Shown: positions 1 to 64,000 of the stretch, piece after piece
Layout: each line of letters opens with the position of its first letter
Numbering within the stretch: position 1 is the first letter of the stretch
Assembly (NCBI RefSeq): GCF_040958095.1
Contig: NC_091175.1
Location: forward strand, 22,088,659 to 22,152,658
DNA: 64,000 bases
Direction of reading: 5' to 3'
DNA from: Procambarus clarkii
Taxonomy: Eukaryota; Arthropoda; Malacostraca; Decapoda; Cambaridae
Notes under the pieces: model-generated
What the model saw: the letters and a program-made list of their open reading frames with translations, nothing else
The model's database searches: none
Told to the model about the DNA's origin: nothing
Program-made: the position numbers and the translations under genes

Positions 1-1095
1 TAGTGCCGGAGGCTATCTACTTGTGGGCGGAGTTAGCTACTAGGTTCCCCAATATAAACTCGGAGAGCTATCCAGCATGAAGCATTAACAGACAGAACAA
101 CAGAAGACAGCAGAGCAGACGGCCCTAGCAGGGAGGCTGTCGGCCGGCAGGGCGGGAGTCTCCGTCAACTACAGACCCCCCCCCCCTCTCTATCCAGCTA
201 TAGGCAGAGACACTTGATGAGTTGAGCAGTAAGGTGACTTGGTCGTGTTTACATATGTTGTGTGATGATCAGGGGCAGTCAAGTTGTAGGGTTCTCGAAT
301 TCTTGGATGATGACTCACTTTGCATATTAAACTGGAACATTTTAATTGAATTGCTAAATTATGATACTTCATGGGAAATATAATTATGAATTTATTATTT
401 AAATTGTGTTTAACTTTGTTCCCTAGAGATTTGAGTTGAGGTGAGAAAGCCTCTGTGGTTACTGGTTTCATGATATTAACGAGTACATGTTTGGAGTTGA
501 TACATGGTAATAACATCTTTTGAGAATATTTTGATACAGACAAGTTCCATTCCTTGTCTTGTATGTAATGATCATGAATGGATGGTGGCAGCATTTCGTC
601 TTCTACTATCTACTTTCTACGTCTACTATCTACTCTTCTACTTCTACTATCTACTCTTCTACTTCTACCTATCTACACCTCTCCCTCCACCCCCTCTCTA
701 AACTCTCACTTTCAGCTAATGACCCTCCTCGCTCCTCCCACCTCTCTACCTCTCACCCCAAACCCTCACTAATTACTTCACTATTCATTTCTTTCCTTTC
801 GTTTTCTCGTATACGTTTGTGGCAATGATTCAGTATTCTAGAGTTCTCTCTAGAGTTTCGGGTAGTTGATCAAGTAACGGCACCTTGTAGTCTTAGCACC
901 TAGGTAGTCAAATACCTAGGGTACAAGGTGTTGAACGAGAGAGGTTGCCTTAGGAACTCTGGGAGTGCTCTAGAATAGTTAGCTAACTGGGGACGGGATA
1001 ACGGACTAGAGAGAGCTGTTTCCCCCGGCCTCGTTAGTTAACTGGGGGGTGGAATAATGGACAAGATAGAGCTATTTCCCCCACCCCCCGTTACA
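1..1095 (+). repeat. 5' LTR, partial
   Basis: Base 1 corresponds to base 3400 of the 3' LTR, so about 227 bp of this LTR lie upstream of the window. It ends CCCGTTACA. Differences from the 3' copy include a 4-bp duplication near 578, a different C-run length near 180, and about a dozen substitutions, most of them at 830-965. A pyrimidine-rich stretch at 600-790 holds short CTACTAT-type repeats. Confidence 0.9.
52..58 (+). promoter_or_regulatory. TATA-like box in 5' LTR
   Basis: ATATAAA is followed at about 25-30 bp by a CAT/ACAGAC-rich stretch, as expected for an RNA polymerase II LTR promoter. The same box is present in the 3' LTR at 3451-3457. The transcription start is inferred, not seen. 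Confidence 0.5.
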
Positions 1096-1096
1096 A

Positions 1097-1114
1097 TGGT
1101 GGCAGCGGTGTTGA
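1097..1114 (+). other. Primer-binding site of LTR element
   Basis: TGGTGGCAGCGG begins one base after the LTR end, the usual place for a tRNA 3'-CCA complement. The tRNA species was not identified. Confidence 0.7.
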
Positions 1115-3157
1115 ACAATGTTGTAGGTAGTTGGTGTTCTTTTGAACATTGTTCAGTCCTACGTGTCTTTTTTGCCGCTCAGGCGCTATCAGGGAGATCT
1201 TGACAGGTGTTTAATATTCGCGATTTAGCGAGCTTTGTTCAGGTTAGGAGATGGTGATTCTCTGGTGTTGTGTTTAGTGATTTTGTGAGTTTTGTGGTAT
1301 TCAGGGAATGTTCACCAGAACTTGCGTGTGTAGTGTTTTATGTTAGTAATAAGATTTGGTGATTTGGGGAACTTAGCGGTGTTGGTAGTGCAGGTCAGCT
1401 GAGTGTGACAGGTGACCTCGCATGTCCCACGGGGACACCCAGCCACCGCTGGTCTCCAGGTCAGTGGGGAGTGGCAGGTGTAGTTTTTAAGTAGTGGTTC
1501 TGCTCAGATTATTGCGATCGACTGTTTACTCCATTTGAACGCAATAACCCGAGGTGTACTGGTATTGTACAGCATGCTAGGGGGAGGCTTAGTATGTCAG
1601 TAGACTTCACGTTGGGGACGCTCGACGTTAGATAGTCTGGTCACAGGAGTGGCAACAGTTTTGAGTTGTTGACCGGCGGAGATGCTAGGGAGACACTCTG
1701 GGTCACGTAGGTGGCTGTAGGTTAAGGGTGGGAGTAACGGTTAATTATGTACTTAAGATTAGGAACGGTACAGTTAAGTTAGGCTAGCGTTTTGTCTATT
1801 AGTGTTGATTTTTTTTGTGTGTGACAAGTTAAAAGTAGTGATGACCTTATTCTCTCTTCTCTAACTTTCCTCTGTTACTGTTTTATGTTCCACCAAGTCA
1901 ATATCATTCAGAGTTAATTGGATTATTAAAATTTAAGTGTAGTTGTTGCCAGGAGGAGAGCTTATAATTGGACTGTGTGAACCCTATACAAACTAGAGGG
2001 TCACACAACAAGATGGAACACGGGTATTGTCGCCTTTATGTTCACCCACAGGTGGGAGCCAGAAGAGAGGAGAGACGCACATACAGAAGAGGGAGACGGC
2101 TGCTGTGTACCATACTCACGGGCGTTTATCACCACCACCACGACCAGCCCACTACCTGGAGGTCATGGTTTCACCACCACCACCACCCCAGGGGACCCCA
2201 AGATGCAGCCCTCTCGGTCGGTCAACATTGGTCTACCCATTGGACCCCAAGACGGACGGACCCCAGGACGGACGGACCCCAATGGACCCCAGGTCGTTCT
2301 GCAGACGTACCCAGACGACCCAGTAAAGATGGAAGAGGAGCAACAACGACTCCAGTCTGTCCCACCAACATCGGTCTACCCAGGATGGACCCCAGGACGG
2401 ACGGACCCCAATGGACCCCAGGTCGCTTGTCAAAGACCCATGGGATGAGGAAGAGAGAAGAAAGAAGAGAGAAGAAAGAAGAGAGAAGAAAGAAGAGAAG
2501 ATAAGACAAGCTGAGTGAGACATGATACCTAGTGTCCCTTGCTGGTGTCAGCATCATTGCATGGAGCGTAATTGCAAGACAGGATCGTTTGCCTTGACTG
2601 GCCGCCCCTCCTACAAGCATGTTGCTCTGTTGAGTGATTCTTCCTGTGTCATGCGGACTTGATGTGGCTGTCAGAAGTAGCTCTCTGAAGGAGGCGTGCT
2701 GGAGCAACAGGGAGGAAGAAGTGTAGGATGGGATTTCTACTGTTGGCAACTATATGAAGGTCTCGAAACTTGTAGTCCCTATAGCTGTGAAGAACCCCAA
2801 TATACGTCTCTCATGGTGACTGACGTAGGGCCAATTACAGATCAGCTGGGACAACCGAATTCCACGGTCCTGTGCGCAGTTCAGGTAGTAACGGCTTTCG
2901 GGTTGACCAAGTGTTGTTGTGCGTTAACGACGGAGAAGCGACGGAGGCAGTTGTGTTGAAGAAATGTGGTACAGGATTATCTACAAGACCAAGCAGTGAC
3001 GTCGCCCAGCCAGAGACAATGGACGTCTGTCTATATATTTCATTTTTTAGAGTAGGATGATGTATATTTGTTTAGCTAGGATGTATTTTTTTTTTTCGTT
3101 AATAAAGTTGTTGCACACAGCTAGCTTGCTTTAGCAGTGTTGCAAAAACTTTATTTC

Positions 3158-3172
3158 GGGGAGAAGGGGAGA
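3158..3172 (+). other. Polypurine tract
   Basis: GGGGAGAAGGGGAGA directly abuts the TGTAAC start of the 3' LTR. It is the expected primer site for plus-strand DNA synthesis. Confidence 0.85.
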
Positions 3173-4489
3173 TGTAACACTGTAAGGTGTTTGGTTTAGT
3201 TTAATACATACTTAGAGTACATGAGTCACAGACAAGGATCTGAGAGGCGCCAGTTGTCTGCCTGAGATCTCACACCTCAAAGCGTTAATGACCTCAAGTG
3301 ACCTGAGGTCAGATCATGAGAATTTCACCTTGCTTCCGCTAAGCTCTTAATTGTAGTCTGGTAGCCTTCAAACAAGCCGACGTTTAAGGAGTGGCTTGGT
3401 AGTGCCGGAGGCTATCTACTTGTGGGCGGAGTTAGCTACTAGGTTCCCCAATATAAACTCGGAGAGCTATCCAGCATGAAGCATTAACAGACAGAACAAC
3501 AGAAGACAGCAGAGCAGACGGCCCTAGCAGGGAGGCTGTCGGCCGGCAGGGCGGGAGTCTCCGTCAACTACAGACCCCCCCCCCTCTCTATCCAGCTATA
3601 GGCAGAGACACTTGATGAGTTGAGCAGTAAGGTGACTTGGTCGTGTTTACATATGTTGTGTGATGATCAGGGGCAGTCAAGTTGTAGGGTTCTCGAATTC
3701 TTGGATGATGACTCACTTTGCATATTAAACTGGAACATTTTAATTGAATTGCTAAATTATGATACTTCATGGGAAATATAATTATGAATTTATTATTTAA
3801 ATTGTGTTTAACTTTGTTCCCTAGAGATTTGAGTTGAGGTGAGAAAGCCTCTGTGGTTACTGGTTTCATGATATTAACGAGTACATGTTTGGAGTTGATA
3901 CATGGTAATAACATCTTTTGAGAATATTTTGATACAGACAAGTTCCATTCCTTGTCTTGTATGTAATGATCATGAATGGTGGCAGCATTTCGTCTTCTAC
4001 TATCTACTTTCTACGTCTACTATCTACTATTCTACTTCTACTATCTACTCTTCTACTTCTACCTATCTACACCTCTCCCTCCACCCCCTCTCTAAACTCT
4101 CACTTTCAGCTAATGACCCTCCTCGCTCCTCCCACCTCTCTACCTCTCACCCCAAACCCTCACTAATTACTTCACTATTCATTTCTTTCCTTTCGTTTTC
4201 TCGTATACGTTTGTGGCAATGATTCTGTATTCTAGAGTTCTCTCTAGAGTTTCGGGTAACTGATCAAGTGACGACGCCTTGTAGTCTTAGCACCTAGGTA
4301 GTCGAATACCTAGGTTACAAGGTGTTGAACGAGAGAGGCTGCCTTAGGATCTCTGGAGGTGCTCTAGAATAGTTAGCTAACTGGGGACGGGATAACGGAC
4401 TAGAGAGAGCTGTTTCCCCCGGCCTCGTTAGTTAACTGGGGGGTGGAATAATGGACAAGATAGAGCTATTTCCCCCACCCCCCGTTACA
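3173..4489 (+). repeat. 3' LTR, complete
   Basis: 1317 bp, TGTAACACTG to CCCGTTACA. A TATA-like ATATAAA lies at 3451-3457. It includes the direct repeat of the 5' LTR from 3400 onward and is preceded by the purine tract. Confidence 0.9.
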
Positions 4490-5061
4490 ACGCTCCACCG
4501 ACGACGTGTTGCATAGGGTAAATTGTTGCACGGAACGGTGGGGAAGCCTACTAGCACCTCGGTTGGCGTCGCCTTGGTACTGAAAGGCAATTACATTGTA
4601 GAAATCTTCTACATAATAGGTAACTACAAATACATCCTAAATTATAAGGGTAACTGTAGAAATCTTCAGCCAATATCTGTGCAATTTATATTCAAGCACT
4701 GTAAATTCCTTCTGTATTCCTTGAAAACAATGAAAATAATCATCTATTTAGATGGTAAATTTAATAAAGACACGTACGGGATTTTATTATTTTATATACG
4801 GCCTAACGACAACTAGCCTAAATGTTAACTGTGGCCACATGATAACAAACAGGTGAACCTAGCTGCCGAGCCGCGTGTCCGTTGATGTGGAGACTTGAGC
4901 AATTCTTCATCCTCCAGCTGCTGCTTGAAAGGCGTTGATTTTGGAATTGCAGATATGCTAGTCTGGGACACGGCTATTATGCCAGATAACGTGGCACCGC
5001 TCTACTGGTCGTGGGAGCGAAATAAGTAGGGTCATAACGTAACTCTGCTAAACAGTCTCTG
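4490..5061. other. Intergenic, nothing recognised
   Basis: AT-rich sequence between the LTR element and a SINE. The 97-aa open frame at 4523-4816 shows no family motif. Confidence 0.4.
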
Positions 5062-5317
5062 CAGTCTCCGTGGTGTTCGTTCCGCGAGCGCTATGTCATG
5101 GGTTCGTATCCTGGCCGGGGAGGATTTACTGGGCGCAAATCCTTAACTGTAGCCTCTGTTTAACACAACAGTAAAATGTGTACTTGGATGAAAAAACTAT
5201 TCTTCGCGGCAGGGGATCGTATTCCAGGGACCTGCCCGAAACGCTACGCGTACTAGTGGCTGTACAAGAATGTAACAACTTTTATATATATCTAAAAAAA
5301 AAAAAAAAAAAAAAAAA
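5062..5317 (+). mobile_element. tRNA-headed SINE (family 1) with A tail
   Basis: The head contains a polymerase III B-box-like GGTTCGTATCC, then a body with GGGAGGATTTACTGGG-type and CTAGTGGCTGTACAAGAATG motifs, and a long A run at 5286-5307. The body matches the copy at 25317-25583. The A-box region is diverged here. Confidence 0.75.
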
Positions 5318-5804
5318 CGTTGTCAATGGCGTCCGAGACGCCCTCTCCTACTCTCGTGACGCTCTCCAGTCTTCCCCCCTCTTCCCCATTGCGCATGCGC
5401 GGCTCTCGATAGACATCTCGAGCGTAAATGAATATGTATATATCGCAATTGACTAAGGAAGGAAAAGGTAGTGACGAGTATTAATATCACATTAAATTCT
5501 TCTGTGATAAAATAGAATTTCGCGTAACATAAATTGGTTTATTAAAGTTGTGCAGCTATTCGAGGAAATTAAAGTAAAATCATTTACGTTAAAGTAATTT
5601 CCTCTAGAATGTTTAATATCAACTAAATAAGGGAGTTCCAGTGAGTAGTAGTATACTACGAAATTAAACTTATTAGTAAGTAACTATTTTTAGTAAAGGA
5701 AATGATAAACTGGACTCTGTTATAAATCCAACTAAATGTGGAGAGAATTCATGTTACTGCCTGTCGTTCCTCACGTCGCCACTCTGACTAGGAAGAATCT
5801 GGCA
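5318..5804. other. Intergenic, nothing recognised
   Basis: AT-rich sequence between the SINE tail and the CR1 nest. No gene or clear repeat was seen. Confidence 0.4.
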
Positions 5805-5902
5805 ACATAAGAACAAAGGTAACTGCAGAAGGCCTATTGGCCCATACGAGGTATCTCCTATTCTATAACCACCCAATCCCACTCATATACTTGTCCAACC
5901 CG
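5805..5902 (-). mobile_element. CR1 copy E, segment 1 (3' end)
   Basis: Minus-strand 3' end of ORF2 plus the short 3' UTR and one tail octamer. E is cut here by copy A. The last five bases, ACCCG (5898-5902), recur at 9836-9840 as A's target duplication. Confidence 0.85.
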
Positions 5903-5967
5903 CATAAGAACATAAGAACAAAGGTAACTGCAGAAGGCCTATTGGCCCATACGAGGCAGCTCCTATT

Positions 5968-8904
5968 CTATAACCACCCAATCCCACTCATATACTTGTC
6001 CAACCCGTGCTTGAAACAATCGAGGGACCCCACCTCCACAATGTTACGCGGCAATTGGTTCCACAAATCAACAACCCTGTTACTGAACCAGTATTTACCC
6101 AAGTCTTTCCTAAATCTAAACTTATCCAATTTATATCCATTGTTTCGTGTTCTGTCCTGTGTTGATACTTTTAATACCCTATTAATATCCCCCCGGTTAT
6201 GTCCATTCATCCACTTGTAAACCTCTATCATGTCACCCCTAACTCTTCGCCTTTCCAGTGAATGCAACTTAAGCTTTGTTAATCTTTCTTCATATGAAAG
6301 ATTTCTAATTTGGGGAATTAACTTAGTCATCCTACGCTGGACACGTTCAAGTGAATTTATATCCATTCTATAATATGGCGACCAAAACTGAACTGCATAA
6401 TCTAAATGGGGCCTAACTAGAGCAAGATATAGCTTGAGAACCACACCAGGTGTCTTGTTACTAACGCTGCGATTAATAAATCCAAGTGTCCGATTTGCCT
6501 TATTACAAACATTTATGCATTGATCCTTTTGTTTTAAATTCTTACTAATCATAACTCCCAGATCCCTTTCGCAATCCGACTTCGCAATCACAACACCATC
6601 TAGCTCGTATCTTGTAACTCTATCATCATTACCTAACCTCAGAACTTTACATTTATCAGCATTAAACTGCATCTGCCAATCCTTTGACCATTTCAAAACC
6701 CTATCTAGATCAACTTGAAGTGATAGTGAGTCCTCCTCCGAATTAATTTCCCTACCGATTTTCGTATCATCGGCAAATTTGCAAATGTTGCTACTCAAAC
6801 CTGAATCTAAATCATTTATATATATTATAAACAACAGAGGTCCCAGGACAGAGCCTTGAGGCACTCCACTTACAACATTTTCCCACTCTGACTTGATTCC
6901 ATTTATACTAACTCTCTGTTTCCTTTGGTATAGCCATGCCCTAATCCAGCTTAATATAGCACCCCCAATACCATGAGACTCTATTTTTTTAATCAGTCTT
7001 TCATGTGGCACTGTATCAAAAGCTTTGCTAAAGTCAAGGTATACAACATCGCAATCCTTACCACTATCAACTGCCTCAACAATGCTAGAATAAAAAGATA
7101 ACAAATTTGTTAAACATGAACGGCCATTTATAAAACCATGTTGCGACTCAATTATTAATTTATGCTTTTCAAGATGAAGACGAATTTTATTTGCTATTAT
7201 AGATTCGAGTAACTTTCCCACAATAGACGTTAGGCTAATTGGTCGATAGTTAGACGCAAGTGATCTATCTCCTTTCTTAAAAACTGGTATCACATTAGCA
7301 ACTTTCCAAAACTCTGGCACTCTGCCTGACTCTACTGATTTATTAAATATGGTTGACAGTGGGTCACAAAGCTCCTCTTTGCATTCTTTAAGCACCCTAG
7401 CAAACACTTCATCCGGCCCTGGGGATTTGTTTGGTTTGAGTTTTACTATTTGTTTAAGAACATCCTCCCTGGTAACTGCTAAACTCGTCAACCTGTCCTC
7501 GTCCCCACCCACATAGACTTGTTCGGCTGAAGGCATATTGTTAAGTTCCTCTTTAGTAAATACAGATACAAAATATTTATTAAAAATACTACTCATCTCT
7601 TCATCACTATCTGTTATTTGACCTGTCTCAGTTTTTAATGGACCTATCCTTTCCCTAGTCTTAGTACGATATAACTGAAAAAACCCTTTAGGATTTGTCT
7701 TTGCTTGCCCTGCTATGCGAACTTCATAGTTTCTTTTTGCTTTCCTTATCTCTTTTTTAACATTTCTAACCAGTTGTACGAATTCCTGTTCTAAAGTGAC
7801 CTCCCCATTTTTAATCCTTTTGTACCAAGCTCTCTTTTTACCTATAAGGTTCTTCAAATTCTTTGTTATCCACTTTGGGTCATTAGTATATGATCTATTC
7901 AATTTGTATGGTATACTACGTTCCTGTGCTTTGTTTAGAATATTCTTAAATAAGTTATATATTGAATCCACATCGAAATCCCCATTTAAGTCACCTATCG
8001 CTGGGTTCATGTCTCGCTCCAAGACCGGCCCACTCCCCATACCCAAGCCTTTCCAATCAATTTGACCCAAAAAATTTCTTAGGCTATTAAAATCAGCTTT
8101 TCGAAAATCTGGCACTTTAACAGAATTTTCTCCTACTGGTCTATTCCATTCTATGCTAAATCTGATTTCTTTGTGATCACTGCTCCCTAGCTCACTCCCT
8201 ATTTCGATGTCATTAATTTGCGTTTCCCTGTTAGTTAACACTAAATCTAAAATATTATTTTCCCGTGTTGGTTCCTTAATGTGTTGCGTAAGAAAGCAAT
8301 CGTCAATTAATTCTAGAAAATCTTCTGCTTCACTATTCCCTGTTTTGTTCAACCAGTTTATTCCGCTAAAATTAAAGTCACCCATGACATAAATACTGTT
8401 AGATCTAGATGCTCTAGATATTTCATCCCATAGATGCTTTGCTTCCATTCTGTCTAAATTTGGTGGCCTATATATTACTCCTATTATAATATTATTAGCT
8501 TTTTCGTTTAATTCAATCCAAATAGTTTCTGTGTGTGGCTCCGTTTTGATTCCCTCTTTGAGACTACATTTCAAATTGTCCCTAACATATATGGCTACTC
8601 CACCTCCTCGTCTAATATATCTATCTGTGTGAAATAGTTTAAATCCATATATTTGATATTCAGCTAATAGTTCTCTATTTTCTACTTTCATCCACGTTTC
8701 GGTAAGTGCAATAATATCTATTTTTTCTGTGCAGACAAGAGCATTTAATTCGTTAATTTTATTTCTTAGACTTCTACTGTTAGTGTAATATACCCTAAGT
8801 GAATTGTTATTTTGCGGACCTTCTCTTTCCCTGATCGTTTTGCCAATTCCTTTCTCCCACAAACACATACTTTTATTACCTCCTTCCTCCAAATCAATTC
8901 CCAT
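5968..8904 (-). CDS. CR1 ORF2: endonuclease-reverse transcriptase
   Basis: This is the replication enzyme of the LINE: it nicks target DNA and copies the element RNA at the nick. The frame is open up to 8937 (989 codons, with a non-ATG first codon). The first ATG is at 8904, 11 bases past the ORF1 stop, which suggests reinitiation. The APE-type endonuclease comes first: NSRSL and LTETW (about residues 53-82 of the open frame), YRPPN, GDFNFSGINW and SSDHK. The RT follows: a KPNKSPGPDE lead, NYRPISLTS, motif A YLDFSKAFDT, motif B GVPQGSVLGP and motif C FADD. The C-terminal VQRRMTKLIPQIRNLSYEERL block is typical of CR1/Jockey-group LINEs. No stop or frameshift is seen. Compared with sister copies, one Arg in the CINVRNKANR block is Cys here. 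Confidence 0.93.
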   Translation of the reverse strand: MGIDLEEGGNKSMCLWEKGIGKTIREREGPQNNNSLRVYYTNSRSLRNKINELNALVCTEKIDIIALTETWMKVENRELLAEYQIYGFKLFHTDRYIRRGGGVAIYVRDNLKCSLKEGIKTEPHTETIWIELNEKANNIIIGVIYRPPNLDRMEAKHLWDEISRASRSNSIYVMGDFNFSGINWLNKTGNSEAEDFLELIDDCFLTQHIKEPTRENNILDLVLTNRETQINDIEIGSELGSSDHKEIRFSIEWNRPVGENSVKVPDFRKADFNSLRNFLGQIDWKGLGMGSGPVLERDMNPAIGDLNGDFDVDSIYNLFKNILNKAQERSIPYKLNRSYTNDPKWITKNLKNLIGKKRAWYKRIKNGEVTLEQEFVQLVRNVKKEIRKAKRNYEVRIAGQAKTNPKGFFQLYRTKTRERIGPLKTETGQITDSDEEMSSIFNKYFVSVFTKEELNNMPSAEQVYVGGDEDRLTSLAVTREDVLKQIVKLKPNKSPGPDEVFARVLKECKEELCDPLSTIFNKSVESGRVPEFWKVANVIPVFKKGDRSLASNYRPISLTSIVGKLLESIIANKIRLHLEKHKLIIESQHGFINGRSCLTNLLSFYSSIVEAVDSGKDCDVVYLDFSKAFDTVPHERLIKKIESHGIGGAILSWIRAWLYQRKQRVSINGIKSEWENVVSGVPQGSVLGPLLFIIYINDLDSGLSSNICKFADDTKIGREINSEEDSLSLQVDLDRVLKWSKDWQMQFNADKCKVLRLGNDDRVTRYELDGVVIAKSDCERDLGVMISKNLKQKDQCINVCNKANRTLGFINRSVSNKTPGVVLKLYLALVRPHLDYAVQFWSPYYRMDINSLERVQRRMTKLIPQIRNLSYEERLTKLKLHSLERRRVRGDMIEVYKWMNGHNRGDINRVLKVSTQDRTRNNGYKLDKFRFRKDLGKYWFSNRVVDLWNQLPRNIVEVGSLDCFKHGLDKYMSGIGWL

Positions 8905-8915
8905 ACCTCTATCTA

Positions 8916-9767
8916 CTAACAGTTTAAACCCAAACAAACACCTCTAACCACTTCTTCTAGCGAGTTCGCAACAGCAACAACCCCAGCTCTCGATAGATGC
9001 ACCCCATCACGAGCATACATTTCATTTCTTCCATAGAAGTGTTCCCAGTTGTCTATGAAAGATATTGCATTTGATTTGCAATATCTTTCCAGCCGGCAAT
9101 TGACACCAAGTGCCCTCGATATCCATTCATTTCCCACTCCCTTTCTTGGAAGAATGCCACATATGATCGGGATTCCTCCCTTGCTCCTAACTAACTCTAT
9201 GGCTGTTTTATACCTCTGAATCAGTTCCTCACTCCTGACTCGACCAACATCATTTCCTCCCACGCTAATGCAAATAATGGGATTGTTCCCATTACCAGCC
9301 ATAATATCATTCATGTTGTTTATAATATCACCAATGCCAGCTCCGGGATAGCAAACCCTTAACCTGTTCCCCCTATCTCTAGCACAAAACGTTCTATCCA
9401 AATACCTTATCTGGGAATCTCCCACAACTAATGTTTGCTTAGGTACTTTCTTTACTTTCTGAGGGGCCTGCGCTTCCTTTCTCTTCGTTGCTTTCCCTTT
9501 TGCGCGATCCACAGTCTCTCCACAGCACTCGTCCTCCAAAACGTCAAATGAATTTGAAGTTGCTATGGCGTTTGAAGGCGGCTTTATCAAAGTCTTCTTA
9601 AGGCCCCTGTCTTTCGCAACTCTCCAAGACGAGGTCCCTTTACTGCTGGTCTCCTCCTTCGTTACTTCTCGTTGTTTTTTAAGCTGACGCACCTCCTCCC
9701 GCAGAGAGTCCAACTCTGTCCTCAGGGCTCCCACTAGAGTCACCAGGTCCTTCACTACAACTTCCAT
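8916..9767 (-). CDS. CR1 ORF1: coiled coil plus SGNH/GDSL esterase-like domain
   Basis: 283 aa from the ATG at 9767. The open frame runs upstream to 9791 only by a GTG codon, so I chose the ATG. The N terminus has a leucine/charged heptad stretch (about residues 6-40) that should form a coiled coil. A basic, low-complexity linker follows. The C-terminal ~165 aa carry the SGNH hydrolase blocks: GDSQIRYLD (catalytic Ser), GGNDVGR (Gly/Asn block) and DGVHLSRAG (Asp-x-x-His). Esterase-type ORF1 proteins are known from CR1 LINEs and are thought to act in RNP assembly or membrane/RNA contacts; the substrate is unknown. It lies directly upstream of ORF2 on a shared transcript. Confidence 0.9.
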   Translation of the reverse strand: MEVVVKDLVTLVGALRTELDSLREEVRQLKKQREVTKEETSSKGTSSWRVAKDRGLKKTLIKPPSNAIATSNSFDVLEDECCGETVDRAKGKATKRKEAQAPQKVKKVPKQTLVVGDSQIRYLDRTFCARDRGNRLRVCYPGAGIGDIINNMNDIMAGNGNNPIICISVGGNDVGRVRSEELIQRYKTAIELVRSKGGIPIICGILPRKGVGNEWISRALGVNCRLERYCKSNAISFIDNWEHFYGRNEMYARDGVHLSRAGVVAVANSLEEVVRGVCLGLNC

Positions 9768-9835
9768 ATTGCTATGATAATATAACAACACTCAGGAGCT
9801 CCGGTTAACACAACCTCTCACTGTGACTTCACCTG

Positions 9836-10429
9836 ACCCGCGCTTGAAACAATCGAGGGACACCACCTCCACCACGTTACGCGGCAATTGGTTCCACAAA
9901 TCAACAACCCTGTTACTGAACCAGTATTTACCCAAGTCTTTCCTAAATCTAAATTTATCCAATTTATACCCATTGTTTCGTGTTCTGTCTTGTGTTGATA
10001 TTTTTAATACCCTATTAATATCCCCCCTGTTATGTCCATTCATCCACTTGTAAACCTCTATCATGTCACCCCTAACTCTTCGCCTTTCCAGTGAATGCAA
10101 CTTAAGCTTTGTTAATCTTTCTTCATATGAAAGATTTCTAATTTGGGGAATTAACTTAGTCATCCTACGTTGGACACGTTCAAGTGAATTTATATCCGTT
10201 CTATAATACGGCGACCAAAACTGAACTGCATAATCTAAATGGGGCCTAACCAGAGCAAGATATAGCTTAAGAACCACACCAGGTGTCTTGTTACTAACGC
10301 TTCGATTAATAAATCCCAGTGTCCTATTCGCCTTATTACGAACATTCATGCATTGATCCTTTTGTTTTAAATTCTTACTAATCATAACTCCCAGATCCCT
10401 TTCGCAATCCGACTTCGCAATCTCAACAC
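9836..10429 (-). pseudogene. CR1 copy E, segment 2 (ORF2 C-terminal part)
   Basis: Minus-strand remnant encoding the RT thumb and C-terminal region, from the DCERDLG block to SLDCFKRG. At the low end it is cut by copy A and at the high end by copy B. The AACAC at 10425-10429 recurs at 11921-11925. Confidence 0.85.
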
Positions 10430-11853
10430 TTAAAGAATGCAAAGAGGAGCTTTGTGACCCACTGTCAACCATATTTAATAAATCAATAGAGTCAGGCAGA
10501 GTGCCAGAGTTTTGGAAAGTTGCTAATGTGATACCAGTTTTTAAGAAAGGAGATAGATCACTTGCGTCTAACTATCGACCAATTAGCCTAACGTCTATTG
10601 TGGGAAAGTTACTCGAATCTATAATAGCAAATAAAATTCGTCTTCATCTTGAAAAACATAAATTAATAATTGAGTCGCAACATGGTTTTATAAATGGCCG
10701 TTCATGTTTAACAAATTTGTTATCTTTTTATTCTAGCATTGTTGAGGCAGTTGATAGTGGTAAGGATTGCGATGTTGTATACCTTGACTTTAGCAAAGCT
10801 TTTGATACAGTGCCACATGAAAGACTGATTAAAAAAATAGAGTCTCATGGTATTGGGGGTGCTATATTAAGCTGGATTAGGGCATGGCTATACCAAAGGA
10901 AACAGAGAGTTAGTATAAATGGAATCAAGTCAGAGTGGGAAAATGTTGTAAGTGGAGTGCCTCAAGGCTCTGTCCTGGGACCTCTGTTGTTTATAATATA
11001 TATAAATGATTTAGATTCAGGTTTGAGTAGCAACATTTGCAAATTTGCCGATGATACGAAAATCGGTAGGGAAATTAATTCGGAGGAGGACTCACTATCA
11101 CTTCAAGTTGATCTAGATAGGGTTTTGAAATGGTCAAAGGATTGGCAGATGCAGTTTAATGCTGATAAATGTAAAGTTCTGAGGTTAGGTAATGATGATA
11201 GAGTTACAAGATACGAGCTAGATGGTGTTGTGATTGCGAAGTCGGATTGCGAAAGGGATCTGGGAGTTATGATTAGTAAGAATTTAAAACAAAAGGATCA
11301 ATGCATAAATGTTCGTAATAAGGCAAATCGGACACTTGGATTTATTAATCGCAGCGTTAGTAACAAGACACCTGGTGTGGTTCTCAAGCTATATCTTGCT
11401 CTAGTTAGGCCCCATTTAGATTATGCAGTTCAGTTTTGGTCGCCATATTATAGAATGGATATAAATTCACTTGAACGTGTCCAGCGTAGGATGACTAAGT
11501 TAATTCCCCAAATTAGAAATCTTTCATATGAAGAAAGATTAACAAAGCTTAAGTTGCATTCACTGGAAAGGCGAAGAGTTAGGGGTGACATGATAGAGGT
11601 TTACAAGTGGATGAATGGACATAACCGGGGGGATATTAATAGGGTATTAAAAGTATCAACACAGGACAGAACACGAAACAATGGATATAAATTGGATAAG
11701 TTTAGATTTAGGAAAGACTTGGGTAAATACTGGTTCAGTAACAGGGTTGTTGATTTGTGGAACCAATTGCCGCGTAACATTGTGGAGGTGGGGTCCCTCG
11801 ATTGTTTCAAGCACGGGTTGGACAAGTATATGAGTGGGATTGGGTGGTTATAG
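10430..11853 (+). pseudogene. CR1 copy B ORF2 fragment (RT and C terminus)
   Basis: An open frame in phase with ORF2 from the truncation point to the normal stop. Motif A YLDFSKAFDT, motif B GVPQGSVLGP and FADD are intact. It lacks the endonuclease and the start of the RT, so it cannot move by itself. Nearly identical to copy A, hence a recent insertion. Confidence 0.88.
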
Positions 11854-11920
11854 AATAGGAGCTGCCTCGTATGGGCCAATAGGCCTTCTGCAGTTACCTT
11901 TGTTCTTATGTTCTTATGTT
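10430..11920 (+). mobile_element. CR1 copy B, 5'-truncated, plus strand
   Basis: Starts inside the RT (LKECKEEL block) and runs through the ORF2 stop (11853) to a tail of two TTCTTATG octamers. It is flanked by AACAC. 5' truncation is the usual outcome of target-primed reverse transcription. Confidence 0.9.
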
Positions 11921-12468
11921 AACACCATCTAGCTCGTATCTTGTAACTCTATTATCATTTCCTAGCCTCAGAACTTTACATTTATCAGCATTAAACTGCA
12001 TTTGCCAATCATTTGACCATTTCAAAACCCTATCTAGATCAACTTGAAGTGATAGTGAGTCCTCCTCCGAATTAATTTCCCTACCGATTTTCGTATCATC
12101 GGCAAATTTGCAAATGTTGCTACTCAAACCTGAATCTAAATCATTTATATATATTATAAACAACAGAGGTCCCAGGACAGAGCCCTGAGGTACTCCACTA
12201 ACAACATTATCCCACTCTGACTTAACCCCATTTATACTAACTCTCTGTTTCCTTTGGAATAGCCATGCCCTAATCCAAGTTAATATAGCACCCCCAATAC
12301 CATGAGCCTCTATTTTTTTAATTAGTCTTTCATGTGGCACTGTATCAAAAGCTTTGCTAAAATCAAGGTACACAACATCACAATCCTTACCACTATCAAC
12401 TGCCTCAACTATGCTGGAATAAAAAGTTAGCAAATTTGTTAAACATGAACGGCCATTTGTAAAACCAT
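11921..12468 (-). pseudogene. CR1 copy E, segment 3 (RT core)
   Basis: Minus-strand remnant from TRYELDGV back to GFTNGRSCLTNLL, including motif A, motif B and FADD. It shows E-specific variants relative to A/B/D/F (for example GIGGAILTWIRAWLFQ). It is continuous with segment 2 on one side and segment 4 on the other. Confidence 0.85.
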
Positions 12469-15259
12469 AAGAACATAAGAACATAAGAACAAAGGTAACT
12501 GCAGAAGGCCTATTGGCCCATACGAGGCAGCTCCTATTCTATAACCACCCAATCCCACTCATATACTTGTCCAACCCGTGCTTGAAACAATCGAGGGACC
12601 CCACCTCCACAATGTTACGCGGCAATTGGTTCCACAAATCAACAACCCTGTTACTGAACCAGTATTTACCCAAGTCTTTCCTAAATCTAAACTTATCCAA
12701 TTTATATCCATTGTTTCGTGTTCTGTCCTGTGTTGATACTTTTAATACCCTATTAATATCCCCCCGGTTATGTCCATTCATCCACTTGTAAACCTCTATC
12801 ATGTCACCCCTAACTCTTCGCCTTTCCAGTGAATGCAACTTAAGCTTTGTTAATCTTTCTTCATATGAAAGATTTCTAATTTGGGGAATTAACTTAGTCA
12901 TCCTACGCTGGACACGTTCAAGTGAATTTATATCCATTCTATAATATGGCGACCAAAACTGAACTGCATAATCTAAATGGGGCCTAACTAGAGCAAGATA
13001 TAGCTTGAGAACCACACCAGGTGTCTTGTTACTAACGCTGCGATTAATAAATCCAAGTGTCCGATTTGCCTTATTACGAACATTTATGCATTGATCCTTT
13101 TGTTTTAAATTCTTACTAATCATAACTCCCAGATCCCTTTCGCAATCCGACTTCGCAATCACAACACCATCTAGCTCGTATCTTGTAACTCTATCATCAT
13201 TACCTAACCTCAGAACTTTACATTTATCAGCATTAAACTGCATCTGCCAATCCTTTGACCATTTCAAAACCCTATCTAGATCAACTTGAAGTGATAGTGA
13301 GTCCTCCTCCGAATTAATTTCCCTACCGATTTTCGTATCATCGTCAAATTTGCAAATGTTGCTACTCAAACCTGAATCTAAATCATTTATATATATTATA
13401 AACAACAGAGGTCCCAGGACAGAGCCTTGAGGCACTCCACTTACAACATTTTCCCACTCTGACTTGATTCCATTTATACTAACTCTCTGTTTCCTTTGGT
13501 ATAGCCATGCCCTAATCCAGCTTAATATAGCACCCCCAATACCATGAGACTCTATTTTTTTAATCAGTCTTTCATGTGGCACTGTATCAAAAGCTTTGCT
13601 AAAGTCAAGGTATACAACATCGCAATCCTTACCACTATCAACTGCCTCAACAATGCTAGAATAAAAAGATAACAAATTTGTTAAACATGAACGGCCATTT
13701 ATAAAACCATGTTGCGACTCAATTATTAATTTATGTTTTTCAAGATGAAGACGAATTTTATTTGCTATTATAGATTCGAGTAACTTTCCCACAATAGACG
13801 TTAGGCTAATTGGTCGATAGTTAGACGCAAGTGATCTATCTCCTTTCTTAAAAACTGGTATCACATTAGCAACTTTCCAAAACTCTGGCACTCTGCCTGA
13901 CTCTATTGATTTATTAAATATGGTTGACAGTGGGTCACAAAGCTCCTCTTTGCATTCTTTAAGCACCCTAGCAAACACTTCATCCGGCCCTGGGGATTTG
14001 TTTGGTTTGAGTTTTACTATTTGTTTAAGAACATCCTCCCTGGTAACTGCTAAACTCGTCAACCTGTCCTCGTCCCCACCCACATAGACTTGTTCGGCTG
14101 AAGGCATATTGTTGAGTTCCTCTTTAGTAAATACAGATACAAAATATTTATTAAAAATACTACTCATCTCTTCATCACTATCTGTTATTTGACCTGTCTC
14201 AGTTTTTAATGGACCTATCCTTTCCCTAGTCTTAGTACGATATAACTGAAAAAACCCTTTAGGATTTGTCTTTGCTTGCCCTGCTATGCGAACTTCATAG
14301 TTTCTTTTTGCTTTCCTTATCTCTTTTTTAACATTTCTAACCAGTTGTACGAATTCCTGTTCTAAAGTGACCTCCCCATTTTTAATCCTTTTGTACCAAG
14401 CTCTCTTTTTACCTATAAGTTTCTTCAAATTCTTTGTTATCCACTTTGGGTCATTAGTATACGATCTATTCAATTTGTATGGTATACTACGTTCCTGTGC
14501 TTTGTTTAGAATATTCTTAAATAAGTTATATATTGAATCCACATCGAAATCCCCATTTAAGTCACCTATCGCTGGGTTCATGTCTCGCTCCAAGACCGGC
14601 CCACACCCCATACCCAAGCCTTTCCAATCAATTTGACCCAAAAAATTTCTTAGGCTATTAAAATCAGCTTTTCGAAAATCTGGCACTTTAACAGAATTTT
14701 CTCCTACTGGTCTATTCCATTCTATGCTAAATCTGATTTCTTTGTGATCACTGCTCCCTAGCTCACTCCCTATTTCGATGTCATTAATTTGCGTTTCCCT
14801 GTTAGTTAACACTAAATCTAAAATATTATTTTCCAGTGTTGGTTCCTTAATGTGTTGCGTAAGAAAGCAATCGTCAATTAATTCTAGAAAATCTTCTGCT
14901 TCACTATTCCCTGTTTTGTTCAACCAGTTTATTCCGCTAAAATTAAAGTCACCCATGACATAAATACTGTTAGATCTAGATGCTCTAGATATTTCATCCC
15001 ATAGATGCTTTGCTTCCATTCTGTCTAAATTTGGTGGCCTATATATTACTCCTATTATAATATTATTAGCTTTTTCGTTTAATTCAATCCAAATAGTTTC
15101 TGTGTGTGGCTCTGTTTTGATTCCCTCTTTGAGACTACATTTCAAATTGTCCCTAACATATATGGCTACTCCACCTCCTCGTCTAATATATCTATCTGTG
15201 TGAAATAGTTTAAATCCATATATTTGATATTCAGCTAATAGTTCTCTATTTTCTACAGT
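12469..15259 (-). mobile_element. CR1 copy D, 5'-truncated, minus strand
   Basis: Three tail octamers at 12465-12490, then the 3' UTR and ORF2 up to the endonuclease region, where it ends near 15256. CCAT at 12465-12468 and 15260-15263 is the probable target duplication; it is ambiguous because the octamer tail also supplies CAT. Confidence 0.87.
12539..15256 (-). pseudogene. CR1 copy D ORF2, N-terminally truncated, altered motif C
   Basis: Open over most of ORF2; it lacks the first part of the endonuclease. The RT motif C reads FDDD instead of FADD because of a single substitution near 13344 in the codon before the two catalytic aspartates. The other motifs match copy A. Truncation alone makes it non-autonomous. 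Confidence 0.88.
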
Positions 15260-15433
15260 CCATGTTGCGACTCATTTATTAATTTATGTTTTTCAAGATG
15301 GAGACGAATTGTATTTGCAATTATTGATTCAAGTAACTTTCCCACAATAGACGTTAGGCTAATTGGCCGATAGTTTGACGCAAGTGATCTATCTCCTTTC
15401 TTAAAAATTGGTACCACATTAGCTACCTTCCAT
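15260..15433 (-). pseudogene. CR1 copy E, segment 4 (RT N-terminal part)
   Basis: Continues segment 3 after the CCAT duplication. It encodes the region around the NYRPISLTS block and is cut by copy F. TTCCAT (15428-15433) recurs at 17815-17820. Confidence 0.82.
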
Positions 15434-17814
15434 TAGCTACCTTTACGGGAAAATAATATTTTAGATTTAGTGTTAACTAACAGGGAAACGCAAATTAATG
15501 ACATCGAAATAGGGAGTGAGCTAGGGAGCAGTGATCACAAAGAAATCAGATTTAGCATAGAATGGAATAGACCAGTAGGAGAAAATTCTGTTAAAGTGCC
15601 AGATTTTCGAAAAGCTGATTTTAATAGCCTAAGAAATTTTTTGGGTCAAATTGATTGGAAAGTCTTGGGTATGGGGTGTGGGCCGGTCTTGGAGCGAGAC
15701 ATGAACCCAGCGATAGGTGACTTAAATGGGGATTTCGATGTGGATTCAATATATAACTTATTTAAGAATATTCTAAACAAAGCACAGGAACGTAGTATAC
15801 CTTACAAATTGAATAGATCGAATACTAATGACCCAAAGTGGATAACAAAGAATTTGAAGAACCTTATAGGTAAAAAGAGAGCTTGGTACAAAAGGATTAA
15901 AAATGGGGAGGTCACTTTAGAACAGGAATTCGTACAACTGGTTAGAAATGTTAAAAAAGAGATAAGGAAAGCAAAAAGAAACTATGAAGTTCGCATAGCA
16001 GGGCAAGCAAAGACAAATCCTAAAGGGTTTTTTCAGTTATATCGTACTAAGACTAGGGAAAGGATAGGTCCATTAAAAACTGATACAGGTCAAATAACAG
16101 ATAGTGATGAAGAGATGAGTAGTATTTTTAATAAATATTTTGTATCTGTATTTACTAAAGAGGAACTTAACAATATGCCTTCAGCTGAACAAGTCTATGT
16201 GGGTGGGGACGAGGACAGGTTGACGAGTTTAGCAGTTACCAGGGAGAATGTTCTTAAACAAATAGTAAAACTCAAACCAAACAAATCCCCAGGGCCGGAT
16301 GAAGTGTTTGCCAGGGTGCTTAAAGAATGCAAAGAGGAGCTTTGTGACCCACTGTCAACCATATTTAATAAATCAATAGAGTCAGGCAGAGTGCCAGAGT
16401 TTTGGAAAGTTGCTAATGTGATACCAGTTTTTAAGAAAGGAGATAGATCACTTGCGTCTAACTATCGACCAATTAGCCTAACGTCTATTGTGGGAAAGTT
16501 ACTCGAATCTATAATAGCAAATAAAATTCGTCTTCATCTTGAAAAACATAAATTAATAATTGAGTCTCAACATGGTTTTATAAATGGCCGTTCATGTTTA
16601 ACAAATTTGTTATCTTTTTATTCTAGCATTGTTGAGGCAGTTGATAGTGGTAAGGATTGCGATGTTGTATACCTTGACTTTAGCAAAGCTTTTGATACAG
16701 TGCCACATGAAAGACTGATTAAAAAGATAGAGTCTCATGGTATTGGGGGTGCTATATTAAGCTGGATTAGGGCATGGCTATACCAAAGGAAACAGAGTTA
16801 GTATAAATGGAATCAAGTCAGAGTGGGAAAATGTTGTAAGTGGAGTGCCTCAAGGCTCTGTCCTGGGACCTCTGTTGTTTATAATATATATAAATGATTT
16901 AGATTCAGGTTTGAGTAGCAACATTTGCAAATTTGCCGATGATACGAAAATCGGTAGGGAAATTAATTCGGAGGAGGACTCACTATCACTTCAAGTTGAT
17001 CTAGATAGGGTTTTGAAATGGTCAAAGGATTGGCAGATGCAGTTTAATGCTGATAAATGTAAAGTTCTGAGGTTAGGTAATGATGATAGAGTTACAAGAT
17101 ACGAGCTAGATGGTGTTGTGATTGCGAAGTCGGATTGCGAAAGGGATCTGGGAGTTATGATTAGTAAGAATTTAAAACAAAAGGATCAATGCATAAATGT
17201 TCGTAATAAGGCAAATCGGACACTTGGATTTATTAATCGCAGCGTTAGTAACAAGACACCTGGTGTGGTTCTCAAGCTATATCTTGCTCTAGTTAGGCCC
17301 CATTTAGATTATGCAGTTCAGTTTTGGTCGCCATATTATAGAATGGATATAAATTCACTTGAACGTGTCCAGCGTAGGATGACTAAGTTAATTCCCCAAA
17401 TTAGAAATCTTTCATATGAAGAAAGATTAACAAAGCTTAAGTTGCATTCACTGGAAAGGCGAAGAGTTAGGGGCGATATGATAGAGGTTTACAAGTGGGT
17501 GAATGGACATAACAAGGGGGATATTAATAGGGTATTAAAAGTATCAACACAGGACAGAACACGAAACAATGGGTATAAATTGGATAAGTTTAGATTTAGG
17601 AAAGACTTGGGTAAATACTGGTTCAGTAACAGGGTTGTTGATTTGTGGAACCAATTGCCGCGTAACGTGGTGGAGGTGGGGTCCCTCGATTGTTTCAAGC
17701 GCGGATTGGACAAGTATATGAGTGGGATTGGGTGGTTATAGAATAGGAGCTGCCTCGAATGGGCCAATAGGCCTTCTGCAGTTACCTTTGTTCTTATGTT
17801 CTTATGTTCTTATG
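15434..17814 (+). mobile_element. CR1 copy F, 5'-truncated, plus strand
   Basis: Begins in the endonuclease region (ENNILDLVLTN block) after about 11 bases of filler that copy the target (TAGCTACCTT). It ends with three TTCTTATG octamers and is flanked by TTCCAT (the CCAT core is certain; the TT is ambiguous with the tail). Confidence 0.87.
15445..17741 (+). pseudogene. CR1 copy F ORF2 fragment with 2-bp deletion
   Basis: The frame runs from the end of the endonuclease through RT motif A, then loses two bases (GA of CAGAGAGTT) at about 16795 and meets a stop at 16799-16801. The remaining RT and C terminus (motif B, FADD) resume in another frame to 17741. The deletion lies between motifs A and B, so no full RT can be made. 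Confidence 0.88.
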
Positions 17815-19930
17815 TTCCATGACTCTGGCACTCTGCCTGACTCTATTGATTTATTAAATATGGTAGACAGTGGCTCGCAAAGCTCCTCTTTGCATTCTTT
17901 AAGCACCCTGGCAAACACTTCATCCGGCCCTGGGGATTTGTTTGGTTTTAGTTTTTCTAATTGTTTAATTACATCCTCCCTGGTAACTGCTAAACTAGTC
18001 AACCTGTCCTCATCCCCACCCACATAGACTTGTTCGGCTGAAGGCATATTGTTAAGTTCTTCTTTAGTAAATACAGATATAAAATATTTGTTAAAAATAC
18101 TACTCATCTCCTTGTCATTATCCGTTATTTGACCTGTCTCAGATTTTAATGGACCTATCCTTTCCCTAGTCTTAGTTCGATATAACTGAAAAAACCCTTT
18201 AGGATTTGACTTTGCTTGCTCTGCTATGCGAACTTCATAGTTTCTTTTTGCTTTCCTAATCTCTTTTTTAACATTTCTAACCAGTTGTATGAATTCCTGT
18301 TCTAATCTGACTTAACCATTCTTAATCCTTTTGTACCACGCTCTCTTTTTACCTATAAGGTTCCTTAAATTATTTGTTATCCACTTTGGGTCATTAGTAT
18401 TCGATCTATTCAATTTGTATGGTATACTACGTTCCTGTGCTTTGTTTAGAATATTCTTAAATAAGTTATATATTAAATCCACATCGAAATCCCCTTTTAC
18501 GTCACCTATCGCTGGGTTCATGTCTCGCTCCAAGACCGGCCCACACCCCATACCCAAGAGTTTCCAATCTATTTGACCCAAAAAATTTCTTAGGCTATTA
18601 AAATCAGCTTTTCGAAAATCTGGCACTTTAACAGAATTTTCTCCTACAGGTCTATTCCATTCTATGCTAAATCTGATTACTTTGTGATCACTGTTCCCTA
18701 GCTCACTCCCTATTTCGATGTCATTAATTTGTGTTTCCCTGTTAGTTAACACTAAATCTAAAATATTATTTTCTCGCGTTGGTTCCTTAATGTGTTGCGT
18801 AAGAAAGCAATCGTCAATTAATTCTAGAAAATCTTCTGCTTCACTATTCCCTGTTTTGTTCACCCAGTTTATTCCACTAAAATTAAAGTCACCCATGACA
18901 TAAATACTGTTAGATCTAGATGCTCTAGATATTTCATTCCATAGATGCTTTGCTTCCATTCTGTCTAGATTTGGTGGCCTATATATAACTCCTATTATAA
19001 TATTATTTGCTTTTTCGTTTAATTCTATCCAAATAGTTTCTGTGTGTGGCTCAGTTTTGATTCCCTTTTTGAGACTACATTTCAAATTGTCCCTAACATA
19101 TATGGCTACTCCCCCTCCTCGTCTAATATATCTATCTGTGTGAAATAGTTTAAATCCATTTATCTGATATTCAGCTAATAGTTCTCTATTTTCTACGTTC
19201 ATCCACGTTTCGGTAAGTGCAATAATATCTATTTTTTCTGTGCAGACAAGAGCATTTAATTCATTAATTTTATTTCTTAGACTTCTACTGTTAGTGTAAT
19301 ATATCCTAAGTGAATTGTTATTTTGAGGCCCTTTTCTTTCCCTGATCATTTTGCCAATTCTTTTCTCCCACGAACACATACTTTTATTACCTCCTTTTAT
19401 TACCTCCTTCCTCCAAATCAATTCCCATACCACTATCTACTAACAGTTTAAACCCAAACAAACACCTCTAACCACTGGTTCCAACGAGTTCGCAACAGCA
19501 ACAACCCCAGCCCTCGATAGATGCACCCCATCACGAGCATACATTTCATTTCTTCCATAGAAGCGTTCCCAGTTGTCTATGAAAGATATTGCATTTGATT
19601 TGCAATATCTTTCCAGCCGGCAATTGACACCAAGTGCCCTCGACATCCATTCATTTCCCACTCCCTTTCTTGGAAGAATGCCACATATGATCGGGATTCC
19701 TCCCTTGCTCCTAACTAATTCAATGGCTGTCCTAAATCTCTGTATTAGTTCCTCACTTCTAACTCGCCCAACATCATTACCCCCTGCACTAATACAAATA
19801 ATGGGTTTGTTCCCATTTCCCGTCATAATATCATTCATGTTTTCAACAATATCACCAATTCCAGCTCCCGGATAGCAAACCCTTAATCTGTTCCCCCCTA
19901 TCTCTGGCACAAAACGTTCTGTCTAAATAC
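17815..19930 (-). pseudogene. CR1 copy E, segment 5 (ORF2 5' half and ORF1 3' part)
   Basis: Minus strand: the ORF2 RT N terminus and endonuclease (GDFNFSGINW and NSDHK present), then the ORF1 esterase region with GGNDVGR and DGVHLSRAG. It is broken by a 13-bp tandem duplication close to the ORF2 start (near 19382-19410), by an extra C near 19900 in ORF1, and by further changes. ORF1 ends abruptly at about 19930, before the GDS block and coiled coil. Confidence 0.87.
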
Positions 19931-19972
19931 ATAGGGAAAATAAAGACTAGGGAAATACTTTCCCTAGTCTTA
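19931..19972. other. Junction filler with 13-bp perfect inverted repeat
   Basis: AAGACTAGGGAAA (19943-19955), a TAC loop, and TTTCCCTAGTCTT (19959-19971). The right arm is the start of CR1 fragment G and the left arm is its inverted copy, with no other counterpart in E. Confidence 0.85.
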
Positions 19973-20523
19973 GTTCGATATAACTGAAAAAAATCTTTAG
20001 GATTTGACTTTGCTTGCTCTGCTATGCGAACTTCATAGTTTCTTTTTGCTTTCCTAATCTCTTTTTTAACATTTCTAACCAGTTGTATGAATTCCTGTTC
20101 TAAACTGACTTCCCCATTCTTAATCCTTTTGTACCAAGCTCTCTTTTTACCTATAAGGTTCTTTAAATTATTTGTTATCCACTTTGGGTCATTAGTATTC
20201 GTTCTATTCAATTTGCATGGTATACTACGTTCCTGTGCTTTGTTTAGAATATTCTTAAATAAGTTATATATTAAATCCACATCGAAATCCCCTTTTACGT
20301 CACCTATCGCTGGGTTTATGTCTCGCTCCAAGACCGGCCCACACTCCATACCCAAGACTTTCCAATCTATTTGACCCAAAAAATTTCTTAGGCTATTAAA
20401 ATCAGCTTTTCGAAAATCTGGCACTTTAACAGAATTTTCTCCTACAGGTCTTTTCCATTCTATGCTAAATCTGATTACTTTGTGATCACTGTTCCCTAGC
20501 TCACTCCATATTTCGATGTCATA
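19956..20523 (-). pseudogene. CR1 fragment G (ORF2 middle part)
   Basis: Minus-strand piece from the region between the endonuclease and RT back to the SDHKV endonuclease block, truncated at both ends. It shares with E, and not with A/B/D/F, several variants (such as TTACGTCACC and ATTACTTTGTGATCACTGTT), so it belongs to E's older subfamily. It could be part of the same insertion as E by template switching, or a separate old fragment. Confidence 0.8.
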
Positions 20524-21439
20524 ATGAATTATGAATTATGAATGCGTGTTTGGGGTCGACCGCTGGTGGAATGGACGTGGTCTGAGGGACGGGTTCGGGA
20601 GAGAAGGGTCGCTGCTTTAACGAGCCTGCCGTGAGGACAGGTTGCAGTTGTGGCAACCACTGTTGTATCGCCACGTGTGAAAACCGCCACTGTATCACCA
20701 CCACACATGACAACCACCAATGTATCACCTTTCTTAGTACTAACACCACTAGCACCACCAAAACTAACCAATCACCCCAGTTTCCACATTACACCACAGT
20801 CAACCACAACTCGCTACCACCAACAACCACAATGTACCACCTTCCACCGCTACATCACTCATTGTATCGCACCATTGAAAAGTTCCGGCGGAAACACCAA
20901 GCTGGACCAACAATTGTGTTCAGAACCTCGCCCTCCCAGTCACGCCCACACCCCGCCACCCACACCACCCCACCCACACCCATACCCTACCACACACCAC
21001 CCCACCCACACCCATACCCTACCACACACCCCCTCCGCCCACACCCCCCACCACCCACACCACACGCCCAACACAACGTCATGATGAAATGCATGTGGGG
21101 GAGAGAGAGAGAATGGGGGAATGCAAGGTTGCGTAATGAAAGCATAATTCCCCTGTCACCCTAACTAGGCCATTGGCTCTATATAAACAAATATTCATCT
21201 AGCCTCTGGGTTGGGCAAACAAGTTTCCTATTTGGCGTAAGTGTTCATTGGGCCGAGTGGAGAGAGTGTATCCAAAGAAACACGTTAATATCTCTATGTA
21301 CAGAACTCGCTAATTGGCATTAATTATGATAATTAGCGTTGTATAGGTGTGAAGTATGGGACCTCAAAATAATTATTATATTCTGATTACGGTGTCGGAA
21401 ACAGTGACCTTGTATACATACTTTAGTCCCCCCCCCCCC
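20524..21439. other. Intergenic, CA/CCCACA-rich low-complexity DNA
   Basis: ATGAATT repeats at 20523-20543, ACCAC-rich sequence at 20690-20840, and a C/A-rich block at 20945-21066 with a ~35-bp direct duplication containing ACCCATACCCTACCACACA. The open frames here are low-complexity. A run of 11-12 C lies at 21428-21439. Confidence 0.6.
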
Positions 21440-21605
21440 AAGGTCACAACCATTGCCAGGATGCAGCCCACAACAGTTGCCTAACTCCAGGGTACCTATT
21501 TACTGCTAGGTGAAGAGAGGCATTAGATGAAAGGAAACATACGCAACCATTTCTCTCCCTCCCGGGAATCGAACCCGACGGATTCCCAACTGTGAGTCGA
21601 GAACA
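21440..21605 (-). mobile_element. SINE (family 2), diverged
   Basis: On the minus strand it has a B-box-like GGTTCGATTCCCGGG, a TTTCCTTTCATCTAATG stretch, and the shared core with CAGTAAATAGGTACCCTGG and GTTGTGGGCTGCATCC. Confidence 0.7.
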
Positions 21606-21834
21606 ATGTTTTTGTTTCGTCCATTATTATCCTCTGATCACATCACGCGATTGTGGCTCATGAACGACTGACCTAAATCTGACTTGTCATTTACGAAACG
21701 CCTATTAACCCCACAGGTTTCCTGTTGACCCTCTCCCCAGCCATATATGGACCCCATGGGTGGTCTCCTCGACCCTGGGGGTCAATATTGACCAGTATGG
21801 AGAGCCTTGTGGCCGAGAGCAACTGCCAACTTTC

Positions 21835-22005
21835 CCCTGGATGTACCCCACACAACAGCTCCCTCCTAACTCCAGGGTACTCATTTTACTGCTAGGTGAA
21901 CAGACGCATTAGGTGCAAGGAAACGTGCTCAACTGTTAGTCCAGGGATTGAACCCGAGTTCCTCGGTTGTGAGGAGAGGACGGAGACCACTATGCTATGG
22001 ACTAT
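21835..22005 (-). mobile_element. SINE (family 2), diverged
   Basis: Same core in the same orientation (CTAGCAGTAAAATGAGTACC) with a tRNA-like head on the high-coordinate side (GGTTCAATCCC). Confidence 0.65.
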
Positions 22006-22760
22006 ATTTAAAACAAATGTAACTTAAAAATGATTGATGTTTCCATCTTTAAAATATGGAGTCCCATCCCATGGCGTCAAGTTAGGGCTAATGTTTGTTA
22101 ATCAAATCTGGAAGAGCGTAAAAGAATTTTAATTATTTAAAAAATGAAAAGCATAATAAATGCAAATCAAGTTTTTAATTACACTTCACGTTTTAGTAAA
22201 CGTTATACACGCAAAATAAATCTCACTTATACATGAGATACGTCTATGTATTGGTATACAAACATGTTTTATTGAGTTTTCCGAGTTATAGATAAATAAT
22301 ACAAGGAATAAACGGCAGCCGTGGAGTTGGCATCCCTGTCACCTCTGCAGGAATTGGCATCCCTGTTACATATGCACTCCCGGAAATGACGTCAAATTGA
22401 GAAACAGCACATAGGAACTCGGTACAAAAATCAGGTATAGCTCGCTAAGTACTAGTTCCTCTTGGCCCAGTTCTCGTTAAAACCTGGTTAAACTTATCAT
22501 ATCATTTGTACTCTAATTAATGTTATATCAGTGTTCCATATTATTACTACTTTAGGACCTACTGAAAGGGTATTAATACAGACTGAAGAATGTTGGCAAT
22601 AATTATGCCAACAATACTGTAATACAGTATCACAAATATTATACAATACTGTAATTCTTTTTCTCAGTCTCGCGTGGGCTCGCTTCTGGCCTAGCCTATT
22701 GTATATAGATTTTTTCCATTTCAAAATACGATAAAACAAATAAATGATATTATACATATT
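22006..22760. other. Intergenic, nothing recognised
   Basis: AT-rich. A short local duplication of GGCATCCCTGT lies near 22330-22366. No gene seen. Confidence 0.4.
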
Positions 22761-22769
22761 TGCTCATAT

Positions 22770-23480
22770 GTTGGCTGTATCGGTAGCCTCACAGGATGAA
22801 TATGTGGTCCATTCCTGCTCTCGGGAGAGATATGTGATGAATTGCTCACAGGATAGGTATGGGTGGAGTCCACTACCGCACAAAGGATGAGTATGGAGTG
22901 CACGTCATAAAAGTATTTGTGTGTACGTCTGATAACATACTACTTGTGAAGGAGGAAATGTATATGTTTATCTCTCAGAATGTTTGGTAATATGTTTATT
23001 GTTTGTGATGTGTGTCTATGTATGTATTAACACGTTGTACTGAACGGGGTGAGAATAGCTTGAGCTACCTCATCCCTTTGTGTGTATTTTACCTCAATAA
23101 ACTTATTTCAATTTCAATTTAAATTCAACTTCTCACAGCATAGGTATGTGGTGCATTACCACTCACATGATGGGTATGTGGTTCATTACTGCTCATAGGG
23201 GGGGTAATGGATCCACTGCCGATGACAAGTTGGGTATGCTGGAGCCACTATCGCCCACAGGATAAGTATGGGGTCCACTACTGCTTACAGGATGGGTATG
23301 GGATGCACTTTCTCTCACAGGATGGGTATGGGGTGCACTCTCTCACAGGATGGGTATGGGGTGCACTCTCTCACAGGATGGGTATGGGGTGCACTCTCTC
23401 ACAGGATGGGTTTGTGGGTGCACACACACAGAATGGGTATGTGGGTGCACACTCACAGAATGGGTATGAGCTGCATAATA
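22770..23480 (+). repeat. Decayed minisatellite, ~28-30 bp (CACAGGATGGGTATGGGGT family)
   Basis: Degenerate units at 22788-22900, interrupted by unrelated DNA, then clearer units at 23130-23475 built on CTCACAGGATGGGTATGGGG plus TGCACT or TCCACTAC. It ends in GCATAATAAATGAAC. The same unit recurs inverted at 47795-48110 and 56315-56700. Confidence 0.8.
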
Positions 23481-24900
23481 AATGAACTGATGTAGAAAAA
23501 TATAACAACGTAGCATACTCATTTATGCTAGGAATAACGTCAGTGTCGAGACACTTCACTCATGTTGTCAGCCAGGAGTACCACGAGTGCTTCAACTCCC
23601 ACGTCACAGAACTCATCAAGGTGGAGCGAGGGACGCAGAGTGCACACTGAGAGGTCCCGCCGTCAACTGCGGCCACCCGCTTGGCTGCTACGGATTCTAT
23701 GGTGCTCCTTTTTTCTTCTAATCAGGAACGTTCGAGCCCAAGCAACCCACCTACCTTATCGAGGCCAATGCGTGGAAAACGTCAATATTAATGTGCTTTC
23801 GTTTTTACTAATGCGTTATATTTTTAGCGGATGGGTTGATAATGTTAAAATACAAGAAGTATGACGGAACATTCTTTTTCAAGGGAGAATTGAAACATCA
23901 TGCTATTACTGTCATGACGTGTAGTAGCAGCAGTAAAGGACAATAAGTGTCACAATATCTTGTAAGCTAAGTGTAACAATGGAGTTCTCAGAGGACCTGC
24001 AATTGCTCCTTGCACTTGCAGGTCCTCTGTGAGAACCCTGGTTCTCACAAAGGCTCACACTAAGGCTCTGTCTATTGCTGTTTCTGCAACAGGACCTGTT
24101 ATCATATTGAGGTAGGAAGCAGATTTATTTTTTCATTCAATAATTATGAGAAATAATAATAAGGTCTAATACAAAAAAACTCAAATCATCATCTCACAGT
24201 CTCCAGTCTTATATGTAATTATGTATTTGCGTAATTATGTATTATGTAATTGATTTGCGTCAATAGTCATCAATACATTTATTTTAATGAGATTTCAGCA
24301 GAAATAAATTTTCACAATGAGTTTAGAAATGTACTTTTTTTTTGTAAGGAAATATAATACATTAATACGATTAACACAAGCAATAGAACTTTGACTAGGT
24401 AATTTTAATGAAATCAATTTAATTTTCTAGGATCATTTCATTCCCACCATCCTACCAAAATAGTGAACATTTATTTATTATTTTATTTATAAATTTGACA
24501 GAAAGAAGTAGGAACATTAAAGTAAATTTAAGGGTTATCCACAGGTACAGTTTAGCACAATTTGAGGACTATTGCAAGATATAATATAGCCAACTATGTG
24601 TATAACAAGATATAAGATAACAGCAATGATTACAATGGTAAAGTTGTATGGCATAGGTACATATTTTTAGGAATTGGACAGCACTTGATACAGTGCGAGT
24701 TTCAAGCACTAGGTAGGAAACTATGAAGATGAAATTAGGTTGTTGACTACTACGTTTAATAACAATGACGGCAGAATCTAAGCATTAAAAAAATATGCAA
24801 GCATATATATCTAATTTTATAATTAATAGTTATTTAACATATGTATTAATATAAATTATTTTGTATTATATATATTTTATAATTACAAAGCGGCGTATTG
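23481..24900. other. Intergenic upstream of DNAJC17
   Basis: AT-rich. It contains a hairpin at 23984-24036. I see no gene. The 100-aa frame at 23562-23864 lacks any recognisable motif. Confidence 0.4.
23984..24036. other. Hairpin-forming inverted repeat
   Basis: GTTCTCAGAGGACCTGCAA pairs with TTGCAGGTCCTCTGTGAGAAC across a 13-nt loop, with a 2-nt bulge. Probably a remnant of a fold-back element. Confidence 0.7.
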
Positions 24901-24915
24901 AGTATGAATTTAGAA

Positions 24916-25115
24916 GTTCTCCCCCCCCTCGGCCCCTCCCCCCCCACCCCCGTCCATGTAAACAGAGGCCGTGTTGGAGGCTGTGCAGCCTGGCTCCAGT
25001 TACTTTCGACCCTAAGTGTAACTTCTGCGAGTATAAAACTTTAGAATTAGCTGTTTAAAATATTAGAAGAAGAAGCTCATCTGAAGAAGGTGGTAGAGGT
25101 GGAGTGTGGGCCGCC
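24916..25115 (+). promoter_or_regulatory. Probable DNAJC17 promoter/5' UTR region
   Basis: A C-rich block (24919-24956) precedes a moderately GC-rich stretch leading to the ATG at 25116. No clear TATA box sits at a useful distance. The placement is inferred from the gene model only. Confidence 0.35.
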
Positions 25116-25199
25116 ATGTCGAAGAAACGTAGCAAGGAAATCATGAAGTTGGACCTCTATGAAATTCTGGAGATTCCTATACACGCAGAGGAGAAGGAG
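25116..25199 (+). CDS. DNAJC17: DNAJC17 exon 1 (coding part)
   Basis: ATG in a good context (CCGCCATGT). It encodes 28 aa beginning [18 protein letters not shown]. Donor is GTTGGT at 25200; phase 0. Confidence 0.9.
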
Positions 25200-28100
25200 G
25201 TTGGTTTTGGGGTCATTTGTAGTACATGGAGACGTTACACAGGTGATCACTGAATAGGGTGAAGGTTATGTACCTTTCCTTGATGCACCTGTAAGCAGCA
25301 TTAGTCTTACAAGGGAGCAGTCCCCGTGGCGTAATGATAAGACACTTGCCTGGCGTTTCGTAAACGTTTTGGCCTGGGTTCGTATTCTGGCCGGGGAGGA
25401 TTTACTGGGTGCCAATCCTTAACTGTAGCCGCTGTTTACCCAACAGTAAAATGGTACCTGATTTTTAAACGATTTGGCGGGTTGTATTCCGGGGAAAATT
25501 AGAATTTAGAACCTGCCTGAAATGCTATGCATGCTAGTGGCTGTACAAGAATGTAAGAACTCTTGTATATATAAATAAAAAAAATCGATAAATAACAATA
25601 TAATGGTTTCATCCATAGGACAGTTTACCACTTGATTTTGGAGCTAATTTAACCTAATATAATCAACCTACCTAACTCAGCCCAACCCATCTTAACAATC
25701 TAAACAGACCTACCCAAACAGTTTATACAGTTTTAATGATTAGAATATTAGCTCCGTTGGAAAAACACGTGTATGAATTGACCAGATACAAGTCACTTAG
25801 TACCCAAAACGGTTTTCCAATTAATTTTAAAACCTTCTTAACCTAACTCAAGTTAGCGCTTAACCCAACCTAATCAGCCTGACTTAATAATATACTGTAT
25901 ATAGTTTTAAAATTAGAAAATGAGCTTTGTCAAAATGCATGTGTTTGTGTTTTGACCATACTCCAATACTGTATTACAATTCTCCAATTTCACCGTAACT
26001 GTAAATGAATATCAGGACCATTTCTAATTTCACCCTTTCTACTAGCCAGGTTTTAAGAGTTAGGATAGGCAAAGATAAACTTCGATGGCTAGGTTCGGTT
26101 AATTTGCTTAGATTAGTGCAGTACGTAGGTGCCATGTTAAATTTCATTCTCGGTAAGCTTACTGTTGATTGTTAAAGGTTATATACAGTATTGGTGAACA
26201 TAATTCCAAATAATATTAATAATGATAATGAAATAATGATAGTACTGTACTGCATTTAAAGTTTACCAAAAATGGCAAGCCAGTTTAACACGTAGAGAAT
26301 TTTGTAATGCCATTAGGGTAGAAGATAGGGCACAAAATCGACAGTGAAATGCCATCTGTGATGTCACAATTAATAGTAAACAAGATTTTGTGATTTTTCT
26401 GGGGCGACATGGTTCTGTAAATAAATACAGTAACCTCATGGATCTGTAAATAAATAACCTTGTGGCTCTGTATCCAATATATGTAAAATATAGGATAAGT
26501 GGAGGTTCTTGAGGTTTGGATATATGCTGTAATTTACATAAAAATGTTTTCAGAACATTGTATATAGTAACTTAAGAAAGGATGTAGGTTTCATTCGAAA
26601 ATGTGTTTTTTTAATACACTTGCACATACACTGGGTCTTACCTTCACCATCATTCAATCACTACAGCATTTTAGTAAATTTATCAATAATCCAATATTAC
26701 TGTATTATTATCCACATCTTCCTTGTTATTTTTTGGTTATAACAGAAATTAATGAGAACATTTTAAATATAACTTGGCAGAGTTTAACTGCTATGCAGTA
26801 TTACTGTACTATATAATTAATAATAATACAGTAATTCATTGTGTTGGGGGGAGGACGGATAGCCATTATACACATACAGTAGATGTTAGGCTTATTTCAG
26901 GGGTAATGCCCCCGCAGGGTCAAATTTTTACCCTTCCAAGGATGCAACCCAACATCAAGCTGACTAACTCCTGGGGTACCTATTTACTGCTAGGGGGGAC
27001 AGGAGCATTAGGTGATAGGAAGTGCACCCTAATCATTTCTTTTCCCCCAGGATTCGAACCCTGAATTTTCAATTGTAGGTCAACTTCAAACCCATCTGTA
27101 CTACTGGGACCCCTCACAGGATATGGTCTAACTGCAGATAATTTTGTCAATTTAGAAAATGGCTATTTTCCACAATTATTCCTCCCTGCATAATATTCTG
27201 TTTGAATATAAAAATAGTTCCAAAATTTATTACCAAAATATCCACAAAATTATTTAATATGTTAGTAGTGTCTCTCTTGCTTCACAAAATATGAGTACAG
27301 TATTTTTGTAAAATTGTACGAGAAGGTAAGTAGGATAGGTAATAATTTTATCAACTAATTTATGTAACTACCATCACTGTTGCAACTTTTTCAGATAAAG
27401 AAGTCGTATAGAAAAAAAGCTCTTAAATGTCATCCAGATAAAAATCCTGATAACCCAGATGCTGCTGATGAATTTGACAAACTAAAGAAAATTCTTGAGA
27501 TTTTGTTAGATCCAGGTAAGGATATTTTGTTGCTCTGAACATATTTGTCCATTACACATTAAAATAATGTGATATACTCTGCTACTATATATTTTAAAAT
27601 GTATTGGTTTCATGTGCAAAGATTTTTATTGTTTTAATTTTTGTTGCTGTAGTGCGGTGGTTTATGTCCTCGGCTTATAACCGAGGATCTTGGTTTCGAT
27701 CCTTGGGCAGGGCAGAGACAGTTAGGCACATTTCCTTTCACCTGATAATTCTGTTCACCTAGCAATAAATATGTTCTCAGGTGTTGGGCAACAGTTGTAG
27801 ATTGCATCCTGGGAAAGGTCATCAGGAGTTGGCCTAGGGGGGACTTTGATAAGCTTAACAGGCTTCCTGCCCCTGACTCTGGGAACCATATTGTGAATCA
27901 ATAGTAACAAAAGTTATACAGCAATATAGCATCCAGAGATTAAACTTCAGTTTATGATGGCAGGCCCCTAGACAAAGATAATGTTTTGGTTTATTGTACT
28001 ACAGATACAACTATACCGTACTGTACTGGCATGTACACATTTTCCGAGAGGGATCCCTTGGTAACCGTTCAAGCTTATCTCTGATACCTTGGAGGGATGA

Positions 28101-31100
28101 GGTACTATAATTGAAGACCCGACCATTTCTGTCAGCCTTGGATGGGGCAGCTCATTCTGAAAATATCAATGCTTAAACCCCTTCAATCATTTGCTTGTTT
28201 TACCCGAGTTTACCTGAGAGCCACTAGTGGCCTCAACAAGGACAGGAAGCCACAGCTTGTCAAAGATCCCCTTATTTGCCTAAACTTGTTTTGATGTACT
28301 TATTCTTTTTGATGGCTTATTCTCATTTTTGAGCTTGTCTCTGATCCTGAAGCTCCCTATGTCTTGTAAAAAGAGCCATATTCTGGTCCTGGTTTCTGGT
28401 AGACTCAAGTGAGTCTCGGAGCACTGGTGCATTTTGTAAAGACTTGGCAGCCCTAGTGCTATAGGTATGGTGGAACACAACTGAGTTGCCTACCAGAAAA
28501 CGCATTTCATTACGTTCAATGCTTGATTTCTTAAATGCCTCTGTCAGTAACCCAATACACATGCCAAAAATAGTTCTTGTGTTTACATTTGTACTATAAA
28601 TTCAACTTTAGCCTTGTGCATTAAAAAATAATATTTAAAATTTTGGTAGAAGCATTAATGTTTTCGCAAAATTTATAAAAAAAAGGGAAACAGTATAGAT
28701 AAAAAAAAGGTTTAAGATAATGTAAAATTACATATACCTGTATATACATTCACCTTAATTTACAATACTGTACTAGAAAGTAATGTTCAATCCCTAGGAA
28801 CACGTAAAGCATATGACAAGGTCCTCAAGAGTCGTAAGGCGGCAGCTATTAGAGCCAGTGAAGTTGATGCCAGAACACAGAAGTTAAGATCAGATTTGGA
28901 GGTACGGGAAAGACGTGCTCAACGCACTAGGGAACAGCTGGAGATATCAGAGGAGGAAAAGTTAGTACATTTTTCACATTTGTATTGTATTTTACCTGCT
29001 TGTAATTTTTCTTTGGTTAGTGACATGGAACTTGTAAATTGATTACCTTTAGCATTAAGGTTAAGTTTGAACAAACTAGAAATCTAGATATGTATGCCCT
29101 TAAAATAAATGCCACCTATGGGAGCATACTGTACATACATACGCCTTCAGACAAGAATGGGTATCACCTCCATCCACTATTGCAATTAAAATAGTGTGAC
29201 TATAAACACTTTATTTTGCAGTAGAATTTCTGATCAGTTTGTGAAGGTTGATTTGTGTTGTGATAGGGGACTGGTTTACAGTCCCTGGTGACGTAGTGAT
29301 AACACACGCCCCGTGTGTGTGTTTGGGTTTGAGTCCTGGCCAGGAAGGACTGACTGAGCACCAATCCTTAACTATTCCCCTCTTCATCCAGCAGTAATTG
29401 GGTACCTAATTGTTAATCGATTGGCAGTCGTGTTCCAGGAAAAACTAGTAAGGTAAGGCTTACCATGAGCTATTGAAATGAAAAGCTCTCGGACTTGCTA
29501 AGATGAGTCAAATCGTCTATTCTTGTACCCTCACAGATGCATCTGAGACAGCGTCTTCGTCAGTAATTTCTTTTTTGTTAAGTGCTAATTTTATGAATAT
29601 AAAAGACATAAACAAATGATCTGGGTTTTGCTACAGAATGTTATATGGAGGTAATAAATGTGTGTTGTATTTAAGATGGATTTTGTACACTAATAGTATT
29701 AGTTGTAATAGTATATTCATAAATATTCATTTATATATAATTTAAATCATACATAATACAACTGTCTGTGTATATAATCAATGAGCTTTATCTTGGAATA
29801 TATTATACTGTACTATATTAAAAAATAACAAGAGTAAAATTTAATTAGGTTAGTCTTCAAAAAACTTATTATACATATTCTGTACATTTATGGTTGATTA
29901 TTATTACGGTAAATCTTTTGAAGTTAGGTACACTAATTGTGACAAAACTAGAGAAGTTAGATACATTATTTGTGACAAAACCTTATTCAAATAAGAATAT
30001 CTGGCTATACAGTATTTATATGGACCTTATTACTATGTTCCAGACTTCGACGTGAATTAAAAAGATTGGAAGAGGAAGGTGAACGGCTTATTTCAGAGGA
30101 ATTGGATCGAGTAAATAGACAGGTTGAGGAAGAGCTTTCTCGAGGTAAGAGTAACCTAATATATCTTGTCACAGTATCTCAAAATTAACAGTTAAAACCC
30201 AGAGTTAGACAAAAAATTGTATTTTCAAAGCAGTTTTGATGGCCACTGCAACCATCTTCAGCCGAGGTTACAAAGCTCGCTGCATTTTTTTTTTTTTTTT
30301 TAGCTAAGGCTGTAATAACACACTGCAACTATCTTCAGCTGAGGTTACAAAATGCAATGCAACCATCTACAGCTGTGTTATGTCATGCTCCCAAGCAAGG
30401 CTTGTGGAGTAGAACTATTCCTCGTAAATCAGTGAACCTCCTGGCCTCAAATATGTAAGTTCAAAATGTCTAGGGTTGAGTGAAATTCTTAGTAAAATCC
30501 ACCAGTTTACTGGGGCAAATCTATTTACATGACACAGCTTATTTACTGTGTCACGTACTGTCATTATTTCCTTATGACTGTGTCATACAGAGACAGTTGT
30601 ATACTGTATGTACATACCCACGTATGTATACAAATGCCATACACAAATGTCATTATTTACTTAAGTCTGTGTCATACACACAGTTGTATGCTGTATATAC
30701 ATACCCACAACCAAGTAACAGTTGAGTTAACACAAGGCACAAGTCACAGCAGCTAGATGTCACTAAGCAAAGATAACTCGATAACATGGGTACACGAGAC
30801 ATCTTAACACTTTCGCGTCCTGGGTGTGCGCGTCACAAACTTTGACATCGTGCCCCCGGCGGTGTGGGCAAGCGCGCGGCGACACCGAAATGTGTATATT
30901 TGTTTCAGTTTTCTCACCTTACTTCTCGTGCTGCGTCGTTCGTTTTGGTATCATTGTGTTCGCAATAGGATTCCCTACAGGTGTATGTGCATATAAGGTC
31001 CAAAAGCCCGGCATGACTCCCCTTAGCAAAGTCTAAAGTTACTCGTGAACGAGCACCAATTGCACACCCGCAACCTAATGTGTATACTCGTTCGGTTTGA

Positions 31101-34100
31101 TAACATCAATTTTCGTGTTACGTCTTTCGTTTTGGTATCAAATTGTTTGCAATATAAAGGTGCGTATTTTAAAACTAGTCCCATAATAATAGAACAATAA
31201 ATGGAATTTTAACAAATATTTTAAAATTTGGACCAAAAACGAATTTATAATCTTTCCAGTGTTCTGACATCAATTTTTGTGTTACATCTTTCATTTGGGT
31301 ATCAAATTGTGTGCACTCTAAAGGCGCTCATTTTAAAACCACTCCCAGATTGATCGGATAAAATTTAAAGTTTTAACACACATTTTAAAATGTAGACACC
31401 GATCTCATCACCGACTCAGATTCAAGAGAAAAATTTCTAAAGCCTGGAGCATTTGAAGAGTACAAAAGTGTTAAGACTGGCTGTTAAGTTGTGGACGTAG
31501 TAGGTGGTGAGGTTACATAACCAGATTGGGGGTAATGTCTCGGCATGAACGTCAATAAACACAAGTCCGTGAACTATCACTTTGTCCTTCAGAAAAACTT
31601 AAGTTCCAACTGGATTGGCAAATGGCAAAGTAAAAAAAAAAATTCTCACAATTGAGTCCACAATGACTCAGAATATGACAGTCAGGAAACTCTCTACTGA
31701 AGTCCACAATGAATGACAAATGGCAAAGTCAATTACTCGTCTTCAAAAGTTACTGTTCTGGCAGAGTCAGGAATCTTGTCTCAAAAGTTCACAAACCCTG
31801 GAATTTGACTAATTCTGGAGAGGAGATTCAGGAATTAAAGTACACACAGGTATCAAAATATGACAGTCCCAAAACGGATCTAATATTACAAGTCACTTCA
31901 TCCCAGGAGTTACAATTTGAGAATTAGTGATAACACTTAATAACTCTGATCCACACAATAATACCCCTCTTACCTTACTAGTAAGAAGGCAATAGATAAA
32001 TACAAATATCCCTGATATACTATTACTCGGAGCACACACTACAACATGTGGACCCCCTACAGAAACTGACAGACAAGTGAAAATTGCTGCTTCCCGTCTC
32101 CACAGGTCAACTAAACAATACCAACCTAAGGGTATATGCTTAACACACTCTGGGTAACGAAAAGACAACATAAGTAAATTACACAACCCGGGAACATACG
32201 CAGATGTTCAACTACTCAAAATAATAATTACGTATATAGTATATATACATACACAACAGAAACAAAAACCTACAACCACCGCACAGGTTGGCTGCTGTGA
32301 CGAGAACACATGAAAGCACACTTACTCAGACACACATGTGTGGGGCGGGGGGTCACTGTCAGCAGCCAGCCGCCACTCGTGCAACTAGAAGTTAAACACA
32401 CAACAACAACGATAATATAACATAATAGAATGTAATAATACCACAATACATGTGTATACTGTATAATGAAAGTGCAATAGAGTACATATATGCATAAATT
32501 TTAATACTGCAGTGTAAAACTGTAATAAGAGATACATTAACCCTTTAACTGCATGGCCTATAAATGACACCCCCCCCCATCCTCAGTGCGCAAGAAATAA
32601 ATTCTTGGGAAAAAATAATTTTTTTATTCTGAAAGTGTCAAAAACCCCTCCCTGTATATGGGTATAGCAACGGAATTTCGAAATTGTACTTACTATGGCT
32701 GCGATGGGGTCCGTAAGGTGGCGCGTGACGTCATCATTCCCCGTGCGCCCGTGCCGTGAGCTCCCGGGGCCGGTGGGGCGCCCGGGGCGGGGCGTGTGAG
32801 TTGCTGCGAATATATTTTTTGCACATTTTTTGCTCACATTTCCAAATACAATTTATTACATTTTACATGCCGAACAGATGTATGGTGAACACATACTCTA
32901 TATTATGGCAGTAGAACATCTGTACTGTCCGTAGACAGTGTGTTACGTGCATGATACTTGTGTACACATATGTTGCACATATTTACCATGTATCATGCTA
33001 ATTTATGTATATATACAATCTATTTACAGACTGTACACTGTCACACATTATACACATTCACCATCAACACATTCAGAACATCGTGAGAGTGAGCAGCCAC
33101 ACCCAGACAGGCCCTCCCTCACTCCAATATCTTACTCGCCAACATTGCTCTTCCCACCATACTGTTATTGTTTTTATTACTGTACACTATTTACACATGT
33201 TATATATACCTATCTACATGTTTTATTTACCAGAACTATGCAAGTAAGCCGGTATTGTGTCCAAACAGTACAGTGGCCACCATACACTGCATGAGAAATC
33301 ACACAGCAGACAGCAGACGACACTACGATTACGACGTCACCTCCCTCACCAAAATAGCTCCACTCAACATACTCCTGTTGCTGTTATTACACTATATACA
33401 CACACACACTGTATATACCCATGTACATGTGTGTTCCCCATAGCGAACCACGAAGCTAGTATGGTGAGCAAAAAAAGAGTGGTTGCCACACAGTGAGGCT
33501 ACCTCAATTCTCTCCCTTCCTCCCTCCCTCACCAAAATTCCTCCTTCCACAATACTACGCACAATGCTAATTATAACCACAATCCTGGTCACTAATTGCT
33601 GTAAATGAATAATTGACCACAAGTTTATTTTGAAAAGGAACCTAAGAAGTCGTTTGAAGATTCCTAGGTGGACGAAATAATGCTGTGGTGCTGTGGCTAG
33701 CACTGTGAACATCGTGAACAGCATTGAATTACTGATATTTGAACATTGTACCCAGTCATTTTCACACTAAGGCTCTTCTATAATACTATCATGGCTAAAT
33801 AATACAGGTTATATATATATTTTGACATTATTAGGCGATGCTGTGGTCACACGCTGAAGAGCAGTGCTGTGCGCTCATACTGCGAGCACCAGCCTTGGTT
33901 GCTCACTCATTACTGAGGCTCTCATACCCGGGAATGTGGACCATGATTTTTTTAAAGATGGCGTCTGTTTACAAGAGCCCTGAGGAAGCTGATGTGAACT
34001 CCATGTTGCTGTGGGAGTTTTGAATGGAACGTGAAAAATACAAATACCTGGAGGCGCGTAGCGCACCCCAGATGTGGGCCTGCAAGGCGCGTTGTGCAGT

Positions 34101-37100
34101 TAAAGGGTTAACACATACAGGTATGACCTCAGTATATCCAATCTGAACTGGTTCAGCTGGGTCATAACAAGCTGAGGTTACAAAATGCATTGCAGCCATC
34201 TTCAGCTGAAGTTACAAAACAGATTAGTTACAAAACTGAAGTAATCTCGAATGAAGAAAGTGCCAGTTTGTAAAGAAACTGCTTTATAATTTTGTAATAC
34301 AGAGGATTTTTATTTGAATGTAATTCGACTAACAAGAACCCAGATGTATCAGAAGACTTCTGATTGCAAGCTAATTGTGGTTGGTTGTATTGGAATTTAA
34401 CTGAAGACTTACAGTGAATTAAATCCTTGTAATTTGGACCAAAAGCTTGTACTGAAAAAAATTGTATTGATATCAATAATATCATTTCCAAATTATTTTG
34501 GTATAAAAAATGCACATGTTCGGCATAAATGACAAAAAAATCTAAGCTTTGATGCTGTGCAAACTCTTACTGCAGATGGATCCTGCTTGAATCTTCCAAT
34601 GTGAGCAAGAGTCCACTGTGCATTTGCCTCTTCCATTGTTGGTTTTACCATCATGTGTTGAGATTCCTATTACATGTATTATGATTATCATCCAGACACC
34701 TCAATACCTACTTGATAGTGTAGATAATTTTGATGAACACTTGCTACACACAAGCTTGTTAACAATTGTGTGTTGATGAATCATGAATTGCCATCACCGG
34801 CAATTGCAGGGAGGGGAGGGAGCCGGTCGGCCGAGCGGACAGCATGCTGGATTTGTGATTCTGTGGTCCCGGGTTCGATCCCGGGCGCTGGCGAGAAACA
34901 ATGGGCAGAGTTTCTTTCACCCTATGCCCCTGTTACCTCGCAGTAAATAGGTACCTAGGTGTTACTCAGCTGTCACGGGCTGCTTCCTGGGGGTGGAGGC
35001 CTGGTCGAGGACCGGGCCGCGGGGACACTAAAAAGCCCCGAAATCATCTCAAGATAACCTCAAGATGATCACTGTGGCCTGATGAGTGTTCTCTATAATA
35101 TTTGTTTTTGGGGGAGAGGAATCTTGTACTTAGGGGATATCGAAGTCTCCTTTGGTTAACTACCGAGTTCCCCTAACTGCAACCCAAGACAAGTGCTTGA
35201 CTCCTAGGCATCTATTTATTGTTGGGTAAACAGAGGCATCAGGGGAGAGGAAATATGCATAACTGTTTCTGTCCCGCCTGGGGATCGAACTCAGGTAGGT
35301 CAGGCTGTAGACCACTACTATAGGTCCCCTCTATATCACAGCTATGAACCCTAGGGATTTGAAGAGGCTTTACTGCTTATTTAACCCTTTGGCTGTGCAT
35401 CCCATCAGGTGATGGAGTGGCTAAATACGCTCAAACTGTACTCGCCTAATTGTGCTTGCGGGGGTTGAGCTTTGGCTCTTTGGTCTCGCCTCTCAACTGT
35501 CAATCAACTGGTGTACAGATTCTTGAGCCTACTGGGCTCTATCATATCTACATTTGAAACTGTGTTTGGAGTCAGCCACATCACTTCCTAGTGCATTCCA
35601 TTTATTAACTACTCTGACACTGAAAAAATTCTTTCTAACGTCTCTGTGGCTCATCTGGGTACTAAGTTCCCACCTGTGTCCCCTTGTTCGTGTCCCACCC
35701 GTGCTGAAGAGTTTCTTTGTCCACCCTGTCAATTCCCCTGAGAATTTTGTAGGTGGTTATCATGTCTCCCCTTACTCTTCTGTTTTCAGAAGTGCATCCC
35801 ATCAGGTGATGGAGTGGCTAAATATGCTCAAACTGTGCATCCCATCAGGTGAAGTACAGTATTAGGGTGCCACGGAAGATTTAAGTCCTGCACATACATG
35901 GGGCTCACATTTGCTTCCTCAGGCTTCCAGTACCCATCTGCCATCTTGAAAAAAAATCGAGTCCCCTCACTTTTCTTCTGGAGCCAAACTAAAAAGATGA
36001 GGACCATGTCTGGCAAATCATCTCCTCCATCTGCCCTAGGGCAGCCATTCTAGGACCATCAAACTTTTAATAATAGCAAATGTGTGATTACCATGCACAT
36101 ATTTACAGGCAAAATGTGTGCTGTGAGCAGTTATGAGATTTAGGCTTAGATATATTAGTGCTAATAAATATATGCTGTACATATGTTTATACTCATATCT
36201 GTATATATACAGTATTTATATTTTCTTAGTTATACATAATGAACACCATGTTTGACACATCAATACAACCTGTTAGAATGAGAAACTAAATAAAGTGAGA
36301 AGCTATGAAAATTAATTGACAAAGTTATTTCCATGGCACCGCGCCTCATTTGTACTCCAAAAATGCAACTTCTTGGTGCCACTACAGCTAAACCACAAGA
36401 AGCAGAGACTTTTTATTTGGATTTTCATGCTTCCTGGATGCTAATAACAATGTACAGTGGTACCTCGGTTTAAGAGTTTAATCCGTTCCTGGAGACAGCT
36501 CGTATTCCGATGCTAATTTCCCCATAAGAAATAATGGGAAATGAATTAATCCGTTCCTGACTTCCCCAAAAACCTCACTTCAAACTAAATTTTATACCTA
36601 ATTCATCTAAATAAGCCTATAAAACTATGTTCAAGTTATTACTTACCCTTGTTGATGAATGCTGTAGGCATATAGAAGATGGTGAGGAGGGGGGAGAAGG
36701 AGAGGTGTTACTGTTTGGAAGGGAAGTCCCCTTCCATTATAACATCAGGCAGTGAGGACCTTTCTGGTGTGCACTCCCTGGCACGTTTTGCCTGCATACC
36801 ACTGGGTCCTGATTGTGGCTCACTGCTCGATTTTCTCAAAACAAATCTGTCCATGGAAGCTTGTTTTTCCCTTTTTCGCAAGTTGTCTCTGTAGTAAGGC
36901 ATTACATTGTCATTGAAAAGATTAAGGCAACGGCCTACTACAGCTTTCTCTGGGCGAGTCTTTTCAATAAAAGTTTGCATCTCTTCCCATATCTGACACA
37001 CCTTAATTTGTGCAGAAGGGACATTTGCTACTGCCTCATCCTCCTCCACTGGAGAAACATCCTCAGCTGGGTCTTCTTGCTGTTCCTTTTGAAAGGCATG

Positions 37101-40100
37101 GAGTTCTTCGGTGGTCAGTTCTTCGTTGTGTTCTTCCACCGACTCCTCCACATCATCACCATCCAATTCCAAGCCCATTTGCCGGTCCAGAGTAACAATT
37201 TCCTCAACAATAGGCGCATCATTTACAGGCTCAAACCTCTCAAAGTTTAGTTCTGTCACACATTCAGGCCACAATTTTCTCCAGCCAGAGATGAGGGTTC
37301 TTTGAGTCACTTCTTGCCAAGCTTTGTCAATGAGTTTTAAAGAACTACAAATGTTAAAATGGTCTTTCCAGAACTCATTGAGAGTGAGGTTTGTGGCTTC
37401 AGTCACTTCAAAACATTTCCGGAAAAGTGCCCTTTCATACAGTTTCTTAAAATTTGCTATGATTTTCTGGTCCATAGGCTGAATTAGAGGAGTGGTGTTA
37501 GGAGGAAGGAACTTTATTGTGAGAAATTTACTGTATCTGTGCATCAATTCATCTTCCAATCCTAGAGGATGAGCAGGAGCATTGTCGAGGAGAAGCAGGG
37601 CCTTGAGTAACAAACCTTTCTCCTGCAGATATTTTTCTATGGCAGGGCACAGCACTTCATTCACCCACTCCGAAAAAAAATCCTAGTCACCCATGCCTTT
37701 TTATTAGCCTTCCACATCACACATTTGGTTTTTCTGCACTTTATACTGTTTGAAAACCCTTGGATTTTCAAAATGATACACTAGCAAGGGTTTAATTTTC
37801 AAATCGCCACTCGCATTTGAACACAGCACAAGCGTAAACCTATCTTTCATAGGCTTGTGTCCGGGCTAGGATTTTTCCTCTTTGGTAATGTATGTCCTCT
37901 TAGGCAATCTTTTCCAGAACAGTCCTGTTTCATCACAATTAAACACTTGTTGCAGTAGGCTCTGCAAACTCTTTAAATTCTTCAATAAATCATTCAGCGG
38001 ATGGTTTGTCTGAGCTGGCTGCCTCCCCATGCCTCGCAACACTATGGATACCACTTCTTTTTCTAAATTTTTCAAACCATCCCCTGCTTGCCTTAAACTC
38101 TTTTGTATCTGCATCACTCATTCCAGGGGTTTTCTTTACAAGGTCTTCGTGCAATACCCTGGCTTTCTCACAAATGATGGCCTCCGAAACACTGTCATCC
38201 TTTAACTCCTTGTCGTGTATCCATAACAACTTTTCCACTTAGAGTATTTGTGGTCTTTGTTTCGTGATTGTTCTTACACCTTTTGCCACTTTAACACTCA
38301 TAATGTCCTTTTTCTTGCTAAGTATAGTGCATATCGTTGACGTGGCTTTGTTGTACTGCCTACAAAGTTCAACAACACGTGTTCCATTTTCATGCTTCCA
38401 AATGCTCTCTTGTTTCTCCTCTAGTGTCATCCTCACATGGGCTTTCTTGCCTTGATCCTTACCACTGACTTTCTTGGGGCCCATGGTGAGATATATAATA
38501 AAAACTTTTATGGTCAACTGAGGGGTGAGGGGCGAGGGGCGACAATCGCTGTACCACCACGTGCTAGTTCGGCCTGTACGCGTATCAACAAACTCATGTT
38601 CCGAGGTAACCCTCGCCTTCTGAGGCACATTTTCTGAGCAAATCCTGCTTGTATTCCGAAAAACTCGTATTCAGGGACACTTGTATTCCGAGGTACCACT
38701 GTACTGTAATACATTGTGTGTTACAGTACCGGCATACACCCTCACATCTCTGGTCTTCTCTCCCCTCTGCCATATGTCCTGTAGCACGGTGGTCTATGTC
38801 CTCGGCTCACAACCGAGGATTCCAGCTTCGATCCCTGGGCTAGACAGAGTTCGGCATGTTTCCTTTCACTTGCTGCCTCTGTTCACCTAGCAGTTAAATG
38901 GGTACCCGGGAGTTAGGCAACTCTTGTGGGTTGCATCATGGGAAAGGGGCAGGAATTGGCCTGGGGAAGGGCCAACTCCTTGTCAGGGGCTGTATGTCAT
39001 TGAACTTAACATGCTATGTCAACTTGTGATGAATCAAATTTTTAAAAATTAATCTGACATTTATCTTAATTCATCATTATTTCTTCTTTTAGCTTCGTCT
39101 AAAGTGTCTAAGAGCGGTGAACCCCCGGTTTCGGACACACAGGGTCATAAGATAAAAGTTAAGTGGGTGTCGACAGATGACTGGCCTGGATACACCGAGC
39201 AAGAAATCAACCAACTCTTCTATAAGGTATTTAGATATTCAGTCACTAAATCAAAATTATCTGTCATTTAATGACTGATTTGGGGATTTACCCCATTTAT
39301 TGCTACAGCCGTTCATAATTCCCAGTAGTTGTAGATCGACTATTGCTATTCTTATTTTTTGGTCTCACGGAGATTTTTTTCTGTAGCCTAAATGATGGAT
39401 CATGCCATCATGATCCATCTATATATTAGATATACATATATAATTATAGATATATACTGTATATAGTAACATATAGTATTAGAAATATGTAACTTACATA
39501 TTAGATAACAATAAGCAGAGGTTTTTTGTAGTAAAATACAGTTAATACAGTATTTTACATTACTGTAATATAGTATTTCATTCACTTGGGATCATCTGAG
39601 GTTCAAACTTGGTACTGTACTCACAATTACAAGACTGTTGTCCTACCTATCAGGCCATGGATGTTATTACAGTAATAGTATAGGGTTTTTCTTACCCTTC
39701 CGTGAGTAGCTGTATGGCCTTGTCTCCCTCTTCAATGCAAGGCAGTACTGTACAATATGTGCAGGTGGCGTATTTTCTGTATGGCACCTGCATGGGTGCT
39801 GCATTTACTGTACAATATGTGCAGGTATTTACTGTACAATACAAGGATTGTATTTGGTATTTGATTCATTTATAATACTGTATAGTGTGTTACTAGTGCT
39901 TTCAAATTTGATATTAATCTGTTAAACCAGCAACAGGTGGTTTAACAAGGTAAACAACTCTTGTTGTTTAACAAGTAATTCACACTTTTGGGCAACGGGG
40001 GGGGGGGGGGGGGGGGGGGGAACAGAATTGTTGCAGCAATATAGAGAAAGACAAAGCTGAGATTAAACTTCATTTGGAGATGACTTTTTGCTTGTGCGCA

Positions 40101-43100
40101 CTTATGATTTATGTTTTAGCTAATCATGTGTAGCAAAATAGCTGAACTTTTGATAAAAGCTGTACCTTGTGAAGTGTAATCACAACACATTGCTTGAATT
40201 GGGAGTTGAATTGGGAGTATACCCATGTTTATCACAAGATATTTACAGTTATTTTTACCATATATTATATGATACTGTAGTTATTATAGTACAGACAGCC
40301 CTCAATTTTCAGGTTGGCTATGTCCCAGTAAAATATGTGTAAAGCAAAAAAAAAATGCGTGTTGATTTGCACAAAATGCACAAATTAAAGATGTAGTATT
40401 GTTCATAGCAAAAATAAAGTGGAATTCCAGAGACTTCCAGCAGTTTACTTTTCAAAATTTTTAGTCAATAAAATCCCTAAAGGTACTTGAATTTAAAATT
40501 TAACACTCCCTCTACTTTCTAGCTATGAATATAGTAGATAATGTAGTTCAGAATACAGTACTTTGAATATGGACAAATGCATGAATATTACTCAAAATGT
40601 ATATAACCCAAGAAATGTGACATGCGTGGGAGTTTTACATATTGTTCAAAATACTGTAGATACATTAATAATCCAATAATATGCACTAAAATTATGTACA
40701 AAAATTTGACTTTCACATTTCAAAACTTGGTATAAAAGGGATTAAGACTGTACTGTACCACTGAATCCAATAGTGCACAATTCATACAGGGCTGCCTGAA
40801 TGTATTTCTGTACTGTAATCCATGCAGGTTGGGTGTTGGAGGTACTGTAATTCATCCTTTGAAGTCAACATATGGTGCATACTTGTGCATTATGATATGG
40901 GAATTTGACCACGGTGTTGCAGTTTGTCAGTCGTGAATTATTTTAGCCATATATGTATTGTCTAATCTTAAGTCTTATGCAGTCCAACTGGCTCACTGCA
41001 TAAACTTGAGCAGTGGTTGCCCTGCTATTTTTAGGTCTTGCAACCAATTAAAGTTAAAATATTCTCTGGTACAACTCAAATTCATTGACACCATTTCCTT
41101 TCTTGAAGTGAGATGCAAATGTACCTAGTTTCTTCCTTTCCCAAATGTATGCTTATGCTTTTGTGCTATATGCTTAGTCTCCTCTTCTGCTTCTCATTCT
41201 GTTGCCAGGGATCCAGTTAAGAATGGCTTTGACAGCCTTATGACCATGTGTCTATTTGCTACTCATTGGCACCCTGCTTCTGGGAGAAATTCCCTAGACT
41301 TCCGGTCTTACAGCCAGATGCCTCCCAGTTCTTGTTCTCCTATATGGTTGGTCACAACTGATATTTGCCCACGTCTCGGGCTCTCCAATGTCAGGAGAAG
41401 CTTTCCGAGCCTCTACACACTAAGATCCAATACCTTGTACACAAATTGCTCTTTGCCTGTCTTATATATACACTGCTGACCTTCAACCCCATCTTGGCCA
41501 CTCTCAACATCTTCCTCTATTTAAAACTTTTGATACCATTAGCTACATCTAGACTACACTTTCTGTACCACCTTCATTCAGTCACAAGGAAAACTGAGAC
41601 CTCATCATCTTCCTCCTAAGATAAGAAACTTTCTGTTCCCAAAACGTCAAGCACACCTACTCCCTTTTACTTTTTTTATTCAGGTGTGTAGGTACAGAAG
41701 ATGATTTTTGTCAGCAGGTTAGGTGTTTTCCCTTCCCATAGGAAATTTTAAGGGTTACCCTTAGTAGTTTTCACTGAAACACAATCCACCAGTCAGTCAA
41801 CAACCAAGTCCCCAATTACTATTGGGTGAACAGCCAAATGATAAGGATCAGTTGTTAGTTGTCATTCCGTGGTTGGGTTTTGAACCAGGTGGGCTGAGCA
41901 CACTACCACTGTACCAGAGGAACTGTTGTGAAACCTTGTGTTGTTCCAATTGTTTTGTTTTTAATTTAACCATCTTGAGGTTATCTTGAGATGATTTCGG
42001 GGCTTTTTAGTGTCCCCCCGGCCCGGTCCTCGACCAGGCCTCCATCCCCAGGAAGCAGCCCGTGACAGCTGACTAACACCCAGGTACTTATTTTACTGCT
42101 AGGTAACAGGGGCATAGGGTGAAAGAAACTCTGCCCATTGTTTCTCGCCAGCGCCTGGGATCGAACCCAGGACCACAGGATCACAAGTCCAGCGTGCTGT
42201 CCGCTCGGCCAACCGGCTCCCTTGCCATGCACATGAGAATTGTTTCTTCTATCCCCACTCCCGTTCCTTAAGGTCTGCACACCCATTACCCCAAACGTGC
42301 CCACTGCAATATCTTCTTCATTGTTAAAGTTGACTATTCCACCTAAATCAGAGTTTGCGAGGGGACTGGATACTCTATTATATTAGCTACTATTTCTGTG
42401 ATGTGTGCTTTGTGGTATTGAGGTCCTCATTACTCTTTCATGTGACCTTACTTGATGCTGTCCATCACTGTTTTAAATAGTATGTACACTGGTGAAATCC
42501 TGACTGCTTATGCTGTTTTCTTCAATTTGGTAATTATCAGGTGTTAAGCCTGGAAGCAGTAGTACTTGGATAAATGATTGCATCACAAATATTATTTAAA
42601 AAATCCTATCCGTTGCTAGTAAAGTTATTCATTTTGCCAATTGGGAGAGACGAAGGTTTTATGTTCCTACAATCAATGTCTGTACTGTACTGTTTACCAA
42701 TTCTTTGTATCTGGAAACAGATTAGCAAGATTGTCAGAAAATTCAGTCCTAATTTGATACCAGTGTTTTATATTAATCTGTTATTGCTGAACCAGTGTCC
42801 ATTGCAAGTGAGCTTAAATATTGTATTACTGTTCTTTTTCTGCTATTAATACTGATTCTCACCTCACTCCTCACTTCCTTGCTCAATTATCTCCTTACTC
42901 TTTCTGAACTATAATTCGGTTCTATTCCTTTATCACTCCACAATAATGGGCTCCAATGGGATTCGTTATTGTTTGATCTGCCATGTCCCTCGCCACTTTT
43001 TAGAGTACAGTATTTATACATATAAACATGATGCCATACTCTCTTCCTGGGGTGGCAGCAGCAGTAAATTATCCAGGAGGCTCTATTACCACACAAAACT

Positions 43101-44059
43101 TTCACTCTTTTTCAAGCTTTCTTGTACCTTGCCCATCCTTTTGTTCATACATCGTGGTGGATGTGCCCTTGCTCCTCTTCCTTTTGCTGTCTTTGGGTGC
43201 TTTTTCATCTCTGACTGGTTCATAAGTCTTCAGAGCTTTTCCTGGTCTTTGGATAAGGTTTTGAAGTTTGTTTTCTCGCATTCAGGTTTGTTCCTTGATT
43301 GAGAGCTTCTTTTTTCTAGGTGGGTTTCCTTCTGGTTCTTCTTTCAACTGTTGCTTTGAGAAGCTTTGTGCTCCTTGTCAGAAGAGTGGTCTTTGGGCTG
43401 AGTTATGCATTCTTGCCTGAAACCGTTTCCTTTGTATTTGGCTAAGAATGAGTTTCCAGGTGTGTGCATTGGTCATTGAAACTTTATTTGTTTGGCACAA
43501 TATGTATCATACACACTGTCCTGTGGCCACTGTTCAGCATTATTTGAGCACTACTTGCACTCTTTGGGTTGAGCCCATGTTTGTCAACCCTATGTCTCAC
43601 ATTATCATGTTCCAAGCTATTATATTGTTTCAAGGTGTATGCATGGATAAAATAGTAATGAAAACCCATAAGGATCAATCACATTTCGCTATTTGAGCAC
43701 AGGAAGAAATCACAAGGAAATTTCTATCTTGTGAAACTTTACAAAGTTCTAATTATTGCTTAGTGTTTAGAGTAAAGTTTAATGGCTGTGTGGTCTTGTT
43801 AACCCTTTTTGTCTTGTCAGGATAAAATTTAAGTGTTGGTTGTATCTCATATTTAGTAGAAATAAGACAGATGAATTTTGCTGGGTTTCCAGTCATATTG
43901 GTGTTGTTTTCAATGAGCTCACTGCCTAAGTAAGAAAGAAATGAGAAACGAGTAATGCTCAGTGAACCAGCCGGCTGTTTAAGGCCTGCGCAAGAATAAC
44001 CCTAAAAAAACAACTATTCTAATAGATGTGGCTGCTAAGGAAGCCATATATGTACAGTA

Positions 44060-44091
<32 letters not shown>

Positions 44092-44645
44092 AGAAAATCC
44101 GTAGGAGCCGTGATGAGGGTTTGAACTTATGCAGTTGGTGTTCCCACGCACACCTCCTAGTCAACTAGGCCACGACATGGTCAAAAGGATTGCAACCTGG
44201 CGTTCTACTGAGCTCACATGGGTTTCCTGAGGCTTCCACTGAAGCCGGACCAGGATTTAAACACAATCCCCCCTCATGCACTCTGGCTCTGTCATCCAAG
44301 AATATTCTACCTCTGATGCTCCTCTTTCAATACACGCAAAATCTACTAGGGCTAATGTGGGCACGAACCTACGACTATGGCATTGCCAAGCCGCATACTC
44401 TACCACTAGACCACCGACGACACGTCAGTCATACAACTGAACACGAACCATCCCCACTGCTGTGGGATGGTTCATCCCACAGTGCCAGTTCTGCATAGCA
44501 AAAATGGCCCACTAGATACTAATGTGATAAGTCAGCAGTGGTAGAGTACGTGACTGGCAATGCCGGGGTCGTAGGTTCGTGCCCACCTATAGCCCTAGTG
44601 AATTTTCTCATTGATATATATCACGTTAATGTGATTTCTGTGTGT

Positions 44646-44681
<36 letters not shown>

Positions 44682-46199
44682 TTTCATAAAAATAACGATG
44701 GCCAGATTACTTAGTAGGTTTGTATATTTTATAAGTCATTTCCTTTCTGGATTTCTATCCTGTTATTCACAATGTTGCATGAAATTGCTGGAAGGGTAGA
44801 TGTCTATTTTTTACCAGTAATAAATTACATGCCATCAAATGTGACCCAAGGCCCCATGGCCTTTCTCCTCTAACCATATATAAAAAGTGGTAAACTTCCT
44901 TGATTTGGTTACTATCAGCAACACAAGATTAATTCATGGGCATTTGTTGGAATAAAAGCCTACCCTTTACATGCTAATTACAGTCTTTCACTTATGGTCA
45001 TCCATCTCCTGTTGGAAGGTTCTAGTTTTCAGAATGATAGTAGGTCTTGCTTTCCCAGTTCTGTATAACTTTGAATCGCTTGTTCTGTGGTAAAATCCTT
45101 AGTGAATCTGATACCCTTGACATCGCTCATCTTACATCTTTTGGCACTAGTATTGGCATCCAGATTGATATTTAGGATCTTTTGAGTATCTTGCTCCTTA
45201 GTACTTAGTCTTCCTGGCTTGATGCCTTCTTTTGATAGTTACTTGTATTGTTCAACTTAGTCATCCATCTTTGCTTTGCTTCCCAACACAGGTTGACTTG
45301 TTTCTTTCTATTCTTGTATTGGCACCCTCAGTGATATATAGGAATTTGTTAATTGATTGTAACATTCATTGTGCTGTATAGTCAACTCATTTAGTGCTTT
45401 CTTTTGATACTTTAAATTTACCTCCTATAGTACTTCAGTATTGCATTCCTAACTACAGTACTTTCTAAAAGTTGTAAATAGGGTAATGTTGATTGTATTA
45501 ATTTCTTCATATAATGCAATCTAATAATTGCTGTGTAATTTTTGTTACAGTGGGGAGACATCAATGCTCTTGTGATGAAACAGAAAAATAAAAGAGGAAC
45601 AGCATTAATAGACTACAAGACCAAAAATGCAGCAGTAAGTCGAAGCTATTCCTTGCATTTTTTTTATCTAAATATATCTTTACTGAATTAACAAAATCAT
45701 GTATTTAATTTGCCTAAAGTATAGTGCAGTACTGTTGTTGTGACAAGATATTTACACTCTTTTTACACCATTTTGAAGGGTATTAATATATTCACCAATG
45801 ATATGAAGCCACTCTTAAATTAATGCATGAGATCAGTTACTATGCTATTTTGAGATTTGATTGAATGTGTTTTATTTTTATAATTTATTTCTTCACTGAA
45901 CATAAGATACATTTTTAAGTTATTCAAATGAGCTACTTGTATAGTTCCATATTTTTGTTTTTCAGGATATGGCGGTGCAATTTGAGAAAGGTCAAATTGG
46001 CAAACCGGTAGAAGTTTCACGCATACGAGAGGCCCCTCAGAAGAAACCTCATGTTCCCAAAAATTCTGATAAGGAAGAAGAATCTAAGGAAAAATCAAAT
46101 TTAGATTATGAATCTATAGCAGCCATGAATCAGCGGAGACAAGAGGAACGTAGAAGATTAATTGAAGAAATTATGAGAGAAGAGGGATTGACAAAATGA
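25116..46199 (+). CDS. DNAJC17: DNAJC17 orthologue, seven exons (J domain + RRM)
   Basis: Joining 25116-25199, 27395-27515, 28798-28960, 30044-30144, 39093-39226, 45551-45634 and 45966-46199 gives 921 nt (306 aa plus stop) with GT..AG at every intron and phases that keep the frame. The N-terminal J domain starts at DLYEILEI and has the HPD motif ([10 protein letters not shown]) that stimulates Hsp70 ATPase. A charged coiled-coil middle (exons 3-4) and an RRM (exons 5-7: [36 protein letters not shown]) follow. The C terminus is MREEGLTK. Human DNAJC17 is about the same length with the same order. The family (yeast Cwc23, fission yeast Cwf23) is spliceosome-associated and nuclear. The genomic span is ~21 kb because introns 4 (8.9 kb) and 5 (6.3 kb) are filled with repeats. 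Confidence 0.93.
25317..25583 (+). mobile_element. SINE (family 1) in DNAJC17 intron 1
   Basis: Best copy of the family here: A-box-like TGGCGTAATGATAAG, B-box-like GGTTCGTATTC, body with GGGAGGATTTACTGGG-type, TGTTTACCCAACAGTAAAATGG and CTAGTGGCTGTACAAGAATG motifs, and an A-rich end. Same strand as the gene. Confidence 0.85.
25584..26899. other. DNAJC17 intron 1, unassigned
   Basis: AT-rich intronic DNA. No further gene or clear repeat was recognised. Confidence 0.4.
26900..27115 (-). mobile_element. SINE (family 2) in DNAJC17 intron 1, antisense
   Basis: Minus-strand core with CAGTAAATAGGTACCCC, a B-box-like GGTTCGAATCC and a tRNA-like head ending near 27115. Confidence 0.7.
27395..27515 (+). 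CDS. DNAJC17: DNAJC17 exon 2
   Basis: Acceptor TTTTTCAG, donor GTAAGG. It encodes J-domain helices II-III with [17 protein letters not shown] and [14 protein letters not shown]. Ends in phase 1. Confidence 0.95.
27648..27850 (+). mobile_element. SINE (family 2) in DNAJC17 intron 2
   Basis: tRNA-like head (GTAGTGCGGTGGTTTATGTC ... GGTTTCGATCC) followed by the family core (CACCTAGCAATAAATATGTT, GGGCAACAGTTG, GCATCCTGGGAAAGG). Compare 38774-38995. Confidence 0.8.
27851..28797. other. DNAJC17 intron 2, unassigned
   Basis: Includes a possible old repeat at about 28040-28500 (tokens such as GATCCCTTGG and GCCACTAGTGGCC) but no recognised family. Confidence 0.35.
28798..28960 (+). CDS. DNAJC17: DNAJC17 exon 3
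   Basis: Acceptor CCCTAG, donor GTTAGT. It encodes [15 protein letters not shown] (end of the J domain) and an Arg/Glu-rich helix. Ends in phase 2. Confidence 0.93.
29277..29460 (+). mobile_element. SINE (family 1), diverged, in DNAJC17 intron 3
   Basis: CAGTCCCTGGTGACGTAGTG head, TTTGAGTCCTGGCC B-box region, then CACCAATCCTTAACT and CAGTAATTGGGTACC, matching the family body. The 3' part is lost. Confidence 0.7.
30044..30144 (+). CDS. DNAJC17: DNAJC17 exon 4
   Basis: Acceptor TTCCAG, donor GTAAGA. It encodes a charged helix ([15 protein letters not shown]). Ends in phase 1, before the 8.9-kb intron 4. Confidence 0.92.
30240..30400. repeat. Short direct repeats (ACCATCTTCAGCTGAGGTTAC)
   Basis: Three imperfect copies of a unit near GCAACCATCTTCAGCTGAGG at about 30247, 30326 and 30359, with a T run at 30287-30301. 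Two more copies occur 4 kb away at 34166-34220, beyond two inserted elements. Confidence 0.6.
30804..31474. mobile_element. TTAA-flanked non-autonomous DNA element (piggyBac-like)
   Basis: TTAACACTTT at the left and AAAGTGTTAA at the right, i.e. TTAA duplications with short inverted ends. The interior has no transposase frame and holds three diverged copies of a TCTTTCGTTTTGGTATCA block at about 30931, 31121 and 31281. Confidence 0.6.
31475..32536. other. DNAJC17 intron 4, unassigned
   Basis: Short local repeats (GGCAAATGGCAAAG, AGTCCACAATGA) between two TTAA-flanked elements. No family was recognised. Confidence 0.35.
32537..34111. mobile_element. TTAA-flanked non-autonomous DNA element (piggyBac-like MITE)
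   Basis: TTAACCCTTTAACTGCA at the left and its exact reverse complement at the right (17 bp including TTAA). A CCC...GGG interior end with a TTAA target is typical of piggyBac-type elements. 1.57 kb with no transposase. The inside has a GC-rich block (about 32700-32800) and three diverged ACCAAAAT...CTCC...ATAC segments near 33138, 33349 and 33531. Confidence 0.78.
34818..35068 (+). mobile_element. SINE (family 2), well preserved, DNAJC17 intron 4
   Basis: tRNA Leu/Ser-like head GGAGCCGGTCGGCCGAGCGG, B box GGTTCGATCCC, the core CGCAGTAAATAGGTACC, then GTCACGGGCTGCTTCCTGG and a CTCAAGATAACCTCAAGATG end. An inverted close copy lies at 41971-42222. Confidence 0.88.
35158..35332 (-). mobile_element. 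SINE (family 2), diverged
   Basis: Minus-strand core (CAATAAATAGATGCC) and a GTTCGATCCC B-box near 35286, with a tRNA-like head ending near 35332. Confidence 0.65.
35381..36060. mobile_element. Partial piggyBac-like element, broken by a LINE fragment
   Basis: Starts TTAACCCTTTGGC. The sequence at 35880-36010, read on the minus strand, matches the right part of the 32537-34111 element (ATTTTTTT-AAGATGGC, then CCTGAGGAAGC and TGTGA-CCCATG). No right end with GGGTTAA was found. Confidence 0.5.
35440..35791 (-). pseudogene. LINE 3' fragment (RT C-terminal end)
   Basis: The minus strand encodes the end of a LINE polyprotein: [18 protein letters not shown], then (with a frame change) [17 protein letters not shown]. 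This tail pattern is common to CR1/Jockey-group LINEs but comes from a different family than the 5.8-20.5 kb cluster. It is flanked by 45-bp direct repeats (35395-35439 and 35792-35836, one mismatch). Confidence 0.75.
36455..38701 (-). mobile_element. Tigger/pogo-type DNA transposon in DNAJC17 intron 4
   Basis: 2247 bp with inverted ends CAGTGGTACCTCGG (36455-36468 and 38688-38701) and TA target duplications at 36453-36454 and 38702-38703. The transposase is on the minus strand, antisense to the host gene. The element is inactive because the transposase frame is broken. Confidence 0.9.
36708..38537 (-). pseudogene. Tigger-like transposase, broken
   Basis: Minus strand. The N terminus from MGPKK (ATG near 38485) has a CENP-B-type helix-turn-helix ([19 protein letters not shown]). 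Next comes the second DNA-binding domain ([26 protein letters not shown]), then the DDE nuclease with CDETGLFW (first Asp), [10 protein letters not shown] (second Asp) and [10 protein letters not shown] (third Asp), and an acidic C-terminal tail. Frame changes near 38238 and 38000, and stops near 37865 and 37680, split it into at least four frames. The longest is 36708-37664 (318 aa). Family: pogo/Tigger, Tc1-mariner superfamily, related to animal TIGD genes. Confidence 0.88.
38774..38995 (+). mobile_element. SINE (family 2), DNAJC17 intron 4
   Basis: Head GTAGCACGGTGGTCTATGTC with TTCGATCCCTGGG, core CACCTAGCAGTTAAATGGGT, GTTAGGCAACTCTTGTGGG, GCATCATGGGAAAGG. It lies less than 100 bp from exon 5 (39093). 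Confidence 0.8.
39093..39226 (+). CDS. DNAJC17: DNAJC17 exon 5
   Basis: Acceptor TTTTAG, donor GTATTT. It encodes a Ser-rich linker, then the first RRM strand and helix ([17 protein letters not shown]). Phase 0 at the end. Confidence 0.92.
39227..41736. other. DNAJC17 intron 5, first part
   Basis: AT-rich intronic DNA with many TACTGTA motifs. It holds a 24-G run (39997-40020). No coding sequence was recognised; the frame at 41240-41619 has no known motif. Confidence 0.4.
39997..40020 (+). repeat. Homopolymer of 24 G
   Basis: An uninterrupted G run in intron 5 on the transcribed-strand complement. It can form a G-quadruplex in DNA or pre-mRNA. Its true length may be uncertain in an assembly. 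Confidence 0.9.
41737..41935 (-). mobile_element. SINE (family 2), diverged
   Basis: Minus-strand remnant with CAATAGTAATTGGGGACTTGG-like core, a GGTTCAAAACCC B-box and a tRNA-like head (TACAGTGGTAGTGTGCTCAG). Confidence 0.55.
41971..42222 (-). mobile_element. SINE (family 2), well preserved, antisense
   Basis: Close inverted copy of 34818-35068 over its whole length, from the GGAGCCGGTTGGCCGAGCGG head at the high end to the CTCAAGATAACCTCAAGATG end at the low end. Confidence 0.88.
42223..44040. other. DNAJC17 intron 5, middle part, unassigned
   Basis: No gene seen. The section at 43280-43460 (CTTTGTGCTCCTTGTC etc.) may be an old repeat but was not identified. Confidence 0.35.
44045..44175 (-). 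mobile_element. SINE (family 3) with ATT tail, antisense
   Basis: Minus strand: tRNA-like head (CCTAGTTGACTAGGAGGTGT ... GTTCAAACCC), then GGCTCCTACGGATTTTCTCA and an (ATT)n tail at 44060-44090. Confidence 0.6.
44335..44415 (-). mobile_element. SINE (family 3) head fragment, antisense
   Basis: Minus strand: GGTGGTCTAGTGGTAGAGTA, GTAGGTTCGTGCCCACATTA, GCCCTAGTAGATTTTG. It matches the head of the copy at 44528-44682. Confidence 0.65.
44528..44682 (+). mobile_element. SINE (family 3) with AAT tail
   Basis: Head GTGGTAGAGTACGTGACTGG, B-box GTAGGTTCGTGCCC, then TATAGCCCTAGTGAATTTTC, ATATATCACGTTAATGTGAT and an (AAT)n tail at 44648-44681. Confidence 0.75.
44690..45550. other. DNAJC17 intron 5, last part, unassigned
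   Basis: AT-rich. No repeat family or gene recognised. Confidence 0.35.
45551..45634 (+). CDS. DNAJC17: DNAJC17 exon 6
   Basis: Acceptor TTACAG, donor GTAAGT. It encodes 28 aa of the RRM core ([20 protein letters not shown]). Confidence 0.94.
45966..46199 (+). CDS. DNAJC17: DNAJC17 exon 7 (terminal coding exon)
   Basis: Acceptor TTTTTCAG. It encodes the RRM end and a charged tail ([20 protein letters not shown]) to TGA at 46197-46199. Confidence 0.95.
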   Translation, partial: DMAVQFEKGQIGKPVEVSRIREAPQKKPHVPKNSDKEEESKEKSNLDYESIAAMNQRRQEERRRLIEEIMREEGLTK

Positions 46200-46376
46200 A
46201 CTTGCCAAAGAATATTTTTTAAAGTCAAACCAGTTAAATGTTTCTCAACATTCTGTATTAATACACAAATTGATTGCTTTTGATGAAAATTATCTTTTTA
46301 TAAATAATTTTAATCTGTGCAGCTCTTTCATTGTCCTTGTTTATATTGTTTTGTATCAAAGAAGCGTTGCATCTGT

Positions 46377-46382
46377 AATAAA
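46377..46382 (+). terminator. Polyadenylation signal AATAAA for DNAJC17
   Basis: First canonical AATAAA after the stop codon, 178 bp downstream. The cleavage site was not determined. Confidence 0.55.
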
Positions 46383-46632
46383 GATGCAACAACATAATGT
46401 TCCTAGATTCTGTAGAGGGTAAAAGAGCAACATTCACTTTCCATATTTGCAGCATACATACTACTTTTATATTATTAACTTTCAAAAATTCAGAAAAAAG
46501 GTATAAAAAAAGTACAATATTGTAATAGGAAGCATATTTGTGTAAATAATATAATGATGTTTGAAGTCCAAGGTGATGGTGTGCAGCTAGTGTATCCTTC
46601 CAGGATGAAAAGACACCTGTGTAGGGGCCCCA

Positions 46633-46687
46633 GATCCTCCCACGACAAGGAGATGCCCATGTGGTATCTCCTTGTCGTGGGAGGATC
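46633..46687. other. Perfect 22-bp inverted repeat downstream of DNAJC17
   Basis: Arms 46633-46654 and 46666-46687 (GATCCTCCCACGACAAGG...) with an 11-nt loop. It lies ~250 bp past the polyadenylation signal. It could be a fold-back element remnant, or could form a stable RNA hairpin if transcribed. Confidence 0.85.
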
Positions 46688-46699
46688 CTGATGTCCCCT

Positions 46700-47600
46700 T
46701 GTTGGGGATAAGTGGTGTTTGGGTCAGTGAGTGAAGGATTGTTCGTACTCGAGTGGATAAACTCGTCTGGAGTTTTTAACTAGTTTAATTCTTGTTCTAT
46801 GGTCAACAGATGGCTTTAGGCATGGTGACGGAATAAAGTTGCTTGGAACTCCTTCTGTCTCGGTTTGTTCCAGTGGTCTTGTCATTTTTGTATTGGTTGG
46901 TTGTTGATTGGCTTCTTAAGTCGAGTACTGTTAACTAGTTTCGTTCGGCCTTAGCAGATCTCCACTCGTTGGAGTTTGGTGTTGAGGTTGCATCGGTGCC
47001 ATTTTGCATGTTTCTCAGCATTTTTTCACCTATGACCTGCGTACACTCCTAAGCCTTCTTGGTCTCAGTAAAAGTTTTTTTTTCCTCCTTGATTCTCCTT
47101 CCAGAACTGTTACACAGCTTTGTTTTTGTTGGCCCCTCGCTTTTGGTTGTAGGGTTGATTAGCTTCATACTTATCTTTGGAAAGTGGGATTTTTGTGATT
47201 TTGGTGTTAATTATTGTTTTCCTTGTTTAAAACCCCTTACCCTTTGTTTCTGGCTAAATGACAGCTGATTTCTAAAGGTATCCTTTGGTGGTTGATGCTT
47301 AATTTATTCGGCAAGGGGTGCATTATTTGTTGCCTGGCGTGTCCATTCATCATTACCTCCACACCCCTAATGGTGTGCAGGATAATGCTAGTTTGTGGAC
47401 TTGGATTCTCTTGTTTCTTGTTTTAGGGCCTGGTTGTCTCAGGTCATCTGCAGTGTCATCCAGTCCAGCCAGCCTGCAGTCCCATGATGTTCGCAAGTTT
47501 ATAGTTCTTTCCATAGTGCTGATATTTGGGCATGAGGGTTTTGGCTATCCATCAGTGTTGGCAGCTCAAACCTAGTTGGTCAATGTTCCTGGTTCAGGGG
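46700..47600 (+). pseudogene. Possible DIRS/tyrosine-recombinase retroelement relic
   Basis: The frame at 47318-47575 contains LQSHDVRKFIVLSIV followed by GFGYPSVLAA. HxxR (HDVR) and the following hydrophobic spacing resemble the end of the tyrosine-recombinase domain of DIRS-type retrotransposons. The expected catalytic Tyr is not seen, so it would be dead. The sequence upstream (46700-47270) may belong to it but shows no motif. This is a tentative call. Confidence 0.3.
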
Positions 47601-47794
47601 TTCTGCTCTTTGCTGCCCCTGGTGAGTTGTTCTTGTGTTTTGTTCTCTGTGGTGAGAAAGCAAGCATAGAAGCCCTCCAAGAAAACCAGCAGTGAATGTA
47701 CAGTAATGAAATGTTTCTTTTTCTTTTCTATTGATTTGTGATTAGCTTGAGGTGTGCCATCCTGGTCACACCTAGATGGTGTGGGTGCCAGTAT

Positions 47795-48110
47795 TGTGCA
47801 CCCCATAATCATCTTGTGAGTGGCAGTTTATTGTGCACTCCATACTCATCCTGTGAGTGGCAGTTTACTGTGCACGCCATACTCATCCTGTGAGTGGCAG
47901 TTTACTGTGCACGCCATACTCATCTTGTGAGTGGCAGATTATTGTGCACCCCAAACTCATCCTGTGAGTGGGGTTATTGTGCACTCCATACTCATCCTGT
48001 GAGTGGGGTTATTGTGCACTCCATACTCATCCTGTGAGTGGCAGTTTATTGTGCACTCCATACTCATCCTGTCAGCGATAGTTTAATATGCAACTCATAA
48101 ATATACTCAT
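47795..48110 (-). repeat. Minisatellite, ~30-36 bp (CACAGGATGAGTATGGAGTG family)
   Basis: About eight units built on CCATACTCATCCTGTGAGTG with a GCAGTTTATTGTGCACT spacer; some units lack GCAGTTTA-type bases. Reverse complement of the 23.1-23.5 kb family. The low-copy edge again has a GCATATTAAA-like sequence. Confidence 0.85.
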
Positions 48111-48406
48111 CCTTTTATTAGGTTTTTCTTGATAGCAGCCCTTATAGTTTAATCTAATTTTGACAAATTTCACAAAATACTAAATTCGTCAGGTTGTTCA
48201 ATACGATCACAACTTTTTTTTTTAATCAAGATAAACAAACTGTAATCAATGTTTTTTTATGAATAGGGAACTTAAAAGTTAGTGTTTTTATCCAACTGAA
48301 TTATAACATTTTATCTAGCATTTCGAATGATACGTTAAAAGTGACTAGTGACTAATAACCGACTAGGCTGTTGAAAATAAATTCAAATTTTGTTAATTAT
48401 TATACT

Positions 48407-48410
<4 letters not shown>

Positions 48411-48470
<60 letters not shown>

Positions 48471-48482
48471 TACTACTACTAT
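48411..48482 (+). repeat. (ATT)n/(TAC)n microsatellite
   Basis: About 19 ATT units followed by about four TAC units. Confidence 0.9.
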
Positions 48483-48635
48483 TAGTATTATTTATATTAT
48501 TATAATTTCAAGCTTAGTTTTTAATAGCCTTGCTTTTGTTTTAACGCCAAATTTCAAAGAACTTTACATTTATTTGCAAACGTCGCCGTAGGGTAAAGTA
48601 GTTTAACTTATATTTGATTTCTACGAAGAACATGA

Positions 48636-48740
48636 ACGTTTAGGCACGTTTCCTTTCGCCTAATGCTCTTCATTTTTTTTTTGTCCTGATAGTAGGAAAT
48701 AAGTACCTGGTAGTTATAGGCAAGTTAACTGTGTGCAGCT
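48636..48740 (+). mobile_element. SINE (family 2) core fragment
   Basis: TTAGGCACGTTTCCTTTCGC, then GATAGTAGGAAATAAGTACCTGG and TAGGCAAGTTAACTGTG. The head is missing. Confidence 0.6.
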
Positions 48741-49164
48741 CACACAGACGAGTGTTCAGTCATTTGGGAAATCTATATAAAAGATGAAAATATGGGGTTG
48801 GGCCTTCGGCCGTGAGAGGTCACTGTGAGGAAAAAAAAAAAAAAAAGAGTTGCAGTGGTGTGATAACTTGAAGGACTCCATCAGTGCCCGTCTGACCAGT
48901 GCGGGGTGCGGTACGTCACAGCTCTTCCCGTCTCGCACCGCAGCTCTATAAGGCAAGGTATATTCAATGTTATTGTTCATAATCCAGTAAATGACAATAG
49001 AATTTCCTCTGAATATACTTGTGGATATAATTAACAGTATATAGTGACTTGGAGTGGCAGGATATTTGTGTTTTTTGGGGGAAGGAACCAAGCTAAGACC
49101 ACCGTAAGAAGCTGTGTATTCGTCTTGGCGAATAGTACTTAGCATTTTGACCTATAACCAAGGG

Positions 49165-49284
49165 GTTATGACCCCTACCTAGGTGTTATGACCCCTACCT
49201 AGGTGTTATGACCCCTACCTAGGTGTTATGACCCCTACCTAGGTGTTATGACCCCTACCTAGGTGTTATGACCCCTACCTAGGT
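49165..49284 (+). repeat. Tandem repeat, 20 bp x 6, perfect
   Basis: GTTATGACCCCTACCTAGGT repeated six times without change. The unit contains the CCTAGG palindrome. Confidence 0.97.
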
Positions 49285-49544
49285 AACCTAGTTGAGGTTT
49301 TGACCCCTACGGTCAAAAACTGATGTACTAAGAATCTTAGCGGCTCGAAAAACTGACCTGATGTGGGGTTTTCTTGGGTCCTCGCCTCGGTTAGGTTCGG
49401 GCACTGTAGTACATCATTTTAGTGACGTTGTGGAGGCTCCAGAGGACGGGCTGGTGTACACTTGTATACACTGTGTGTATACAACTGTTATGTATACAGT
49501 GTATGTTTGTGTATGTTACGGGTGGCAGGTCAGTTATGGTGCGG

Positions 49545-50240
49545 CCCAGCATGAGTTACCGGTAGTCTGCTGGGGTGTGAGTTACCGGTAGTCTGCTGGC
49601 GTGTGAGTTACCGGTAGTCTGCTGGCGTGTGAGTTACCGGTAGTCTGCTGGCGTGTGAGTTACCGGTAGTCTGCTGCCGTCTCTCTGCTGGCGTGAGAGT
49701 TACCGGTAGTCTGCTGGCGTGAGAGTTACCGGTAGTCTGCTGGCGTGAGAGTTACCGGTAGTCTGCTGGCGTGAGAGTTACCGGTAGTCTGCTGGCGTGA
49801 GAGTTACCGGTAGTCTGCTGCCGTCTCTCTGCTGGCGTGAGAGTTACCGGTAGTCTGCTTCCGTCTCTCTGCTGGCGTGTGAGTTACCGGTAGTCTGATG
49901 CCGTCTCTCTGCTGGCGTGTGAGTTACCGGTAGTCTGCTTCCGTCTCTCTGCTGGCGTGTGAGTTACTGGTAGTCTGGTTGATACCTTGCTGGCGTGTGA
50001 GTTACCGGTAGTCTGCTTCAGTCTCTCTGCTGGCGTGTGAGTTACCGGTAGTCTGCTTCCGTCTCTCTGCTGGCGTGTGCGTTACCGGTAGTCTGCTGGC
50101 GTGTGCGTTACCGGTAGTCTGCTGGCGTGTGCGTTACCGGTAGCCTGCTGCCGTCTCTGCTGGCGTGAGAGCTACTAGTAGTCTGCTGTCGTGCGTGTTA
50201 CCTGCAGTCTGCTGCCGTCTCTGCTGGCGTGTGAGTGTGG
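49545..50240 (+). repeat. Minisatellite, 26 bp, with longer variant units
   Basis: Built on GAGTTACCGGTAGTCTGCTG plus GCGTGT or GCGTGA. Some units carry an extra CCGTCTCTCTGCTG insert that lengthens them to about 40 bp. More than 20 copies of TACCGGTAGTCTG. Ends near the CA repeat. Confidence 0.95.
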
Positions 50241-50262
50241 AATCCGCGTGGCGCCTTCCTCA

Positions 50263-50263
<1 letters not shown>

Positions 50264-50349
<86 letters not shown>
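50264..50349 (+). repeat. (CA)n microsatellite, about 43 units
   Basis: Uninterrupted CA run. The open frames reading Thr-His or Val-Cys here are repeat artefacts. Confidence 0.98.
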
Positions 50350-50350
<1 letters not shown>

Positions 50351-50519
50351 TCTCATTGCAATTATGATCGCAATTTTATGCCCGAAGGCCACTTCGTGGG
50401 GGTTTGCGAGACCCACAATATGTAATGTGCTGTTTTGTTTTAGTCGTGGGTAGTGTAGTGTGGAGTGACGAGGAGTCTAGCCATGGTGAAATTATAAGAA
50501 TTCTTTGTGACTCGTGTTG

Positions 50520-50948
50520 GAAGTCAGTGTCTTGGTGGCTTCCTCACGGCAGATAGTCAGTGTCTTGGTGGCTTCCTCACGGCAGATAGTCAGTGTCTTG
50601 GTGGCTTCATCACTGCAGAAGTCAGTGTCTTGGTGGCTTCCTCACGACAGGAAGTCAGTGTCTTGGTGGCTTCCTTACGGGAGGAAGTCAGTGTCTTGGT
50701 GGCTTCCTCACGATTGGAAGTCAGTGTCTTGGTGGCTTCCTCACGATTGGAAGTCAGTGTCTTGGTGGCTTCCTCACGGCAGGAAATCAGTGTCTTGGTG
50801 GCTTCATCACGGCAGGAATTCAGTGTTTTGGTGGCTTCCTTACGGCAGGAAGTCAGTATCTTAGTGGCTTCCTCACGGCAGGAAGTCAGTGTCTTGGTGG
50901 CTTCCTCACGGCAGGAAGTCAGTATCTTACTGGCTTCCTCACGGCATT
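50520..50948 (+). repeat. Minisatellite, 33 bp x ~13
   Basis: Unit GTCAGTGTCTTGGTGGCTTC plus CTCACGGCAGGAA, with single-base variants. The length is a multiple of three, which leaves several long open frames on both strands; none has non-repeat coding character. Confidence 0.96.
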
Positions 50949-51234
50949 CCACACACGGAAGTCAGTGTGAAGTCCCCGGGAACATTTGTAATAATATTAT
51001 GATCTTCAGGAAGTCAATGTATAGTTGACGTATTAAGACATCACCGTGCCGTACATGACTACCGAATTCCATCAAATCCGTAAGTATGTAGTTGGTTGTT
51101 TGCTCTAATTCTTGTCTATATATGAAACACTGATGTCAAGATTAGTTGTGCCTTTTCGTTTATAAGGTTAGAATTGGTGAATAATGAGGACCGAAGCCTC
51201 AGTTGCTTCTGCGACTTGAAATATTGTAGTTTAT

Positions 51235-51405
51235 CACATTTACACAATGGGCTATCTAGTGGTTAATTATATCAGCACGATAGGTTATCTAGTGGTATAA
51301 TACCCCAGTACGATAGGCTATATAGCGGTCTTTTAAGCCAGCACGATAGGCTATCCTGTGGTTAATTATATCAGCATGATAGGCTATCTTGTGGTTAATT
51401 ATATC
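51235..51405 (+). repeat. Degenerate 33-bp repeats (CACGATAGGCTATCT)
   Basis: Five diverged copies of an AGCACGATAGGCTATCTTGTGG-type unit, 400 bp before the homogeneous array of the same family. Confidence 0.85.
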
Positions 51406-51811
51406 CGGCCCATTCTCCTGTTTAGATAGTACTTATAGTAAAGATGTGGATCATCGTAAATATATTGACGTTAAAGGCAATTAGAAAATAGAAATTGGTA
51501 CTATCGACTTTGGACAAATTGGAAACAGATTTAATTCTTGTAAATTCTTGTTAATTCTTTGTATGCTGCGAAGAAAATCTAACTTAACCTTCCTAGGTCT
51601 AATTCACGCTATCTGAGGCCTAATATAGTACATATGTGCTATACTTAGGCCTAAGAATATTTAAGTTTGGGTTTCAGCATTATTTTTTCGGACTATAAAA
51701 TGTCTAAATGACTACAATGAATAGCACCAAATTCTATTTAATTGCCTTTTACGTCAATATAAGTACGATGGTCCACATAGTTACACAAAGTACTATCTAA
51801 ACAGGAAGATG

Positions 51812-52300
51812 GGTTGATATATCTGCACGATAGGCTATCTAAGGGTTTAATACATCTGCACGATAGGCTATCTAAGGGTTTAATACATCTGCACGATAGG
51901 CTATCTAAGGGTTTAATACATCTGCACGATAGGCTATCTAAGGGTTTAATACATCTGCACGATAGGCTATCTAAGGGTTTAATACATCTGCACGATAGGC
52001 TATCTAAGGGTTTAATACATCTGCACGATAGGCTATCTAAGGGTTTAATACATCTGCACGATAGGCTATCTAAGGGTTTAATACATCATCACGATAGGCT
52101 ATCTAAGGGTTTAATACATCATCACGATAGGCTATCTAAGTGTTTAATACATCAGCACGATAGGCTATTTTGCGGGTCGGTGTTCATCAGCACGGCAGGC
52201 TACATAAGGTTCTAATTACACCAACACGGCAGGGGGGGGGGGAGTACCTAAGGTTCTAATTACCTGAACATGGTAGCCTACCTAGTAATTTATCTACAGC
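51812..52300 (+). repeat. Minisatellite, 33 bp x ~11, with degenerate 3' edge
   Basis: Unit TTAATACATCTGCACGATAG plus GCTATCTAAGGGT. Nearly perfect to 52140, then progressively diverged units (CACGGCAGGCTACATAAGG, ACATGGTAGCCTACCTAG) to about 52300. Confidence 0.95.
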
Positions 52301-52429
52301 ACGGTAGGCCTGGCTATAGGGGACTACACCTATACTATATAGCCCGTAGGACAAAACTGTTTTCCGTAGGTGGCCTATAGGTAGCCTTTTCGATGTCCTC
52401 GTCTAGACTAACCATTGAGCTTGTGTAGG

Positions 52430-52612
52430 ATGTACCCAAAACAGTTGCATAACTCCTGGTTACCTATTTGCTGCTAGGTGTATTTGCTATTTGCTAAGAA
52501 GGGTATGGGATGAAAGAAAACTTGCCCAACCGCTTCTAAAATTCCCAGAGATTGAACTCTGGTTCCTGGATTGTAAGCCGAGGGCGTAGTCTACTGTGCC
52601 ATCAGGACCCAT
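52430..52612 (-). mobile_element. SINE (family 2), diverged
   Basis: Minus-strand core (CTAGCAGCAAATAGGTAACC), TTTCTTTCATCCCATACCC, a GTTCAATCTC B-box and a head ending GGTCCTGATGGC. Confidence 0.65.
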
Positions 52613-52915
52613 TTTGTCAAGGAGTTTGCCCGCCACTCCTGCGGTGTGCATTTGGATAACTTTGGATTATATTAATTTGTGTGTGCAACGAATTGAATAT
52701 ATTTTAACTAGCCGTATTTTTTTTTTTACTTTTTATGGGTAATTGGAAAAATATATAATCAGAGCTTACTCCCTGTAACGGAGGGAGGAATTCAAACCGC
52801 CTACGAGCGTAAAATTCCGAAACATTGAGCATACTAGTGGCTTTGCACATTTGCATGTGCATATGCACATTTATGTAACAAATAACCAACCACTGTATCA
52901 TCTTCTGTATATTTT

Positions 52916-52984
52916 TAAATTATTATTATTATTATCATTGTTATTGTTCAAAGAAACCACATTAGCGTGATGTATCATGGCCCC
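52916..52984 (-). mobile_element. SINE (family 3) 3' end, antisense
   Basis: Minus strand: ATACATCACGCTAATGTGGT then TTCTTTG and an ATAATAATAAT tail, matching the end of 44528-44682. Confidence 0.55.
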
Positions 52985-53043
52985 CCTACTGATTTTTTTA
53001 CTTATTTGTATTATTAATATTATTATTATTATTATTATTATTT

Positions 53044-53253
53044 AGGATAAAAGGTCACATTTGTGAATTTGTTAAATTTTTGTAAAGAATTTGCACGAAG
53101 TCTTTCGCTCTTTTCTCATATCTCAACATTAGACGTTGAGGTGTAAGTCTTGTCCTCACCACACGCTCAGACACTCGGGAACTAGAGTGCAAAAGACTTG
53201 GTGTAAATTCTTGACGTAAATTTCACAAATGCTCAAGTGTGGATTTTTATCCT
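53044..53253. mobile_element. Fold-back MITE with ~70-bp inverted arms
   Basis: AGGATAAAA at both ends in inverted orientation. The arms share CATTTGTGAA, GTAAAGAATTTGCAC / GTCAAGAATTTACAC and AAGTCTTT, with mismatches. It sits next to an ATT microsatellite. No coding capacity. Confidence 0.75.
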
Positions 53254-53439
53254 ATGTTATGTCTGTGAGAAGACATTACCGTTATAATTGATTATTATTA
53301 TTATAATAAAAACATATGTATACTAAAGATATGAAGCTTGTGTTGTCAAAAAACTGAGACAACTCAGAGCGTGATGATCACGCTCAGTCATCGTAGACAT
53401 TATTTATATATTTATATACATCGAAGAAGCTACTGTGCG

Positions 53440-53760
53440 TTAACTACCCCTCTCCCAGTCTCCAGTCCTCTGTCATTTCTCTTTCCTTATCCCTCCTTTC
53501 TTCCCATCTTCCCCCTTCCCTCCTCTCCAACATTCTCCTACCATCTCCCTCTCTCCACACACTTCTACATCCTCTCTTCCAATCTCCCCCTCTTCCCGTC
53601 TCCACTTGTATGTTTCCTCTTTCCTTACTCCTCTTCAAACTTCTTCCCATCTCTTATGTGAAGACATAAGAGATGGGAACACCCCGTTCTTCCCATCTCT
53701 TCAAACATCCCTCCCTCCACTTCTCTTTCTTCCCCTCCCAGAAGAGTAAAGACTTAGCCA
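53440..53760. other. Polypyrimidine (CT-rich) tract with hairpin
   Basis: CCTCTCC/CTTCCC-rich on the plus strand. An inverted repeat lies at 53644-53679 (16-bp arms TTCCCATCTCTTATGT, 4-nt loop). Confidence 0.85.
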
Positions 53761-54511
53761 GCCACCTTTCCTGATTAGGGGGGGGGGGGAGAAATCACTA
53801 CTTGACCCAACTCTCCCTTAATAGGACTAACAGGACCGACTCCAGCACGTCGATGTCCGAGCCATATCCCATCCCATTCGGTGACTGGTCGAATCGAATA
53901 TAACTGTTTCGAATACCGTCAGCTTGGCGCCACAGTTAAAGCCCCGCTCCTGTGCCAGGTAAGTCCAGCACGGGCTCACCATAGCCCGTGCTAATTGGAA
54001 CTTTTTGTTCCCAGTAGCTGAATCTATAACAACTTAAACAACGTCAGCTCAGTACACACCAAAAAACAGATGGTTCACAAACAAGTTTGTATACACGAAC
54101 CCTTTCGTATATATACATATGCGCTGGCAAGTGTTCGCTGCTGTTATCAAGTTTAAGTATGTTTATTGAGACAAGAAAGAAATACATCTCAAAGGGGTAG
54201 AGCATCTAAGGCTATTTCTACCCCCTCTTCGCTGCTGTTCTCGTCTTCCAAGACACTTATTATGATCCAACCGAGACAATAGAAGTTGATAATAAGAATA
54301 TGAATAAATACTTGGGACTTGATCATATAATTAGCGCATGTCTTCAGATAATATTCTTGTAATTTATCCTTGTACAATTTAATGAATAAAATACTATTTT
54401 CCGCCCTAACATCTGTATATTATGATGATCACATCAGCACTGAAACCGGTGTGCATATATTAAATGGAGGCTGACTTGTGCTTAGCGCACTGTTTGTGCT
54501 GCTGCTGTGTT

Positions 54512-55813
54512 TGTTAACAGAGCGCAGTCTTATCATTCACCCTGTTAACAGAGCGCAGTCTTATCATTCACCTTGTTAACAGAGCGTAGTCTTATCATTC
54601 ACCTTGTTAACAGAGCGCAGTCTTATCATTCACCCTGTTAACAGAGCGCAGTCTTATCATTCACCCTGTTAACAGAGCGCAGTCTTATCATTCACCCTGT
54701 TAACAGAGCGCAGTCTTATCATTCACCTTGTTAACAGAGCGCAGTCTTATCATTCACCTTGTTAACAGAGTACAGCCTTATCATTCACCTTGTTAACAGA
54801 GTACAGCCTTATCATTCACCTTGTTAACAGAGTACAGCCTTATCATTCACCCTGTTAACAGAGCGCAGTCTTAATATTCATCCTGCTAACAGAGTACAGC
54901 CTTATCATTCACCTTGTTAACAGAGTACAGCCTTATCATTCACCCTGTTAACAGAGCGCAGTCTTATCATTCACCCTGTTAACAGAGCACAGTCTTATTA
55001 TTCATCCTGTTAACAGAGCGCAGTCTTATTATTCATCCTCTTAACAGAGCGCAGTCTTATTATTCATCCTGTTAACAGAGTACAGCCTTATCATTCACCT
55101 TGTTAACAGAGCACAGCCTTATCATTCACCCTGTTAACAGAGCACAGCCTTATCATTCACCTTGTTAACAGAGTACAGCCTTATCATTCACCCTGTTAAC
55201 AGAGCACAGCCTTATCATTCACCTTGTTAACAGAGTACAGCCTTATCATTCACCCTGTTAACAGAGCACAGCCTTATCATTCACCCTGTTAACAGAGCAC
55301 AGCCTTATCATTCACCCTGTTAACAGAGCACAGCCTTATCATTCACCTTGTTAACAGAGTACAGCCTTATCATTCACCCTGTTAACAGAGTACAGCCTTA
55401 TCATTCACCCTGTTAACAGAACACAGCTTTATCATTCACCCTGTTAACAGAGCGCAGCCTTATCATTCACCCTGTTAACAGAGTACAGCCTTATCATTCA
55501 CCCTGTTAACAGAGCACAGCCTTATCATTCACCCTGTTAACAGAGCACAGCCTTATCATTCACCCTGTTAACAGAGTACAGCCTTATCATTCACCCTGTT
55601 AACAGAGCACAGCCTTATCATTCACCCTGTTAACAGAGCACAGCCTTATCATTCACCTTGTTAACAGAGTACAGCCTTATCATTCACCCTGTTAACAGAG
55701 CACAGCCTTATCATTCACCCTGTTAACAGAGCACAGCCTTATCATTCACCCTGTTAACAGAGCACAGCCTTATCATTCACCCTGTTAACAGAGCACAGCC
55801 TTATTCACTCTGT
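54512..55813 (+). repeat. Minisatellite, 31 bp x ~42
   Basis: Unit TGTTAACAGAGCACAGCCTT plus ATCATTCACCC. The 5' third is dominated by GCGCAGTC variants and the rest by GCACAGCC/GTACAGCC variants. Confidence 0.97.
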
Positions 55814-56310
55814 ACATCTGGCTGTTGTCCTAAGGTTTCTCACTATCAAGAAAACGTTCACATTCAAGTGTCCTCTCCTAACCTAGCCCGTCCTCGGCTG
55901 AGGCTAACCCCAAGCCTCTAGCCTCCAACTTAAGATTGATAAAAATTAAGCCACCTAAGAGGTGGCACGGGCATGAATAGCCCGTAATCCAACCTTAGAC
56001 ATCCATTCTCTTTAATAGCGATAGATTAGCTCACTCCCACCATCAGGATACGACGAGACACTGCAGTAGAATATTTACACCCCGTGGGGTGGGAAGGAGG
56101 CAGTCAGCCGGGCATAAACCAAGGACGCTAGGCTAATTATCCTAGTCTGCAGGATAATTTTCTAGGGGGCAGTCTCCGCCTGTGATATTCTTAGATTAAT
56201 ATCACCAAGACAGCAAGATACACTTCACGTGAAGGACTAGCTGAACTTATATTTTGTTATGGCCTTGGGTGGGGGAGGGGGGGGGTAAGTGTTCCTAGTT
56301 TAGTTCATTT
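55814..56310. other. Intergenic between two minisatellites
   Basis: Nothing recognised. A G-rich run lies at 56263-56285. Confidence 0.4.
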
Positions 56311-56317
56311 ATCATGC

Positions 56318-56700
56318 ATCCTGTCCCCATCCTGTGGGTGGTAGTGGACCCCATACCCATCCTGTGGGTGGTAGTGGACCCCATACCCATCCTGTGGGTG
56401 GTAGTGGACCCCATACCCATCCTGTGTGTGGTAGTGGACCCCATACCCATCCTGTGTGTGGTAGTGGACCCCATACCCATCCTGTGGGTGGTAGTGGACC
56501 CCATACCCATCCTGTGGGTGGCAGTGGACCCCATACCCATCCTGTGGGTGGTAGTGGACCCCATACCCATCCTGTGGGTGGCAGTGGACCCCATACCCAT
56601 CCTGTGTGTGGTAGTGGACCCCATACCCATCCTGTGTGTGGTAGTGGACCCCATACCCATCCTGTGGGTGGTAGTGGACCCCTGAATTCGTACTGTGGAA
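56318..56700 (-). repeat. Minisatellite, 30 bp x ~12 (CCACAGGATGGGTATGGGGT family)
   Basis: Unit GTGGACCCCATACCCATCCT plus GTGGGTGGTA, with few variants (GTGTGTG; GCAGTGG). The left flank has ATGCATGATAAATGAAC on the minus strand, as at 23.47 kb. Open frames on both strands result from the 30-bp period. Confidence 0.96.
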
Positions 56701-57536
56701 GGTAGTGGACAAAATCCTTACAGGCACATAATGGGAGCAGGAACTGAACCCCACGTAGGTGTGTATCCATCTAATTGTTTTTGGATTTTCCGATTAAATT
56801 TAAGTTGGTTGGAAGATTCCTACCAGAGGTAATTATGTATAGTTTGGAATTGTTAAATTGTTATATTCATATATTAAATTATAATTTTTTCCTCTTTCCG
56901 TATTGGGACTTGTATATTAAATGCAAATGTTAGTCTGCTGTATTTCATTGGTTAATCTATGCGTATAGTTGGCAACATTCATATACAGTATAAGGGTCAA
57001 GCGAACAATCTGTCATCACGTATAATACATCGCATTTTGACTTCAAAATACCTCAGTGGACAAAATATGAGGCTTCCTCTACTTGACAATAGAGTATTGT
57101 ATGTTTTATCATAGGCTAAGATGCAAGCCAAATTGGAAGGCGTGTGGAAGAGGAATACGTGCTAGGTGGTGTCAGGGAAGGGAAAGGCAAGGTGGTTTGT
57201 AAAAATGAAGGGCAAAAGCAGAAGGAGAAGTTCATTCCATCCAAGAATTAGGTGGACAAGAAAAATAAACTCCTGTTTCAACAGGCAATGCAGGAAAGCT
57301 AATGAAGAGGGCCAAAAAATCCTGGAAAAGGTACAGAGAACTAGGAACTGAGGCGAACAGACACTAAAGAGAACCCAGAAATGAATACATAAGAGTCAGG
57401 AGAGAAGCCGAGTCATTTTGAAAATTACATTGTGGCAAAAGCTAAGGGCCAACCAAAGCTAAGTTCTGCAACCATATAAGAAGAAAAACAAAAGGGAGAG
57501 ACCATGTAAGTTAAGGAGACAAGGGATAAGTCACTG

Positions 57537-57905
57537 AACAACCCGTCCTCTTAAAAATAACGTCACTTTTGGCTCGTATGCGCGCTGTGACCAAATTTGG
57601 ACATAATTTGAAATGAAATCGACTCACAAAAGTGACGTACTGTTCCGTTTTCTGTTCGAGTCGTCCGGCTTACTCGGCAAGCTTAGAAGAGGAAACTTTT
57701 CATTAACGTTTTTCATACCGTTTTGAAACTTTATGAGAATTTCCTGCCCACCTAACCTATCAGAGGACCTTTAACTTACTGTTGTTGAAAAAAAAATCCC
57801 AAATTTATTTTATTTATATTTTTTTTTAATTTTCAAATTACGTCCATATTCGGCCATACGGGCAAACGGCTAAAAACGACGTTCTTTTTAAGAGGACAGG
57901 TTGTT
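57537..57905. mobile_element. MITE, 369 bp, with ~28-bp inverted ends
   Basis: Left AACAACCCGTCCTCTTAAAA-ATAACGTC, right reverse complement AACAACCTGTCCTCTTAAAA-AGAACGTC. It is inserted in the LINE remnant. The target duplication is not clear. No coding capacity. Confidence 0.8.
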
Positions 57906-58562
57906 AAAGTGAAAACGATATGGAAGTAGTTGATGAAATTAACAGATTTCTGGAGCACTTTACAAAATAACTAATATTGAGACCAAGGTGCAAGATGAAA
58001 GGCTGGAAGAAACAATGGATGATATTACAGTCACTGTAGAAGAGGTATAAAAGCACCTGGAGGAACTAGATGGGACAAAATGACCATTGCTGCAGAAGTA
58101 CTTTTTCACCCGTTTATAAAATGTTCAATAAAATACTTGAGACAGGAAATCTCCCAGAGTTCTGGAAAAAATGCAAATGTAGGACCAATATTCTAAGCAA
58201 GGACAGACAGAAGGCACTAGATTATAGACCAGTGTCTCTGTCAAGTATTCCATGTAAATTGCTGGACAAACTAATGTAACAAGTAGTGTCTCACAAGGCA
58301 TGGTTATGGGACCGTTGCTGTTTCTATGTGTATGATCTATCTGAAGGAGAGAGATTGTTCATGTCAATGTTTACAATGACGCAAAGCTGATGAGAAATGT
58401 AAAAGCAGAGGAGGACTGCAGGAAGTTACAAGAGGACCTTGACAAACTCCAAGACGGGATATATAAGTAGTTGCTATAATTAAATCCCAACAAGATGAAG
58501 ATTGGAAAGGGAGAAAGGAGACCAGGAGGTATATTCACCACAAGGGAAAGGGAACTAAAGGA

Positions 58563-58741
58563 TGCAGGCGATGAGTCACAATAACGTGGCTGAAGTATGT
58601 TGACCAGACCACACACTAGAAGGTAAAGGGACGACGACGTTTCGGTCTGTCCTGGACCATTCTCAAGACAATCGACTTGAGAATGGTCCAGGACAGACCG
58701 AAACGTCGTCGTCGCATCACCTTCTAGTGTGTGGTCTGGTC
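58563..58741. mobile_element. Palindromic composite of a ~107-bp retroelement, 15-bp TSD
   Basis: A full inverted copy (58563-58674) joined head-to-head to a partial direct copy. The arms at 58602-58667 and 58676-58741 pair over 66 bp with a few mismatches, loop ACAATCGA. Flanks AAGGGAACTAAAGGA at 58548-58562 and 58742-58756 are identical. Confidence 0.88.
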
Positions 58742-58868
58742 AAGGGAACTAAAGGAATCGGAAATAGATATGGGAGTAGATTTGATTACAATACTAACAC
58801 CGAAGGTACGCATAAACAGGGCTAAGATTGGCAGCATATTGGAACACTGACAAACATTAGACTATCAT

Positions 58869-58975
58869 CGACTTGAGAATGGTTCAGGACGGACCGAAAC
58901 GTCGTCGTCCCTTCACTTTCTAGTGTGTGGTTTAGTCCACATATTTGAGCCACGTTATTGTGACTTCTCGTCTGC
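58869..58975 (+). mobile_element. ~107-bp retroelement, single copy, 13-bp TSD
   Basis: From CGACTTGAGAATGGTTCAGG to TGACTTCTCGTCTGC. Flanks ATTAGACTATCAT (58856-58868) and ATTAGATTATCAT (58976-58988) differ by one base. Same sequence as the direct and inverted parts of 58563-58741. Confidence 0.87.
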
Positions 58976-59300
58976 ATTAGATTATCATTTAGAAACCTAA
59001 ATATGGATTCCTTCAAGGCAATCTACACAACATTTGTTAGACCAATACTGGAATGTGCAGCATCACCATGGAATCCGCACATTGTGAAGCATTCAACCAA
59101 AATGTAAGAAGTAGGGAAGGTTGCAACATGATTGATGCCGGAGCAAAGAGAGATAAGCTATGTGAATAGATTGATGGAAGTAGATGACTCAACCATAGAG
59201 GATAGAAGAGGAGATATGATCATAACATTTAAAATACTGATGGGGAATATACAAGGACAGCCTCTTTAAATTGAAAGTAGGACAAGGGGAACATAAATAT

Positions 59301-59920
59301 AACCTGCAAACGCAGTAGAGTGGAAGAAATGTAAGGGAATATTCGTAATATACCCTTACATAACAACCCTATATATATACCCTAATATAACAACAATATA
59401 GGTAAATTATAACGTAATAGGTAGAAGACGACAAATAGGGTGGGCATGCACACGTTTAGGCAAGTACACCCACACCAGCGACACGCCCCTACGCCAACAC
59501 ACCCAACGCCGTGCTCGCTCACGATAATTTAGAATTTGCGACTTCTTCCCTGCATTATGCTATCAAACTTTCATTAATATGGAGTAAAAATGTCCATTAC
59601 GTGGAAAATGCGAGTCGTGTGGTGCGTGATCTCTCAGCTAATGTTTATATTAGCGTCACAAACTGAATGTATTTGACCCCTATTGCATTAAAAACATGTT
59701 TTAATGTATATATATCAAGTTAAAACTTTGAAATGTGATTTATAGACACACGTACAAAAGCGTATTGAGAAAGTGGGAGGGGTAAGTCAAGGAGGTTACT
59801 ATATTGAGATTTATGATAATTTGTTTGCATTTTTTATATATATTATTTTTATATATATATTTTATATGTACAAGAGTTTTTACATTCTTGTAACATTTTT
59901 ATAGATAGGCAGGCCGAGGG
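59301..59920. other. Intergenic, AT-rich
   Basis: No gene. At 59838-59905 the minus strand has TACAAGAATGTAAAAACTC, resembling the 3' end of family-1 SINEs. Confidence 0.45.
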
Positions 59921-59924
59921 GTGC

Positions 59925-60757
59925 CGTGTTTATATAGGAGGATGTTGTGTTTATATTGGAGGGTGTTGGTTTATATAGGAGGATGTTGTGTTTATATTGG
60001 AGGGTGTTGGTTTATATTGGAGGGTGTTGTGTTTATATTGGAGGTTGTTGGTTTATATTGGAGGGTGTTGGTTTATATTGGAGGGTGTTGGTTTATATTG
60101 GAGGGTGTTGGTTTATATAGGAGGGTGTTGGTTTATATAGGAGGGTGTTGTGTTTATATTGGAGGGTGTTGGTTTATATTGGAGGGTGTTGGTTTATATT
60201 GGAGGGTGTTGGTTTATATAGGAGGATGTTGTGTTTATATTGGAGGGTGTTGGTTTATATTGGAGGGTGTTGGTTTATATTGGAGGGTGTTGGTTTATAT
60301 TGGAGGGTGTTGGTTTATATAGGAGGGTGTTGGTTTATATAGGAGGATGTTGTGTTTATATTGGAGGGTGTTGGTTTATATAGGAGGATGTTGTGTTTAT
60401 ATTGGAGGGTGTTGGTTTATATAGGAGGGTGTTGGTTTATATAGGAGGATGTTGTGTTTATATTGGAGGGTGTTGGTTTATATTGGAGGGTGTTGGTTTA
60501 TATTGGAGGGTGTTGGTTTATATTGGAGGGTGTTGGTTTATATAGGAGGGTGTTGGTTTATATAGGAGGATGTTGTGTTTATATTGGAGGGTGTTGGTTT
60601 ATATAGGAGGATGTTGTGTTTATATTGGAGGGTGTTGGTTTATATAGGAGGGTGTTGGTTTATATAGGAGGATGTTGTGTTTATATTGGAGGGTGTTGGT
60701 TTATATTGGAGGGTGTTGGTTTATATTGGAGGGTGTTGGTTTATATAGGAGGGTGTT
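59925..60757 (+). repeat. Minisatellite, 20/21 bp (TTGGTTTATATTGGAGGGTG)
   Basis: About 40 units. Variants are TATATAGGAGG and a 21-bp TGTTGTGTTTATATTGGAGGG form. The mixed period breaks coding frames. Confidence 0.96.
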
Positions 60758-61330
60758 GTGTTTACATCAGAGGGCATCGTGTTTACATGAGAGGGCGTCG
60801 TGTTTACATGAGAGGGCGTCGTGTTTACATGAGAGGGCGTCGTGTTTACATCAGAGGGCATCGTGTTTACATGAGAGGGCGTCGTGTTTACATGAGAGGG
60901 CGTCGTGTTTACATCAGAGGGCGTCGTGTTTACATCAGAGGGCGTCGTGTTTACATCAGAAGGCGTCGTGTTTACATCAGAGGGCATCGTGTTTACATGG
61001 GAGGGCGTCGTGTTTACATGAGAGGGCATCGTGTTTACATGAGAGGGCGTCGTGTTTACATGAGAGGGCGTCGTGTTTACATGAGAGGGCGTCGTGTTTA
61101 CATGAGAGGGCGTCGTGTTTACATGAGAGGGCGTCGTGTTTACATCAGAGGTCATCGTGTTTACATGGGAGGGCATCGTGTTTACATGAGAGGGCGTCGT
61201 GTTTACATGAGAGGGCGTCGTGTTTACATGGGAGGGCGTCGTGTTTACATGGGAGGGCGTCGTGTTTACATGAGAGGGCGTTGTGTTTACATGAGAGGGC
61301 GTCGTGTTTACATGGGAGGGCGTCGTGTGG
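60758..61330 (+). repeat. Minisatellite, 21 bp (CGTGTTTACATGAGAGGGCGT)
   Basis: About 27 units with ATGAGAGG, ATCAGAGG and ATGGGAGG variants. It is continuous with, and clearly derived from the same ancestor as, the preceding array (GTGTTTA-AT-GAGGG). The long heptapeptide frames are repeat products. Confidence 0.96.
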
Positions 61331-61730
61331 TTGTGTGAGGGAGTTGGAGGAGTCAGTCGGCACCTGCAGCTCACCTCATCTGTTACTAGCCACCACAATT
61401 ACTTCCTGCTGCGTCTAGTCCAACCCGGGACGCCTCCTCTTCCACCTCTCCCTCCCTTCCTCCCCCCACACACACATTTCCCACTCCATCATCGTCCCTC
61501 CCACCCTCCACAACTCTCCCACTGTACCTCTCCCTCCAACCACACGTTCTAGCAGATACTTCCACAGCTGCTGGCCCAAGAGCTTGGATCTACTCGAGGA
61601 CAACCATGCCCCAATATATAATTTAAAGATGAACTACACACCAGAAAACTCCCGTGGATAAAACGTAATATTGTGTAAACGGAAGTACATAAATAATATA
61701 CAGCAAAACATGTACACAAGCTCTGGAGTG
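61331..61730. other. Intergenic spacer between arrays
   Basis: CT-rich stretch at 61425-61560, otherwise nothing recognised. Confidence 0.45.
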
Positions 61731-61732
61731 GG

Positions 61733-64000
61733 CTGACACAGGTGGGGTGGGGGCTGACACAGGTGGGGTGGGGGTTGACAGCTAGGAGGGTGTGGGCTGA
61801 CACAGGTGGGGTGGGGGTTGACAGCTAGGAGGGTGTGGGCTGACACAGGTGGGATGGGGGCTGACACAGGTGGGGTGGGGGCTGACACAGGTGGGGTGGG
61901 GGTTGACAGCTAGGAGGGTGTGGGCTGACACAGGTGGGGTGGGGGCTGACACAGGTGGGGTGGGGGCTGACACAGGTGGGGTGGGGGTTGACAGCTAGGA
62001 GGGTGTGGGCTGACACAGGTGGGGTGGGGGCTGACACAGGTGGGGTGGGGGCTGACACAGGTGGGGTGGGGGTTGACAGCTAGGAGGGTGTGGGCTGACA
62101 CAGGTGGGATGGGGGCTGACACAGGTGGGGTGGGGGTTGACAGCTAGGAGGGTGTGGGCTGACACAGGTGGGGTGGGGGTTGACAGCTAGGAGGGTGTGG
62201 GCTGACACAGGTGGGGTGGGGGTTGACAGCTAGGAGGGTGTGGGCTGACACAGGTGGGATGGGGGCTGACACAGGTGGGGTGGGGGTTGACAGCTAGGAG
62301 GGTGTGGGCTGACACAGGTGGGGTGGGGGTTGACAGCTAGGAGGGTGTGGGCTGACACAGGTGGGGTGGGGGTTGACAGCTAGGAGGGTGTGGGCTGACA
62401 CAGGTGGGGTGGGGGCTGACAGCTAGGAGGGTGTGGGCTGACACAGGTGGGGTGGGGGCTGACAGCTAGGAGGGTGTGGGCTGACACAGGTGGGGTGGGG
62501 GCTGACAGGTAGGAGGGTGTGGGCTGACACAGGTGGGGTGGGGGTTGACAGCTAGGAGGGTGTGGGCTGACACAGGTGGGGTGGGGGCTGACAGCTAGGA
62601 GGGTGTGGGCTGACACAGGTGGGGTGGGGGTTGACAGCTAGGAGGGTGTGGGCTGACACAGGTGGGGTGGGGGCTGACAGCTAGGAGGGTGTGGGCTGAC
62701 ACAGGTGGGGTGGGGGTTGACAGCTAGGAGGGTGTGGGCTGACACAGGTGGGGTGGGGGCTGACAGCTAGGAGGGTGTGGGCTGACACAGGTGGGGTGGG
62801 GGTTGACAGCTAGGAGGGTGTGGGCTGACACAGGTGGGGTGGGGGCTGACAGCTAGGAGGGTGTGGGCTGACACAGGTGGGGTGGGGGTTGACAGCTAGG
62901 AGGGTGTGGGCTGACACAGGTGGGGTGGGGGCTGACAGCTAGGAGGGTGTGGGCTGACACAGGTGGGGTAAGGGTTGACAGCTAGGAGAGTGTGGGCTGA
63001 CACAGGTGGGGTGGGGGCTGACAGCAAGGAGGGTGTGGGCTGACACAGGTGGGGTGGGGGCTGACAGCTAGGAGGGTGTGGGCTGACACAGGTGGGGTGG
63101 GGGTTGACAGCTAGGAGGGTGTGGGCTGACACAGGTGGGGTGGGGGCTGACAGCTAGGAGGGTGTGGGCTGACACAGGTGGGGTGGGGGCTGACAGCTAG
63201 GAGGGTGTGGGCTGACACAGGTGGGGTGGGGGCTGACAGCTAGGAGGGTGTGGGCTGACACAGGTGGGGTAGGGGCTGACAGCTAGGAGGGTGTGGGCTG
63301 ACACAGGTGGGGTGGGGGTTGACAGCTAGGAGGGTGTGGGCTGACACAGGTGGGGTGGGGGCTGACAGCTAGGAGGGTGTGGGCTGACACAGGTGGGGTG
63401 GGGGTTGACAGCTAGGAGGGTGTGGGCTGACACAGGTGGGGTGGGGGCTGACAGCTAGGAGGGTGTGGGCTGACACAGGTGGGGTGGGGGTTGACAGCTA
63501 GGAGGGTGTGGGCTGACACAGGTGGGGTGGGGGTTGACCGCTAGGAGGGTGTGGGCTGACACAGGTGGGGTGGGGGCTGACAGCTAGGAGGGTGTGGGCT
63601 GACACAGGTGGGGTGGGGGTTGACAGCTAGGAGGGTGTGGGCTGACACAGGTGGGGTGGGGGCTGACAGCTAGGAGGGTGTGGGCTGACACAGGTGGGGT
63701 GGGGGCTGACAGCTAGGAGGGTGTGGGCTGACACAGGTGGGGTGGGGGTTGACAGCTAGGAGGGTGTGGGCTGACACAGGTGGGGTGGGAGTTGACAGCT
63801 AGGAGGGTGTGGGCTGACACAGGTGGGGTGGGGGCTGACAGCTAGGAGGGTGTGGGCTGACACAGGTGGGGTGGGGGTTGACAGCTAGGAGGGTGTGGGC
63901 TGACACAGGTGGGGTGGGGGCTGACAGCTAGGAGGGTGTGGGCTGACACAGGTGGGGTGGGGGCTGACAGCTAGGAGGGTGTGGGCTGACACAGGTGGGG
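61733..64000 (+). repeat. Satellite-like array, 43-bp unit of two related halves, runs off window
   Basis: Half A is TGACAGCTAGGAGGGTGTGG-GC (22 bp) and half B is TGACACAGGTGGGGTGGGGG-T/C (21 bp). Up to about 62,300 runs of extra B halves occur (B, BB, BBB between As). After that A and B alternate regularly to the window end. Strong G-strand bias. Confidence 0.97.

Follow-up and report, generated by a model that had tools for sequence, protein, structure and literature searches.

A CR1-like LINE in the genome of Procambarus clarkii probably inserts, with strong preference and at dispersed sites, into DNA of its own family. After duplicated flanks were collapsed, 61 of 117 sampled insertions (52%, 95% CI 43–62%) were self-insertions, whereas the family (at least 89% identity) makes up about 1.2–1.8% of the genome, an excess of about 30–45-fold. 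The family is very young, and the element has probably been active recently. It is a long-standing question how LINEs keep from killing their hosts; the known LINE havens are rDNA, telomeres and microsatellites, and the self-clusters of algal LINEs are another known answer. If the preference holds, new copies of an abundant CR1-like LINE would end up about half the time in the remains of the element itself, which would constitute a dispersed, self-propagating safe haven; the thousands of natural junctions would make target finding by retrotransposon particles testable, and the tangled LINE islands that annotation pipelines break into fragments would be accounted for.

The arrangement was examined in a stretch of 64,000 nucleotides, referred to here as the window. 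A BLAST search of the window with one nearly full-length copy (A) showed that an old CR1 copy on the minus strand (E) is interrupted by four younger family copies (A, B, D and F). Its five pieces are colinear through the element, and at every interruption the two adjoining pieces share 4–5 bases of the element, corresponding to target-site duplications (Table 1). These results bear out the preliminary description, which had reconstructed E across four interruptions by inserts of its own family, in both orientations (A and D minus; B and F plus) and with short repeats of E sequence at the junctions (ACCCG, AACAC, CCAT and (TT)CCAT for A, B, D and F, respectively). It had also placed the hits within about 3.5 kb of one LINE; all of them do lie in E, but 3.5 kb is the whole of E, and the interruption points are spread over element positions 2533–3838, about 1.3 kb. 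Likewise, its interpretation of 5805..20523 as one old copy with four inserts holds up to 19930, but the sequence at 19955–20525 is another old fragment (G). The inserts are nearly identical (B, D and F share 99.8, 99.6 and 98.9% identity with A) and differ from the E pieces (92–98%), as had been noted; however, divergence is 0.07–0.36% among A, B and D and about 0.9–1.1% between F and these three, so the "one burst" proposed earlier need not mean one moment. Insert F also has about 12 additional bases at its 5′ junction. The rest of the window contained no other family copies in the BLAST search with A (family bases, 14,668 of 64,000), and an Rfam scan of the window at gathering thresholds gave no match.

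Table 1. CR1 copies in the window and open reading frames of insert A (positions in the window).
Feature	Position	Strand	Element positions	Remarks
E piece 1	5804..5902	-	3932-3834	3′ end of old CR1; BLAST
Insert A	5903..9835	-		Nearly full-length CR1 (about 3.9 kb); target duplication ACCCG
ORF2 of A	5968..8904	-		978 aa; endonuclease (PF14529/PF03372) and reverse transcriptase (PF00078); coordinates by hand
ORF1 of A	8916..9767	-		283 aa; GDSL-lipase/esterase-like domain (Pfam PF13472); coordinates by hand
E piece 2	9836..10429	-	3838-3245	BLAST
Insert B	10429..11920	+	2449-3938	5′-truncated CR1; target duplication AACAC
E piece 3	11921..12468	-	3249-2702	BLAST
Insert D	12469..15256	-	1156-3938	5′-truncated CR1; target duplication CCAT
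E piece 4	15260..15432	-	2705-2533	BLAST
Insert F	15445..17814	+	1575-3938	5′-truncated CR1; target duplication of 5-6 bases (TTCCAT)
E piece 5	17815..19930	-	2537-436	5′-truncated end of E; BLAST
G	19955..20525	-	2195-1624	Second old CR1 fragment beside the 5′ end of E, separate from E; BLAST

In ORF2, Pfam matches to RVT_1 (2.1e-37), Exo_endo_phos_2 (3.7e-13) and Exo_endo_phos (2.4e-12) indicate a reverse transcriptase and an apurinic-type endonuclease, and ORF1 matches Lipase_GDSL_2 (1.9e-9). The 3′ end of the element is formed by octamer repeats, TTCTTATG, not poly(A); the 3′-end probe includes one TTCTTATG unit at its end by design, beyond which the sampled sites carry 0–2 further complete units. 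An esterase/GDSL domain is frequent in ORF1 of the CR1/L2 group. The family is called CR1-like on the basis of the preliminary description, which named it CR1, and of these domains and this tail; the GDSL-type ORF1 and the octamer tail appear to speak against membership in the L1 clade (Zepp-type).

The self-insertion rate was determined in the host assembly (4.03 Gb, 2,308 contigs) from the 3′ flanks of 127 insertions chosen without regard to the flank, namely the first 100 exact matches to the 3′ end, all on contig 1 (C1), and the complete genome-wide set of 27 copies with a one-base variant; the larger part of the sample thus comes from a single contig, and the variant part comprises only 24 independent flanks. 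Family CR1 was found directly at the 3′ junction of 63 of the 127 insertions (48/100 exact C1 sites and 15/27 variant sites). The collapsed count of 61/117 given above includes one retained copy of L018 and merges an AT-repeat site of L028 with L017, both of them non-CR1. Self-insertion in these 117 independent flanks was thus not at the level of the family's fraction of the genome, and the earlier argument that four self-hits are unlikely unless the family is very abundant locally or favours self-sequence is supported in this sample. The share itself is a hand trapezoid estimate from copy counts at three element positions (29,266, 19,489 and 14,112) and covers the 3′ two-thirds of the element and copies of at least 89% identity. 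Family CR1 was present at 0 of 40 control points; two weak matches of 71–79% identity (143 bases, L094) were not scored as family. Distant CR1-like LINEs were not enriched, occupying 5.5% of the first 300 bases in 56 non-CR1 flanks vs 9.0% of control DNA. The self-insertions occur in both orientations (35:26), opposite-orientation events alone amounting to 26/117, and they strike old and young family copies at many positions, which gives rise to Russian-doll clusters.

The new copies bear the marks of target-primed reverse transcription: the octamer tail, pairing of about 2 bases between tail and target, 5′ truncation and, where visible, short target duplications. A 15-base word allowed 43 junctions to be placed, a few of them doubtfully (e.g., L009); of these, 27 show microhomology of at least 2 bases, vs 7.6% at random positions. 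The same target copy continues colinearly upstream, with an overlap of 2–5 bases, for 11 of 30 CR1-flanked tail ends in the long loci and the window (7/26 outside the window); the other 19 lack a colinear upstream continuation, seven of them starting at the boundary of the extracted locus and the others being irregular or multiply nested. At non-CR1 sites, a target duplication was recognized by eye in few of about ten.

These junctions bear on two explanations in which the nesting is only apparent. During reverse transcription, template jumping (a known property of other LINE reverse transcriptases) or 3′ transduction could produce head-to-tail dimers that mimic nested insertions, and head-to-tail pairs are present (L010, L011 and L035). 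However, 26 of the 61 junctions are opposite in orientation, the target copy resumes beyond the insert after a short overlap in the 11 of 30 cases above, including the initially dimer-like L021, and the junction positions are almost all different and hence do not derive from one transduced source; this origin is considered highly improbable. Collapsed or chimeric repeat joins in the assembly might be suspected from the near-identity of the CR1 copies, the number of contigs and the runs of N in L011 and L023. Yet the tail is joined to many different internal positions, with only 0–4 bases shared between tail and target at the placed junctions, which is too short a match for an assembler to make a false join; some junctions carry target duplications, 18 of the 20 long C1 loci are without N, and an assembly artefact is regarded as exceedingly improbable.

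A single hot spot in the element was rejected, since the junctions extend across element positions 635–3938, although one site recurs. A genome-wide search for the junction pattern with one 10-base target stretch in one orientation gave 13 matches on 11 contigs, vs 0 for the reversed-pattern control and a hand expectation of at most about 0.7. The target site of insert D, CATG|GTTTT, was found again in this search and accounts for 9 of the 13 matches, two of them close together on C1. No long common site motif was seen in the sampled junctions; the endonuclease may thus not choose the site alone.

Insertions on C1 are strongly clustered: 40 of 99 gaps between them are at most 5 kb (0.9 expected) and 54 of 99 at most 50 kb (8.9 expected), the surplus of close gaps ending at about 10–20 kb, and, with a cut at 10 kb, the 52.8 Mb hold 52 clusters or single sites. 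Clustering is also seen for insertions into non-CR1 DNA (11/46 gaps of at most 10 kb vs 0.43 expected; 3 in a satellite-rich stretch), and family CR1 rises downstream of such sites from 1.9% at 50–150 bases to 7.9% at 300–500 bases. These observations indicate that the signal is partly local and not strictly a matter of self-sequence, and a sharp boundary at the borders of CR1, considered at first, was abandoned on the same grounds. They would also be expected if hot domains of some 10–30 kb (open or late-replicating chromatin, or satellites) drew the LINE whatever their sequence and self-insertions followed as the domains filled with CR1; some of the clustered non-CR1 insertions lie in satellite arrays, and CR1 makes up 59% (85,614 of 146,017 bases) of the long loci on C1, which had been chosen around insertions. 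Against this, the per-base rate in family DNA is about 59 times that in the rest of the C1 stretch and the excess near CR1 only roughly 10–13-fold (both rough hand estimates), E received all four inserts of the window and the remaining 49 kb received none, close gaps are in excess only at short distances, distant LINEs are not enriched, and family CR1 is scarce immediately downstream of non-CR1 sites, though less so further on. Hot domains as the cause are therefore judged unlikely.

Local hopping, in which a daughter copy lands beside its mother, was rejected: similarity among 30 copies was 0.62% within clusters vs 0.72% overall (P = 0.22), in a test that left out three duplicates from the L017/L018 array, L001, L014 and L002–L008, which had been picked for likeness to A. 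With most of those copies still in, P was 0.03.

Selection could also generate the pattern if insertion were random and copies in existing CR1 were harmless and survived while others were purged. This explanation needs no special machinery, and survival of harmless insertions is a general expectation for LINEs; however, by hand reasoning, about 97% of the insertions elsewhere in the 4 Gb would have to be purged, and the pattern is already found in very young copies. The CpG transition tested was present in only 27 copies vs 11,794 without it, and in a set separate from the main sample, 22 of 39 scored places outside the window (98–100% identical to A over 1.9 kb) had CR1 within 15 bases past the tail, a count in which the ranking may favour nested places and two places on C45 may represent one duplication. 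Selection as the main cause is accordingly considered very unlikely.

For the favoured explanation, preferential insertion into family DNA, we infer the following mode of self-recognition. The ribonucleoprotein would first be recruited to family loci and nick only afterwards, most likely because its own RNA and ORF1 protein tether it to nascent CR1 transcripts or CR1-bound chromatin; the endonuclease would then make do with whatever weak A/T-rich site is present. Tethering of this kind would likewise account for the weaker excess in non-CR1 DNA near existing copies. A more specific reading, put forward tentatively and with less than an even chance of being correct, is that of a homing LINE: its ribonucleoprotein would recognize the sequence of family DNA or nascent RNA whatever its orientation, provided that identity is no lower than about 85%, so that dead copies serve as landing pads in a genome-wide, self-made safe haven while distant CR1 relatives are spared.

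Searches of listings of open-licence papers showed no report of a self-insertion preference for CR1, which is no proof of its absence. In chicken CR1, target duplications are described as absent or unclear and provide no strict criterion. Among known systems, the algal Zepp LINE appears nearest in behavior, but the present family is dispersed. Zepp and Zepp-like LINEs (L1 clade, green algae) form nested clusters by insertion into existing copies; these clusters consist mostly of 3′ parts because of 5′ truncation, and they occur once per chromosome, at positions thought to be centromeric, or at chromosome ends (PMC8226300, PMC3446292). The present LINE likewise inserts into its own copies beyond its genomic share, but its clusters are scattered along contig 1 of a genome roughly 80-fold the size, and a GDSL-type ORF1 and an octamer tail set it apart. 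Bird CR1 (coscoroba) resembles the present element in having two ORFs, a 3′ repeat of octamers (there TTCTGTGA) and a mild base preference at insertion; for the bird element, AT-rich flanks and a preference for TTCT are reported, and the terms "nested" and "within CR1" were not found in the main text of that paper (PMC2612034). Plant LTR retrotransposon autoinsertion concerns LTR elements, not LINEs, and its over-representation was called slight by the authors. The Celine LINE of poplar centromeres resembles the present LINE in its recent amplification, its nesting and a unique target duplication for each copy; however, it mostly enters centromeric LTR elements, and about 7% of copies are self-nested in one poplar, vs 52% here (PMC11288735).

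A BLAST search of the window with copy A resolved E, the old minus-strand CR1 copy, into five colinear pieces. Four inserts, namely A, B, D and F, part these pieces, and at each of the four breaks the element coordinates overlap by 4–5 bases. All four inserts were found again by a second script, which looks for inserts flanked left and right by a single target copy, confirming the preliminary description of E as interrupted by four younger CR1 copies. That assembly errors produced the nested junctions is scarcely conceivable, since such joins do not arise at 0–4 shared bases. Copy A carries an ORF1 of 283 aa, which is GDSL esterase-like, and an ORF2 of 978 aa with endonuclease and reverse transcriptase, and the CR1 tail consists of (TTCTTATG)n. 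The 5′ junction of E itself may also be with CR1.

Coordinates of features in the window and at sampled loci (L numbers) on contigs (C numbers) of the same genome
Feature	Position	Remark
Window	C26:22,088,659–22,152,658	within 4.03 Gb genome
G, second old CR1 fragment	window 19931–20525	adjoins E's 5′ end via ~24 bases of other sequence
Direct-repeat pair	window 1–1095 and 3400–4490	near-identical, 3.4 kb apart, both with end ..GTTACA
Possible start of second direct repeat (TGTAAC)	window 3174	by eye; ~2.1 kb between repeats
Minisatellite arrays	window 23132–23475 and 47792–64000	many; units of 20–43 bases among others; one array reaches window end (64000)
L040, L042, L043	C1 about 23.535–23.544 Mb	three young CR1 insertions in ~20-base satellite arrays, AGATCTGGGGTACTATATG-like
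L055	C1:35,281,554–35,281,935	two young CR1 3′ ends facing, ~250 bases apart
CATG|GTTTT junctions	C1, C7, C12, C31, C52, C70, C94	contigs listed

Family copies were counted genome-wide using 28-base words with at most three mismatches, which gave 29,266 near the 3′ end, 19,489 near element position 2705 and 14,112 near position 1700. A trapezoid drawn by hand places the family at 47–71 Mb, or 1.2–1.8% of the genome, excluding copies more diverged than the word cut-off; the lower bound assumes zero copies upstream of 1700 and the upper bound no loss there. Half of the 40 fixed control points were on C1 and the other 20 on six further contigs. Their 48,000 bases, of which 1,627 are N, contained no family CR1; the sole weak matches were 143 bases at 71–79% in one point.

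The exact 58-base 3′ end of young copies occurs 11,794 times genome-wide, with strands about equal, and its reversed control does not occur in the genome. The 3′ flanks were inspected for the first 100 matches in position order, all on C1 (100/100), and for all genome-wide sites with one CpG transition in the 58-mer (27/27). When a BLAST match to copy A starting at most 25 bases past the tail was scored as self-insertion, family CR1 lay at the 3′ junction of 48/100 and 15/27 sites, respectively; after flanks shared by duplication were collapsed, 46/93 and 15/24 remained, or 61/117 pooled (52%; 43–62%). A stricter 15-base rule retained 46 among the first 99 C1 sites and 10 among the first 20 variant sites. 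The computation used a family share of 1.64%, within the estimated range, and doubling it for diverged copies still leaves a ~15-fold excess. The preliminary description had held four self-hits unlikely unless the family was locally abundant or self-favouring, and these shares support self-preference, together with a local spill-over component. A genome-wide pattern of tail, 0–9 bases and one 12-base element word, in one orientation, had 13 matches on 11 contigs (at most ~0.7 expected by hand), and the reversed pattern had none. Nine of the 13 junctions read CATG|GTTTT, also the target site of insert D, with ATG common to tail and target; these junctions may not all be independent events. Selection, whereby only insertions in existing CR1 survived, is very unlikely: nearly every insertion elsewhere would have had to vanish in the brief time since these copies arose, and CR1 follows the tail in 22/39 scored young-copy places outside the window, although the ranking of these places may favour nested ones.

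Targets lie in the same orientation as the insert at 35 of the 61 junctions and in the opposite orientation at 26, which template jumping, a highly improbable source of apparent nests, does not produce in any simple way. Target identity to A is ≥98% in 33 cases, 95–98% in 11 and <95% in 17 (~85% at the least), and positions along the element are scattered, with few recurring. The long loci and the window contain 59 tail ends, of which 30 are followed on the 3′ side by CR1. Among these 30, the same target copy resumes upstream with a 2–5 base overlap in 11 (four of them in the window), the element runs past the locus edge in seven, and the remainder are irregular or multiply nested. One locus (L020) is a nest of three levels, and another (L024) holds nine CR1 3′ ends within about 8 kb. 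Tail and target share at least 2 bases at 27/43 placed 3′ junctions, versus 7.6% at random positions, which is what target-primed reverse transcription from a short annealed primer would give. No long motif was seen at target sites among the junctions inspected; therefore, endonuclease site choice alone is unlikely to cause the 30-fold excess.

Among the 100 exact 3′ ends on C1, gaps of ≤5, ≤10 and ≤50 kb number 40, 48 and 54 of 99 (0.9, 1.8 and 8.9 expected), limiting the clustering excess to about 10–20 kb. Copies within clusters are no more closely related than others (divergence 0.62% vs 0.72%, P=0.22), and thus appear to originate at other loci and converge on old copies. Insertions into non-CR1 targets cluster as well (11/46 gaps ≤10 kb, 0.43 expected; three of the 11 in a satellite-rich stretch), and family CR1 near these sites rises from 1.9% at 50–150 bases to 7.9% at 300–500 bases; both count against a purely sequence-bound model. 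Fixed hot domains drawing insertions would be consistent with this clustering but do not fit the preference for the own family over distant LINEs, and are unlikely. In these small samples, distant CR1-like LINEs (<75% amino-acid identity) occupy 9.0% of control bases, 5.5% of the first 300 bases in 56 non-CR1 flanks and base 30 in 2/56 of these flanks, indicating preference for the own family rather than LINE-rich DNA. Rough hand estimates give ~53 insertions per Mb in family DNA on C1 and ~0.9 per Mb elsewhere; at distances of up to several kb from young copies, the rate is roughly 10 times the background. The insertion particle may be tethered to own-family loci, most likely by nascent transcripts or CR1-bound chromatin; such tethering fits the family specificity, the lack of closer kinship in clusters and the non-CR1 clustering alike.

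According to published accounts, the Zepp LINEs found in green algae land in copies that are already present (PMC8226300, PMC3446292), self-nesting amounts to about 7% for Celine of poplar (PMC11288735), slight autoinsertion occurs in some plant LTR families (PMC6911290), and AT-rich flanks and a base preference are reported for bird CR1 (PMC2612034). Zepp, as described there, forms one nested cluster per chromosome, whereas the self-preference of this CR1-like LINE is dispersed, family-specific and accounts for about half of the sampled insertions, a form of such self-nesting that is new as far as the literature search reaches.

The satellite at L040, L042 and L043 may be another target that the element prefers, or the array may have been duplicated. 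A ~58-base piece matching CR1 3651–3708 recurs without the remaining element at L017, L018, L023 and L028, and L017/L018 also contain a tandem array of ~3.2 kb units, each with a CR1 copy in an AT repeat. The facing CR1 3′ ends at L055 sit within the reverse transcriptase of a distant LINE, and L033 and L081 have an identical 189-base stretch beside their tails, in opposite sense. The direct-repeat pair in the window resembles an LTR retrotransposon truncated at the window edge.
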